A stretch of 64,000 nt of DNA, from assembly GCA_951812925.1 (NCBI GenBank), contig OX638369.1, positions 18,071,329-18,135,328 of the forward strand, read 5' to 3'. The DNA comes from Calliopum simillimum. Taxonomy: Eukaryota; Arthropoda; Insecta; Diptera; Lauxaniidae. The notes beneath the pieces are model-generated. The model made no database searches. It was not told where the DNA came from and saw only the letters and a program-made list of their open reading frames with translations. Below are positions 1-64,000 of this stretch, piece after piece (the first letter of the stretch is position 1; each line of letters opens with the position of its first letter). The position numbers were made by a program, and so were the translations under genes.

Positions 1-1850
1 TTTTTTTGGCGGGTCGAGAAAATCAAAATCATGAAACAAACTTTACTCAAAGCAATAAGAAAATTTCGGGATGTATCCCACCAAATTCGACTTATGAAAA
101 CGCTATTGAAATTTTTAGATTTGTCGATTTGTCGAACCGAGTTAAAAAACGAGTTGCCCATGACTAATCGGGTATTAGTCTTGGATCATAGAATCCCCCT
201 AAAGATCCATTCGCACTGCTTATCAGTGGAGAGTTTTCTACAGCGATACTTCCACCGTCAGGTTGGAATACTCCTCTACACCTACATTAGGACAAAACTT
301 CTACAACCTTCTACTCAAAAATCTGAAGTATTTGGAAAATTCTGAGCTCGGATTCGGACTCTACGAGAAATAACTTTTTGACAGAAAAAAAGCCATCATC
401 GTCATCTGACGTAAAACGAGTTATGCGTGTGAGAACGAAATGTAACATCGTATTGTAACGAGAACTTTCACTGAATGCTGCGTTGTGTACTGCAGGTTCA
501 CAACACTTACCCTGCAGTCAAAATATAAGACAGTCTACAAAAAATATTATTTCACTTTAGCACTAATCCAAAACTAGTGAAAAAAGGATACAGTGTGGAC
601 CAGTTTGATATCAGTTTTGGGTTTGTAATGGCAACCATAGCAAAAACGACAATTTTTGAACAATTTTTTTTTTTTATCACTTGATTTGTGAATCAAAATA
701 AATTTAAAAAAAAAAAAATTTGAATCAGGACAAAAAAAAATGGTTCGATACATATCGTTAAATGACGCATACTTTCATACCACAACTAACTCTGGACTGG
801 TGTGAACGTAACGCAGAAGAGGTCAATTGACATTTCTTAGGACATGAACACACAAAAAAGAACAGTTGTTTGTATGTAAAAAGGGTTGAAGTCAGACCAG
901 TACTAGTTGGTAGAGGACTAGTTGATGAACTATACTGAAACTATTCCGTTTGCTTGCAGGGTAGTACACACATACGAGTATATTGAAATTTAAACAAACC
1001 GAAACGATTACAGCATAATTGATAAACATCGTAGTTAAAGTCACCAGTGTCATTGAGAAAATTCCACTAGTTACTGTCAGATAGAAAAGTAGAAAAAATC
1101 GGAAGTAAGTAAAAAGGAAGTTTGTTCGGTTTTAGTTCGACTTGCATACCGTCGAAAGCTAGTGTTTAAAGAGTGTACATATTTACTAGGAACTATGTAC
1201 ATATGTCTTGTAAAGTAAATGTCGATAGACGGGTTGTGTAAAATCGAAAAAACTTTTAAGAATTAAAAAGTAAACCAGTTTTGTACGAGATAAATCAATT
1301 GGTTCATAGTTTTATAGCAAAATTTATTATTGAAATATCAAAAAATCATTTCTTCAGATAAACACTGTTGCCACATAAAAGCCGTACAAGAAAAGTATCT
1401 GCTAAATACTAAATAAATGAAGATGCGAATATAAACACGGACATTTGCTCACATAAATTCGCACACTCGTAAAAATATAAGTTACAACTGATTGTGAGTG
1501 AAATGTTTCATGATATTTATTTTTTTTTCTTTTGTTTGTAGGTCGTATATAAATGAGTAACTTTGCAGCTCATTTTCGGTAAATAAATATTTCCTTTTTG
1601 CTTTTATGTATAAGTTCATCATTATTTTTATTATATATATTAGAGTGATGAGGAAAAGAAAAGAAAATGTTAAAGCATTGTTCTTATTGGTAAAAAATAA
1701 AACTGTTCATTCTTTCGAAATTTCATCGATTTTTTAAGCCGCTGGAATGGAAATTTTTGAACCAAAATCTGCACAAATGAGGTCAGGTCAAAATTTTTTG
1801 CACTATAGAGTTTTCGAGGCATGAGACCGAAAAAGCCACGAAAAATTATT
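1..1850. other. AT-rich noncoding DNA, no gene recognised
   Basis: Short frames here have no codon structure or motif I recognise. Homopolymer A and T runs are common, for example near 665-735. I see no inverted or direct repeat shared with the rest of the window. Confidence 0.5.
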
Positions 1851-2235
1851 ACTAGAATTACCCAATGGTCAAAATTTGACCTCAAATGTATTAAATAGTT
1901 TTGGTACTTTTTGGACGGTTTTAGTACTTTTTTTGCTATTTGCTCATTTATCATCCCTGGTACAATATAAAATTTGAAACGAAAATAAAACAAAAAACAT
2001 GAAGTCAGTGTCACTCAGCTTTTTGTTTTTCTCTTTGTGCTTTATTCTCTTTTCAGCTCTGTGTGACCGCGTATTTTGTTGTTGTTAATATTAAAAAATT
2101 TGCATATAATTTTATCTGTCTTAATGGCAACATATTAAAATAGTTTTAACTTTGTGTACATCTATACACAAATACCTTACTAATGGTGTATATTATAATT
2201 AAAAAAGGAGGGCAAATTTTTGTCTTGCGTATTAA
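1851..2235 (-). repeat. Interspersed repeat, copy 1 (inverted relative to 25850-26290)
   Basis: Read on the minus strand, this segment matches 25850-26290 over most of its length. Shared blocks include CAGGGATGATAAA, GTCCAAAAAGTACCAAAA, GGTATTTGTGT and GACAAATTTTTGTCT. The pair are diverged copies of one dispersed noncoding repeat. No terminal repeats or ORF could be defined, so its class is unknown. Confidence 0.55.
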
Positions 2236-2486
2236 TATAAAGATAATAATACTTTGACGCAAAAACTTCTTAAAACAAAATTTGTTTATTATCAAAATCT
2301 GCACAAAAATGTATTCTCTTTTTTGGACTTCAAACCAAAATTTCAATAGATACTTAAGAAAACCCGATTTTCGCAATTTCTTAGGCCGGAATTTTCTATC
2401 AGATCGGAAAAATTTTGAAAAATGTCGTATTTCTTTCCAGTGATGGCTTATATCTTATCATAATTTAAAAATTAGTATTTTAGTTC

Positions 2487-3124
2487 AAGGATGTCAGCGT
2501 AGAACAAAAGTGAGCCAATTTTGGCTCGACACCAACAACATCAATATTTCTGTACAACATTCGCAGAAATAATTTTTGTTGTTTTTTTTCACGCTCGTCA
2601 AAATTTCGCGTTTTTTGTTGCTTTTTTTGCGTACACACAAAATCGAACTCGAACCAACATAAAACAACAACAACGACTTCGTCGCATCAAAATCAAAAAC
2701 AACAAACAATATGGGTACTAATGCGTTGATGCGCAGTTGCGAAAATGCAAGTCTTTTACGCACTAACGCCTGAACGTTCAATGTGAATATTTCCATTTGA
2801 GATATTGCAGAAGTAGTGCGAAATTTTCGGCAATGTGTTTGATGTTTTACAAATGTCAAACTTTCGCAAACCGCACTTCCACAACGACGCAAGAGCATTG
2901 CGCATCAACGCGTGAATACCCCTACTTTTTGTGTGTGTCCTAGTCCTTAGAAATTTTGAAAATTGTTGAAATATTATTGTTGTTGTAAACGAGGCATGAA
3001 AAAACAACAAAAAATTGTTTTTGTGATTGTTAAATTCGAATTTGAAGTTGTTGTAAAAGCGAAAATTTTGCGCTGACTGCGCTGCATGCGCTTGGTTCAG
3101 TGATTTGAAAACGCTGACACCCTT
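2487..3124. mobile_element. TIR-bounded element with a nested CpG-rich palindrome
   Basis: The outer ends are inverted repeats: AAGGATGTCAGCGT at 2487-2500 faces ACGCTGACACCCTT at 3111-3124. Inside lies a second inverted pair, GCGTTGATGCGCA near 2731 facing TGCGCATCAACGC near 2899, both flanked by GGTA/TACC. The piece is unusually rich in GC and CpG for this window. It has no ORF of its own. It looks like a non-autonomous DNA transposon (MITE), possibly one inside another. No clear target site duplication was found. Confidence 0.5.
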
Positions 3125-4440
3125 GTTTTAGTTAGAAGTTAAATGAGATCAAAGTTCAAAGCAGCAATTTTTATTCATTTAATTTTCGAATCACCTTAAT
3201 GTATTTATTTATTGTGTATGTATGTATCAACAGAACACAATTTTATTCATCGATCTTTTGTTGCCGTTGCTGCCATAAATATTTTAACTGAAAGATTTGA
3301 TGCCGCTACAAATGCGAGATATGGCGGATTTTGTTATTAACGCAATGGGTAGCGCAAATATTTTTACAATACAGCAGATTTGTTGCTCCTGCTACTGCTG
3401 TTCATCTTTACTGATGGAAAGCAGCGGCAGCAACAACAGAAAAAGGACATCAAGTCTGTTTTTTTGTTGTTGTTCTGTTGTTAATTCGCGTTGGCTGCTG
3501 TGTAGAATGAAGGAATTTGTGCCTTTCTTCTCATTTACTTTATGAGACTTTAAAAATGACTGTGCGTAATCAGTAAGAATAAGAATGAGAAGAAAAAAAA
3601 TCAAATCTGATAAGGACGCTTTTCTATTCAACTTTATGCTTAAAGATTTAATCTTGACTGTGTTAAGTAGCAAGTTTAAAATGCTTTAATAAGTTTGAAT
3701 CAAACTGTCGGCGTTATCTGCTCTAACCTTGAAAAGCTTCATTCAGTATACATAGTTAAAGGGAAATTGTTCAAAAGCGAAACATTTTCATTTCCATATT
3801 TCTAGAATCAAGAAATTATATATTTTGCAAATTATGTTTTCAGGCTTGTGGCGTAGTTCTAGGAAAAGATGTAATTTTTTTAATTGGCAGTTATGTCGTT
3901 TCTCATCATATAACTGGTACTTTGAACTTTTTCCAATATTTTTTTTTTTCACTTATTTTCCGAGTTATTTTCCTTTGAGGTAAAGGCATCAACGAAATCC
4001 CTTTATGAAGCATTATATTAAAGTTGTAACAAAAAACCAATTTTGGTCAAAAAATACTTGTTCAAATCTGGTACTGAATATGAAATGTGTTAGTATGTAG
4101 AAAAAACGGCGGCGCCACCCCAAATATGACGTAATTTTTCATACCTCAGGAAATGTTTAGAGTAGATATATTTGAGGCGTGGTATTGCCCGTTTTTCTAA
4201 TTTAGTACTTTAAACTGAATGGTGCTAACACATTTTATACTTTGCAGCCGGTTTGAATTCATTTAAATGCTTTCATGGCCATAAGCAATTTATAAAAGCT
4301 TCTTCCGTAATCCATGTGGTTTTAATTACTTTTCATTTTGGAAGCTTTTAATGAAAATGGTAAGATATAAGATAAAAAGTATTAGAATCTTTTATGTGGA
4401 GAATTTTTCGACTTTTTACGAATTTTAAAGAATATTTCTC
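3125..4440. other. Noncoding stretch with CAG/CAA-type low complexity
   Basis: No gene is supported. A short trinucleotide-rich patch (GCAGCGGCAGCAACAAC) lies near 3420-3440, with TTGTTGTTG nearby at 3465-3475. The rest is AT-rich and featureless. Confidence 0.45.
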
Positions 4441-4479
4441 GAACGGTATTTTTCTTTTGCTAATGCAAATCAATATCAT

Positions 4480-5397
4480 TTGTATCACACGTTTACTCTA
4501 TGTGATAATACGCATCCGCAGAGACGTCGAACAGTGCGCACCGAAGAAACAATTGCCGCTGTAGAGCAAAATGTTGAAGAGGACCCGAATGAATCGATTC
4601 GCCACCGTGCACAGCAATTGGAGCTTTGTCCATCAACTTTATGGAAGATTTTGCGCAAAGATCTTGGCTTGCGACCTTACAAGATCCAGCTTGTGCAAGA
4701 ATTAAAGCCGCGAGACCATGCAATGCGTCGTGATTTTGGTGTATGGGCCGAAAATGAGATTGATCTCGATGCTGATTTTCATCGCAAATTTTTGTTCAGT
4801 GGTGAGGCTCATTTTTGGTTGAATGGCTACGTCAACAAGCAAAATTGCCACATTAGGAGTGAAGAGAATCCACATGAGACCCTTGAGACGCCATTACATC
4901 CACAAAAACTGACTATTTGGTGTGCTCTATGGGCTGGTGGAGTCATTGGGCCATACTTCTTCCGAAATAATGCTGGAGAGTCAGTTACCGTTAATGGAGA
5001 CCGGTATAGAGCCATGATAACCGACTATTTTGTTCCCGAATTGGATGGCATGAATGTGGATGAGTTGTGGTTCCAACAAGACGGCGCTACATGCCACACA
5101 GCGCACGTCACAATCGATTTATTGAAGGAAACATTCGATGAGCGCATAATTTCGCGGAATGGACCTGTCAATTGGCCACCAAGATCGTGTGATTTGACAC
5201 CATTGGATTATTTTCTTTGGGGATATGTGAAGTCGCTCGTCTACGCCAACAAACCAGAAACGTTAGGGGACTTGGAAGCCAACATTCGTGGCGTTATTGC
5301 CGACATACGGCCCCATATGCTCGAAAAAGTGGTTGAAAATTGGACCTGTAGAATTGGCTTTATTCGAGCCAGCCGCGGCGGCCACATGCCACATTGA
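4480..5397 (+). pseudogene. Mariner-like transposase with DD41D spacing (rosa-like), 5'-truncated, catalytic Asp lost
   Basis: The frame gives 305 residues of a Tc1/mariner-superfamily transposase, which would cut and rejoin the element ends in the nucleus. Residues 20-75 carry the end of the helix-turn-helix DNA-binding region. The catalytic core follows: FSGEAHFWLNGYVNKQN at about 106-122, QQDGATCHTA with D201, and CDLTPLDYFLWG with D243. There are 41 residues between D201 and D243. The DD41D spacing is known from the rosa group, first described in tephritid flies. The first catalytic Asp is Gly108 (GGT, one transition from GAT), so the protein should be inactive. The N-terminal DNA-binding half is missing, because no matching reading frame precedes about 4470. 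The first listed codon is not a real start. A probable 3' element end, AAAACACCCTTTA, lies at 5457-5469. Confidence 0.85.
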
Positions 5398-5784
5398 TGG
5401 ACATTAAAACAATTTTCTTGTGTTTTATTTCAATTCGAAGTTCTATACCTCTAAAAAAAACACCCTTTAGAACCTGTAATTCTACACAAAAAAATTTCTA
5501 TACTTTTTATCGTTATACTCACAGTTTTCATCAAAAAGCCTCCTAAATGAAAAGTAATTGAAATCACACCGTCCGACACGATTTTGAACAACTGAAAAAA
5601 ACCAATATATTTTGAAAATATGGCTAAAAATAAGTTCCGCGTATCTTTTCGATTTTCTGGAAGTTTTCTATACATGTGTTGAGTTACGATCTTTGAGTTA
5701 CAATCCTTACATCTGAGGTATATCATGTCTTTTGAAGACTTATGCAGAATATTAAGGGAAAAATTTTCGTAGAAAACTTTATGG

Positions 5785-5840
5785 GTAATTTTTGGACCAT
5801 TTCTCAAAAAGGTAATTTTCGGACCATTTCTCCAAAAGGT
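5785..5840. repeat. Two-copy tandem repeat, about 34-bp unit
   Basis: GGTAATTTTTGGACCATTTC is followed by GGTAATTTTCGGACCATTTC about 34 bases later, with similar A-rich tails. The flanking 5470-5899 interval holds nothing else I recognise. Confidence 0.6.
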
Positions 5841-5899
5841 ACAAAAATTACCCCTTAAACGGGAGAATAATGGATCAATATGTACCACATTTGCTATAC

Positions 5900-6718
5900 C
5901 ATATCCCGATCAAAAAAACTTGTCAAGTTCTTGTCATTGTATCAGAAATGTATATCAAAATGATATCAAAAATGTATCAGCCGCTGATATCCATTTTTTG
6001 ATATCATTGAAAAACATGTCAATTTTGTATCAGAAATGTATATCAAAATGATATCAAAAATTTATCAGCTGCTGATATGTCAAATTTTACGTTTTCGTTT
6101 GTGGATTCTATGGAAAGATAACTTTAGAAGACAAACGAGCAGTCCATTTTAGTGTAAAGTGAATTTTCTGCTGAAATTAGTGAAAAGCACACAAATATAA
6201 TTGAGTGCAAAAAAACCGACACTCCCTTCAGTTTTTGTATGCAGCCTGTGGTTGGGAAAACAAAAGCTATGGAAAGCGGACGCGCAGCCGATTTTAGTAA
6301 GTGAATTTTCTCATAAAATAAGTGAAAAAGCACAAACATATAATTGAGTTAAAAAAACCGGCACTTCATTCATTTACTGCATGCGGGCAATTTCTAAAAA
6401 CTTGTTGCCGACGATCAAATACAATATTGCAAAATTTCAAAGACTCAAAGTTGGTTATGTCAATTTTGTATCAGAAATGGATATCAAAATGATATACAAA
6501 TTTTGTATATCATTGATATACAATTTTTGTATATCATTTTGATATCTTTTTTTGATATCATTTTGATATCTTTTTTTGATATCATGGTGATATACGAAAA
6601 GCGTTACATTCCGTATATCACTGTGATATCCTTTTTTTGTCAAAATTATGTATGTCACTGACAAATTTTGGATATCATTTTGACATATTTTTTACATACT
6701 TTTTTTGATCGGGATATG
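5900..6718. mobile_element. MITE with TIR TCCCGATCAAAAAAA and TA target site
   Basis: CATATCCCGATCAAAAAAA at 5900-5918 is mirrored by TTTTTTTGATCGGGATATG at 6700-6718. If TA is the duplicated target (TA before TCCCG and after CGGGA), this is a Tc1/mariner-type non-autonomous element. The interior is packed with palindromic TATCAAAATGATATC-type units, especially 5935-6080 and 6465-6700. No ORF is coding. A tandem duplication sits in the middle (6139-6375). Confidence 0.7.
6139..6375. repeat. Tandem duplication inside the 5900-6718 MITE, period about 145 bp
   Basis: The blocks 6139-6240 and 6283-6375 are diverged copies. Shared pieces include AAGTGAATTTTCT, AGTGAAAA, CACAAA.ATATAATTGAGT and AAAAAACCG.CACT. 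The duplication is part of the element, not host coding sequence. Confidence 0.6.
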
Positions 6719-9337
6719 CTTCAAAATTTCACTTATAGTTGCCGAACACTTAAAAGTCGAAACTACGCCGCGAAAGCCAAAAAATCGTCATTATCAATAA
6801 AGACCTCACACATATCATGTTAATTAAATTTTTTTACGTATTATTTTTATGTTTTAAGAATTTCTTGACTTGGGTGACCCCTAAAGAAATTTTTCGTAGA
6901 ATATTTTGTGTAATATTTTGCCTCTTGGTATCCCTTTTTTGTGAACAGGGGTCAAGCAGACCCACAAAATCAGCATAAAATGGGTTAATATTTTTAAAAA
7001 AATGTTTTCTATGTGATTTTGCTATGACTTTGGGACAACAAGTTTTATCCAAAACTTGGTTATAAAGTTTTACAGTTGGGTGAAATTTCGAAAATTCGTT
7101 TCATTTGTCTATTTTAGCTAAAAAAAAACAATACATGTCTAATTTTAAGTAAAATATATAATATTTTTTTTATACCTCGACTCAAGGTGAAAAATTTGAG
7201 CTGTCGGACGATTCACTCCAAGATCATTTCTCGTATTCCAAGAGAACCGAGTAAAACTCGTCAAACATTAAACTTCGAAATGTTGAGTTTTTCAATTCAG
7301 AATACTAAAATTTTTAAAAGATAAGTTATACAAAAGAAGTGGAGATCTTTGCTTCATTAATCATTTCTCGTATTCCAAGAGAATCACGTAAAATTTGTCA
7401 AACATTGAACTTCGAAATCTTAAGTTTTTAATTTAACAATTTTTAAATTTTTAAAAGATAAGTTCCCATTCCCTGTAAAGCTTCACAAAGATCACTTAAT
7501 CACATAAAGATATTTATTTCAATGAAATGTAGATTATTTTTAACAAAAAATTTAATAAAATTTTATCATAGAATTTTATCATAAATGTATAAAGCCTACC
7601 TTTAATTAATAAAAGCGCCTGTTGAGCCCCAGTGTGCAGCGACACAACAACGTTGACGAAAACAACAATGACGTTATTAAGGTATTAAATTTGTATGAAA
7701 ACAATGCGAACGCACACACGTGCAAACGCGCACTCATACATATGAAAGTAGCAGAATCAATTTTACTGCTGTATTTTATTTTATTTTTATTTTTTATTTT
7801 ATTTTTTTTGTAAATATTTTACTTCAAAACGAAATGGGACCAACGGCAGCAATGGTAGGAGTTGTAAAAACACAAATTGTTAATCCTTTTTTTTCTGCCT
7901 TTTGTTATTGTTATTTATGTTTGTATGTATTTTATTTTGCTTTTGCATATAACAGCAAAAAAAAGAAACAAAAATATTGTTAACCGATTTTTACAAAATT
8001 TCACGTATGAGTTTATCCAACAAATGCTGTAAAACGCCAGAGCTTATGCAATATTTTTTTTATTTTTTCTGTCTTATTTTTCACTAAAACATCCGCAGGT
8101 ATTTTTCAATTAATTTGTTAAGGTATAGTATTTTTACTTCAAATGTTGTTGTTTATTTTTTTCTTGTTTTGTTATTTTAACCAATGATGTCACTTTCAAT
8201 TTTTAAAATGTTTTCCTATGTTTTTTTTTTTTTTTTGTAATCTTCCTTGGCTTTTGCTTTATGGCATTTGTTTTAATTCACTTTTTCTGCTTGAAATTTT
8301 TTCATTTTTGAGATTTAGTGAATTGTTGTTTTTTCTTTTTGTTTTCTAAAATTGTGTACAACACATTTTATTGTGAATTTTTTTTGTTTTATTTATTTTT
8401 TTTTTCATGAAAAAACGACAAAATTGCAAGTAATTCAAATTAAGTGCAAAAATGCTTTTTAAGATGTGTCTGGGATTAGATAGACCTTTTTAGCTGGAAT
8501 TCTATTTAGCTGTAATTTCATAGCTTAAACTTAAGACTACAGAAAGATGCAAAATCATAATTATTTTTAGCTACCTTTCTAAGTAAGTAAGTAGGTAGCT
8601 TAATTAAGTTGTGTATTTTAATTCAAGCCTTGGAAATTTTCATAATTAGTATTTTGATTTAAAAGGAAATTTTATTTATGGTTTCTATTTTTTAACTCCC
8701 ATGTGTTTTTCCATACATGACTACAAGTCAGTTATCATTTTGCATTTAGTAATAAACTATCTGAGATTACACGGAATGACAACATAAGCATGGTAATGAA
8801 TTAGCGCAATGTGTCCTTGGTTTAATGGTTAAAGTTTACTTAAGAAAATCTGAATGGAATTTAAATCGCTCAACTGAAAACTGGGAAATATATCACAGAT
8901 CGTGCGATGGTGCATAACAAACGAAATCAAGAGCCACTTAGATGGGAATGAACATGACATTTTATTATAATACCACACAAAGAAATGTTCTACCAAGCCC
9001 TAAAGAGATATACACAAGACAGTAGAGCACGTGGTAGACCAAAAGTCAGTTGGACTTTTGACTCTTTGCTATTTTTGAGAGTTATAGGAGTGACACGTAG
9101 ATCTGTTTTCGATAAGGTGTTCAACAAAAAATTAAAATATAAAACTTTTTTATTAGAAATAATTACAAAATAATCTTAAAAGGCGGTCTTTGTTTGTTCT
9201 ATATACCTAAAGATGTAAAATAGAATGTGTGAACATTAAAAGAAAAAACTTGGTACAATAAAGCGGCATCGAAATTGAAACTGAAGAGTTTATTGATAAA
9301 TTTGCTAACTCTGTGCCAAAATATGGTATTAAGTGAG
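6719..9337. other. Noncoding AT-rich stretch with one tandem duplication (7218-7462)
   Basis: Two copies of a 110-bp block, each starting with ATCATTTCTCGTATTCCAAG, lie at 7222-7330 and 7363-7462 (period about 141 bp). T-rich low complexity dominates 7780-8420. A frame at 8985-9173 contains ARGRPKVSW, faintly like the C-terminal tail of some LINE reverse transcriptases, but this is too short to call. No gene is supported. Confidence 0.45.
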
Positions 9338-10152
9338 GGCGACCGACTAGTCCAAATTCTGGTCCAGCACATATAAAGTTTTATTTACGTTTTGCATTGC
9401 TTATCATAGAACGAAACCAATTGTCACCTTATGCGCTACATTGAAACCAGAAAAAGACCAATTGACTCCTTATACATTACAATGAGATCAAAATAGGCCA
9501 ATCAATCCAAAATCAATTTCGTAAAATTTTATTTGAATTTAAATTTCACACAAAGCCGTCTGAAGATTCTACAGAATTTGAAATAAAGAGTTTGTTATAT
9601 ATTTCTGAGCAGTGTGTTCCCGGGTTCGAATCAAAGTGCGGGTGAAAATTTTTTTTAATTATTATTTTATACCTCGTATTTCATTTTCCGCTCTCCTTAC
9701 TCTTCAGACGACATGTGTTTAATTTATAAATATTAAAAAATTGGAAATGAAAATTACCGAGTGAAGGTTTGAACCAATGTTTCTTTACGCAGCTCAAGTC
9801 CGTAGACCGATACACTATCGATTGCTCTTCATCACAGTGGATGAACTGCCAAACGCAACGTTGTGAGTAACGTTATGATTTCACTAACATAATCGATACA
9901 CAATTGGACCACTTTTTGATGAATAATGCATTTGGACCATTTTTGATGCACATGACCCACCTTGCATTACACTAAAACCATTTTTGATGCAAATGACTCT
10001 TTTTGCATTACAGTTGGACTATTTTTGTTATAATTAATAATTTTAATAAATTTTTTCTAGTTTTAGGTGTAGTTCATTTTTGACTACTTACAAAACAACC
10101 AGACCAAAGATAAAAAACTACTAAGACGATTATCTCCGCTGGTCCTACAGGT
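9338..10152. repeat. Dispersed repeat with two opposed tRNA-like segments, copy A
   Basis: This segment matches 61808-62922 in the same orientation, from ACCGACTAGTCCAAATTCTG to TATCTCCGCTGGTCCTACAG. A Pol III B-box-like GGTTCGAATC lies on the plus strand at 9623-9632. A second, GGTTCAAACC, lies on the minus strand at 9766-9775, so two tRNA-like modules face each other. Copy B keeps the arrangement. It may be a tRNA-derived SINE-like or composite element. No protein is encoded. Copy A lacks the MITE found in copy B, so it serves as the empty-site allele. Confidence 0.6.
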
Positions 10153-10270
10153 GACTTATCAAGATAATGATGCAAAACCTATAGAACAAGTCTTAAAAGT
10201 TATATTGTCAAAAAGTGGCATATGGGGTAAGAAAGAAATCACACAAAAATATGCTTATATAATGTCAGAT

Positions 10271-10455
10271 CCCAGTAAAATCTTCGTTTACATGTAATTG
10301 GTCGAGTAATCTAAAAAACTGTTTGCATCGATTACTTTCTGGGTTACATAAGGCATTATTTTAACACATGCATGTCATGTGGCGGAATCGATTACCCCAG
10401 CAAAACATTCGCTTACATGTAATCTAACGAGTAATCGAAAAAATTATTTGTGTCG
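10271..10455. repeat. Two-copy tandem repeat, period about 125 bp, with TTACATGTAAT
   Basis: Blocks at 10271-10330 and 10395-10455 share CCAG.AAAA, TTACATGTAAT, CGAGTAATC and AAAAA. Further ACATGTAAT motifs occur at 10672-10740. The rest of 10153-11100 shows no gene. Confidence 0.5.
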
Positions 10456-11381
10456 ATATATAAGTACTGAATCAATGTAGTAGGACGTTATAGATATAAA
10501 TGGTTCTGTTTTGGGCCAAAAGTTCATCAGGGGAAACATTATCTGAAATATTATCTTTTTATAATTTATTTCTTATGATCGAATATAAACGTCAAAATGA
10601 CTTAAAAATCAAAAAATCCTGAGTAATAAACTTTCGAAATTATTTATGTTCTCACATTACCTATTGCATTACATGTAATTGAAAAAAAATTTCATTATTT
10701 ATTGCATAACATGTAATATTTAACATGTTTTAACATTCAAGTAATGCGTTAGGTAATCAATTATCGTACTAGAGGCTACAAATTTATTCAAAAGTTATAT
10801 TGGGATATCACGGTAAAATACTAGGACTAGATTGTTTTTCCTAGAAGGTAACTTAAACTTATGTTAAAGTAAAACCGGAAAAATTTCAGAGTTCTATTAG
10901 AAATATTAAATGAACCACTGCAAACTTCCTTATATTTTCATAGAATGAACCTATCTCGAGGTAATTTTAAGTGTAAACTTTGTCTCGAAATTAATAAAAT
11001 CTCAGAGCACATTATAACAGTTTGTACTCTACCATATTAGAAGGTTCTCTTTCGAATAGCAAAGCACAGTTTTGAATGCTTTCAGTTTATGAACTCCTTG
11101 TTTATGAATAGACTGCGGATTATATTCCACTATTTTGGTAATCATTAAAAAAAATTTATATTGTTTGTAAAATATGTTTTCTGTATTCTAGAATTGATTT
11201 ATAGCGGCATATAAGAATATGCCAAAAATATGCAAAACATATTCTTTGCATATTCTAAAATATTCCAAAGATATGCAAAAATATTCTGAAAATATGCCAT
11301 ATTTTTATACGTTTCGAGGAATTATTGTAGATAAAAAAAATTTATTTTATTTAGTTTTATTTATTTAAATTTGATTAAAAG

Positions 11382-11386
11382 GTTAT
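11382..11386. repeat. Target site duplication GTTAT of the first BEL/Pao element (left)
   Basis: GTTAT immediately precedes the TGTTTACG start of the 5' LTR and recurs immediately after the ...CCGTACA end of the 3' LTR at 14705-14709. A 5-bp duplication fits BEL/Pao integrases and fixes the true left end of the element. Confidence 0.8.
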
Positions 11387-11931
11387 TGTTTACGTCCAAC
11401 GTAAACAGTGTGCATCCTGCATATCTGCCTGCCTTTGTGACCCGCCGCACAGCGCTGCTGTGGTTTACTCGTTGTATGAACAACGAGTAAAAATGACAAG
11501 TTAAAACTTGTCATTCTCTATAAAGAACTCTAATTTTGCAAGTCAGCGACCCTCGCAGTAAATTTAAAGTAAATTCTAAAGAAACACAGAAGCACAAAAA
11601 TCAACGTAGACTATCACATCAATCACAAAGAACATCAATAGACAGTAACGTAACCCAACAAACTACAGAGAAGAAGTCAACAGCACAATAGTACGTTCCA
11701 CAAGGCAGCTTGCAACGGTGGACAAAACCCTCGACATCGTTGGACAAGGCTCTGGAACACAGCAAGGATTTCGTAAACACATATATACAAACGTATCGTA
11801 AAGTATACACAAAATTGTACTCCGATTTCAATTTATTTCCCAAATCCAATTTGGTTATTTTTCTAATTGTGAATAAACTCTTATAACCATTTAGATTCTT
11901 GTGTCCGTTCATTTCACCCTTCACCCGTACA
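11387..11931 (+). repeat. 5' LTR of the first BEL/Pao element
   Basis: It starts with TGT and ends with ACA, and is 545 bp long. It holds AATAAA near 11873 as a likely polyadenylation signal. Two hairpins lie near its start: GTTTACGT with ACGTAAAC (11388-11407), and TTTACTCGTTG with CAACGAGTAAA (11464-11491). The 5' 90 bases have no counterpart in the 3' LTR. Confidence 0.8.
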
Positions 11932-12951
11932 TTTTGGTCCAGGCGAGCCGTCGAATTGAACAGCAGCACGGACGGACACAGACCCAGCAGCATCAACACA
12001 ACAATTTCGGAAAAAAACAGCACCCAAAAGGAAAATCAGTGAGTTTTGATTTCAAAAAGTGAATTTTTTCATCAAAATTGACTGTGCAAAAAGCATAATT
12101 CATCTTTTTGTGCAAACATTTTGAGACCCCGTATTTAAAGAATCATTTTCGGGTTGTATTCGTACCGAAAAAAGTTTCTTGAAACCCACTCAAACCCTTA
12201 AAAAATTTAATTTTAATTAGTCATTTTAATTGAAATTGAATTCGAGCTCAGCAAACCAAACCAAAATCAGTCATTTGTGCGTAAATTTTACATACATACG
12301 TGGTGGTGGTTGATTTGGTTTCTTTGCTGCTTGTATTCTTGCCGTTGGTTTTTTTTATATATAAAATACATACGTACATGAGAGCGTAAGTTTTGCATAA
12401 CTTAAATCGTGTTCTCAATTAGTGTTGCCAGATTGGTGCAAAAAAAAACCCTGAAAATTTTTTACCCGATTTTTGCCAAATTTTTACCCAAATTTTGGGA
12501 AGTCGTAAAAAATTATAAAATTTGTTAACCCTTTGTAGCCCTTTGGTGCTAAGTTGACCGATTTCGATTTTAAAGTGTTTTTATCCGCTTTTGACCCAAT
12601 ATTTACTGTTTTTTGGGAAATTTCGTACATTTACGACTTTTTCGATTCGCTTGACCCCTACTGTTGAAAACTTTTGTTTTGAAAAAATTTTTAACCCATT
12701 GTGACCCAACTATAAATAAAAAATTATTGATTTTTTTTGATTTTTTACCAATTTTGGTTAGAATCTTCAGTAAATCAAGGAAAGTTCGTAAAATTTTTCC
12801 ACTTAACCCATTTTCAATCAACCCGTTGTTAACAAATTCTTTATATTTGTTGAATTTTGTGGAAATTTTTTAGATTTCAGTTCTTTCTACTTTTTTTATT
12901 CAAACCCAAGCAATTTTTTGTTGAATTCTTCCAATTAAACCACTTTTTAAC

Positions 12952-14283
12952 ATGGAGGATTATTACAACTTCGCAAGAGACTTATTGGAGATGGAACGTA
13001 TTCACTCTGAGACACCCAGAGACCAATTGAATGTTTATGGCCTTAGGGGTGAAAAACAGCAGTTGGAATATCTATGGCAAAATTTTCAAACTTCTTATAG
13101 AGATGTTAGAAAACTCCCAGAAAAGGAAGCAGGAGATAAAGAGAAGGTGAAGAGGTTGTACCAAAAGACATGGCAAGCCTATTTAAGGTACTTTTCTTCG
13201 ATGGAGGAGTATTTAAGTCCAGTTAAAATGGAACAGCAATCACCCGTTGCTGCCCCAGCTCCTCCATGTACCCAAGACTTCCCTATCAGTGTTCCACCCT
13301 GCGATATCGATATTTTTTATGGCGATTATTTGAATTGGCCATCTTTTCGAGATTTATTCACTGCTCTCTACATCAACAACAAGCGATTGAGTAATGTGGA
13401 AAAATTGTTCCATCTCAATCAGAAGACCCGCGGTGAGGCTAGAGACATTGTGAAAATGGCTCCTCTAACCAATGACGGTTTTTGTTTAGCTTGGTTGAAT
13501 CTTGAAGACCAATACGAGAACAGTCGTATGCAGGTTAATCTGCAGCTAAAAACCCTTTTTGACTTGCCCGATGTAGACCCTAAGTTCAGTTCTTCAGTAA
13601 AGAAATTGCAACGTACTGTGAATAACTGCATATCGACACTTAAAACTTTGAAAATAAATACTGATAGTTGGGACCCGATACTAGTGTATCTTTGCTCCAC
13701 AAAGTTACCCAAAGCTTTCTTAGAAGATTTTGAAAAGTCATTAAGTGACCATTCAAAGAACCCGTCTTGGAAGGAATTCGACAGTTTCCTAGCCCGAAAG
13801 TTTAAAGACTTGATAGCCGTTGAAGACATTCATCGGTGTCGACCAAAGTCACAACCCAAGAGATTTGATAATGAATACCTGAACCCGAAGAACTCAAAAG
13901 CGGATACAGATATTAAAAGCTGTAGACTCTGCAATGGAGATCACACTCTTCGCGAGTGCCCGAGATTCATTGACATGAAAGTGGAAGAGAGAATCGATGC
14001 AGTGCAGCAATTGGGATGCTGCTTCAATTGTTTAGCGCTATCTCATGGAGTAAAAGAGTGCAACAGTGCTTACAGTTGTCGTTTTTGCAACAAAAGACAT
14101 AACTCATTAATTCACCAAAAAACATTAGACCCAGACTCAATACCCAGCACCAGTAAAGATGCAATATCAACAACCCAATCATTTTTGACCCGTACAATAC
14201 AGTCCACTGCTTATACGCCCCATAAGAAGAAAATTAAGAACCCATCAAGCAATATTAACGTCCTTGGAACAGCAATGGTATGA
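12952..14283 (+). CDS. gag: BEL/Pao Gag protein, cut off at the start of protease
   Basis: The 443-aa frame opens with ATG at 12952, preceded by AAC. Residues 1-100 are a charged, probably helical N-terminus. Residues about 118-290 form the DUF1759-type capsid region, recognised by PPCDIDIFYGDYLNWPSF and LFHLNQKTRGEARDIV. Three zinc knuckles follow: CRLC..DH....C at 324-336, CCFNC....H....C at about 359-372, and CRFC...H....H at about 378-390. These would bind element RNA in the virus-like particle. The last residues, LGTAMV (438-443), begin the aspartic protease (DUF1758) region. The stop codon is supplied by the truncated LTR. No internal stop or frameshift is visible, so Gag could still be made although Pol is absent. 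Its closest relative in the window is the Gag at 41560. Confidence 0.9.
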   Translation: MEDYYNFARDLLEMERIHSETPRDQLNVYGLRGEKQQLEYLWQNFQTSYRDVRKLPEKEAGDKEKVKRLYQKTWQAYLRYFSSMEEYLSPVKMEQQSPVAAPAPPCTQDFPISVPPCDIDIFYGDYLNWPSFRDLFTALYINNKRLSNVEKLFHLNQKTRGEARDIVKMAPLTNDGFCLAWLNLEDQYENSRMQVNLQLKTLFDLPDVDPKFSSSVKKLQRTVNNCISTLKTLKINTDSWDPILVYLCSTKLPKAFLEDFEKSLSDHSKNPSWKEFDSFLARKFKDLIAVEDIHRCRPKSQPKRFDNEYLNPKNSKADTDIKSCRLCNGDHTLRECPRFIDMKVEERIDAVQQLGCCFNCLALSHGVKECNSAYSCRFCNKRHNSLIHQKTLDPDSIPSTSKDAISTTQSFLTRTIQSTAYTPHKKKIKNPSSNINVLGTAMV

Positions 14284-14704
14284 ACAACGAGTAAAAATGA
14301 CAAGTTAAAATTTGTCATTCTTTTAATACAACGCAAAATAGCAAGTCAGCGAACCTTTTTGTTTAAAATTAAATTCAACATTAAAAACATTAAAATACAA
14401 TAACCCAACATACAATACAACACATAACACGCAGAACATTAGAAGACAACAGTGAACATCAACAACACAGTCAACAGTGAAATACTAGAACCAAACAACA
14501 CAACGGTGGACAACTTACTCTACATCGTTGGACTATTTGGACACACAATTCATCTTTTATAAAACGCAAATTGTACTGTAAAGTATAAATGACATTTTGT
14601 ATTTTATTTGCGTTTTACCCATATTCACATCTACTAATTTGTACAATAAACTCTTATAACGATTTAGATTTTTGTGTCCGTTCATTTCACCCTTCACCCG
14701 TACA
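14279..14704 (+). repeat. 3' LTR of the first BEL/Pao element, 5'-truncated
   Basis: It matches the 5' LTR from TATGAACAACGAG onward and ends ...CACCCGTACA. It keeps AATAAACTCTTATAAC near the end. It lacks the first 90 or so bases, so the internal deletion ran from the protease start into this LTR. The middle is strongly diverged from the 5' LTR. Confidence 0.8.
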
Positions 14705-14814
14705 GTTATGGTTTCGTTTTGTTAGTAATAAAGGTTAAAAAAACAACATATTAAATTATTTCTCTGCATTTTATGCAGCAAAACTTAGTGATTGTAATTC
14801 AGTTTACAGTAAAT

Positions 14815-15790
14815 AATAAGTATTTTTTCTAAATTTTCTGAAGTTAGATTTTGCCGTTTGTAAGCAGAAAATTATTTTTCTACATTTAGGGGCGTACTTG
14901 TATTTAGACACTACATCTGGATTGACAGCAGGAATTTCAGTTGTTGTCACACCATTCAATATGTTACTAATTTTTGTTATGAAAATATATCCAGGATTTC
15001 TCTCCAAAACGTTATCTAATTTGTCTTGATGTATTGTACCGTCTTTTCCTTTGAATTTTTCCACGGCTTTTTTAACTTCATTCACCAATGCCAATGAATA
15101 AGAAAGCATAACTCTTCTTGTCTCCAGGTTTTTAATAATTTCCGGCAAAAATCCAAAATGTGCTTTCATATTTGCGAGATCTGCAATGAGTTGAGGTTTT
15201 CCGATAATTGATCTTGCTTCTGCAATAGCCTTTGCATCGTTCTGGTCGAGTTGCCAGATAACATCTTTAATTCCATTTAAATGCTCTGCATAAAATGATG
15301 CTGCTTCCAGCCAAGTTCCACACCTAGCTAGTATTGGCGCAGGGTGCAAAGGAACATTGGGTAACTTTTTCCGATATATGTAATTGAATCCGAAGTGGAG
15401 CCTTGCGAAAAATTTTATTTACAGACGATTGTAATTTGTTGACTAGTTCAAAATTATTTCGTATCGTTTCCCCTAATCGACGTTATCCATGAGCTGCACA
15501 GGTCAAATGAATCAAGTTCGCATAGAACAATTTTAAATGGTCTCCAGTTTTCAGCATGTGGGCTGCAGCATCTGTCACAAGCAACAGAACTTTTTCATTA
15601 TTTCTTCCAGGCCAAATCTTAATAAAGCCGAATTGACAAATTGTGCTATTGTACTGCTGTTGGTTTTTTCAATTTCTTGGCTTGCAATCAAGTAAGCTTT
15701 TCCGGGCTTATTTTCATTTAAGATGACTGTTTTTGATTTGCAAAAAAAAAAAAAACTGTTTTTGATTTTATGAGGATAACGTCCCTCTTC
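14815..15790 (-). pseudogene. Decayed hAT-type transposase fragment
   Basis: The best frame (15349 down to 14815) contains RCGTWLEAASFYAEHLNGIK, which resembles the RWGTWL...YYAE segment of hAT-derived transposase-like proteins in animals. Upstream on the same strand, in other frames, are LLLVTDAAAHM (about 15590-15555) and LFYANLIHLTCAAHG (about 15530-15490). Both are recognisable blocks of the same family in the right order. Several frameshifts and stops separate them, and no start codon is credible. It belongs to the enclosing 11109-16211 element, whose TIRs and 8-bp TSD independently indicate hAT. The family assignment rests on remembered motifs and the N-terminal zinc finger was not found. 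Confidence 0.65.
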
Positions 15791-15825
15791 CTCTGGACGG
15801 TCACATTTTCTTATCCTCCTTACTA

Positions 15826-15950
15826 TTTTTATACCCTATACCCAGAATATATTCGCTTTGTCCTCTCGTTTGTAACGTAGAGAAGGAGGCGTGTCAGTTA
15901 TGGAAAAGTACATACATATATTCTGGATCAGCGTCCTAATACTTTCATTA
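15826..15950 (-). repeat. INE-1/DINE-1-like repeat, terminal fragment
   Basis: Read on the minus strand, it ends GGGTATAGGGTATAAAA and contains GACGCTGATC.AGAATATAT and TTACAAACG..AGGAC. It matches the last 120 bases of the copy at 50230-50862. It lies inside the hAT element. Confidence 0.6.
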
Positions 15951-16219
15951 AGCTTGCCAATGAACCTTAAAATGTTTAAACAATTCCAACGTGTTCATGA
16001 ACCAGAACTGTGTCAATTATAGTGAATATGCACTGAATATGCAAATATGTAGAATATATTCAGAATATGCAAAAAAATAAGCAATATGTCATGTATGCAA
16101 AATGAAATATACTTGAATCAATCCCAGATTTGATGAAACGTATTGTCTTAAAACTCCCATAAAAAATAATAAAAAACAAAAAATATGTTTTTGCATATAA
16201 TCCGCAGTCTATTTATGAG

Positions 16220-18158
16220 TTTCAGAACTGCTTTAGAATTAAAAATTTAAGTTTTAAGATAACTTTTATATAAGTTTCCAGTGAGTGAACTTAGCACTCT
16301 TGTAAGTCTATCTACTTATATTTATTATTGTTTGGGATTTTTTCTTGATTCCAAAGCAACCAAAAACCACCTACCTATTTAAATGCTTTTGAATTGAAGC
16401 TTGAAAAAAGAAAAAACCATCTGCTTATCAAATGTATCAGCTGCTCCCCCAAACTCACTGTTAATCCTTTCAAATCCTTTCAAGTAAACAATTTTGCGAT
16501 TTTCCAGATTACGGATTGTTTGACTTTGATAAACTTTGTGCTTTTTTGTTGTTCTTGTAGTTGTATGGATTGATTTCCGTTGATTTTTTACTTTGTTTCT
16601 TTTTGTTTTGTTTTTATTTTCACAAATATTTGAATAACATTTTTTTTTTTTTTTTCGAGCAAACGAATTTTCAATAAAATTCTTACAGTTGTGTGAAATT
16701 CACTTCAATCACTCATACAAAAAAAGTAACGCCATTACGTTACATTGTGCCGGAATAGAAGGAACAGGAACACACATACGACATTGGCAGTGGAAGGACA
16801 CGCAAGAAACTTTTCGAACGCAAAAGTTATAAAGTTACGCTTAATTACGCACGAGTGAATCGAAAAGGATTTCGAACTTTTGACTATTGTTTGAGGGGAA
16901 AAGGGGGTGTCAATGTTTTATGTTGCTTTTTGAAACTTTGAAATGCTGCCAAATAGTAGTATTTTATTAAAAATATTTATTCACTCCCTAAATTTTTGCA
17001 CTAAGTACACCACGCATTAAAATACTTTCGAACGTAAGTAATATGCACAGCCGAGCACAACAATAAATCCGTTTAAAATTCGCATTTAATCCGCTATGAT
17101 TACACACGCACTCACGAGACGATCACCACTCCACGTACCACACGCGATGAATTGACGTTGAGTACTGAAGTTCTGCTGAACCACGAAGCTGTTGATAAAT
17201 GAAAGTAACATTGAATTCTATTCTTTAAGCAACACACACAGCTGCTATGTAACAGTGTTGCCAACGTTCGTTGACGTTGCTTCTGTGTGTGTGTGTGTTG
17301 CAAGCAGCAAACGATTGAAGCAGGTGCTTCGCAATGTTGTTATCTTACATTTCACTGTTGTTGTTTGTGTTTTTCGCTTTACAGCGGTTGATTTTATGTT
17401 GCAAAGGGAGAGTGTCGGCGTGAAAAAAGAGAGTTCTTCATATGTTGCGATGTTTTTTTGTGTTCATACATGTTTGATGTGTGCGCAAAGTATTTTCCTG
17501 CAAGTTTTTTGCTTAAATTTACAATAACAGTTATTTTTATGGTAATTTAAATTTCCATATTTGTTCACACCAGATAATCTTAAAAACTTAACTTTTACGA
17601 ATGCGATGCGATGCGATGATGTGAGATATCGTAGGTACATAAAAAACATACACACATCCTTAGCAGATGCCTTTTTTTTTGCTCCAAGTTTCCTTGAGAA
17701 TGTCTGTCTATTCGATGGATGGTATTGTGTGTCGAAGTTGATATTAAATTAGGATTTGATTTAAGTTAACGAAAGATTTCTCTAAAAAGGTAATGATTCT
17801 TTTTGACCCAATTTGATTGAGGAACATATTTATTGAATTTCAAATGGTTATTCAGAAAATGAAAGGTGAATAGTTCGGTTACAATTTTTTGAATAATTTT
17901 GACTCACTGTTCTATAATTCTTAGGGGTACATTGGATCAAAATGAATAGTCGCCGTCGATTGCTATGACTTTACACATAACTTGCCCGATTCTTGGAATT
18001 TTTTTGTGACAAACTTTTGCAAGAATATTTTTGGAGTACCTACTGTCGTGCAAATTCTACCTAAAATTTGTCCGGTTGGGTGCAATTTAATAAATTTTGG
18101 CTTAGATGCATTTTGATTCGTCGTTTTACAATTCATAATGTGAATGCTTGAAAGACGA
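16220..18158. other. Noncoding stretch, short microsatellites
   Basis: No gene is convincing. A (TG)n run lies at 17287-17302 and GATGC repeats at 17600-17620. The interval 16740-17300 is less AT-rich than its surroundings but shows no open frame with recognisable protein features. It could hold an untranslated exon or regulatory DNA, which the sequence alone does not show. Confidence 0.4.
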
Positions 18159-18160
18159 TA

Positions 18161-19213
18161 CGAGGGCATTTTGAAAAGTTCAAGACTTTTGGAATTTTCG
18201 CAAAGTAATTTTAAATCCAACTCAGCTCTCGTCAACTGTAATCTATTAACAGACTACTGTGCAATTTTTAGCAAGCTATGCCATTTATTTTGTGTTTCAC
18301 AGCCGTGAATTAAAAAAAAAAAAAATGGAAAAAGTGAATTTCGCATACTGATCCAGCATTATTTTTGGGTAAAAAAAAAACCATCACCGAAACAAAACAA
18401 AGGTTTGACAAATACTATGGGGATTTTGCACCATCAATTTCAATGCGGTGGTTAACTGAGTTCCGTTGTGGTCGTACCACACGCCGAACATTTAGGTCGT
18501 CCAAAGAAGTCACGCCAGAAACCGTCGATAAAATTCATTTACTGATATGTAATGAGCTGAGAATGAAAGTGCGTGAGATGGCTGAGGCTGTAGACATATC
18601 AGCTGAGCATCTTATTTTACAAGAATATTTAGGCAGAAAAAAGCTATGAGCACAATTGATCACACTCGAATGAAAGATAGTGGGATTCTTCGGCAGAATA
18701 TGCACCAAAGAACGATTACCTTGAAAGGGCGTAAGATGATTACTGTCGTATATTACTTATTTCGATCTTTTGGACAGATTTGAACAAAAAACGACCACAT
18801 TTGGCCACGAAAAAAGTGCTGTTTTATCAAGGTAATGTACGGGTCCACACATTTGTAGTCACCATGGCAAAACTCATAAATTGGACTATGAACTACCTAC
18901 TACCCCATCCAGCATATTCTCCAGACTTAGCTCCCTACGACTATTCCCTTTTTCTGACAGCGATGGCTGAGGCTAGGAACAGTGTTATAAGAGACAAGTG
19001 GCCAATCCACTGCGGAAAAATTCGTGACGAAATTATTTGTTTAGCAGACCACTACAAAAATATTTGTTAAGGATGAACACACAGAAGTTTGTTGAGAGCT
19101 AAAAACGAACGTCACAATGATTCACAGATGACAAATACTGACAATTCCTAATCATGCAAGACAAACGGAGACATTTTTTTGACTTCATGCATGAACTTTT
19201 CGAACAAATGCCA
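18161..19213 (+). mobile_element. Mariner element, internally deleted
   Basis: The left end GGCATTTTGAAAAGTTCA at 18165 faces TGAACTTTTCGAACAAATGCC at 19192-19212, so the TIRs match apart from a short indel. TA dinucleotides flank both ends (18159-18160 and 19214-19215), as expected for the superfamily. The length is about 1.05 kb against a usual 1.3 kb, which fits the deletion seen in the transposase. Confidence 0.7.
18338..19069 (+). pseudogene. Mariner transposase, frameshifted, second catalytic Asp replaced
   Basis: Frame 18365-18649 holds the N-terminal helix-turn-helix half, with KQRFDKYYGDFAPS and ISMRWLTEFRCGR. It then continues into a remnant and stops. Remnants in other frames lie between 18650 and 18780, including LLDRFEQK. 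Frame 18780-19070 holds RPHLATKKVLFYQGNVRVHT, then LLPHPAYSPDLAPYDY. The Asp normally found after the Gln of this block is Gly (GGT), while the final Asp of PYDY survives. At least one frameshift, an internal deletion and a missing catalytic residue make it non-functional. The spacing between the two catalytic positions is 35 residues here, one more than the usual DD34D. Confidence 0.85.
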
Positions 19214-19215
19214 TA

Positions 19216-20580
19216 AAAACGACTGATGCTGATAATGTCATTGTGCCGTCAGTGTGTTAGTGACACGTAGGAGACAATATCAATATGATTCACCTATGAA
19301 TAATTCACCAACGCATACACTTCCAAGTGACTGGTTTAGGCAAATGTTATCGAGTTGTCATTAATGAATGAATTAATGTCAAAACAACGCCAGCATAAAA
19401 TAAAAAATTGTCTGTTTTTTTTTTCTTTGTTTTTACTTAAATTCATTAACCAAATACATTCTAAATTAAAGTAATTTATTTATATAAGCTAATGACAAAA
19501 ACTTAGACCTTCAGCTATATAGTAAATAAAAATACTTATGCATTAGACCCGGGATATCCATTACCTAACTTCTACTTTACATTTGCTTCCTATAGCTTTG
19601 TTATTATTTTTTACGAACATTCGACCAACCATCATGTTAAGTATTTTGTCGAGGAGTTATGGGACTTTGAGATTTGAAAACATAAGAGGCTTCTCCAGAG
19701 AACGATACAAAAAAGCCAAAGTAGCAAGTGATTATTTTATTATTATTATTTATAAAAGAAAAAGATTATTTTTAATACATGAAATATTTTGAATAAAAAA
19801 AAAAAATAACAATAAAATAAAAACTCCACCCGCTCACACTCCAAAACAACTGTGTCAGCTAAGATGCCAACACACAACTGTTTGGTATTTCGGCAACGCA
19901 TGCATTTTTAACTACTTTACATTGTGACCTACCTCAATAAATCCAATGATATGTGAGGGACACAAACGAACGTGTTGGTTGTACCCAAAGAGGACAACGC
20001 ACACACACACATACATACAATACGAACATCTTTACAGTTTCGTTTTCAACTTATGACCTGACACGCTGCTCCATATTCTATGTTTTTGGCGATGTTCTTC
20101 AGAATATGAGATTTAGCATTGCAGTGCGCAAGTGCGCTCTCTCTTAATCTCTCATTTTCTTTATTTGCTCTCAACTTTTCATCTGCAACTGGATGGATGC
20201 ACTTCAATTTCTCGTAGTATTCTACCACCTCCTCTCCTACACACGCAACATCATTGTATGCATCAATGTTAACGTCAGCATCTCATTGTGGCGCATTTTT
20301 GTTGCTCCCAATGATTTACTGCATCAGGATATGGTGCTACGTTGACCGCCAATGACCGGACTGGCTGGACTGGCGGACATACGTGAAGTACGTTCCGTCG
20401 TTGTCGTCTCCTATTCTCAGTGCAATTTCGTATAACTTTATGCTGCTCATAACGTTGCCTATAAAATTTCACATCCTTCATTATTGTGCTCCCATGCTCC
20501 TTGGGTTATTTACATTTGCAACTTTTTTCTTGCTGTTGATTCCTGCGGGGTTTTGTAATTTAAAGTTTTTGATTTTATTT
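19216..20580. other. Noncoding stretch, microsatellites only
   Basis: A (CA)n run lies near 20000-20012 and A-rich low complexity at 19795-19815. Part of 20000-20420 is less AT-rich than the neighbours, but no frame shows protein features. No gene is supported. Confidence 0.4.
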
Positions 20581-20739
20581 TCATGTTTGTTTATTTGCAC
20601 TCTCCCCCTGCAAAATTGCTAATAAAATATGGTAAATAGAATTCCAGAGGTTTTTGCATGAGGTGTGCTTTAATGAATTGCTTTTGAATTGTCACTTTTG
20701 ATTTCGAAGTAAGAAAGAGATAGCTGGTGAGGCCTCCAA

Positions 20740-21460
20740 CTTTAAAACTAATGCTTTGAGAACGTGGGTTCTTGAAACCATCATCAGGCATATTTGTTTC
20801 GTTGAAAATTTTGAAAGCCCTGTGTAAGTTTTGCAGTAAAATCTCAGCCAGATAGAGAACGAAATTACTATAATCTTTCTCTGAATGAGTTCCGTTTGTC
20901 AAAACTTTTCCAGCTCTTTCTGTCTTGTAGGTTTCCGTTAGGTTTGCCATTTTTATTGAAATGTTGTGGTGAATCAAATTTATTTTTACCGTTTCAGGAT
21001 CCTATATCTTCAAATTAGTACACCCTGCATGCTTCACATCTTCTGTGGCCCTAACTTGTTCTTTTTTTCCAAAAGACCATGATAATTTTCAAGACCGTTT
21101 ACATTCTATAGCCAAATTCTCAAAAAGGGGCTTATAAAATACCTCAAAAAGGCAATAATGGGAACTTGTTACTTGTCGACAAAAAATTTCTTGGTTCAAT
21201 GTGCCCAAATTGCTCTAAGTCATTAAGAATGTAGGAATTGATTTTAACCGATTTTTGGGCATCTTCAGCTCTATTTATTCAGCTTAAAATTTAGGAAGAC
21301 CTGAGTAGGATAGACAGCGAAATTACTAGAATCTTTGTCCGAACAAGAATGTTAAATGCCTTGCATTTGTCATAACTCTTCCAGCTCTTTCGGCCTTGTA
21401 CATCCCATTTTGAAAGTCTATGCTGCTAGTTTCTTGCCTCAGATTCGCTGTTTTCATCCT
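20740..21460 (-). repeat. Two diverged copies of an unclassified segment with ERAG-coding frames
   Basis: Two minus-strand frames give similar peptides, YKTERAGKVLTN (about 20920-20885) and YKAERAGRVMTNA (about 21400-21365). The surrounding DNA is also similar, for example TTTCCAGCTCTTTC against CTTCCAGCTCTTTC. Downstream of each on that strand is a CTGA.GATG block followed by an AAGAACC- or AAAAATC-like stretch. I do not recognise a protein family. It may be the degraded 3' part of a retroelement. Confidence 0.35.
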
Positions 21461-23789
21461 AAGCGCATTCTCTTCCAAGCTTCTGAATTTGTCGTTGATC
21501 CTCAATAGGAGAAGTAACAATTACTTCGCATTTATAAGGCTGTTATAAACGTTATCAGTTTTTCCCATTACATACGATTGAATTTCTTTCAGCTCAATGA
21601 CTGTAAGGAGATGGATATAACAGCGGGTAAACATATCTCTTCTACCTTTACTAGAGGGGTTAATAGGTCCGGAATAATACGGCGGACTAGCATTTGCCCG
21701 AAGCATTGCATACTACCTAAGCAGAGTCCAAAATGGAAGATTTCAGCTATATGCTGTGGCGGTCAAATCGACAAGGCTTGCTGACACCAAAAAGGGGAAA
21801 GTAGTACCTCTCGGGACTTTCATTCTCTTGTTGTACACAGCTGTCATGGATTTCGTTCACGAAAATTTTATACCTCAGGAATATTCCTATGAGTGGCAAG
21901 ATAGAAATAGGTATCCTTCGATAAGAATTTTAGTTTCAGGTTAATTTTAATACGAGAAATATGGATCCGAAATATCTTTGGTTTTTTTTGGCCGATTAGG
22001 TTAACAAGTTGAGAGACCGTTTGTAGAATGAATTTCAAAAATAACTGCAAAGTAAAACTTTTAGTATGATTTTAAAACCAAAAAGTATTTATGTAGAACA
22101 ACACCAAAAAAAAAGTATTAATTTTAAACTATTTTGGAATAAATTTTATACTTTTCTGGAATAAATTTCAAAGTTTTTTGGAAATAATCGGAATTTAATA
22201 CCAAAAAAGTTTAAAATCTATACTAAAGGGAATCAAAAGCAAGAAAAGTGAACTATAATTTTTTAGTGTCTGGGTTTTAATAAGGACCTTCTGTAGAAAG
22301 CCAGAAAATTATCGTTTTTTTCTTTTTCTAATGCAGTGAAACAAAATTACTTTACGTTTGTTGCTTTTATGCCTACTGCAAATTCCTTCTTGATAAGTTT
22401 AATGCCAAAATTGTATACATTAATTCCACGCAAATGAAATAGTTATTCTCATTAAGTACATAATTTCAATTCTTCAAAATTCTTCACTATTAATTAATAA
22501 ATTAATCCCTAAAGTGCTGATGCTGCCGCTGCTACTACTTGGTTTGCATATCTGCAGTCAATTGTGCAATGTTATTTGGTGCCTGCCAGTGTGTTGGCTG
22601 GCACAAATGCATATGTATTTGCATATTCGCACACACATTTGCAGCAATGAACAATGAATGCAATACAATAATTATTCATTAAGTCCGCCTCGATGCTGTA
22701 ACTTTCTCCGCACTTGAATGTGGGTAAGGCATTTTAATACGATTATATGTACAATGTCCCCATTTGGGAGTGCAAACCCCTTGCACAACTTATTTTCACA
22801 TCAAGTACTCCTGGTAGTGCAAACTAGCAAATAATTATCGCCATTTTCTATATTCATATGTGCGTATAGTACTTTTCGCTTGGAACAATGAATGCTCTGT
22901 TGTATTGACCAATAAGTATATTAAAGCTTTTGGTATATTAAAAGCTTACGAATGTGATATATTTGGAATTAAATCATTACCATAATTATCATCGGTTAAA
23001 ACAAAAAAAAAGGATGATGACTCCAGCAAATCGACTTGTAAATGTTTACTAGAGATTCTTGAACTTAAATATCTTGGATGAGAGTGTTTCTGTGTTATGT
23101 AAACCTATTTAGTTCATTTTAATTTAAGTTTTGTAAAAAATAACTGTTGGTCTACGACTTGACAATGCTATAGACTTAGACGGTCTAAGTGAGGTTTTTG
23201 CTCTACGTAATTACCGCCACCCTAACCTACGAGATTATGCTCTTTTTCTGAACTTAAGAAAACTTGGAGATGAATGAATGAAGACAGGAAACCCTTAAGA
23301 TACTGTTGTAAGAATTAGAATTACAGAAGAGATTGGGCTCCAGCCTCCAAATATCACCGAGGCTTATGTGCGAAACTTGAAAAGACCCAATAAGATGTCA
23401 ATCTATAGGTGCAAGGTATTAACTTATGTCCTTGGGGGTTAGGTGCCCACAACATATACTAAGTTTTACTATTTCCTCTTCTTCCTTACAAAACCTTCGA
23501 CATTTATCCTAGACGAATCGCATGTTGTAGAGATGTTTCCTGTGCAGTGTCCCGTGAGAAATCCCGAAACAGTCCGTATAAGTTTTATTCTTTGCTTGGA
23601 AACTCTTGACATGAATGATTTTTAATGCCTGTTGCTCAGATTTTACTCAAAGTATTGCGATGGGCTAGAGACTACTTTTTCCTATCTTTCTGATAGCATA
23701 TGAAATCTACTTCAGAAAACCGATAAGTTTTTTGAGGCTATACAAGAATTGAAACATTTTATGGTATTTTCAAAGGATGGAAGCGCTGC
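21461..23789. other. Noncoding stretch, no gene recognised
   Basis: Repeated AAAAGT.TT.AAA motifs occur at 22070-22260. Short frames at 21521-21944 have no recognisable domain. Around 23150-23640 the base composition is more balanced, but no open frame longer than 60 codons looks coding. Confidence 0.4.
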
Positions 23790-23792
23790 TAA

Positions 23793-24041
23793 AGGCCGCT
23801 TTACACTATCCCACAATGTATAAAGACATGTCCAAATTGACATGTTGCAAGCAATGTGTGATAGTTTAAACTAAAGAAAAACAATCTAGTGAAAAAGTGT
23901 TTTGATTTTTTTGACAGTCTATACATGAAATTTGGCATTCCTCCCCACATTAAAACAAAATTGACAGTATAACGAAATTCTATCACACTTTTTTTCTGAC
24001 ATGTTGTAATATTTACTTTGTGGGATAGTATAAAGCGGCCT
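23793..24041. mobile_element. Harbinger-type MITE, TIR AGGCCGCTTTA
   Basis: AGGCCGCTTTACACTATCCC at 23793 is mirrored by GGGATAGTATAAAGCGGCCT ending at 24041, with the pairing continuing for nearly 30 bases. TAA precedes and follows it (23790-23792 and 24042-24044), the 3-bp TWA duplication known for PIF/Harbinger elements. The interior is an imperfect palindrome (GTGTGATAG with CTATCACAC). There is no coding capacity, and the length is 249 bp. Confidence 0.75.
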
Positions 24042-24049
24042 TAAGCCAG

Positions 24050-24270
24050 GCCATTTGCCATCGAAATAAGTGGTAATCTGAAGTGGCCATATCAGGTGGG
24101 TTCCGGAAGTCTTACCATTTAAGCGTTTGCAAGTAGCTTGTCACTGGTTTTGCAACATGGAGCCGAGCGTTGGCATGTAAGAAAATCACTTTGCAGTGTG
24201 TCTGCTCATATAGAATCAGTTTTTCATTTAGAGTTCCATTCAAACGCATCATTGAAGAGATAGTCTTATT
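24050..24270 (-). pseudogene. Mariner transposase fragment, C-terminal part
   Basis: On the minus strand, from about 24262 downward, the reading is MRLNGTLNEKLILYEQ, then VIFLHANARLHVAKPV, then a stop or frameshift and SDYHLFRW near 24070. This order matches the catalytic block and downstream region of mariner transposases. The Asp expected in the LH.NAR block is Ala. The fragment is about 70 codons, with no start and no visible TIR. It abuts the Harbinger MITE at 24041, which probably inserted in or beside it. Confidence 0.7.
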
Positions 24271-24864
24271 CAGCTTGAGCAGCTCATAATGATCCCGTCA
24301 AATACAGAGGAGAAGCATCAAACTCTCGGTTTCAACTCACATGGAACTCATTGTCCTTGCTTTCGTATTACTCCTAATTCTTGTAAGCTTTTCGAAACTG
24401 ATGAGTCATATAATATTGAATTATCTTCCCAGTTCAGCTTATTACCCTTAGATAAATTGCAAATAAATACTTATGTGTATAACCAAAGGCATTTCAACAA
24501 TCATTTATTCTTCATTCAACAATTTCATTTTTATGCATTGTTGACAGTTTCGCTTTTGAAACAACAATTTCCATTCTTAATCTTTCAACAACTTTGTACT
24601 TGATTTAACAAATTTTCATTTTATTTATTGTAGTTAATAACAATTTTGTATTTAAAACGAGAGCAAAAGTTCTTGGGAAGATTTCAATCAACAAAAATTC
24701 TTGAATTAAAACATAAAGTTGTTGGAAGTCAAATTTTTTTTCTGTGTGTAGGTAATTTTTTTATAAAATTCCAAAGTGGATCGCAGAATGGAGTAGATTA
24801 AGCAAGTTGTGTTGACAATCATTTTTTAGCGAGCACATTTGCACATTTATTGCACTCAATACTA

Positions 24865-25723
24865 GGGTAAGGGAGGGAAATATAGACCACCAATCTTTCT
24901 TTTTTAAATAAAACTCAAAAAACATAAAAAAAAAACAATTAATTTGAGGTCATTCATTAAAGGAAACAATTCATTTTTATTCTGATTCAGTTTTAGATAA
25001 ATATCTCATCAGGATAAAGAAAAAAAATTAAAAAACTAAAAATACTCAAAACGAAGATCAAAAAAAAGTGTAGTGTTATATGGACTATATAGTCCATATT
25101 GCCCCACATGTTTATTTGGTACAGAAGTTGCATATAAAAATATCACTTCCGTAACCGGCGCATTCTTCATGACTCCAAGAACGCCAGATTACACAATCAA
25201 CCCAAAATTCGTCACGGCGTTCTTCTGAGCAAAGGGTATTACATTAAATGCATTTTCCTTTGTAGTTTAAAAATTATAAATAATCACCATTAGACTCGTC
25301 ATGAAAACTGCAACTAGATTCTCCATCTTAAGAAGACGATGCATGCATTTGTTTTTTGAGGCTTTTTTCTTTGGTGGTCCATATTACCCGCACTACGTGT
25401 TGGTGAAGTAAATGGTTTCTTATCAAAAACTCTTGTGGTCAATGAACTAATTTGATATAATTAACCATTTATTTTAAAACACGATGTCTTTAGAGTGAAA
25501 TAATGAAAATTACTCACTGGAAAAAAATTATCACCAAACTCTTTTTTAGAAAAAACAAATTTACAGAAACATAAAGCTTCTCCGAAAGCTAAAATCGCAC
25601 TGATATAAGCTTTAGGTATAAGAGAAACGTTTAAGCATGAATTACGGTAAATCCTATGTACGCTGTGGAAAATATCCATGTAGTCCATATTACCCACGTA
25701 GTCCATATTTTCCTCCCTTACCT
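24865..25723. mobile_element. MITE with TIR GGGTAAGGGAGG and TA duplication
   Basis: GGGTAAGGGAGGGAAATATA at 24865 pairs with the inverse of TATTTTCCTCCCTTACCT ending at 25723. TA lies at 24863-24864 and 25724-25725. TAGTCCATATT..CCC motifs recur at 25090-25110, 25375-25390, 25680-25690 and 25700-25710, and look like internal transposase-type binding repeats. A minus-strand frame at 25461-25778 crosses the right end and is not a gene. Confidence 0.7.
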
Positions 25724-25849
25724 TACTATGCCCAGATATCAAAATGAGGTGAACATTAGTTGTTGAAGGTGCTCCCAAACTAACATCGATATATTTTGAA
25801 AGAGTTTAAAGCCTATAGTGCCGCTTTGCTATTAAATAAAATCTGTTTT

Positions 25850-26290
25850 ATAATACGCGAGACAAAAATTTGTCCTACCTTTTTTACTATATTACAAATG
25901 GAGCACGACTTTGATTTATACAACATTAGAAAGGTATTTGTGTGTAAATGTGCACAAAATTAAAATTATTTTAATATTTTGCCATTAAGCCAGATAAAAT
26001 TCAATGCAAAATTTTTCAATATTAAGAACGAAAAAATGGGCGGTCACACAGTACTCAAAAGAGGATGCATCGCAAAGAGAAAGACAAAAAGCTGACTGAC
26101 ACTGATTTTATGTTTTTTTGTATTCTCTTCGTTTCACATTTGTCATTGTACCAGGGATGATAAATGCGCTTTTCTATTTTGTGCCAAATAACAAAAAAAA
26201 GGACTAAAACTGTCCAAAAAGTACCAAAATTATTTTACACATTTGTGGTCAAATTTTGACTATTGGGCGATACTTGCATATGTAAAAGTT
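25850..26290 (+). repeat. Interspersed repeat, copy 2 (inverted relative to 1851-2235)
   Basis: This is the counterpart of the segment at 1851-2235. It includes CGAGACAAAAATTTGTCCTA, GGTATTTGTGTGTAAATGTG, AGCTGACTGACACTGA and CAGGGATGATAAATG. It is noncoding. Confidence 0.55.
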
Positions 26291-27180
26291 TATTCCACAA
26301 AGAAACCTTCTATCATATTCCCTTAGTCAAGGCTCGCCGGAAATACTGAGTTTTCTTGATTCAAGCATGTAAATATGTTTTTGTGCGGTTTGACCCATAT
26401 ACACAAGCGCCAGCCATATGTGTACCAAAGAAGTGCGGTCGTTTCATTTCCCAGGGATTTCTGCTGGGGAATGTAACATGGAAGGTGTTCAAATAACCAT
26501 ATTTTAGTATGCATCATTGATGTGATAGCCAGCTACCTATTGGTGTACAGCTCTCTTAGCAGAGGGGAACGTTTGATTGGAAACTAGTGATGAGAAAAAT
26601 TAGTATTAGTCTTGGTAATTTTTCAAGACCAAGACCGAGACGTCTGATATAATTTCAAGATTGCTATGTTCTTGGTCTTAGTAACGTTGATCACCAAGAC
26701 GAAGTGTGCTTTTTACTCTTGGTATTTATAGTTAATAGGTGTTTCAAGCCTCTTTCAAGCAAAAAATCATCTCTCAAATCAAAATTTTGGATCTTAAAAA
26801 CTGCTTTAGAAAATGAAGTTTGGAAATTTTGAATACTCTGCAATCTTTAGAGACTTTTTTCATAATTTTGAAAGTTTTGATAATATTTTTCACTCACTTT
26901 AGGATCAATATCCAATATAGCGATAAATTCAATATTCATAAGACAGTTTCTATGGACCCTTGCGGTGTATGTGTGGCAATATTGCCACCACCCTAACCTA
27001 ACCTAACCTTCTAAAAGTTTTAAAAAATAACAGTCCAGCAATTGTGCCGTGGAAGAAAATCTTGAATGAGAAAACTTTGGTCCACATACATGGACATTAA
27101 TTGAGGAAAAAGTTTTTATTTTTACTTACGGATAGTTTACAATACAGCTGCCTCTTCGACTCATTTGTTGTTGTATGTAT
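26291..27180. other. Noncoding stretch
   Basis: It contains AAGACCAAGACCGAGAC-type low complexity at 26628-26710 and a short CCTAACCTAACCTAACC run near 26993-27008. No gene or TIR element was recognised. Confidence 0.4.
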
Positions 27181-27672
27181 ATTAGACCAGTTTGGTTTTG
27201 CATCAAGCAAAAAAAAATCATCCCGAAACCGATGCAAAACATAGAAGGACTCTTAAAAACGATATCTGCATCATTTTTTTTTTTTTTCATTCCAATAAAA
27301 CCAATGGAGCAATTTTGATTCTACTGAAGGCCTACTTTGGCTAAAAAACATGTTTTTGGTCATACATTTTTTTTTAAAATCCTTCAAAGAATAGGTGTGA
27401 ATTTTTTTGGAAACTTTTTTAGTTTTATTTTTTTGACCAAGTTTTGAAAAATTATAAATAACTCAAAAAATTCTGAAAGAATTTTTATGTATTTTTGAGA
27501 CAATTCTAAGCATTATTTGCTTGCTACACTTTTTCCGTTAGATGCCTTGCTTTGAGTAAAAAATTGTTTTTTCGACCGCGTAAGTAAAAAACGTAAAAAA
27601 AATCAATTAAGAGTCCTTTTAACTTCTGAGTTGGATTCGGGATGAATCTAAATTTCGAACCTATCTAATGTA
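27181..27672. mobile_element. Palindromic MITE, copy 1 (family shared with 57050)
   Basis: ATTAGACCAG... and TCATCCCGAA (27218-27227) at the left are mirrored at the right by TTCGGGATGA (27636-27645) and GAACCTATCTAATGTA ending at 27672. AGGACTCTTAA near 27245 is mirrored by TTAAGAGTCCTTTT near 27607. The right end matches the inverse of the left end of the second copy (57050) even better than its own left end. There is no ORF. Confidence 0.6.
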
Positions 27673-30600
27673 TATATATGCACAAAATATGTACTCAAAT
27701 ATCATTTGATTTCAGTTATAACACTTTATACGACATATGTTAATGTAAGAATTTAATATTCCAACAAAAGCAAATTTTTGGCGTAATGTTTACTGACACT
27801 TGTACGATTCAGAACATTCACAGAATTCATAATCCGATTGTTGCTCAAAATTTATGGATACCTTGACCATCAACCCTAAGCAGTTCAAATTTAATTTAAA
27901 TAATAAAAAGGCGACTTATTACGCTTTGGACAATTTCTTAACTTGAGGCAATTTCCTATTCGAATCAGTACACACATATAGTAGAGATACGACGATGGAC
28001 AATGATAAAAATATACAGAATGAATAGATATATTATTTTTTTATGGAAGCATCTTCCGGTTATTGTTTTGCTACTTCATATACCATATAGTCCACGATAG
28101 CAATAATAAAGAAAACAACAACAAATCAAATTGGATAAAAATTCTAACTCCAAGCACAACAACAACAACAGCATAGTCCACGCTTTAGCTGTCTGTCGTC
28201 GTCGTAGTCGTAGAATGCAAAGAAAAATTGCTTCCAATGCCGGAAGTCGCATAGACACGCCGTATGGGGCGCACGCTTATGACTTATTTAGTGAACAGTG
28301 AACAGTGGTGGCCAACTGTATGTATGGGTCGGTCAACAAACAGAGTGTTCGCTGCTTTTATGTTTTACATGACTTGGCGGCGGAGGGCGCATGGGTGCCC
28401 AATGAACTACTCCACTCGTCGTACGCACCCGTTGAATGCCATTGCCTTGGCAATAGATGTTTTGTTGTTGTCATTGTTGTGTTCTAGTTGTTGCTGCTGT
28501 TACTTTCTTTGTTGTCAACATTGTTGTTGTTGTTTTGTTGTTATCCATTGCAATTGACTTTTTGAATTTGAAATTTGTAGCTTGCGCTTCCTTACTTGTT
28601 GTTTTCCAAGTACAGTCTACGATTTGCGAAAAATGAAAGGACAAAAGTTTTATTTTTTGGAAATATAAATTACTAAAAAAAGTTATAAAAACTTCAGATG
28701 CCTCTTATACCTAATATACTGTTGTTATTTTAGGCAATACATGCCAAAACTGACTTTGAAATCAAAATATTTGGAGTTTTTAGACGTTTTTGACGTTTGA
28801 AAAAAATTTTAATAGAATTACGTCTCTTTGAGTTTCAGCTGACGACATAAGTATGTGTTGATAAATATCAAAACTGCCTAAGTCCCTCCCTGGTATGTAG
28901 GCAAAATAAAATAAATTTCAATAATTTGATTTTAATTTATTTTATTTTGCCATCATATCAGAGATGGACTTTGATATTTAACGGCACATATTATATATTA
29001 ATTCACTTTTTTATATCCTATACTCAGGGTGTATTTACTAGACTGATTCAAAAAAAAAAAAAGAAGACATTTTTGGAAATTCCACGATTACGCCCAAAAA
29101 TCTCAAAAAAGGTGTCAAGAAAGTGAGTTGGTATTTTTTTAAATTTATTTGAGGTTACGCAACGATCAAAAATTTCAGTTTTTTGCTGTTTTTATTTTTT
29201 TACGATCTCAAAAATGGTCCGAATAAGTCGTGCGATATATCAAATTTTTTGCCTCTAATCAAAGCATATAACAAAAATAAAAATTGCAACCAAAAATCAA
29301 CCACATATTGGTTTTTTTACTAAAATAATCACAAAAAACGTATTTTCGATACGTTGAACTCTAAATATTCATTTAGGATAAAACTTCTTGTTCAAAGATC
29401 ATCATGTAATTGCAAAAGGACCAATTATTTTTGCTCCCTTTGGTTTTTTTGATCCCCTTCTAAAAAAAATGATTTATAATGGGCTAAAGTGTCCCACAAA
29501 AACATTTTATGGAAAATTTTATTAATGGCCATCTAAAAATAGTCGTTGCAAACTCAGAACGGTAACTGAGTTAATTCGGACAAGAGTGCGTGGCATCTTC
29601 TAAGCCACCCTTACTAGATTATCATTTAAACCATAAAGTGCGTACTTGTATGTGCGAAATCGCACCTGATTCTATCCTATGACCCCAAGTTGAAAAAAAA
29701 TTAGTCCAATAATTGAGTATGTAGAAAGCTGCCAGCAAGTTAATAGATTTATTGCAATTTGCTCAATGTTTAGTTATGATCTAACTTGAACTTTAACCGA
29801 GACATTTTCACTGAAAACTGTCGGTTAAGGTTCTGACCTTTAGAAGACGGCTCTTAATCAACGTATACCAGCAAATGCTGCCTGATTCATTCAATGGATA
29901 AAGAATTTTTACGAATTTATCTAGAATTTTCAATAAAAAATGGTATTTTTATATATTGAAAATACTGTCACTAAATTTCTATATAACATCTGGTTTTTGA
30001 GATATCCTGATCTAAATGTTTTTCGATATTTTCGTAGTTATATATCAAGGTTAATTAACTTTTACCCATAAAATATTTAAAGTACTATTCTTGGTCTTCA
30101 GAACATTTTTGAAATAATATCGATATCTTCTCCTTTAACTGAAATATCTCAACTTAAAAAGTTAAAAAAGTGGATAAACACGATTTTTGGCTGTATTCGA
30201 GGCTTTATGCAGAACGAACGAAATATTTTTGCTATATCCTTTACTTATGCAGCAAAATGTATCTTTTTCATTTAACTTTTGTGAACGTGAGTTATGATTT
30301 ACTCGTTTTTTTCATCAAAAATGTTCCAGCACAAAAATCCTATTTCTATAAAGATGTCGAACACTGTGCATGGGAGCAGTACATACACTCGTCTGCGTCC
30401 TAATGCACTGTGCGTTTGGTACGTTGTGCACTTGTCCGTTCGTTCGTTCGTTTGTTCATTCATCTTGTGAGTTGTTCCGATATGTTGGTCATTTATCGAT
30501 TGATGATGACACTGATGAATGTGTGGGTTCCTCCGTCGGAGTCAGCGTCAACAAATGTCTAAGTCAAAGGCACCACTGGCAATGATGACGAAAAGCGTCA

Positions 30601-31030
30601 AAAAGAACTGGACATACACATTGGCAATTGTGACATGATTTGCATATGAAGTTGGTGTTGTTGTTCTTAGTCAAATGTATTGGTGTTTCCGCGTTCTTAA
30701 CATAAATCATTTTGTTGATTGATAAATTGACAAGACGGTTGGTTACCGTTGGTTCACTGGCACTGGTTGCTATTGTTGGGCAAAACTGTTGCTACCAAAA
30801 ATGGTGAAGGCCAAATGTGTATTGTTGTAGTGGGACATCATGTGCATTGTATGCCTGATAGTCAAGTGAACTCTTGGAAAAGAAAAACAATATGTATTTT
30901 TCCAAAAATAGAAACAACATGGTTAACTTTTAGATTTCTAAAGAAAGATATGCATATGCAAAGAAGAAACAAAATTTTGGTGAAAAATTTTAGCCAAAGA
31001 ATTTTTTTATTTTTCGAGTTGGAAATTCAG
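27673..31030. other. Noncoding stretch with microsatellites and one hairpin
   Basis: CAACAACAAC lies near 28157-28170, GTCGTCGTCGTAGTCG near 28195-28212, TTGTTG runs at 28460-28540 and GTTCGTTCGTTCG near 30438. The interval 28180-28460 is less AT-rich but has no convincing coding frame. The segment 29150-29330 is weakly similar to 32370-32480 (GAGTCGTGCAATAT-type block). No gene is called. Confidence 0.4.
28900..28951. repeat. Perfect 18-bp-stem hairpin
   Basis: GGCAAAATAAAATAAATT (28900-28917) is followed, after a 16-base loop, by its exact inverse AATTTATTTTATTTTGCC (28934-28951). The function is unknown; it may be a tiny foldback remnant. Confidence 0.75.
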
Positions 31031-31032
31031 TA

Positions 31033-31392
31033 AGGGGATTCCTTTAAACTCGTAAAAGCCTCGCAAAGCACGTAAACCTCGAAAACTTTCGAGTCTCGTA
31101 AACAAAATTTAAAAATTTGTATGAAAAAAAAGTTTACCAGGCCTTGAAAACTTACGAGGCAAATTCGATGCGTAAATAGCCTCGAAAAAGTACGAGAGCG
31201 ATTGTTGTCAAATAAATGTATTGAAAAAATATTTTTTGTTTTAAAAATTGAATTTGAATTAAATTTTTTTCGAATTATATGACAGCTGATACATCGCTTA
31301 CACGTTTTTAGAAATGTGTGTTCCTGAAAACAAGCTCGTAAATTTTCGATTTTGTCATGGTTTACGAGTTTACGGGATTAAAGGTATCCCCT
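31033..31392. mobile_element. MITE with TIR AGGGGAT.CCTTTAA and TA duplication
   Basis: AGGGGATTCCTTTAAACTCG at 31033 faces TTAAAGGTATCCCCT ending at 31392, with TA on each side (31031-31032 and 31393-31394). Internal CTCGTAAA and TACGAG motifs repeat near both ends. There is no coding frame. The length is 360 bp. Confidence 0.7.
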
Positions 31393-32498
31393 TAGTTAGT
31401 GTAATAATCATTGAAATATATACAAATTAATTCATTTATTAAAATTCTAATATCTCCTCTCTTGATGAAGCCATTTATACCATCTTCTTTTTACTATCTC
31501 CAATATCAAGTTTTGTAATCTTCCTACGTATTTATGCATTTCATTTGAAAATCTTAGTGTGTCCGATGAACAAGTTACATCCGCTTCAAATTCGCAACTC
31601 AATAATATCGATTGGAAAAGTATGCAAAATTATGATGACGCCTCTAGAAGTTCAATCGCTTCAACAATCGCGCACTTCTGTGTGAAATAAACCGGATTAA
31701 AGAAAACATCTGCTCTAAATCTGTTAAGGCAAAATGTCTTTAACATGCGAACGCACCGCACGTATTTATGTAGTTGCCAAACTACTACTCTTTATCTTAG
31801 ATGGTACCACATACTTGACTTTTATGCTGCTGCTACTGCTACTGCTTTCGTAGCAATTACTTCCATTTAGTTCTCAACGTTCACTGTCTGGACACTTAAA
31901 AATTTTGTGTTTCATCTTCTTTATTTTGTATACAAAATCATTGCACCAAAGGCAAAAATAACAGGTTGCATTGCTTTGCACTGGGACTAAAAGGACCAAC
32001 GAGAAATAACTAACTATACACTTTAGTGTTTTCGTGCGAGGCGAGTTAATAACTGATTAGTGCCACTTACGTACATGGCAATATTCAATTTAATAAAACA
32101 AGAACGAATTATAGATATCACTCGATTTCAAAATTGCGCGCTTTTATTAATGTCGTTAATTTTACTTTACATAAAAGTTCATGTTCTATGAAAATCGTTT
32201 GTAACGCTTTGCAAAAAAATATTCTGTACCGATTCAAAAAATTATATTTCTAAAACAACATATTTATGCTAAAGGAGTAACTGGCATGCTTAGTTTAATG
32301 ATTTACTTAATTTAAATATTCTTTTCTAAAAAAAAAATGCCAACAAAAAATTTCACACAAACACAATAATTGGGTCTTTTTTATATTGAACTTCGAAGAT
32401 GCTCAAATTGAGTCGTGCAATATCTAAAAATTTTTCGTCTTGATGCAAAGCATACAGAAAAATATCTCAAACTTAAAAATTGTAAAGCTTCATTCAAA

Positions 32499-33650
32499 TG
32501 TACCATTCATTGTCCCGGGGCTCACAACCATGTTTAAATTTAAAATTTGATATTTAGCAATTTAATACAGATACATAATAAGAGCTTCCATACGAAAAGC
32601 CTTAAAAAAATAATTTTTTAGTATTTTACTATGAAATTATAACATAAAGTGTTAAAACTCATTCTCCGTCCTGTCTCTAACCGCTTCTTAGTACACTTAA
32701 TTTGCCTGTTTTGCATATTACGTTATTTTCTGAAAAAAACTTGTACGATATTGTTTGTGTACATATTTTAGCTACTGTTTTTCTGTGCTATCTCTTCGAA
32801 AAATTTTTTTTTTTTATATTTATAATTGACATACATAGAAGTTTAGACAATCTCCGCTCAGTTTTTCTTATGCTAACGGTAAATTTTTAAATATTGAGAA
32901 AATAAAGAGCTGCAAGTGAAGAGAATATTCAGTGTATTTTCAGCTTAGTCAGTTTTGGTTTTTTGATAGTGAGTGTTCGTGTGTTTTTTTTAAAAAAAGT
33001 TGAAAAACGCAAGTGTGCATCATTCTCCGCTTAAGTTTTTTTTTTATATTACTTAATATATTAAATTTTCTTTTTATAATTAAATCAATAAACAACTGGA
33101 GGGGCTACCCACTATCAGCTTTTTTTAAATTGTTATTTTCATTGTGATATTACTGTTTTTGCAACATTTCGTCATTCTCCGTTTCATCATTCTCCGTCGT
33201 TTTTTGCAGCATTTATTATTCTCCGTTTGGTAACCATCCACCTGTTTTTTTTTGTTAGTTTTGCTTAAACTATTTATTTAAAAAACAAAAATTTAAAGTT
33301 AGTCTTACTCAAATGAACTTTTTAAAAATCCAACATAAATTTTCGAAAATTTTATATAATTCTTACCTTTTTTGACTAAATTGAAATTTTTGGTCTCAGG
33401 AACGATCACATAAACTTTTTCAAATTTTCGGGGCTGCCACCAGATTTTTTTTTTTGTAAGCTTCGCTTAAAACCATTTATTAAAAAAAAAGAATTAAAAT
33501 TTAAATAAACTTTTTAAAAAATCCAACATAAGTTTTCAGGGTTGCCACCTGGTTATTTTTCAAAATCTTATAAAATTCTTACTTTTTTTGACTTAATTAA
33601 AATTTTTGGTTTCAGAAACGCTCACCTGTTTTTTTTTGTGTGTTACTTTT
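32499..33650 (+). repeat. CGGAGAATGA-box repeat, copy 1 (ATTCTCCG orientation)
   Basis: The segment from TGTACCATTCA (32499) on matches the inverse of 53210-54327, including ATGCAAAACGGGCAAATTAAG (written inverse here), the AACAACTGGAGGGGCTACC region and GCAACATTTCGTC. CATTCTCCG boxes occur near 32661, 33021, 33172, 33189 and 33218, with spacing kept in the other copies. After 33220 it passes into subunits containing GTTGCCACC and AAATCCAACATAA. No protein is encoded. Confidence 0.65.
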
Positions 33651-33788
33651 GCTTTAACCACTTATTTAAGCGTCGATCAATCTTTAACGTTTCAAAATAT
33701 CTTTTTTAGTGTAATTTTAATGGCGAATGTTGTGAAATAAAACAAATTTTTCGTTAATTTTTGATACTTCAAATAAAAAAAATATAAG

Positions 33789-33793
33789 AAAAC
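33789..33793. repeat. Target site duplication AAAAC of the second BEL/Pao element (left)
   Basis: AAAAC directly precedes the TGTTCAG of the 5' LTR and is found again directly after the ...TTTACA end of the 3' LTR (48390-48394). It also supports the scaffold join across the N gap. Confidence 0.75.
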
Positions 33794-34183
33794 TGTTCAG
33801 TTCCCGATGGCAATGCTTTTTTGTTATTATTTTTATTTACTTGTCAGCAGATGGCGCTGTAAATTATATTTTTAATTTAAATAGTTGGTAGCTTAAATTT
33901 AATGATTTGACAAATTTTGGCTTTATATTAAAAATGGTCACTTATTCCATGACGTTCAAGCTGGTAAGATCGCCATCCAAATAAAAAATCAAATTCATAT
34001 TTTTTCCAAATTTTACATAAATCTTTTATTTCATTTTTTTACGGTCATATAAAACTTTAACCTCATTTTGAGCTTGAAGTTTTATTGAATTTCAGAGACG
34101 ATTGGTTTTCCTCCCACTACTAGGCTACTGTCATCCAGACTCTCTTGGTATTTCATCCATCCACTAAAGATCACTCATTTACA
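33794..34183 (+). repeat. 5' LTR of the second BEL/Pao element
   Basis: It is 390 bp long, from TGTTCAGTTCCC to CTCATTTACA. It contains AATAAA near 33981. Compared with the 3' LTR it has one extra T, A and C in short homopolymers and, as far as I can read, no substitution. Confidence 0.92.
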
Positions 34184-34203
34184 TTTGGTCCAATTCGAAC
34201 CGG
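34184..34203 (+). promoter_or_regulatory. Probable primer-binding region of the second BEL/Pao element
   Basis: TTTGGTCCAATTCGAACCGG lies immediately inside the 5' LTR. The other BEL/Pao element has a similar TTTTGGTCCA at the same place (11932). Position and TGG start suggest the minus-strand primer site. I could not assign a specific tRNA. Confidence 0.55.
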
Positions 34204-34267
34204 ATCGACAGAAGATTTCTCCAACTGATCGCTCTCAGCAAGAAAAAGTCTCCAATCCCAGTCTCTG

Positions 34268-34276
34268 CAGGTACGT
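34268..34276 (+). promoter_or_regulatory. Consensus splice donor CAG/GTACGT in the retrotransposon leader
   Basis: CAG (34268-34270) followed by GTACGT sits 87 bases after the LTR, the position of the major donor in retroviruses. Candidate acceptors are TTTCTAAG at 41550, just before the gag ATG, and TTTTATAG at 46869, just before the second ORF. Use of these sites is inferred. Confidence 0.5.
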
Positions 34277-35324
34277 TTGCATTATTTCGTTTAGTTCTTG
34301 AGAGATATTCCTTCCATGCACGTCGCGTAAGATTTTTGTTTGTTAGCGCCGCAGTAAAAAACGTGGTTCGATACATCATAAAAACGCGAAAAAAATTGGT
34401 TTCGGTATAAAATTTTGTGTTCGGAAATCTAAAATTCGTATTTAAGATAATATTCCCTCCGAAAAGTTAAAAAAAAAACGAACCTAAATTAGTAAAAAAA
34501 ACGGAAAAGTACATATAAAGTGGTTTCAGAAAAGCAAAAGTAGTTTCAGTGAAAAATATAGAAAAAATAGTTTAAAAATAGAAAGAAAAATACTTGCAAA
34601 GTAAAGAGATTTCAATCAAAAACATCAAAAAGTTAGTGATAGTGCTTTTTTCTATAGAAAAATTTGATTCCAGACAAAAAACATATATTCTAAAGAATGG
34701 CATTCCGGTGAAGCAACAATGTTTCGCAACTTTATCTTGTGCACAAGTCCAGTTGGCCTAAAATTTCGCCGCGTTGAATTGGTATTTTGCGAGCGCGAGA
34801 GAGTCTGACGAATACTCTGCTGTCATATTGGTTTTTATTTTGAGTTTCCCATTTGTGCACACACTCTGCTCTCTCTCTCTCTCAAATGTATAAATGTATT
34901 GAGGATCACGTGTAAATATAGGAAAAATCTTAAACATGTGTTAGTAAAATTTTAATTTTCATGTTTTTGTTGTACAACAAAACGAAAAAGTGTACTAAAG
35001 TAGTAGAAGTAGTGTCCTTTCAAAACTTTGATAAAATTGGTATTTTTTCATTTTCAATGAATGTGATGCCTACAGTCGGTATGTTATCAACTTATTTATA
35101 TGACAAAATGAATTTTATGGAGACTTAAGACGTAAACCTGGAATTCCAAACAAATCAAATTTAGTTCAACCAATATGTAATTATTTTGTATTTTTTTTTT
35201 TAATTGGTCCAAAAATCGAAGGATTGGCCTTCTTTGCTTATCATCGTTTTTTGTCGTAGAGGAGTTCCGATAAGATTTTTGAGTTCACAAGAAAGTGTTA
35301 TTTATTTTTATTTATTTATATTAA

Positions 35325-35354
35325 AATCCGTGCAACGCCGGGTAAAACAGCTAG
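35325..35354 (+). mobile_element. Helitron-like 3' terminus (left arm)
   Basis: ATCCGTGCAACGCCGGGT is followed by AAAACAG and CTAG, then T. A short GC hairpin a few bases before CTAG, at an A/T insertion point, is the known Helitron 3' end. The matching 5' TC end was not located, so only the terminus is called. The frame at 35204-35434 crossing it is not a gene. Confidence 0.5.
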
Positions 35355-35369
35355 TTAACTATAAAAAGT

Positions 35370-36270
35370 TAGTACAACTCTACATTAAAAATAATTGTAA
35401 CATTTTGCAAACCATTTTTTCTAAACTAATTTGAGGTCGCTGAACACGAAAATCTCACTTATTTTGTAGTAATTTTAGCCGTTCCCGAGTCATTCGGACA
35501 TTTCTATTTTCGAGATTATAGCTTCATATACATCAATATATTTGTATAACGCCAAATCCGATCGATTTTATTTGACCACGTTTACAAAAAATGACTAATG
35601 GCACTTCTAACGAGTGCACCAATGATTATGCTCCTAACAAAATTAACTGAGTTATAGCAAGAAAACTCAGATTTTTTAAAAAATTTTTTAAATTTTTCAG
35701 ATCAAAGTAAAATGAAACACTTAGTTTTCCGCATATATCGTTTCCAAAAAATTATTTCGCAGTTTTATACAATGGTACATTTAATTGCAAACATTTTAAG
35801 CTTATGCTGAGCAAAATCAAATAAAATTTCGAGAAGATATTAAGGTTTTAGTGCAATGGAGACATTTCGATTTCTTCCAAAAATTTGTATTTTTGACACA
35901 ATTGCAACATGATCCTCAATGTTCTTCTACAGAAAATGATATAAAATTTTAAAAAATTTTTACAAAAATCGAAGTTTTTCTTGCTATCGTTCATTCAGTT
36001 TTGATCGGAGCATAATTATTGGTATACTTGTTAGAAGCGCCATTACTCAGCCTTTGTAAAAGTGACAAAATAACATCGATCGAACTTGGCGTTATACAAA
36101 TATATTGACGTATATGAAGCTATAACCTCGAAAATAAAAATGTCAAAATAACTCGAAAATGCTCCAAAGGAATAAAAAATAAGTGGGCTGAGTCGCTGAG
36201 GCTCCAAATTAGTTTAGAAAAAAAAAAATAGTTTGCAAAATGTTACAACTATTTTGAATTTACTGTTTTA
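35370..36270. repeat. Nested imperfect palindrome inside the left arm
   Basis: The block 35385-35720 is the imperfect inverse of 35925-36260. TTGTAACATTTTGCAAAC pairs with GTTTGCAAAATGTTACAA, and AGCTTCATATAC..CAATATATTTGTATAACGCC recurs inverted. The arms are visibly diverged from each other, unlike the outer arms. It is a foldback MITE captured inside the larger inverted repeat, and its copy is at 38706-39606. Confidence 0.7.
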
Positions 36271-36682
36271 GTCACTTTTTATAGTAATTGCTTAAATAAA
36301 GAGTAAATCTAATGCACTGACAAATTTTTGATAAAATTTTATAGTATGAAAAAAAAGCCCACCTTTTTATGTGTATTACCTTTTTATGTGTATTACCTTA
36401 CGTTAAAGACCGATAAACTTTCAGGACACCAAGAATCTCAAAATCGGTTTGTAGTTTCCTTGCGAATTTCAGCCTGAGAGTTAGGGTTTTTTTAAATTTT
36501 TGTCAAATACGGCTTTTTTTGAGTATGAGCGACTGTATACCCTAAATACCGTAAAAAATGTGTACTATTATATCCCAAAAACTGTAGGAAACATATTTTG
36601 CTATATTTTGTCCCTGATAGTCATCTTTCCACAGCTAACAGTTTGTGCGCTAGAGGCCGAGTTTCATTAAAAAAAACCGAAT

Positions 36683-36882
36683 NNNNNNNNNNNNNNNNNN
36701 NNNNNNNNNNNNNNNNNNNNNNNNNNNNNNNNNNNNNNNNNNNNNNNNNNNNNNNNNNNNNNNNNNNNNNNNNNNNNNNNNNNNNNNNNNNNNNNNNNNN
36801 NNNNNNNNNNNNNNNNNNNNNNNNNNNNNNNNNNNNNNNNNNNNNNNNNNNNNNNNNNNNNNNNNNNNNNNNNNNNNNNNNN
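36683..36882. other. Assembly gap of 200 N
   Basis: Exactly 200 unknown bases, a round placeholder length, so the true distance is unknown. It lies at the inner end of the left arm, the kind of place where assemblers break at long inverted repeats. Confidence 0.98.
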
Positions 36883-38705
36883 AATGTTTCGCAACTTTAT
36901 CTTGTGCACAAGTCCAGTTGGCCTAAAATTTCGCCGCGCTAAATTGAAATTTTGCGAGCGCGAGAGAATCCGACGAGATTCTGTAAGGCAACTGAGAAAT
37001 ACTCTGCTGTCATATTGGTTTTTTTTTTGAGTTTCTCATTTGTGCAGATCTCTCTCATACATTGCGGTAGAAATTTAAAAATTTCAACAAAATAAGTATT
37101 TTTCATTTTTCAATGAATGAGAAGCCTACAGTCGGTATTTTTTCAACTTATTTAAATTGCAACATGATCAAATAGAATCAAAAAACTTTACAATTGGATT
37201 AATTAAGCGCTTTAGATTTAGAAAATTATATGTATAAATGGGCTATTCCACGCAAGAAAAATACATTTTATTTTTGTAATTTCTTAATGATTCTTTATTA
37301 AAAAATTTCTAATTGGTACGTTTTCTTTAATTTTAAGTTTTGGACAGAATTAGCAGAGCAAGGTATAATTTTTGTACTTAATTAATTAATTAAATTTACT
37401 TGAAAGTTAAGAGTTTAAGCTCTATAGAAAAAATATGTTCTATAAAAATCGGGTAAAAATTCACCGCGCTTAGGCCGATATCATCACTTTTTTCGCATAT
37501 GTCACATAGTCTTTTAAGTCAAAATACGAATTTTAGGGATATAATATTTTTTTTATCAAAATTGCATAAAAATTCTTTTCCAGACAAAAAATATAAGTTA
37601 ATAATGACGGTAATTTGAAGTTTCTATGACCCAAAATGTGCAAGCTAAAAAGCAATTTTATTCAGAAGTGGATTCTCATATGATATTTGACTCTTACCAT
37701 ATCTTTGAAATGATCATTGCTATTAAATAAAAAAATAACATACAACCGTTTTGAGGCTCATTTTGAATACGAAGAATTGTGCTAAATGATGCACTTAGTA
37801 GAAAATATCAAAACCATTTCCTGCGTAATCTATATAACCTCAAAAAATCGGTTTTTTAACTTTAGGTTAGAATATCCCAAAAGCCATAAGCGACAAAGCA
37901 ATTCTGAGACCAAATTCAAATTCAGCATTTCAAATGTACCGTTTTTCGACCTTTTTCAAAAATCAGTCGTTAAATTTATATTAAAAACATTTTTTTTTTA
38001 TTCAGTCAGTGCTCACCAGTAATTTGACACCTTTTCTTGGAGTTCACAGTTTTTATATACTCTGTGATACAAAAAAATAACCAAAAATTATATCTGCACA
38101 ATAAAAATATATTCTCATATCTCTCTCTTATAACTTTCTCTTAACTCTTTTATCTTGCGAAAATTCCAACCGATTCCTTATTCAAAGACCACGTTTGAAG
38201 CTTTTAACTTTTTCTTATGTTCCCTTCTAAAATTTTTGGAAAATTTGTAAGCAAAAATATCAAAAGGTCGCTTCAAAATAAAAATTTAAAAAAATTCGGT
38301 TTTTTTTAATGAAACTCGGCCTCTAGCGCACAAACTGTTAGCTGTGGAAAGATGACTATCAGGGACAAAATATAGCAAAATATGTTTCCTACAGTTTTTG
38401 GGATATAATAGTACACATTTTTTACGGTATTTAGGGTATACAGTCGCTCATACTCAAAAAAAGCCGTATTTGACAAAAATTTAAAAAAACCCTAACTCTC
38501 AGGCTGAAATTCGCAAGGAAACTACAAACCGATTTTGAGATTCTTGGTGTCCTGAAAGTTTATCGGTCTTTAACGTAAGGTTATACACATAAAAAGGTAA
38601 TACACATAAAAAGGTGGGCTTTTTTTTCATACTATAAAATTTTATCAAAAATTTGTCAGTGCATTAGATTTACTCTTTATTTAAGCAATTACTATAAAAA
38701 GTGAC

Positions 38706-39606
38706 TAAAACAGTAAATTCAAAATAGTTGTAACATTTTGCAAACTATTTTTTTTTTTCTAAACTAATTTGGAGCCTCAGCGACTCAGCCCACTTATTTT
38801 TTATTCCTTTGGAGCATTTTCGAGTTATTTTGACATTTTTATTTTCGAGGTTATAGCTTCATATACGTCAATATATTTGTATAACGCCAAGTTCGATCGA
38901 TGTTATTTTGTCACTTTTACAAAGGCTGAGTAATGGCGCTTCTAACAAGTATACCAATAATTATGCTCCGATCAAAACTGAATGAACGATAGCAAGAAAA
39001 ACTTCGATTTTTGTAAAAATTTTTTAAAATTTTATATCATTTTCTGTAGAAGAACATTGAGGATCATGTTGCAATTGTGTCAAAAATACAAATTTTTGGA
39101 AGAAATCGAAATGTCTCCATTGCACTAAAACCTTAATATCTTCTCGAAATTTTATTTGATTTTGCTCAGCATAAGCTTAAAATGTTTGCAATTAAATGTA
39201 CCATTGTATAAAACTGCGAAATAATTTTTTGGAAACGATATATGCGGAAAACTAAGTGTTTCATTTTACTTTGATCTGAAAAATTTAAAAAATTTTTTAA
39301 AAAATCTGAGTTTTCTTGCTATAACTCAGTTAATTTTGTTAGGAGCATAATCATTGGTGCACTCGTTAGAAGTGCCATTAGTCATTTTTTGTAAACGTGG
39401 TCAAATAAAATCGATCGGATTTGGCGTTATACAAATATATTGATGTATATGAAGCTATAATCTCGAAAATAGAAATGTCCGAATGACTCGGGAACGGCTA
39501 AAATTACTACAAAATAAGTGAGATTTTCGTGTTCAGCGACCTCAAATTAGTTTAGAAAAAATGGTTTGCAAAATGTTACAATTATTTTTAATGTAGAGTT
39601 GTACTA
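38706..39606. repeat. Nested imperfect palindrome inside the right arm
   Basis: It mirrors the element at 35370-36270 as part of the inverted arm. It has the same internal arms, with TTGTAACATTTTGCAAAC at 38730 and the inverse near 39563. Confidence 0.7.
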
Positions 39607-39621
39607 ACTTTTTATAGTTAA

Positions 39622-39651
39622 CTAGCTGTTTTACCCGGCGTTGCACGGATT
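39622..39651 (-). mobile_element. Helitron-like 3' terminus (right arm)
   Basis: This is the inverse of the terminus at 35325-35354. CTAG at 39622-39625 is followed by CTGTTTT and ACCCGGCGTTGCACGGAT. It is a duplicate carried by the inverted arm, not an independent insertion. Confidence 0.5.
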
Positions 39652-40302
39652 TTAATATAAATAAATAAAAATAAATAACACTTTCTTGTGAACTCAAAAA
39701 TCTTATCGGAACTCCTCTACGACAAAAAACGATGATAAGCAAAGAAGGCCAATCCTTCGATTTTTGGACCAATTAAAAAAAAAAATACAAAATAATTACA
39801 TATTGGTTGAACTAAATTTGATTTGTTTGGAATTCCAGGTTTACGTCTTAAGTCTCCATAAAATTCATTTTGTCATATAAATAAGTTGATAACATACCGA
39901 CTGTAGGCATCACATTCATTGAAAATGAAAAAATACCAATTTTATCAAAGTTTTGAAAGGACACTACTTCTACTACTTTAGTACACTTTTTCGTTTTGTT
40001 GTACAACAAAAACATGAAAATTAAAATTTTACTAACACATGTTTAAGATTTTTCCTATATTTACACGTGATCCTCAATACATTTATACATTTGAGAGAGA
40101 GAGAGAGCAGAGTGTGTGCACAAATGGGAAACTCAAAATAAAAACCAATATGACAGCAGAGTATTCGTCAGACTCTCTCGCGCTCGCAAAATACCAATTC
40201 AACGCGGCGAAATTTTAGGCCAACTGGACTTGTGCACAAGATAAAGTTGCGAAACATTGTTGCTTCACCGGAATGCCATTCTTTAGAATATATGTTTTTT
40301 GT

Positions 40303-41559
40303 ACAAACTAACAATTCTCTTTTTTGTTTCTACCTTTAATGTGTTCCAATTTATTAAAGTGTTCCTTACTTAACACTGCTAGAGAAAAAGGTCAATGAAC
40401 CTTTTTTTGGTTTGCATGCAATTTCGTTCTGCAATCTGCATGTTCCAAATTCCGGATTTTCCTATTTGAATTAAACATTATAAGAACAAATATTTTTTCT
40501 CATAACTATTTTCGATACAGCAAAAGTGAAAAGATAAATAAAAGCAAAAATCAAAATAAAATTAAGTGAGACAAATACTAAAAAAAAAAAAGTAATAAAA
40601 ATTTGATAAGATTAATCTACAAAATAAATAAATTTTTTTTGCGAAGATAATTTTGGTCTCCTTTTGCATGATAAAATTAAAGTGAAATCAATATTCAGCT
40701 TAAATTCCTTTTGTAAAAACTTAGCGTTCAAAATAATATCGAAATTTCTCAAGTTAAAATATTATGTTATAAATTATTCTGCAATATTTAAAAATTCAGA
40801 ATTTTTAATGTAACGCTGCATACGAGTTTGTTTTGCTGATAAAAGTGAGTCAAGGCTGAAATACGTCGAATATCGGTTTTTTTTCCTTCAAAAAAAACGA
40901 ACTGAATTAAAACTATTTTCCTAAAATTTTGTTGTGTATCTTTGTATAACGCGAAGTTTTGTATCGTGCATTTCTGTGGCTTTGAGTGAGCATAATCAAA
41001 ATACTTTTGATTGTGCTTATTTTTTCCTAAGAATTTTAAATCGTATCTCAAAATTCTTTTTTTTCTTCTTCGAAAAATTGGGTTAATTTTATAAAAACGC
41101 GATTTCTTTAATTTGTTTAAAGGAAAAATTTATAATTTTTTGGAAAAAAAAAAAAGAAAATTTCTGGTCTTCATAAGTGATTATCGCTTTGAAGAATTTC
41201 GAAGATTTAAATTTATTTTCAACTCAGTTCTCGGTAGTTCGTGGACCATTCAAGCTCGTAATTCTTTAACCAATTTGACGGGACAGTTCACATTGGAGTT
41301 TTCTTTATTTTGTTTAAAAGGCATTTCGCTTAGCTCATAATTTCTCAGAATTCTCTTGGTTTATCTACATATATCAATAAGTAGATTAGTCGCCTTTTAT
41401 TGAATCCTTTCCATAGCTTTGATAATCATTTTGCATTCTTTTTGATACAACTCTTTTCCAACATCTTATATCCTTTATTTGGTTTGTGAGATCTACATAG
41501 AGTCGCTCTTTTTCCTTATTTTCGCTCCAATTGTTTTTTTCGTTTCTAAGATTGTCGAA
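40303..41559 (+). other. Leader of the second BEL/Pao element, downstream part
   Basis: AT-rich, noncoding sequence between the palindromic insertion and the gag start. Poly-T followed by TTTCTAAG at 41534-41550 could serve as a splice acceptor nine bases before the ATG. The minus frame at 40788-41051 and plus frame at 41113-41340 show no protein features. Confidence 0.6.
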
Positions 41560-44500
41560 ATGTCCTCTTTAGAAACGTTCATTTTGATGTCTGATAGACT
41601 AGTTGAATTTGAAAATGACTTCAACCAACTCACAGCGCAGGATTTTTCCATTCACTCACTAGAAGTTCACAAGGATGAAGTTCGATCGCTCTGGGATCAA
41701 GCAAAATCTGCGTACAATGTAACCTTACGTGAGTTTTCTGCAACAAAAGCTGGAACCGAGGGAGATGACACTGATGAGACTGATCTGGAGTCAATAAAGT
41801 CTAAGTACCACAATACCTATCTTGCGTATGTTCGTTGCGTTGGAAAAATCGGTGAGCTTATCCAAGGGCTCACTTTGGTAACCAACCCGCACATAGAGGC
41901 CAGACCCCTTGACTCCCAAGGAAGTAACTTTCGATTACCACCATGTGATATGGAACTTTTTAATGGAGACTATTTATCTTGGCCGTCTTTCCGAGATATG
42001 TTCACAGCTATATACATTAACAACTCCAGATTGAGCTCAGTAGAAAAATTATTTCATCTAAATCAGAAAACGCGTGGCGAAGCACGAGACATCGTTAGGA
42101 AAGCCCCTTTGACCAACGAAGGTTTTGGTTTAGCTTGGACGAATCTTAAAGATAGATTTGAGAACAAAAGAATTCTTGTTAACAGTCAATTAAGGATTCT
42201 TTTTAGCCTTAGTCCAGTCACATCCGAATGTGGTACTGCCCTCAAAAAGCTCCAGCGTGATATACAAGGGTGTATATCCGCTCTTAAACTATACAATATT
42301 GAAATTCAAAATTGGGATCCTATTTTTATTTTCCTTTGCTCTAGTCGCCTTCCAGATGCGACGCTTGCACTCTGGGAGCAGTCCCTTAAAAGCAAAACTA
42401 CAATTCCGACTTGGGAAGAACTAGATAATTTCCTGACTAGTAGGTACCAAACTCTCGAGACTGTTTCAGATATTAAAAGTTCAGTCAGCTCCAAGGCTGT
42501 TAATAACAAGTCTAGTTGTTCAAATTCCAATTCAAATACTAGCAACACAAATCGTAATTCATCGCGTAAAGTTAACACATACCATACTAACATGGCAAGT
42601 CCTAAATGTAACATATGCATGAAAGAACAGCATACCATTCGAAATTGTCCACAGTTCTTACGAATGAGTACAAATGAACGATTAGCTTCTATTAAAAAGT
42701 TAGGCCTGTGTATTAATTGCTTTGCCCGATCGCACTCTGTAAAAGAATGCAAAAGTTTGCACAACTGCTTCAAGTGTAGTAAGAGGCATAACACTTTTTT
42801 ACACCATGAGTCCAATTCATTGAATAATTCTCAATCTCCTCAAAGTTCGAATACTCAAAGGTCTCATGCTACTCAATTACAGTCCACTGAATCCCCCAAT
42901 CTTCCAGATACCGTGCAAACTTGCTTCGCATCTAGTTCGAAGAGAATTCTTTTGGGTACAGCAATTGTACAAATATGCCACTTAGGCATTTCATACGCTG
43001 CACGCGCACTTATTGATTCCGGGTCTGAAGCAACGTTCATTTCCGAAAAGCTTTTCAAACGCTTAAAGCTACCATATAGATCCGTGCAAGCTCAAGTTTC
43101 AGGCTTGAATAATACTGTTTCGGCTAAAGCACAGAAAGTTTCTTCATTCGTGTTGCGGTCCCCTAATGATGCAGCAATCCAAATTGAGACATCTGCTCTA
43201 GTTATTCCCCAGCTTACTGATAATCTTCCTACACACACCGTCGATTCTGCAATCATAGAAAAACTTCCTAATATAACTCTTGCTGATGTAGAATTTTATA
43301 GGAGCTCACCAATCGATATTTTAATCGGTGGTGATCTATTTCCAGTGGTTTTGCTTGATGGCATTAAACGCAATATTTGCGGCTCTTTAGTTGCACAAGA
43401 AACCATTTTTGGGTGGATCTTAACAGGTCCAATTACAAACGCTAAAGTATCTTCTTTAGCTACATGTGTTTCATTCTTCAATGAAGTTACGCTAGATTCA
43501 GATATTTGCCGTTTTTGGGAGGTGGAGGATCTTCCCAAAAAACATATGGCAACACCATCCGAGAGTTTTTGCAAAGATTTGTTTGTAAAAACAACAAAAA
43601 GAAATGAAGATGGACGATATGTAGTTTCACTTCCATTCAAAGAAGGCTATCCACAAAATATCAATATTGGTCATTCCCGTGCAATTGCCAATGCACAATT
43701 TTTAAGGAATGAAATCCGCCTCAGCAAAACCCCGGAGTTCAAGACTCAATACGATGATGTAATCCGAGAATACATCGATTTAGGTCACATGAAAGCGGTT
43801 TCCCCTCCAATTTATTCCCATTTTCCAAATAATTACTACATGCCACATCATGCAGTTACTAAGCCCGAAAGTACCACTACGAAAATTCGAGTAGTTTTTA
43901 ATGCTTCATGTCCTGCCTCTAATGGGGTAAGTCTAAACGATATTTTGCATGTAGGCCCAGTGCTACAATCTGATTTAACACTGTTAATATTGAAATGGCG
44001 CTTTTATCGCTTCGTCTTTAACAGCGATATCCAAAAAATGTATCGACAGATTCTTGTGGACCCCAGCCATACTCCATTTCAAAGAATTCTTTTTCGAAAT
44101 TCACCTCAAGGTAATATCCAAGATTTTGAGCTCCTTACTGTAACATTCGGTGTTAACTGCGCTCCATATTTGGCCATCCGTACACTATTGCAGTTAGCAG
44201 AAGATGTTCAGGAAACTTATCCTTTAGCCAGCAACATTTTACGTAATTCCATGTACGTTGATGATGCGTTGGCAGGTAGTCATGATTTGTCCTCGTCTAT
44301 TCAAGCAAGAGATGAGCTGATTGCCGCGCTCGCATCAGCAGGTTTTTCACTACGAAAATGGACGTCGAATTCTCAAGATATTCTCAACGGGCTTCCACGT
44401 GAACATTTGCTTACTGAAGATTTTCTTCAACTTGCTGATTGTAGCAATGCTAAGACTTTAGGCGTAAAATGGAATGCTAAGTCAGACGAGTTTTATTTTT

Positions 44501-46815
44501 CCACAAAGGCTCTTGAGCATAAGGCAACCTTCACTAAACGTGATGTCCTATCTCAAATTTCAAAATTATTCGATCCCGCTGGCTGGTTGGCACCCTGCAT
44601 CGTTTTGGCAAAAATCCTTATGCAGCAGATATGGCTATCCAAAATTGGTTGGGACGAAAATTTGACTCAAAACTGTCTGCAAACCTGGCATCAATTTCTG
44701 GATAGTTATACGCACATAAATCGTATAAAAATCCCTCGATGGGTCCATTTCTCTCCTGAGTCTGACATTGAATTTCACGCATTCTGTGATGCGTCAGAGA
44801 AAGCTTATGCTGCCACGATATACGTTCGTATTCGCACGACATCAGATTCTGTTCACACTTATTTACTGGCTGCCAAAACAAAGGTGGCACCAGTGAAAAC
44901 TATATCCATTCCAAGACTTGAGCTATGCGGAGCTGTGCTGTTAGCGGAAATGGTTGATGCCGTAGTTCCGCTCCTCGAAATCGAAAAATATAAAATTTAC
45001 TTCTGGACAGATTCAACCATAGTACTCGCTTGGTTACAAAAACCGCCATGTCAATGGCAAACATTCGTGGCAAATCGAGTATCGAAGATTGTACAGCTTG
45101 TTGGTATAGAAAATTGGTTTCATGTTAATTCTAAGGCTAATCCAGCCGACCTTGGTAGTCGAGGCCTTTTGCCCCAAGAGCTAGTGGATAACGAACTCTG
45201 GTGGCACGGCCCGCATTGGCTTAAACTTGATCCTATCCAGTGGCCAAGTTCTCGTGACTCTTCGAAACATGACACTGATATTGAGAAAAAGGCAATTAAA
45301 TCGAATTTTACCTTTTTTGATAGCTTCGAAGATATCCTTGATCGATTTTCGTCATATGACAGGGCTATGAAAGTCATCGCATATGTTATTAGGTTTTTCC
45401 ACCGCTCTCATCCTGTGCATCGGCAAAACTTTCGTTTTGATTCAGAGCTATTGACGAGCTCAGAAATAAAGGGCGCTCGAGATCGTCTTATACTTTTAAT
45501 TCAAAAAGTGACGTTTCCGTCAGAGTATCATGCACTTTCAAACAAGAAACAAATTTCAAAATCTAGTCCATTACTAAACTTAAATCCTTTTATTGATTCT
45601 GCTGGAATACTTCGAGTTTGTGGTCGACTTATTCACTCTCCTACATTATCCTATGATGAGCGGCATCCGATTATCCTACCCTACAATTGTGCATTGACTC
45701 GATTGTTAGTTCAATTTACACATCGAAATTCACTTCACGGAGGCAATGAATTGGTCCTCAAACTTATACGTCTACAATTTTGGATACCTAGGATCAAAAA
45801 TCTTATAAAATCAACTATCCATAATTGTAAGATTTGCGTTGTTCAAAGAAAACAGATTCAAACTCAATTGATGGGGACTTTGCCACCAGAAAGGACAGTC
45901 CTATCTCGTCCATTTGAGCATACAGGCTTAGATTTTGCTGGGCCGTTTGAAATCAAAAACTTCACTGGTAGAGCCTGCTTGATTACCAAGGGTTATGTTT
46001 GTGTGTTCGTGTGTTTTTCTACAAAGGCTATACATTTAGAAGCGACTAGCACTCTCTCCACACCAGCCTTCCTCGCAGCCTTCAATCGTTTCGTTTCACG
46101 ACGCGGCTGCCCTCTACATTTATACTCCGATAACGGAAAAACATTTGTCGGAGCTTCGAAAGAGTTAGAGCGCCACTTCTTTCAAGCTTCACGTTCTGCA
46201 ATCCTTTCGAATTTCCATCACCTTCACATAACATGGCATTTTATTCCTCCAGGTGCCCCACACATGGGTGGGCTATGGGAAGCTGGCGTCAAAAGCTTCA
46301 AGACGCATTTCAAAAAGGTTGCAGGGTCTTTTAAGTTTACTTTTGAGGAGCTATCGACAATATTAGCAAAAATTGAAGCATGCCTGAATTCAAGGCCGAT
46401 CTCCACAATGTCTGAAAATCCAAATGACATTACAGCATTAACTCCTGGACATTTCCTAGTTGGTAGTCCACTTTTAGCTCCTATAGAACCGCAAATTCAA
46501 CAGCAGCCTATATCCATAATAAATAGATGGCAACGACTTACAGCAATACAACAACAACTGTGTTCTCGTTGGAAAGAGGAATATTTGAAGGAACTCCATA
46601 AGCGCAACAAATGGAAAACACCACAGGAAAATATAGGACTTGACTCGATTGTAGTAGTTCGTGATGAAAATCTCCCTCCAAACGAATGGCGTTTAGGTCG
46701 CGTTTGTAAGGTCTATTGCGGAAAAGATAACTTAGTTCGCGTCGCGGATGTAATAACAGAGCGAGGTCCAATAACGCGTCCGATCGTCAAGCTCGTTCTC
46801 CTCCCTACAAACTAA
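41560..46815 (+). CDS. gag-pol: BEL/Pao Gag-Pol polyprotein, intact
   Basis: One uninterrupted 1751-codon frame. I chose ATG 41560 because the frame's upstream extension has no ATG. Domains in order: DUF1759 capsid (about 115-300, PPCDMELFNGDYLSWPSF); zinc knuckles (CNIC...H....C from 350, then CINC and CFKC); aspartic protease DUF1758 with Asp-Ser-Gly at 486-488; reverse transcriptase with Asp823 and YVDD at 899-902; RNase H with Asp1077, Glu1121, Asp1151 and Asp1197; integrase zinc region (H...H...C..C, about 1390-1425); integrase core with Asp1458, Asp1524 and Glu1574; and a C-terminal DUF5641-type domain ending ITRPIVKLVLLP. All catalytic residues I can check are present. The protein would package, copy and integrate the element. 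The other BEL Gag in the window (12952) is similar through the capsid and knuckles. Intact coding plus near-identical LTRs imply a recent insertion. Confidence 0.96.
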   Translation: MSSLETFILMSDRLVEFENDFNQLTAQDFSIHSLEVHKDEVRSLWDQAKSAYNVTLREFSATKAGTEGDDTDETDLESIKSKYHNTYLAYVRCVGKIGELIQGLTLVTNPHIEARPLDSQGSNFRLPPCDMELFNGDYLSWPSFRDMFTAIYINNSRLSSVEKLFHLNQKTRGEARDIVRKAPLTNEGFGLAWTNLKDRFENKRILVNSQLRILFSLSPVTSECGTALKKLQRDIQGCISALKLYNIEIQNWDPIFIFLCSSRLPDATLALWEQSLKSKTTIPTWEELDNFLTSRYQTLETVSDIKSSVSSKAVNNKSSCSNSNSNTSNTNRNSSRKVNTYHTNMASPKCNICMKEQHTIRNCPQFLRMSTNERLASIKKLGLCINCFARSHSVKECKSLHNCFKCSKRHNTFLHHESNSLNNSQSPQSSNTQRSHATQLQSTESPNLPDTVQTCFASSSKRILLGTAIVQICHLGISYAARALIDSGSEATFISEKLFKRLKLPYRSVQAQVSGLNNTVSAKAQKVSSFVLRSPNDAAIQIETSALVIPQLTDNLPTHTVDSAIIEKLPNITLADVEFYRSSPIDILIGGDLFPVVLLDGIKRNICGSLVAQETIFGWILTGPITNAKVSSLATCVSFFNEVTLDSDICRFWEVEDLPKKHMATPSESFCKDLFVKTTKRNEDGRYVVSLPFKEGYPQNINIGHSRAIANAQFLRNEIRLSKTPEFKTQYDDVIREYIDLGHMKAVSPPIYSHFPNNYYMPHHAVTKPESTTTKIRVVFNASCPASNGVSLNDILHVGPVLQSDLTLLILKWRFYRFVFNSDIQKMYRQILVDPSHTPFQRILFRNSPQGNIQDFELLTVTFGVNCAPYLAIRTLLQLAEDVQETYPLASNILRNSMYVDDALAGSHDLSSSIQARDELIAALASAGFSLRKWTSNSQDILNGLPREHLLTEDFLQLADCSNAKTLGVKWNAKSDEFYFSTKALEHKATFTKRDVLSQISKLFDPAGWLAPCIVLAKILMQQIWLSKIGWDENLTQNCLQTWHQFLDSYTHINRIKIPRWVHFSPESDIEFHAFCDASEKAYAATIYVRIRTTSDSVHTYLLAAKTKVAPVKTISIPRLELCGAVLLAEMVDAVVPLLEIEKYKIYFWTDSTIVLAWLQKPPCQWQTFVANRVSKIVQLVGIENWFHVNSKANPADLGSRGLLPQELVDNELWWHGPHWLKLDPIQWPSSRDSSKHDTDIEKKAIKSNFTFFDSFEDILDRFSSYDRAMKVIAYVIRFFHRSHPVHRQNFRFDSELLTSSEIKGARDRLILLIQKVTFPSEYHALSNKKQISKSSPLLNLNPFIDSAGILRVCGRLIHSPTLSYDERHPIILPYNCALTRLLVQFTHRNSLHGGNELVLKLIRLQFWIPRIKNLIKSTIHNCKICVVQRKQIQTQLMGTLPPERTVLSRPFEHTGLDFAGPFEIKNFTGRACLITKGYVCVFVCFSTKAIHLEATSTLSTPAFLAAFNRFVSRRGCPLHLYSDNGKTFVGASKELERHFFQASRSAILSNFHHLHITWHFIPPGAPHMGGLWEAGVKSFKTHFKKVAGSFKFTFEELSTILAKIEACLNSRPISTMSENPNDITALTPGHFLVGSPLLAPIEPQIQQQPISIINRWQRLTAIQQQLCSRWKEEYLKELHKRNKWKTPQENIGLDSIVVVRDENLPPNEWRLGRVCKVYCGKDNLVRVADVITERGPITRPIVKLVLLPTN

Positions 46816-46844
46816 TTTTTAATCCCTCTCAAATCTTTCTTCGC

Positions 46845-46869
46845 CTTTCATTGTTTATTCCTTTTATAG
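46845..46869 (+). promoter_or_regulatory. Probable splice acceptor before the 3' ORF
   Basis: A pyrimidine-rich tract with TTCGCCTTTCATTGTTTATT, then CCTTTTATAG ending at 46869, lies seven bases before the ATG at 46877. It fits a 3' splice site delivering this ATG as the first one on a subgenomic mRNA joined to the donor at 34271. This is inferred from sequence only. Confidence 0.5.
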
Positions 46870-46876
46870 TCTAATC

Positions 46877-47728
46877 ATGCCACGTTTCATAAAAAACAGA
46901 GCAGCTCCTCGTAGTCAAATTCAGGAACGATTAACCATCGTCCGTGATCCAGCAAGAAGCAGGAACAAATTTGCTTGTCGTATCTGTCAAAAGCATCATG
47001 CCTTGAGAGTGTGCCCAACATTCATAGAAATGAATACCGAGCAGCGAATGCGCGCGGTTCTACTACATAAGTACTGCTCAAACTGCCTAGCGCATCAGCA
47101 TTCCGGTAATACTTGTCGTAGCAATCAAGGCTGCCATCATTGCAAGCAATCTCACCATACTATGCTGCATATGCACGAACGGTTACATACAAAGAATTCG
47201 CTGATTGCACCAAGCTCCACTTCGTCACAGCCAGTAAACATTGCTTCCATTATAGCGCAACATGCAATAGTTTTGTTTCCAACAGCGCTGGTCCGAATTC
47301 AAACTGGTGCGAAATTGCACTTTGCAAGAGCACTTCTGGATCCTTGTATAGCAGTTAGCCGCATATCCAGCGATTTAGTTAAAGATTTATGCGTTCCAAC
47401 TACAGAGATCAATAATGATCGAGTATGTTCCGTGGTCATCCGAGCACATTCCAATCTTCACATCAAACTTGAGGTCACTTTCCAAGTGCTCAATAGAATA
47501 TCCCTTAAAACACCGTCCAAATCGTTGGACGCCAAAATTAAACAAAATTTCTCCAATAGCATATTAGCCGATCCTAATTTTGACCGTTGCGCTCCAGTAC
47601 AACTGGTTTTGGGTGCTGATGTTTATCCAAAAACAATTTTATCTGGGGCAATTCCAAGTTCTGGTGGTCTTCCGCTAGCCCAAAATACCGTCTTCGGATG
47701 GGTTCTTTCGGGATCTTGCTCCACATAG
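46877..47728 (+). CDS. Accessory ORF: zinc knuckles plus degenerate protease-like domain, in env position
   Basis: A 283-aa intact frame begins 61 bases after the gag-pol stop, in a different reading frame. Three zinc knuckles match Gag in spacing: C34..C37...H41....C46, C67..C70....H75....C80, and C86..C89...H93....H98. A DUF1758-like region follows, from about 130 to the C-terminus. It aligns with the element's own protease through RALLDPC (151-157), QLVLGADVYP and NTVFGWVLSG near the end. The protease catalytic Asp-Ser-Gly is Asp155-Pro-Cys157, so proteolysis is unlikely. There is no signal peptide, membrane segment or glycoprotein feature, so it is not an envelope protein. The N-terminus is basic (KNRAAPRSQ). 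It looks like a diverged duplicate of the nucleocapsid-protease part of Gag-Pol. It might bind RNA, aid assembly, or limit copy number as truncated Gags do elsewhere. None of these is shown. Confidence 0.85.
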   Translation: MPRFIKNRAAPRSQIQERLTIVRDPARSRNKFACRICQKHHALRVCPTFIEMNTEQRMRAVLLHKYCSNCLAHQHSGNTCRSNQGCHHCKQSHHTMLHMHERLHTKNSLIAPSSTSSQPVNIASIIAQHAIVLFPTALVRIQTGAKLHFARALLDPCIAVSRISSDLVKDLCVPTTEINNDRVCSVVIRAHSNLHIKLEVTFQVLNRISLKTPSKSLDAKIKQNFSNSILADPNFDRCAPVQLVLGADVYPKTILSGAIPSSGGLPLAQNTVFGWVLSGSCST

Positions 47729-48002
47729 GGTCGTTATAATAAATATAAAATAAAAAATAAAAAAAAAAAAACAAACAAATCGCGTTGAATAAAAATATTT
47801 CTCTCAAGAATTGAATCCTATTTAGAAATGCAAACGTAGCCTTTTTAACGTTAAAATAGTTTTAAGATATTTTGAATTACAAACAATATTTTATACTTAC
47901 ATAAAAAAGAAAACAAATGAATTTAAAATATGAATTAATCATTCCTTAGACTTAAATTATTTACTGCATTTTCTTGCAGCAATACTGCAAGGCGGGCGGC
48001 GA

Positions 48003-48389
48003 TGTTCAGTCCCGATGGCAATGCTTTTTTGTTATTATTTTTATTTACTTGTCAGCAGATGGCGCTGTAAATTATATTTTTAATTTAAATAGTTGGTAGC
48101 TTAAATTTAATGATTTGACAAATTTTGGCTTTATATTAAAAATGGTCACTTATTCCATGACGTTCAAGCTGGTAAGATCGCCATCCAAATAAAAATCAAA
48201 TTCATATTTTTTCCAAATTTTACATAAATCTTTTATTTCATTTTTTTACGGTCATATAAAACTTTAACCTCATTTTGAGCTTGAAGTTTTATTGAATTTC
48301 AGAGACGATTGGTTTTCTCCCACTACTAGGCTACTGTCATCCAGACTCTCTTGGTATTTCATCCATCCACTAAAGATCACTCATTTACA
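48003..48389 (+). repeat. 3' LTR of the second BEL/Pao element
   Basis: 387 bp, from TGTTCAGTCCC to CTCATTTACA, preceded by purine-rich AAGGCGGGCGGCGA. It is nearly identical to the 5' LTR and is followed by the AAAAC duplication. Confidence 0.92.
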
Positions 48390-48394
48390 AAAAC

Positions 48395-48660
48395 AAACAA
48401 CAAAAATAGGTGGCAACACCGAAAATTTTTACTCTATTCTTTAAAAGTGAAGGAAATGAAAGAATGGAGTGTTTTTAGACAAAATTTTTATTTTTTCTTT
48501 GTAAATATACCTATGATTAAAGCAAAACTTAAACTTTTGGCAGCCCAGAAAATATTTTTCTACTATTTTAAAAAAATTTATCTGTGAGTTTCTTAGGCCA
48601 AGAATTTAATTTTTGGTCAAAAAAAGTAAGATTTAAAATAAATTTTCAAAATCAACCATT
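48395..48660 (-). repeat. CGGAGAATGA-box repeat family, flank fragment
   Basis: AGGTGGCAACACCGAAAATTT and GGTCAAAAAAAGTAAGATTT match subunits in the copies at 50864-51360 and 53210-54327. No CGGAGAATGA box is present in this piece. It directly adjoins the AAAAC duplication. Confidence 0.45.
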
Positions 48661-50229
48661 ATCTATTCAGGGGTACATTTGAGACCTCCCTCAGGTGCAA
48701 GTTTTTGTTAGTGTACGCCTCCTCTACCTAAGAAGCTTCATATCATTACCCCCTGTATATAAAATTTATAAAAATTAAAAGAAGTCCACCGACAAAAATA
48801 ATTTGTCTTCGAAATATACGAGCATGAAAAATATACTAATTTCTAAGTTACAACGATAACTAAATTTATCATTAATAAACTTAAGTTCAAAAATTGAATT
48901 CATTAAGGAAATTACAGGAACTTAAGTGTAAAATATTCAGTAGATATCGTAGAAATTGATATTGACTCAAGCAAGCAAGTAAGTGTGTAATGCATAAAGT
49001 ATCAAATAACCACACTCCTCTGCCACATCAAGCAAAGTTTCAACTGGCGTTAAATTTAATGAATGACTTCTGGCATCGGTATAAAAATGAAGTTGAATGA
49101 AGCGTTGTATAAAAATTCACTTTCAATCATTTGCTACTTTTTTCCCATTGATGTTGGAACGTGTGTGTGTCTTATCTTTGCCAGTGCTGTCATTGCTGTC
49201 TCCTGTTGTCTCCTTTTTGTCTTTTGACTGTGCGTTTCATGAATGTGTATATAGTACGCTCCAAAGTCTCTTGTATTTTTGCAGGTGTAGCCAAGTTAAT
49301 TGAAGAAATTTTATTTATTTTATTATTTTTTTTTTTAATTAATATAAGTAAAACTATTAAAGAACATTAACAATTGTGCAGGAAAAAAAAAAGAAGAAAC
49401 TTTATTTTATACGAAAGTTATTATGTTTGTGAAAAAAGTTCAAATTATTTTGATGACTCTTTCGCAATACCTTCAGAATATCAAGTTTTACTTTGCGTTT
49501 TTATTATCGTAATGAAACGTCTGTGCAGCGGCACCCAAACAATATATACTGAAATTAAACCTTTTAGTAAGTTTCAATTATCACGTTTCAATACCTATTT
49601 CTAACTGAGGGGGGCTTGTCCGCAAAAATTCCTCGAATTTGAAGGCATTCCTTTGGCAAAACTTTGACTGTGTCTCATGCCAAAGCGTGTACCAAAGAAA
49701 AAATAACTTTCAAAATTATTTTCAGTCCCTTGTACCTCCTTATTCACTTTTGTCCGATTTCACGACTCTAATTAGTAAGTATTGGATTTATTTAAAGATT
49801 ATCTAAGCACAGACTTAGGGCTCCACTAGAAAAGAGTATTTTAAGTTTTTCTAACTCTAATGAAGATGGAACCTTCATTCGCCCAAGAAGCCTAGAATTC
49901 TCAATCTGGCCTTGCAGATTCTGATTAGTTTGGTTACACAATTTACAAATTTACACCAAAAGCCGTTGGTTCCAAAAATTTTGTGTGGCCGAAAATCTTT
50001 CCCAATGTTGAATTTCAAATCCATTGCCGACAAGATCCCAATTTTAGTCTCAAACGCTTAAATAAACTTAGAAAAATAAATTAAACATAAATTTTTAGGG
50101 TTGCCAGATGGTTGATTCAAAATTTTATTTAGAATCCTTTTTTAGGTTCGCCATTATAATTACACACTAAAAAATAATAGCTTACATCTCACCGAACCGA
50201 AATTTGGCTTAAACGAAACTAACAAAAAA
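48661..50229. other. Noncoding stretch
   Basis: No gene is recognised. The frames at 49097-49604 are shadows over T-rich DNA. A short GGGTTGCCAGATGG at 50098-50111 belongs to the GTTGCCACC-type repeat family. Confidence 0.4.
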
Positions 50230-50862
50230 ACTAGTAAGGGTGTTGCCTTTGGCCTGGCCAAACATTAAATACCCTACACACCAGTATTTTGAAAATTTTG
50301 CTTATACGTGAGGTGCCACGCCCTCCAGTTTTTTCTCAAAGTTTGAATTTATAGTTCTTAGTATTTGCTTGAAATTTGGTTGGATTATCTCAAAAAATGT
50401 TTTCAATATAGTGTTTTGAACCTTTTGCTTGTATGGGAGGTACCACGCCCTCTTGTCCGAATTCAACCAGTTTTTGCCCAGAGCTTTTGCTTACAATTCG
50501 TAGTGTTTATGTGTATTTTGGTTGCATTTTCGTGGAAAAAACTCCAAAAGTTGCATTTTGAATATATATTTTGTATGGGCGGTAGGCGTGTCCGTTGACC
50601 GATTTCGCTCATTTTCAATCCCCCGAGCTAACGACGGAGGCTGTGCACCAAATTTCATTGAATTATCTTGCTTAGTTTTCCCAAAAAATGTGTTTCGAAA
50701 CACAGCCAGCCAGCAACCCAGCCAGACAGACGGATATGACTATATCGACCTAAGAGGTGACGCTGATCATGAATATATATACTTTTCTATATCTGCCACG
50801 ACTTCTTATCTGCATTACAAACGGAAGGACCAAGTGAATATACCCTGGGTGTAGGGTATAAA
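50230..50862 (+). repeat. INE-1/DINE-1-like repeat, longest copy
   Basis: Internal GAGGTGCCACGCCCTC and GAGGTACCACGCCCTC units are followed by GGCGGTAGGCGTGTCCGTTG, then CCAGCCAGACAGACGG, GGTGACGCTGATCATGAATA and a terminal ATACCCTGGGTGTAGGGTAT. This succession is familiar from the INE-1/DINE-1 (Helentron-derived) repeats of flies. Other copies lie at 56428-56902 and, as a fragment, 15826-15950. The frames across it are not genes. Confidence 0.6.
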
Positions 50863-50863
50863 A

Positions 50864-51360
50864 ACCGGGTGGCAACCCTGAAAATTTTTGTACAACTTCA
50901 GAAAAGTTTATCTGAGCGGTTCCGAAACCAAAAATTCCAGTTTAGTCAAAAAAAAGTAAGAATTATATCAGAACTTCGAAAATATCCAGGTGGAAACCAT
51001 ATTTTTATTTTTGAAATAAATAGTTTATACAAAACTAACAAAAAAAAAAAAAAAAAACAGGTGAAGGGTTACTAAACGGAGAATGAAGAAAAGTTGCAAA
51101 GAAACGAAGGAGAATGATGAAACGGAGAATGATGAAATGTTGCAAAAACAGTAATATCACAATGAAAATAGCAACTTTTTTTAAAAAGGTTGAAACTGCT
51201 CGATAGCCCCCGTAATTGTTCATTGTTTTTACTTATAAATATCAAGATAAAATAAAATGTCTAGTAATATAAAAAAAAACTTACTCGGAGAATGATGCAC
51301 ACTTTCGTTCTTTATAAAATTTTTGAACTTAAAAAAAAAACACGAACACTCACTTAGCAA
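50864..51360 (-). repeat. CGGAGAATGA-box repeat, copy 2
   Basis: It begins CGGGTGGCAACCCTGAAAATT and carries CGGAGAATGA near 51078, 51109, 51123 and 51285. Further shared pieces are GCAAAAACAGTAATATCA and AAAAAAACTTACTCGG. The order and spacing agree with 53700-54030 and, inverted, with 33000-33230. Confidence 0.65.
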
Positions 51361-51948
51361 AAAAATTTTTTTTTTAGCCAAAGTACTTAGGTCTTTAGTA
51401 GAATAAAAGGCTCTCCATTAGATGCAGATAACGTTTTTAAAAATAATCCTTCTAGCTTTAGGTTCTGTTTCTAGATGATGTTTCACATTACACAAAGTCA
51501 AAAAAAAAAAAATCAACTTTTCATTAAATTTGATTTGCAATCAAGAATTAGATAGGTTTGAATAGAATAGAACATTAAAGGAAATTGAAGCACTTAGTAG
51601 TCTTGCCATCATATCATATCTAACCTTATTTCTAAATTCACATCAATTCTTTCTCTAGAAAAACTTTCAAAATAATATTCCAATTGAAGCACCCCTGCCA
51701 AAAGTCATTCACAATACCAATTACTTACTGAAATAAGTGCAAAAAAAAAAAAAACAAAGTGGAATGAGAGAGAAAAATTCAGCCAATCTTACAAATGAAA
51801 CATTCAGCTACTTGAACTTGTCTCAAATTAACGTCCACTTAATTGAAAAAAGTAAAAGAGACAACTTAAAGAGTCATACTAAATAATTCTCCTTTCCGTA
51901 TTGCAATTGCTGTTTTATACACCACTTGCAGCATTCTGCGGGGATCCT

Positions 51949-52196
51949 TTAACATCCTGTTTTTATATCTTTACACGCTCGTTGCACATCTTTCAGTAAG
52001 ACATTGGCCTTGCGTAGCAGCTCTTCCAACACGCGGTTGTCGCCAACGTCATAAGCATTGTCTTTATCATCTTTGGTTCTTTGAAAAGCAGCATGACGTA
52101 TCTTTTTATCGCAATAAGTTGGGAGCACGTTTCGAAAAAACGATGCAAACTGTTTGGGATTGCATGGCAGCTTCTTGCTTAAACTTGTTTCGTAGA
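51949..52196 (-). CDS. Last exon of an unrecognised host gene
   Basis: Read on the minus strand from 52196, after a two-base partial codon, the frame gives about 81 residues beginning YETSLSKKLPCNPKQF. It includes FRNVLPTYCDKKIRHAAF and DVGDNRVLEELLRKANVLL, and ends KDIKTGC with TAA at 51949-51951. The exon is preceded by a good acceptor (ATGCTCCCCACTAG). Composition is balanced, third-position GC is higher than the surrounding DNA, and the C-terminal half looks amphipathic-helical. Four cysteines are present. I do not know the family. A possible preceding exon lies at about 52352-52427 (minus), after acceptor TTCAATTCCAG and in a compatible frame (TLFVRLFVHKR...), but its donor is weak (GTATAT or GTGACA). 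This is the best candidate for real host coding sequence in the window. Confidence 0.5.
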
Positions 52197-52431
52197 CTAG
52201 TGGGGAGCATGAAATTACACATTAATTAGAGTGTGCTTTAAATGATTGTACCGATGCTAAATTAAAGTTTTCCAATCCCAGCAAAAGCTGTTATATTGTG
52301 TAAAGTTATGGTGCTGAAAGTGATTTTGCTGTTTGGAAGTTGTCACGCCAGTAGCGGTGTTTCCCAAAGCTCCTAAAGCTGTATATACAGCGTTTATGAA
52401 CGAAAAGCCGAACGAATAAGGTTTCTGGAAT

Positions 52432-53209
52432 TGAATAAGGATAAATGGATAGACATGTAGAAGTTACAAACATTTGATAAAGAAATAAATGAATTTTAGG
52501 TCGTTAATTTATGAAAAGATCTTCCCAATGCATCCCATAATATCTAATGTGAACAGTTTTGAAATTGCATACAATGGCTTAAGTAGATTTCTTTAATAAG
52601 GTATACTCTAACATATGCACCAATCTAGAAAATCAGTAATTGTTATAAAAAAAAAATGCAAAATAATTGCAAATCACTTGCATCTGTCTGAAGTTGAGAG
52701 CAAAATTAAGTTAACTACTTGTACATGTAAAAAGTAACTTCCATATAGAAAGTTTTACCACGCATCCAAGAAAAATGAATAGCAAGAAAATTACTGGCAA
52801 TTATATGAAATTAACGCTAGTAAATGTAATAATTTGTTGCTGAGATATGGCGATAATTTGAGACTGTAATTTAAAGTAAATGTCAAATTGAAGCTACCAA
52901 GCTCAGCGACCAGAAGCATCCTAATTTGTAAGGGTGACTCAGCAAAACAAAAAAAAAACTGCGCTAGAAATCTCTTCGTAAATGATGACTACAAGAAAAT
53001 CTGATTTTGTATTAAGCGCACTGTGCTGAAAGGAACTTATTAACGGCCTAAACTATGGCATTATTTTGAGAACATAGTATTTTCATCCAGTCTCTTAGAA
53101 TGTTTTTCTAAAATACCACCAGCTAATTTTCGGAAGATATGGTTGTATTTGGGTGAATCTCCGCATATAGAATATGATAGCCTTAACATTTTTAAAAAAT
53201 GAACAGAAA
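52432..53209. other. Noncoding stretch beside the host exon
   Basis: No frame, repeat match or TIR is recognised. It may be intron or upstream DNA of the minus-strand gene at 51949-52196. Confidence 0.4.
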
Positions 53210-54327
53210 CTTTCAGGGTTGCCATATGTTTTTTTTTAAGTTTCGCTTAAGCAATATATTTAAAAAATTAAAATAAATTTTTTGTCTCAAAACGCTTAAA
53301 TGAACTTAAGGAAAATCCAACATAAATTTTTAAGGTTGCCAGGTTGCTTTCGAAAATTAATTTAAGTCTTTCATTTATCTAAGTAGTTCTGAATACAAAA
53401 ATTTCAAACAACAATAGAATTAATTAAGTTAAAATAACCAGCTGGCAACGCTAAAAATTTATGTTGGATTTTCAAAAAGTTTATTTAAGTTTTTTATGAC
53501 TAAATTTTAATTTTTTATTTTTTAAATAAATAGTTTAAGCAAAACTGACAACAAAAAAAAAAAACAAGGTGGCAACACCAAAAGTTTCGTAAATTTTTTA
53601 AAAGATTTGTCTGAATTTAGTCAAAAAAATTAGAGTTATGTAAAATTTTCGAAAATAACCAGGTGGAAACCCTAAAAATTTCTGTTGAATTTTTAAAAAG
53701 TTTATTTGAGAGTTTCATGACTACATTTTAATTTTAATTTTTATTTTTTAAATAAATAGTTTAAGCAAAATTTACAAAAAAAAACAGGTGGCGGGGTTAC
53801 TTAATGGAAAATGATGAATTGTTGCAAAAAAAGGCCGGCGAATGATTAAACGGAGAATAACGAAATGTTGAAAAAACAGTAATATCAAAACAAAAATAGC
53901 AATTTTTAAAAAAAAAGTTGAAGCTGGTGGATAGCCTCTCTAATTGTTTATAGATTTAATTATATAGAGATAAAATAATATGTTTAGCAATAGGTATAAA
54001 AAAACTTATGCGGAGAATGACGCGCACTTGCATTTTTTACAAAATTTTTGCTGAAGTATTTATACAAACAATGTCGCATAAGTTTTTTGTAAAAAATAAC
54101 GTAATATGCAAAACGGGCAAATTAAGTGCACTTAGAAGCGGTTATGAGCAGGACGGAGAATGAGTTTTTAACACTTTATGTCATAATTTCGTAGTAAAAT
54201 ACTAAAAATTATTTTTTAAGCTATCTTTACTTAAAGAAGCTCTGGTTAAGTATCTGTATTAAACAGTTAAAAAATCAAATTTTGAATTTAAACATGGTTT
54301 TAAGCCCCGGATCATTAAATGGTACAT
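53210..54327 (-). repeat. CGGAGAATGA-box repeat, copy 3
   Basis: It matches copy 1 (32499-33650) inverted, from AGCCCCGGATCATTAAATGGTACA (54303-54326) down through GGACGGAGAATGAG (54151), GCGGAGAATGACGCG (54010), ACGGAGAATAACG (53853) and the GTGGATAGCC block. At its other end (53217-53345) one GTTGCCA..TTCGCTTAAG subunit lies in the opposite orientation, so the copy is partly palindromic. Confidence 0.65.
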
Positions 54328-56427
54328 TTTTTGGAAAATCACCCATATGTAATCAAAATCCCAAACATTTTTTTTTATTATTGATATGCTAATATTTCCC
54401 TGAAGTAAAGAAAAAGTATAACTGAACGAAAGTTTTCTGACTTAATGTACTAAAATAAAAAAATCAAAACCCGGAAACTTGATGGTATCCTTAACCCTTT
54501 AACTGTTTAATTATTTTCCATCGAAGACGAGTATACTCGACATAAACAGAATGAAATGTTTCTGTCTATAAAATTATTATGATCATAAATTGCGTGTTGG
54601 TTTTTTAAAAAATATATATTTTTATTCGATGTTAACAAACAAAATTTATTTCATTGTTAAAAAAACATCACATAAAATCGTTTTGTAACGGTACTTCCCC
54701 AGAATTTGTTATTTCAGCTATTGTGGATTAAAATAAATAAGTTGCCAGACTAACGAATATTCTAGAATGTATATTTTTTAAAAGATCTTTATTTTTTATC
54801 TTCACGACGAGTATACTCGACATAAAAAGTTAAAGGGTTAAAGAGATATTGAATTTCCAAATTTTTGTAATACAAACACCTAAAAAAATTATAATTCCAA
54901 ATTATAATTATCAGAAGCCAACAAAAATAGTCAATTCCGATGAAATTTTTAATTTTGAATCCGAACCTTTGAATTCGATCAACAGAATTTCTCTATCGGG
55001 TCTGGATTTTGAGATATTCTTACCTAGATATGCAAAAAAATACTGTTTTTAACGTTATTTTGTAATTTCTGTAAGAAGTTAGGATAACTTTGAGCCAAGA
55101 AACTTGACATACTTCCAAGTTTAAAAAACTAGCCTTAATCTCTCAAACCTTTTTTGAATTAAGTATATCGATATTTCTTGTAAATCCGAAATATCTTTAC
55201 CTATATCCTGTTACCTATATCTCAAAAAAGGCTTAAAAGATATGCATATGAAAGTTATTTTCAGAAATACTTTCTTCAAATTTAATACATCAAATGCTTA
55301 GACTACCACCGGAAACATTCCAGTTAAACATTTATTTCAATTGCAAGTAACAGCCAGTTGAAATAATTCGATAATTACATAGAGCAATTGGTATCTGAGG
55401 TGTAAATTACTTGTTGCAACTTTTTTTGTTAGAAATGTGTGATTATATAGTAGCTACAGTAGCACTTAAGTGCTGCGTAAGCGTTAAGCAAAACTTGTGG
55501 CTTTGAAATTGAGGTCGTTGAATTCACATTCTGTAGCACTAAGTGATAGAATAACTGAAATAGAATGTAACTCAAATTTGAGATGCTCAAAAGCGGCTTA
55601 TGAAAGAATTATCGAAAGAATTGCACATTTAAAATTTAATTTTCATAAACTTAATTAAACTGTCAAAGGTCCAAAAATATATTTCAGTGAAAAAAAAAAA
55701 AAAACATTCATTTAACACAGATTCATCAATTGACCCATAGCAGTAGCAACAAATTAAAACCAACGAGACTGTATAAACAAAAACCATTCTGTACTAGATA
55801 TTTTTGTCTGGATTCTAAGCAAAAACAACAACAACAACAAAAATGTAACCAACAACAATTTAATTTATGCTCTTATAAAACGCAATTTAATCCAAACACA
55901 AAAGAATTCCACAACACTTCCGCACAAGACAACAAATTCTGAATAGACCAATCATTCTTTGAACAAAAAAAAGTGAAAAAAAAAGCACAAAAACAATGTA
56001 GATACGAGTACTTCAGCATGTGTCCAGAGCACAACGATCCAAAAACAATTGAAACCAATAAAAAGGGACACTTAACGCCGCTACGACTACTTCCGCGCGC
56101 ATTGGCGTTTTTTTTTTGCGCTTTGCCAGCAAATGCGCAACACTAACTACACTTGAAGAAAATACAAAAAAGAAAAATTGAAATGATTTCAAAAAAGCAT
56201 AGCACGAAAAATAATAAGAGATACCAAAAATCCTAAATATGCGGAAAAGTTTTGAAATCTTTGAAAGCTTTTATGGAACTCAACATATCGCAAAATATTG
56301 AAAGTTGGGAAAAATATTGACAAAGTCAAGCAAATACCAAAAAAGCTAAAGAAAAAGTAAGTAAAGATGAAAATGTCATTACTTTTTAACTTAGAGCTCA
56401 AAATTATGAGTCCGAAAAGACTCATAT
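54328..56427. other. Noncoding stretch with CAA microsatellite
   Basis: ACGAGTATACTCGACATAAA occurs twice, at about 54527-54546 and 54806-54825, as a 280-bp-spaced direct repeat with palindromic CGAGTATACTCG. AACAACAACAACAAC lies near 55827-55840. No gene is supported. Confidence 0.45.
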
Positions 56428-56902
56428 TTAGAAGCTTATCTCAAAAAATGCATTTAGTAGAGCGTTTTGAAGCTTTTGCTTTGCCGTGCCCTCTTGTCCG
56501 ATTTCACCCAGTTTTTAAAGTTTGAGTGAATTTATTTGGATTATCTCGAAAAACGTTTTCATTATAGCATTTCGAAACTTTTACTTATATTGGAGGTGCC
56601 ACGCCCTCTTGTCTGACTTCACCTAGTCTTTGCTCAAAACTTTTACTTACCATCCCTAATATTTATGTGTATATCTTTTCTTTTATTGCAAATAGTGCTC
56701 GTAGTATTGCATTTTCAATATATTTTTAGGCGTGTCCGTTAACCGATTTCAATCATTTTCAATCCCTCGGGCTAACTTTTACGACAAAGCTACTGTACTA
56801 AATTTCATTGAATTATCTTGCTTAGTTTTCTTGTAAAAAATATTTCCGCAGACAGACAGCCAGCCTGACAAAGTGAATATACCCTGGGTGTAGGGTATAA
56901 AA
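56428..56902 (+). repeat. INE-1/DINE-1-like repeat, second copy
   Basis: It carries GGAGGTGCCACGCCCTCTTG, GGCGTGTCCGTTAACCGATT, TTCATTGAATTATCTTGCTT, CAGACAGACAGCC and a terminal ATACCCTGGGTGTAGGGTAT, all in the order of the 50230-50862 copy. The segment between CAGACAG and the terminus is deleted. Confidence 0.6.
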
Positions 56903-56929
56903 AGAACAAAAGGAGTGTGTTCCATGCCA

Positions 56930-56990
56930 GAACAGGGAATCGAACCCGAGACCTCTGGGCACGGTTTTCTTGAAGAAGTGTGATGAAAAT
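56930..56990 (-). other. tRNA T-arm-like sequence (SINE-like fragment)
   Basis: On the minus strand GGTCTCGGGTTCGATTCCC (about 56955-56935) contains a near-consensus Pol III B box. I could not fold an acceptor stem or find an A box upstream, so it is not an intact tRNA gene. Confidence 0.35.
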
Positions 56991-57049
56991 GTAGTACAAA
57001 TCAGCTGATCTTATACTTGAAGTATTACGAAAATACATTTTTCATATAC

Positions 57050-57440
57050 ATTAGACCGGATCGAAATTAAGGTTCATCCCGAAACCGACTCAAAAACTAT
57101 AGAAACTTTTAAAAACGATATCTGCATCATTGTTTTTTTTTTTTTTTTCATTCTGAGAAAAACTAATAGAGCACTTTTGATTCTACTGGAGGCATATTTT
57201 GGCTAAAAAACATTTTTTACTCAAAAGCAAGGGAACTAAAAAAAAAGTGTATATGTTCAAAAATGCTTGGAACTGTCCAAGGAATACGTGTGAATTTTTA
57301 AGAATTTTTTGAGCTATTTTATATTTTTTCAAAACTTGGTCAAAAAATAAAACAAAAAAAAAAAATCCAAAAACTCTGAAAAAATGCACACCAATTCTTT
57401 GAAGCATTTTATGTTCTTTGAAATTTTTTGGTAGATGCCT
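57050..57440. mobile_element. Palindromic MITE, copy 2 (family of 27181-27672)
   Basis: ATTAGACCGGATCGAAATTA, TTCATCCCGAAACCGACTC, AAAAACGATATCTGCATCAT and GATTCTACTGGAGGCATATT follow copy 1 closely. The right end is not recognisable, so the copy is probably truncated or rearranged; the CTCAAAAGCAAG block is inverted relative to copy 1. Confidence 0.55.
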
Positions 57441-57535
57441 TCGTTTTAAGTTAACCTAGCATTTTACTGACAAACTTGCTTTATGATTTATGAAACTATA
57501 GAAATTATTATATTTTTGCAGTGTACTTGTCTTTA

Positions 57536-57751
57536 ATGTACTGGCCTTTGGCGTTTTTTTGTTTCTTTACTGCATGCAATTTCTGCAATTTCCCACCACA
57601 AGCGCTCAACGCTATGGCCAACATAGCAAGAGCGGCAAGCCAGCAAACGTTCGAACGCATAAATTTGCCACAATATAATGAAGACCCCGACAGAAGAAAC
57701 ATGGAGATTGTTGGCATAAGAAAAAACAAAATAAAAAAACAACAAAAATAA
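57536..57751 (+). CDS. Candidate exon of a small secreted protein, unrecognised
   Basis: An ATG at 57536 opens a 71-residue frame. Residues 1-19 (MYWPLAFFCFFTACNFCNF) are hydrophobic and signal-peptide-like. A charged stretch follows with NAMANIARAASQQTFERINL and QYNEDPDRRNMEIVG. The frame then runs into A-rich DNA and stops, so the true exon may end earlier. A strong acceptor, TTATATTTTTGCAG, ends at 57521, just upstream. Composition is less AT-rich than the flanks. The minus strand is also open across most of it, which weakens the case. No family is recognised. Confidence 0.3.
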   Translation: MYWPLAFFCFFTACNFCNFPPQALNAMANIARAASQQTFERINLPQYNEDPDRRNMEIVGIRKNKIKKQQK

Positions 57752-57769
57752 AGAGATAAATACTTGTCG

Positions 57770-59163
57770 CTGCTAACGAAAGGGAAAAGTCAAGGGAAAA
57801 TTTGCGAAAAAAAAACAGAAACACCCTATATATCTCTGTATATAGAAGCTGGCAATTTATTGCAACAATGCATAAGTTATTGTAATCATTTTCATGTCGC
57901 ATAAAAAAAAACAATAAAATTTATGATGAATTTTATTTATTAACTGGGAATTATGAAGGAATACAAGACACTTAAAAGGCAATTACAATTCATGCGTGAA
58001 GAATCAATTACTCGGAAGTAGGTCACGAGATCAGTGGAGAATATGCAACAGAAGAAACCTTTCACTTTATGCTTAAAGGAGCGAAAATCCAGCTATATGG
58101 TTTTTTATTTTTATTATGTACTTCACCATTAGACTTCTGAAACTGGAGCTTTAATGCCGCTGATTTCCTTCAAATATTTGGCAACATTTGCAATCGTTTT
58201 TGTGAAATGATGCAATAATTAATCTGCATTGCTCCATCTTAATCAGATTAATTATTTAGTTACTTTCTGACAAACAAAACGTCATTGCTTTCAGAATTTT
58301 CAATTCGTGCCGCGTCAAATGCATAGGTACCTATTTATTTGTGAACATAATCATTCTTATTTATGTGAATGCTTATTTGTATAGGTATAATTTAGAATCC
58401 TTGCAGTGTTTAAATTAGCATCTTGAGCCTTGAAGTCATTTTAACATTCTACGAATACATAAATACGTTAAATAACACAAAATATTTTCAACCAAACTAT
58501 ATTGCATATGTTAAGGCGACCAACAACATACACACACGTCTTAAGTTGCACAGTGGAATGGTTGCATACATTTGTTGGAAAAAGTCAAAGCGCATGCAAT
58601 AAGCTATTAGTTACATAAATAACAGATTTTTCAACTTTTCGATACCACTTTTATAGTACGATTTCTCTTTCTCGTCAAAATAGGCCTCAGCCGACTGTTT
58701 TTTGGATTCTGATGTGTAAGACCAATAAGGTCAACCTTATTATTTATTTTCTGTTCGATTTTAGTTAGGAATATTTCTTATTGAATTTTTAGATCTCGAT
58801 TTTTATGGTAATTTATGTGGAAAAGGTACCTTATCTTCACAAAATAAAAAAACGCACTTTTGCATTTTCCATAAAAAATAATAATAAAATTGAATAAAAT
58901 GACACCTTGATCATTGAAAAATTCCAAAAATTGACTTAGTTGTGGCATTTTGAAATCGTAAAATGAAAAACTCAAGTTTGCAGACATCGAAATTCAAAAA
59001 TCTGTCAATTTTCAAATGTAAAATGTTCAGAACATTTCTAAGCACTGAATTTCACCTTAAACTGAAAACCAGTAAAATTGACCCCAATTCTTATTTTTAG
59101 CTGTGCTGCTAAATTTTGTGAGTGAAAATATGGTATTTTTTCCACTGGACGGTCACATATATT
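57770..59163. other. Noncoding stretch
   Basis: No coding frame, repeat match or inverted repeat was recognised. Confidence 0.4.
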
Positions 59164-59171
59164 ATCTTGGA

Positions 59172-59363
59172 TAGGGTTGTAATGGAATTGATTTGCGCAG
59201 AAGGAGTATTTGCACTGACTTTTTCACTTTAATATGGATGTTACTACCTCCGTTAAGCCTCTGTTTTACCGCATCGAAATTTGGGTAGGCGGAAGCGGAG
59301 GAACGATTTCGAGCAGAAGTTCCGCACTTGCGGATGCGGATACGAAGCTCTTTTACAACCCTA
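59172..59363. mobile_element. hAT-type MITE, TIR TAGGGTTGTAA, 8-bp TSD
   Basis: TAGGGTTGTAA at 59172 faces TTACAACCCTA ending at 59363. The flanks are ATCTTGGA (59164-59171) and ATCTCGGA (59364-59371), a 7-of-8 match and the size expected of hAT. The 192-bp interior has CGGAAGCGGAGG-like partly palindromic, GC-richer sequence and no gene. Confidence 0.75.
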
Positions 59364-59973
59364 ATCTCGGAGCAAATTGTAACAAATAAATTAAATGAAA
59401 ATGAAATGAAATGGATGAAGCTTGTGTAAAAGGTGAAACTCAGCGATTGCATGCCTAGGCGAAGACCATTAAAAATGGCAAAATTTTTCAATTTTTTGTA
59501 CAAAATTACAATCATGTACCTATGCCCCAGGGTCTTCTTCTTGATCTTCTAAGATATTTTTTGTGGAAAGAAAACAAAGTTGGTATTACTAACGGTTTTG
59601 GATTTATAGTTTAGATTATTTTAATCTTTCAAAACGTAAAATTGATTGATTTGGCTTCACAAAACTTGAACATTATTTTGGCATGAAAAATAGTTCGGAA
59701 GGTTGAAAATTAGTTTTAACCTTAGTACCAAAAATGTCCTAAGTTTAATACATTTTGCCTGATTCAATGCTATTCCAAAATAGGTTTGAACATGAAAATC
59801 ATTTATGAAATTTCTAAGTTATGAACAATTTTGTAATGCAGTATTTTTCCACCGCCCCAAAATCCACAAAAAGAACCGCACCAATTTTTCCATTTTTATT
59901 GTTTTTGGTCTTAAGCAAAATTATGTACTAAATTTAACCAAAGTACTTGATGGTAAAGACAAACCTTTTAGGA

Positions 59974-61462
59974 TGTGATCATCTCACTTTTTTTCGAAAT
60001 TTGCAGTTGGGTTCTCTGATTTTTATAAAAATTCACAGAGATGTTCTAAGTGCTTAGCATGGAGACCTCTCATTATAAGTTTTGCGAAAAAAAAATTTTT
60101 TTTTCCAAGCTATGGGCATGGAACTTCAGAGTGTCCAAGTGGAGTTTTTGCGAAAAATCGATGCAATTTTTTTTTCTAAGTCCCGCCATTTTGTCAAAAA
60201 TAAATTTTTTAAATTTTTGTATTCGGATTCTTGTAGCATTTTAAACGTTAATTTATTTTTTATTTTTGAATTTGGAAAATTTTGAAAGTATACAAAATGG
60301 CGGCCATTTTTCGAAAAATCTTGAAAGTTGATTATCTCAAAATAATATTTTTTTTATTTTTTAAATTTTTTTTTTACAAAAAGGTGAATAAAATACAAAC
60401 GCGAAACGGCTGTGAGAGCCACAGGAATTGTTTTTCTAAAAAGTCACGTGACAATTTTTTTAACTTTGTTTTGTGCTTTCATTTACACCCACTCGGTGGC
60501 CAAAAAACAAAATTTCAAAGTACAAGGATATAACTTCCATTACTTACAAAATAGAAGCTATACCAAAAAAACCAATATTTCCTATATGAATCATAAAAAT
60601 AAGTATTGACGAAATGACGGCCATGTTTTGAAAAATCTTAAAAATCAATTTTCCAAAAAAAAAATTTTTTTATTTTTTACTTAAGTGTTTTGAAAAACGA
60701 ATGTTCATCATAACCTTTCAAAAGATTTCCTTAAAAAAAATTTTAAGAAAAAAAAAATTTTTTTTTTTTTTTTTTGAAAATTGATTTTTAAGATTTTTCA
60801 AAACATGGCCGTCATTTCGTCAATACTTATTTTTATGATTCATATAGGAAATATTGGTTTATTTGGTATAGCTTCTATGTTCTAAGTAATGGAAGTTATA
60901 TCCCTGTATTTTGAAATTTTTTTTTTTGGCCACCTAGTGGGTGTAATGAAAGCACAAAACAAAGTGAAAAAAATTGTCACTAGACTTTTTAGAAAAACAA
61001 TTCCTGTGGCTCTCACAGCTGTTTCGCGCAAAACAAGTCTTCTACAAAGTGTTTGTATTTTATTCACCCTTTTGTAAAAAAAAAATAAAAAAATAAAACA
61101 AAATATTTTTTTGAGATAATCAACTTTTAAGATTTTTCAAAAAATGCCCGCCATATTGTATATTTTCCAAATTCAAAAATGGAAAATAAATTAGCGTTTA
61201 AAATGCTACAAGAATCCGAATACAAAAATTTAAAAAATTTATTTTTGACAAAATGGCGGGACTTAAAAAAAAAAATTGCATCGATTTTTCGCAAAAACAC
61301 CACTTGGACATTCTGAAGTTCCATGCCCATAACTTGGAAAAAAATTTTTTCGCAAAACTAATAATGAGAGGTCTCCTTGCTAAGCACTTAGAACATTTCT
61401 GTGAATTTTTATAAAAATCAGAGAACCCAACTGCAAATTTCGAAAAAAGTGAGATGATCACA
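59974..61462. mobile_element. 1.5-kb foldback element with arms of about 740 bp
   Basis: TGTGATCATCTCACTTTTTT at 59974 is mirrored by GTGAGATGATCACA ending at 61462. The inverse match continues through TGCAGTTGGGTTCTCTGA, CTAAGTGCTTAGCA, CATGGAACTTC, CACAGGAATTG and AATATTGGTTT to a poly-A/poly-T centre near 60740. Arms differ by scattered substitutions and small indels. The mirrored frames (60050-60244 and 61198-61461) arise from this symmetry and are not genes. No target duplication was identified. Confidence 0.8.
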
Positions 61463-61807
61463 GCCTGTAATGCCAGGTATGGAATAGTTGAACTTTTATT
61501 TGAAAACTGTCACTTACATATCTGATTATGTCTACTCGAATATTCATATTCATCACTTATGTTCCTAGAAATTTAATGAAATAGCTTGTATAATTTGCGA
61601 GATATTCCAGGACGTAACGAAATATGTCGAAAAAAGTGATGCAAAAAAATTTCCCCACAAAAAGCGTCCCAAAAATATGTCGAAAAACTATCGATTATTC
61701 AAAATTATACCCATTGTGCAGTGGAAGAAACTTCACTTCAAAAATAAAAGGAATACACATGTTACACGAACTATTCCAAAAATAGTTTGCAAGCTACTCC
61801 ATGGGAG
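61463..61807. other. Noncoding stretch between two repeats
   Basis: No gene or repeat match was recognised. Confidence 0.4.
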
Positions 61808-62922
61808 AAACCGACTAGTCCAAATTCTGGTCCCATCACATATAAAGTTCTATTTACGTTTTATATTGCTTGTCATTGTCCATTAACCAATTGAGGAGTG
61901 GCCGTACCAAAGAGCCTAAGTACCATTTAGAGGCAAAAGTAGTGTCATAATATGAAACGGGTAGCATTTTGTTAGAAATTAATAAAATTGTTTTCACTTA
62001 ACATTTTTTGATAGTAATTAAAATGGTTTATGTTGACTATATGAAAATTATATTAATTTTAAAATTAATATAATTTTTTGATAGTTTGAAATTGATTTCA
62101 TTATGTTGAAAAAATTATAACAGTCAAATAACAGACTGTTGGGCACATAAAAAGTATGACATTACTTTTGCTTCGAAATGGTACTTAGGCCCTTTGGTAC
62201 GACCACTCCTCAAATGTCTCCTTATGCATTACATACGGACCAAAAAAGGGTCAGTTGTCTCCTTATGTATAACATTCGGACTATTAAAAGGTGAATTTTT
62301 TTTTATTTTATTCATAAATTTCAAAGAATTTAATTTAATATACAAATTTTATATAAAAACGACAAAAGGTTTCATAGACGAATGTGCTAAAGAGTTTGTT
62401 ATTTATTTCGGAGCTTTGTGTCCCGGGCTCGAATCTAGGTGTGGATGAATTTTTTTAATAAATTTTTATTTTATACCTCGTCTATGTTGGACATATATTT
62501 CATTTTCCGCTCCGAAAACTCTTGAGACAAATTGCGTATAAATTAATAGAAATATAAAAATTGGAATTGAAAATCGCCGGAGGAGCTGAGGATTTGAATC
62601 CGGGCCTATTCACGCAGCGCAGCTCATCTTTACAATCTACTTACTGCCAAACAGTAATAAGTCAGTAACGTTATAATTTCTCCAACACAATCTAAACACA
62701 ATTGTACCACTTTTCGTACTAATAACAGGCTATGCATTACATTGGGACCATTTTGATACAAATGACCGACTTTGAATTACATTTGGACCATTTTTGGTTC
62801 AACTGATAATTTAATTGAATTTATTCTAGTATTAGGTTTAGTCCGTTTTGGTCAACTTACAAAATAACTAGACCAAAGATGGGACTAAGTATTTAGACAA
62901 TTATCTCCGCTGGTCCTACAGG
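61808..62922. repeat. Dispersed repeat with two opposed tRNA-like segments, copy B
   Basis: It aligns with 9338-10152 at both ends (ACCGACTAGTCCAAATTCTG and TATCTCCGCTGGTCCTACAG). B-box-like GGCTCGAATC lies on the plus strand at 62426-62435. GGATTCAAATCC lies on the minus strand at 62590-62601. The minus-strand module also has an A-box-like TGGCAGTAAGTAG. A MITE (61892-62212) interrupts it. Confidence 0.6.
61892..62212. mobile_element. Foldback MITE inserted into repeat copy B, TSD AAT
   Basis: TGAGGAGTGGCCGTACCAAA at 61892 faces TTTGGTACGACCACTCCTCA ending at 62212, with TIRs continuing for about 60 bases. AAT lies before and after it. Copy A reads CCAATTGTCACCTTATG across the site where copy B reads CCAAT, then the MITE, then AATGTCTCCTTATG, so the uninserted state is preserved in this window. 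The centre holds a further AT-only palindrome near 62050-62075. Confidence 0.8.
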
Positions 62923-64000
62923 GTACTTTGCTCACACTTACAATAATTATACATAGATCTTTTTTATAGATATTTTTTTTTTTTTTTTTTCAATTTAAAA
63001 ATTGACTTCAATATCAACTGTACCATTTATGCAGTTTAGATAATTTTTTTTATTAAATTAATGGCAACTTGGTTACTTTTTTCTAAGAAAAACTATTACT
63101 GTTCGTACATCATTAGGTTTTTGAAATTGAGTGTTCGAAAAATAGCTTATTCCCTAAAATAAGCCCACTGTGCATTGTATAATGAAATTGCGCGCATACG
63201 CTACAATGTGCAACACTAACAGTGACAGCACCTGTGGCAGTAGTGTGCCTTGCAACGTCAGCACGTATTAGTGTTGCTTTAATTATTTGCGCCATATTTA
63301 ATGTCGAGTCGTCGTCAGGAAGCGAGCAAGCAAGCAAACGGTAAAGGCAATAACTCCGGAAACGGAAGCGAAATTCAGTGCGGCGACAAGTAGGAAGCAG
63401 CCAGCAAAGGCATGTGAAGTAAAATGTTGTATGTAGCAGCAAAATTAGAGAGATGGGGGTAGAGAAATTTCTCGATTTTTTGTCAAATTTTCTTCATTAA
63501 GTTTTGCATGAATTATGTATGCATTAATATTAGAATGTTCATATAGTATATGAAATACGTGTATTCATATGTACATATGTGTATAGTTATATTTGTTGTC
63601 GCATGTGTGCAATCCCAATTGGAAATAAAGTCACTAGATCATCAGTAGCAGTAATTAAGTAGTAAAGGGCATTCCACTGAGACACGACTAGATTTGGTAT
63701 AAGTTTTTATGAACTTTGGAATTAGTGCAAGACTGACGTATCTTATTTGACTGGTCTATATAGAAAATTTTAGAAGATATAGTTCAGTGAAATTAGACTT
63801 ATCGATTCAATAAATTTTATCCATAATTTTATTTTTAATGCATTTATTTTGTAGTTCTAAAGTACCTAAGTACAAAACTGAAAGAAAGAGATCAATGCCT
63901 CATATAAAAACATTCAGCGTCCGAATTTTTGCAAGCATTGTTGTTGTTCAGAAAATTTCCTATCGAAAAATTGTGAATGTTGTTTTCTAACGACTTTCAA
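62923..64000. other. Noncoding stretch at the right edge
   Basis: The interval 63130-63420 is less AT-rich, with CAAGCAAGCAAACGG repeats at 63326-63340, but neither strand shows a recognisable protein. The minus frame at 63113-63442 has no domain and was not called. Confidence 0.4.

What the first reader, a model, noticed from the sequence alone, without database searches (positions are those of the whole stretch)
46845..47728. BEL/Pao element with an intact accessory ORF that duplicates its own nucleocapsid-protease segment
The sequence shows a 283-codon frame between the pol stop and the 3' LTR. It has three zinc knuckles in Gag spacing, then a protease-like domain aligned through to the FGW.L.G block, with Asp-Pro-Cys in place of Asp-Ser-Gly. 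Some BEL/Pao elements are known to carry an env-like ORF here, but this one has no envelope features. I infer an accessory protein: an RNA-binding or assembly factor, or a dominant-negative copy-number limiter. I do not know of a described precedent.
Basis: partly seen in the sequence, partly recalled or inferred. Interest (0 to 1): 0.9.

Follow-up and report, generated by a model that had tools for sequence, protein, structure and literature searches.

The report
Conserved extra gene of fly retrotransposons
A jumping gene of flies carries, besides its usual genes, an extra gene for a protein that looks RNA-binding and is joined to a probably dead copy of a protease, and because this gene recurs intact in several groups of flies it is probably useful to the element rather than a leftover.

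Summary
In detail: a 283-codon frame (46877-47728) lies between the pol stop and the 3' LTR of a young BEL/Pao element (LTRs without substitutions, TSD AAAAC). It is not a recent copy of the element's own Gag-Pol segment: identity is 30%, and it belongs to a separate old protein family with members named from Drosophila, Haematobia, Lucilia, Bactrocera and others. In the window's genome 50 of 50 ORF2 loci fetched have pol upstream, and 7 of 7 pol copies without a listed ORF2 match proved to carry it. Subfamilies show strong purifying selection; the window family alone does not reach significance. The protease-like half folds like a retropepsin but is 13 residues short where the flap should be, and D-S/T-G is D-P-C in 64 of 97 domains. 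Splice signals recur in diverged copies, so a spliced subgenomic mRNA is likely. I infer an RNA-binding accessory factor acting in trans on the element's RNA and particles, the dead protease being a binding module. My paper searches found no precedent; function is untested.

The parts
33794..34183 (+). 5' LTR (390 bp, TG...CA)
   Evidence: aligned to 48003-48389 with no substitution and 3 single-base gaps
33789..33793 (+). target-site duplication AAAAC, left copy (right copy 48390-48394)
   Evidence: flanks printed
34268..34276 (+). likely leader 5' splice site CAG|GTACGT
   Evidence: best of 651 GT sites in the element by a simple weight matrix set up from recalled frequencies; a like donor in 9 of 10 leaders of other copies
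34674..40302 (.). insertion-like stretch in the leader with ~2 kb arms inverted at 99.95% and a 200-base N gap
   Evidence: in another copy about 2.1 kb lie between LTR and the expected gag start, in the window about 7.4 kb (piece L051; my arithmetic)
41560..46815 (+). Gag-Pol frame from its first ATG (open frame from 41479)
   Evidence: Pfam DUF1759, Asp_protease_2, Peptidase_A17, Integrase_H2C2, DUF5641
42607..42798 (+). zinc knuckles of Gag-Pol (residues 377-440)
42946..43443 (+). protease of Gag-Pol with D-S-G and a long flap hairpin
   Evidence: Pfam Asp_protease_2; model md6a4fd77c54f with strands E168-176/E182-195
46845..46876 (+). pyrimidine-rich stretch ending in the likely 3' splice site (TATAG, AG at 46868-46869), 7 bases before the ATG
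   Evidence: rank 8 of 400 AG sites outside the insertion, 17 of 682 in all; like layout in other subfamilies
46877..47728 (+). accessory gene ORF2, 283 aa
46976..47170 (+). three zinc knuckles of ORF2 (residues 34-46, 67-80, 86-98)
   Evidence: ligand columns conserved
47264..47716 (+). flapless retropepsin-like domain of ORF2 (residues 130-280)
47339..47347 (+). D-P-C in place of catalytic D-S/T-G
47989..48002 (+). purine-rich tract before the 3' LTR
   Evidence: sequence
48003..48389 (+). 3' LTR (387 bp)

Best explanation
ORF2 is a standing extra gene of a clade of BEL/Pao retrotransposons of flies. It descends from an old copy of a nucleocapsid-protease segment. Its mRNA is most likely made by splicing the leader next to the 5' LTR to an acceptor just before its ATG. 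The protein keeps three zinc knuckles and so most likely binds RNA, the element's own first of all. Its retropepsin fold has lost the flap and in most members the catalytic triad, so it most likely no longer cuts and serves as a protein-protein module, as a self-dimer or with the Gag-Pol protease. The most likely role is an auxiliary nucleocapsid: a factor made apart from Gag-Pol that joins the genomic RNA and particles in trans. Shown by computation: the family, its place behind pol, its conservation, purifying selection between subfamilies, the shortened flap region, the altered triad, the recurring splice-like signals. Inferred: splicing and expression, RNA binding, dimerisation, the role in particles.
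For: Relatives: 30 proteins at E<=1e-3 with the single protein, of which 17 (226-335 aa) were aligned as close relatives; three of these lack one end. The profile search reaches further fly genera. Of 251 proteins held (the window's two included), 101 score better with an ORF2 profile, 149 with a Gag-Pol profile, 1 with neither. One side of a branch in two trees (50 ORF2 rows, SH-aLRT 100; 57 rows, 99). Zinc ligands kept. Flap: 30 residues from the Asp to the Cys behind it in 80 of 90 ORF2 domains (32 or fewer in 89), 43 in 136 of 149 Gag-Pol rows and none under 39; models agree. Triad: third residue Gly in 142 of 150 Gag-Pol rows, Cys in 86 of 90 ORF2-like rows. Location: pol end upstream in 50 of 50 ORF2 loci. 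Of the 77 best of 150 pol matches, 60 have an ORF2 match within 1.6 kb, a lower bound: 7 pol copies without one were read and all 7 encode it. Selection. Splice signals. Linked history: identities of pol and ORF2 in 8 elements correlate, r 0.76, permutation p 8e-4.
Against: No transcript, protein or binding was seen. Five fused ORF2 domains from Haematobia, Stomoxys and Cochliomyia keep D-S-G or D-T-G, so the triad is not lost throughout and residual activity cannot be excluded for them. Other members have lost the Asp itself (N-P-A in 3 and N-P-C in 1 of the 45 own-genome loci in which the motif was found, of 51 looked at). The acceptor is not the best-scoring AG of the element (rank 17 of 682), and the recurrence of YAG before the ATG (21 of 26) was not held against a chance control. 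One of 10 leaders has no strong donor near the LTR, and the 350-base limit was set after I had seen the positions. In the window family selection on ORF2 is not significant while on pol it is. The role in particles rests on the knuckles and on analogy.
Confidence: 0.58

Rival explanations
1. Self-limiter: ORF2 protein mixes with Gag or pairs with the Gag-Pol protease as a dead partner and so restrains particle assembly or maturation as copies rise, like the Ty1 p22 protein of yeast.
For: Derived from a Gag-Pol segment, apparently made separately; retropepsins work as dimers (recalled); the fold is kept while catalysis is altered. Ty1 p22, a piece of Gag, restrains Ty1 (PMC4599808, title and abstract start).
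Against: Only about 30% identity to the would-be partner; flap and triad, which take part in the dimer contact of retropepsins (recalled), are changed. Elements of this clade are numerous in this genome (150 pol matches among 1499 candidates), which does not suggest strong restraint.
Confidence: 0.2
2. Rev-like regulator: a protein made only from spliced RNA binds unspliced genomic RNA and favours its export, translation or packaging.
For: Spliced-leader layout as for retroviral regulators (the comparison is recalled); zinc knuckles; basic protein, calculated pI 9.8; arginine- and serine-rich linkers in relatives, judged by eye.
Against: No export signal was sought; the retained retropepsin fold would be unexplained.
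Confidence: 0.14
3. Still a protease: a flapless aspartic protease with its own substrate.
For: The Asp is kept in 87 of 90 ORF2-like rows; five calyptrate members keep D-S/T-G.
Against: The Gly of the triad is Cys in most rows; N-P-A and N-P-C members occur; the flap region is short in 89 of 90 domains.
Confidence: 0.04
4. Passive duplicate drifting after insertion.
For: No significant selection within the window family (p 0.09) or subfamily C (p 0.18); 3 of the 30 best matches hold a stop.
Against: Kept over divergence with saturated dS; pooled within-family test p 2e-6, carried by subfamily D; found behind pol in 7 of 7 copies read for it.
Confidence: 0.02
5. A domesticated host gene unrelated to transposition.
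For: Many relatives are named as host proteins with LOC numbers.
Against: 50 of 50 loci follow a pol end; 8 near-identical copies lie at different places of the genome; LTRs and TSD of the window copy.
Confidence: 0.02

Closest known systems
BEL/Pao (Belpaoviridae) LTR retrotransposons, Gag-Pol with triple Cys-His box
   Same: The element itself: triple Cys-His boxes, protease, RT, integrase, LTRs, short TSD
   Different: The passages I saw in the BEL/Pao survey and the Sinbad paper name env as the extra gene (PMC3118150; PMC554778); they do not describe a second nucleocapsid-protease gene
Ty1 p22/p18 copy-number control protein
   Same: A separate product derived from Gag sequence of an LTR retrotransposon
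   Different: [quoted passage not shown] ORF2 is a diverged, separate gene with a protease-like half
MDG1-group sORF1/sORF2 accessory ORFs of Drosophila Metaviridae
   Same: Accessory ORFs of insect LTR elements without env
   Different: About 110 and 70 aa, upstream of gag (downstream of pol in some Lepidoptera), no sign of splicing; sORF2 is a membrane protein likened to fusogens (PMC11952523, passages)
ORF3s of bdelloid rotifer LTR retrotransposons
   Same: Extra genes carried by LTR elements in addition to gag and pol
   Different: Env-like, GDSL esterase or DEDDy exonuclease genes (PMC5408684, abstract), not a nucleocapsid-protease copy
Ddi1 and retroviral proteases (retropepsins)
   Same: Fold of residues 131-281
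   Different: Flap region shortened, catalytic triad D-P-C here

Membership tests
BEL/Pao retrotransposon (whole element) | Gag with triple Cys-His boxes, protease, RT region with Peptidase_A17, integrase | tested here: met
   Pfam matches in one frame; knuckles
BEL/Pao retrotransposon (whole element) | LTR pair and target-site duplication | tested here: met
   390/387 bp LTRs, AAAAC on both sides
Nucleocapsid (zinc-knuckle) protein | knuckles with conserved Cys/His ligands | tested here: met
   12 ligand columns conserved among ORF2-like rows
Nucleocapsid (zinc-knuckle) protein | nucleic acid binding | not testable with these tools
   needs protein
Retropepsin, active protease | retropepsin fold | tested here: met
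   [not shown]
Retropepsin, active protease | D-S/T-G motif | tested here: not met
   D-P-C in the window copy; D-S/T-G in 5 of 97 ORF2 domains with all three columns
Retropepsin, active protease | flap hairpin | tested here: not met
   13 residues short; short turn in the ORF2 model, long hairpin in the own protease model
Ty1 p22-type restraint factor | identical to part of the element's Gag, from an alternative transcript | tested here: not met
   30% identity to the own Gag-Pol segment, separate gene
Ty1 p22-type restraint factor | inhibits mobility in trans | not testable with these tools
   needs experiment
Envelope gene | signal peptide, transmembrane segment, similarity to env families | tested here: inconclusive
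   no Pfam family for the protein, none in more than 1 of 18 members; no membrane predictor run

The most novel reading that the evidence does not exclude
A whole clade of fly BEL elements depends on a self-encoded pseudoprotease: ORF2 protein pairs with the element's own Gag-Pol protease and, holding genomic RNA by its knuckles, times or limits maturation. It would be the first retroelement known to me with a dedicated dead-protease regulator as a separate gene.
Probability: 0.17. Interest if true: 0.92.

Novelty: new variant of a known kind. Interest (0 to 1): 0.74.

Why it matters
BEL/Pao elements are described in the papers I saw as gag-pol with an occasional env. An extra gene that is conserved over several fly families (family names recalled from the genera) and stands behind pol in all 57 places of one genome that I read says that a part of their life cycle is missing from these descriptions. 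Relatives occur in Drosophila simulans and other species that can be kept in the laboratory, so the role can be tested. It also offers a natural experiment on what a retropepsin fold can do once it no longer cuts.

Tried and rejected
Recent self-duplication: rejected by 30% identity and the tree. LTRs near the ORF: a first search in 38001-41560 failed because an insertion lies in the leader; the whole-window comparison found them. Viral contigs (IMG/VR): 29 pattern matches, none confirmed. Family libraries: Pfam 0 families for the protein at E<=1, and no family in more than 1 of 18 members at E<=0.1; NCBIfam 0 for 4 proteins. PDB by sequence profile: best E 0.029, a Gag nucleocapsid chain. I first held D-x-C to be family-wide; the fused calyptrate models showed 5 exceptions, so the short flap region, not the triad, is the common mark. 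Codon counts for pol of subfamily D, and of C and D, are spoiled by copies out of frame and are not used; nor is the 'within B' value, which mixes subfamilies. Three of the 30 loci (L009, L027, L030) hold stops and were left out of the codon counts. The Gag-Pol sets hold the window's own segment twice. Of 12 leader pieces 2 were dropped from the donor count: L054 (no LTR pair found) and L061 (low-complexity matches only). In one search the acceptor list covers 26 loci; the last YAG lies 0-11 bases before the first in-frame ATG in 21 (counted by me from the printed rows); the others are L032, L033, L039, L046, L047, and in the first three of these the first ATG seems to lie upstream of the true start. 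In one search I used the 77 best of 150 pol places and only a part of the ORF2 places, itself a cut list, so its count is a lower bound.

No-precedent claim: rests on searches and on passages in PMC3118150, PMC4580426, PMC3630058, PMC12910113, PMC554778 and PMC11952523; libraries of repeat consensus sequences were not searchable here.

Full report
The element. The two LTRs lie at 33794-34183 and 48003-48389. They align over their whole length with three single-base gaps and no substitution, and AAAAC stands on both outer sides. The insertion is therefore young. The Gag-Pol frame runs to 46815 and matches DUF1759, Asp_protease_2, Peptidase_A17, Integrase_H2C2 and DUF5641. The leader of this copy holds about 5.6 kb of inserted-looking sequence with 2-kb inverted arms and a gap of 200 N.

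The frame. 46877-47728 encodes 283 residues: a short start, three zinc knuckles, a linker and a retropepsin-like domain that ends 4 residues after FGWVLSG. BLASTP aligns it with Gag-Pol residues 377-650 at 30% identity, E 5e-36. The identity is far too low for a duplication within this young copy.

A protein family. A search of about 5.8 billion proteins with the single protein gave 30 at E<=1e-3. I aligned the 17 closest (226-335 residues); P0003 and P0018 start behind the first knuckle and P0019 stops early, the other 14 run through the three knuckles and the protease-like domain. With the alignment as a profile 141 were found, 120 listed. Names in that list include many Drosophila species, Haematobia, Lucilia, Bactrocera, Rhagoletis, Ceratitis and Eurosta; I saw no D. 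melanogaster name among the rows shown. Scoring the 251 proteins held by then (the window's two included) with an ORF2 profile and a Gag-Pol profile gave 101, 149 and 1 undecided. In a tree of 50 of the 60 non-redundant ORF2 rows and 50 of the 97 Gag-Pol rows, with the three active-site columns left out, the ORF2 rows form one side of a branch with SH-aLRT 100, and 42 Gag-Pol rows, those with names being flies, form a supported group without them (98). So ORF2 did not come recently out of the sampled fly Gag-Pol sequences. Long branches make the exact attachment unsure.

Behind pol. Eight gene models from Haematobia, Stomoxys and Cochliomyia run Gag-Pol and ORF2 together, and one model each from D. 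simulans and D. kikkawai joins pieces of both. In the genome that holds the window (690 Mb, 334 contigs) the protein search gave 163 matches; the 8 at 98-100% identity are full-length and open, and 27 of the 30 best have no stop. In 30 of 30 loci fetched with it and in 20 of 20 representatives that I chose from more distant groups, the end of pol lies upstream; where both ends are clear the gap to the ATG is mostly under 100 bases, and 105-253 in five loci (L044-L047, L049). The reverse test: of 150 pol C-terminal matches (1499 candidates, 150 scored) I compared the best 77 with part of the ORF2 places; 60 have one within 1.6 kb downstream (8 of 8 at 99-100%, 23 of 23 at 79-84%, 3 of 4 at 71-77%, 26 of 42 at 65-69%). 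At least part of the misses is a limit of the search: I read 3 of those 17 and 4 more from lower in the list that have no listed ORF2 match, and all 7 encode ORF2, 6 in one open frame and 1 broken over two frames. One group even has the end of pol in frame with ORF2 (L063, L064).

Selection. Six clusters of full ORF2 frames (27 of the 30 loci) differ by dN 0.21-0.30, while dS (Nei-Gojobori, my script) is beyond the method's range in 13 of 15 cluster pairs and 2.1-2.4 in the other 2. Within families the counts of synonymous and nonsynonymous changes are 8/13 (window family, 8 copies, p 0.09), 4/6 (10 copies, p 0.18) and 21/14 (6 copies, p 3e-6); pooled 33/33, p 2e-6 against neutrality. Pol of the same copies gave 18/17 (8 copies, p 3e-4) and 10/6 (9 copies, p 6e-4) in the first two families, so over this short time pol looks the more constrained. 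These are simple counts, not codon models.

A protease with a shortened flap region. The model of ORF2 (mean pLDDT 67.6; 75-93 per ten residues over 131-260) matches Ddi1 and retroviral proteases. In Gag-Pol rows 43 residues lie from the catalytic Asp to the position of a Cys behind the flap in 136 of 149 rows, none under 39; in ORF2 domains it is 30 in 80 of 90 and 32 or fewer in 89; the exception is P0175. The model of the window's own protease has a long hairpin there, the ORF2 model only a short turn. The third residue of the triad is Gly in 142 of 150 Gag-Pol rows and Cys in 86 of 90 ORF2-like rows. Over all 97 ORF2 domains with the three columns the motif is D-P-C in 64, D-A-C in 12, D-S-G or D-T-G in 5 and others in 16. 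In the window's genome some groups have N-P-A or N-P-C. I conclude that catalysis is lost in most members and doubtful in the rest. The knuckle ligands are conserved in ORF2 and Gag-Pol rows alike, and 14 positions are mostly fixed for different residues in the two.

Expression. The best GT donor of the element by a simple matrix that I set up from recalled frequencies is CAG|GTACGT, 87 bases behind the 5' LTR; the acceptor TATAG|TCTAATCATG stands 7 bases before the ORF2 ATG and ranks 8 of 400 AG sites outside the insertion, 17 of 682 in all. Of 10 leaders of other copies with a recognised LTR, 9 have a donor of at least 6 of 7 consensus letters within 350 bases, against 0.3 expected from random sequence with the same dinucleotide steps; the limit of 350 was chosen after I had seen the positions, and two of the ten belong to the window's own family. 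Acceptor-like ends recur before the ATG with different surrounding sequence in diverged subfamilies, YAG within 0-11 bases in 21 of 26 loci; no chance control was run for this. I conclude that ORF2 is most likely read from a spliced subgenomic mRNA. No RNA data were at hand.

Shared history. For the window and 7 of the 8 fused gene models, pairwise identity of the pol part and of ORF2 correlate (r 0.76 over 28 pairs, permutation p 8e-4). The eighth (P0081) was left out because its ORF2 part is disrupted. This fits long travel together, though horizontal moves between flies are not excluded.

What it does. The anatomy suggests an RNA-binding part and a protein-binding part. I think an auxiliary nucleocapsid acting in trans on the element's own RNA and particles most likely, a self-limiter or dead-protease partner next, a Rev-like RNA regulator third. 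No result here separates them.

Known work. The BEL/Pao survey names env as an extra gene of a few elements (PMC3118150, passages); the Sinbad paper likewise for the Tas group and notes the triple Cys-His box (PMC554778, passages); the olive-fly BEL element as isolated lacked its 3' end (PMC4580426, passages); a Calliphora Pao element is given with one frame (PMC3630058, passages); passages of a D. virilis transposon paper mention no such frame (PMC12910113). Accessory ORFs of another kind are known in MDG1-group elements (PMC11952523, passages) and in rotifers (PMC5408684, abstract). Ty1 p22 I know here from titles and abstract starts only. My searches found no description of this gene; libraries of repeat consensus sequences could not be searched.

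Noticed in passing
window 12952-14283 (+): A 443-aa open frame like a BEL Gag with three knuckles (36.6% identity to Gag-Pol residues 5-497) that stops at the start of the protease; two pairs of short direct repeats of 79-81 bp at 86-91% (within 11474-11938 and 14278-14712) flank it, so it may be a gag-only, non-autonomous element.
   Followed up: partly
window 34674-40302: 2-kb inverted arms at 99.95% identity with a 200-base N gap between them, inside the leader of the element: a nested insertion or an assembly artefact.
   Followed up: partly
L063 1-1349, L064 1-1335: A group of copies (open frame 1207-1209 in several matches) in which the end of pol, apparently without the stretch between Gag-Pol residues 1400 and 1687, is in frame with ORF2: probably a non-autonomous family that kept ORF2.
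   Followed up: partly
protein P0231 (Lucilia sericata): A Gag-protease protein, not an ORF2, that also reads D-P-C in place of D-S-G.
   Followed up: no
L044, L046, L047: A subfamily whose ORF2 has N-P-A instead of D-P-C and a Cys-rich start (SSASCHCC), with a wider gap (214-253 bases) behind pol.
   Followed up: no
window 4480-5397 (+): A 305-codon open frame that looks like a Tc1/mariner-type transposase (my reading, no search run).
   Followed up: no
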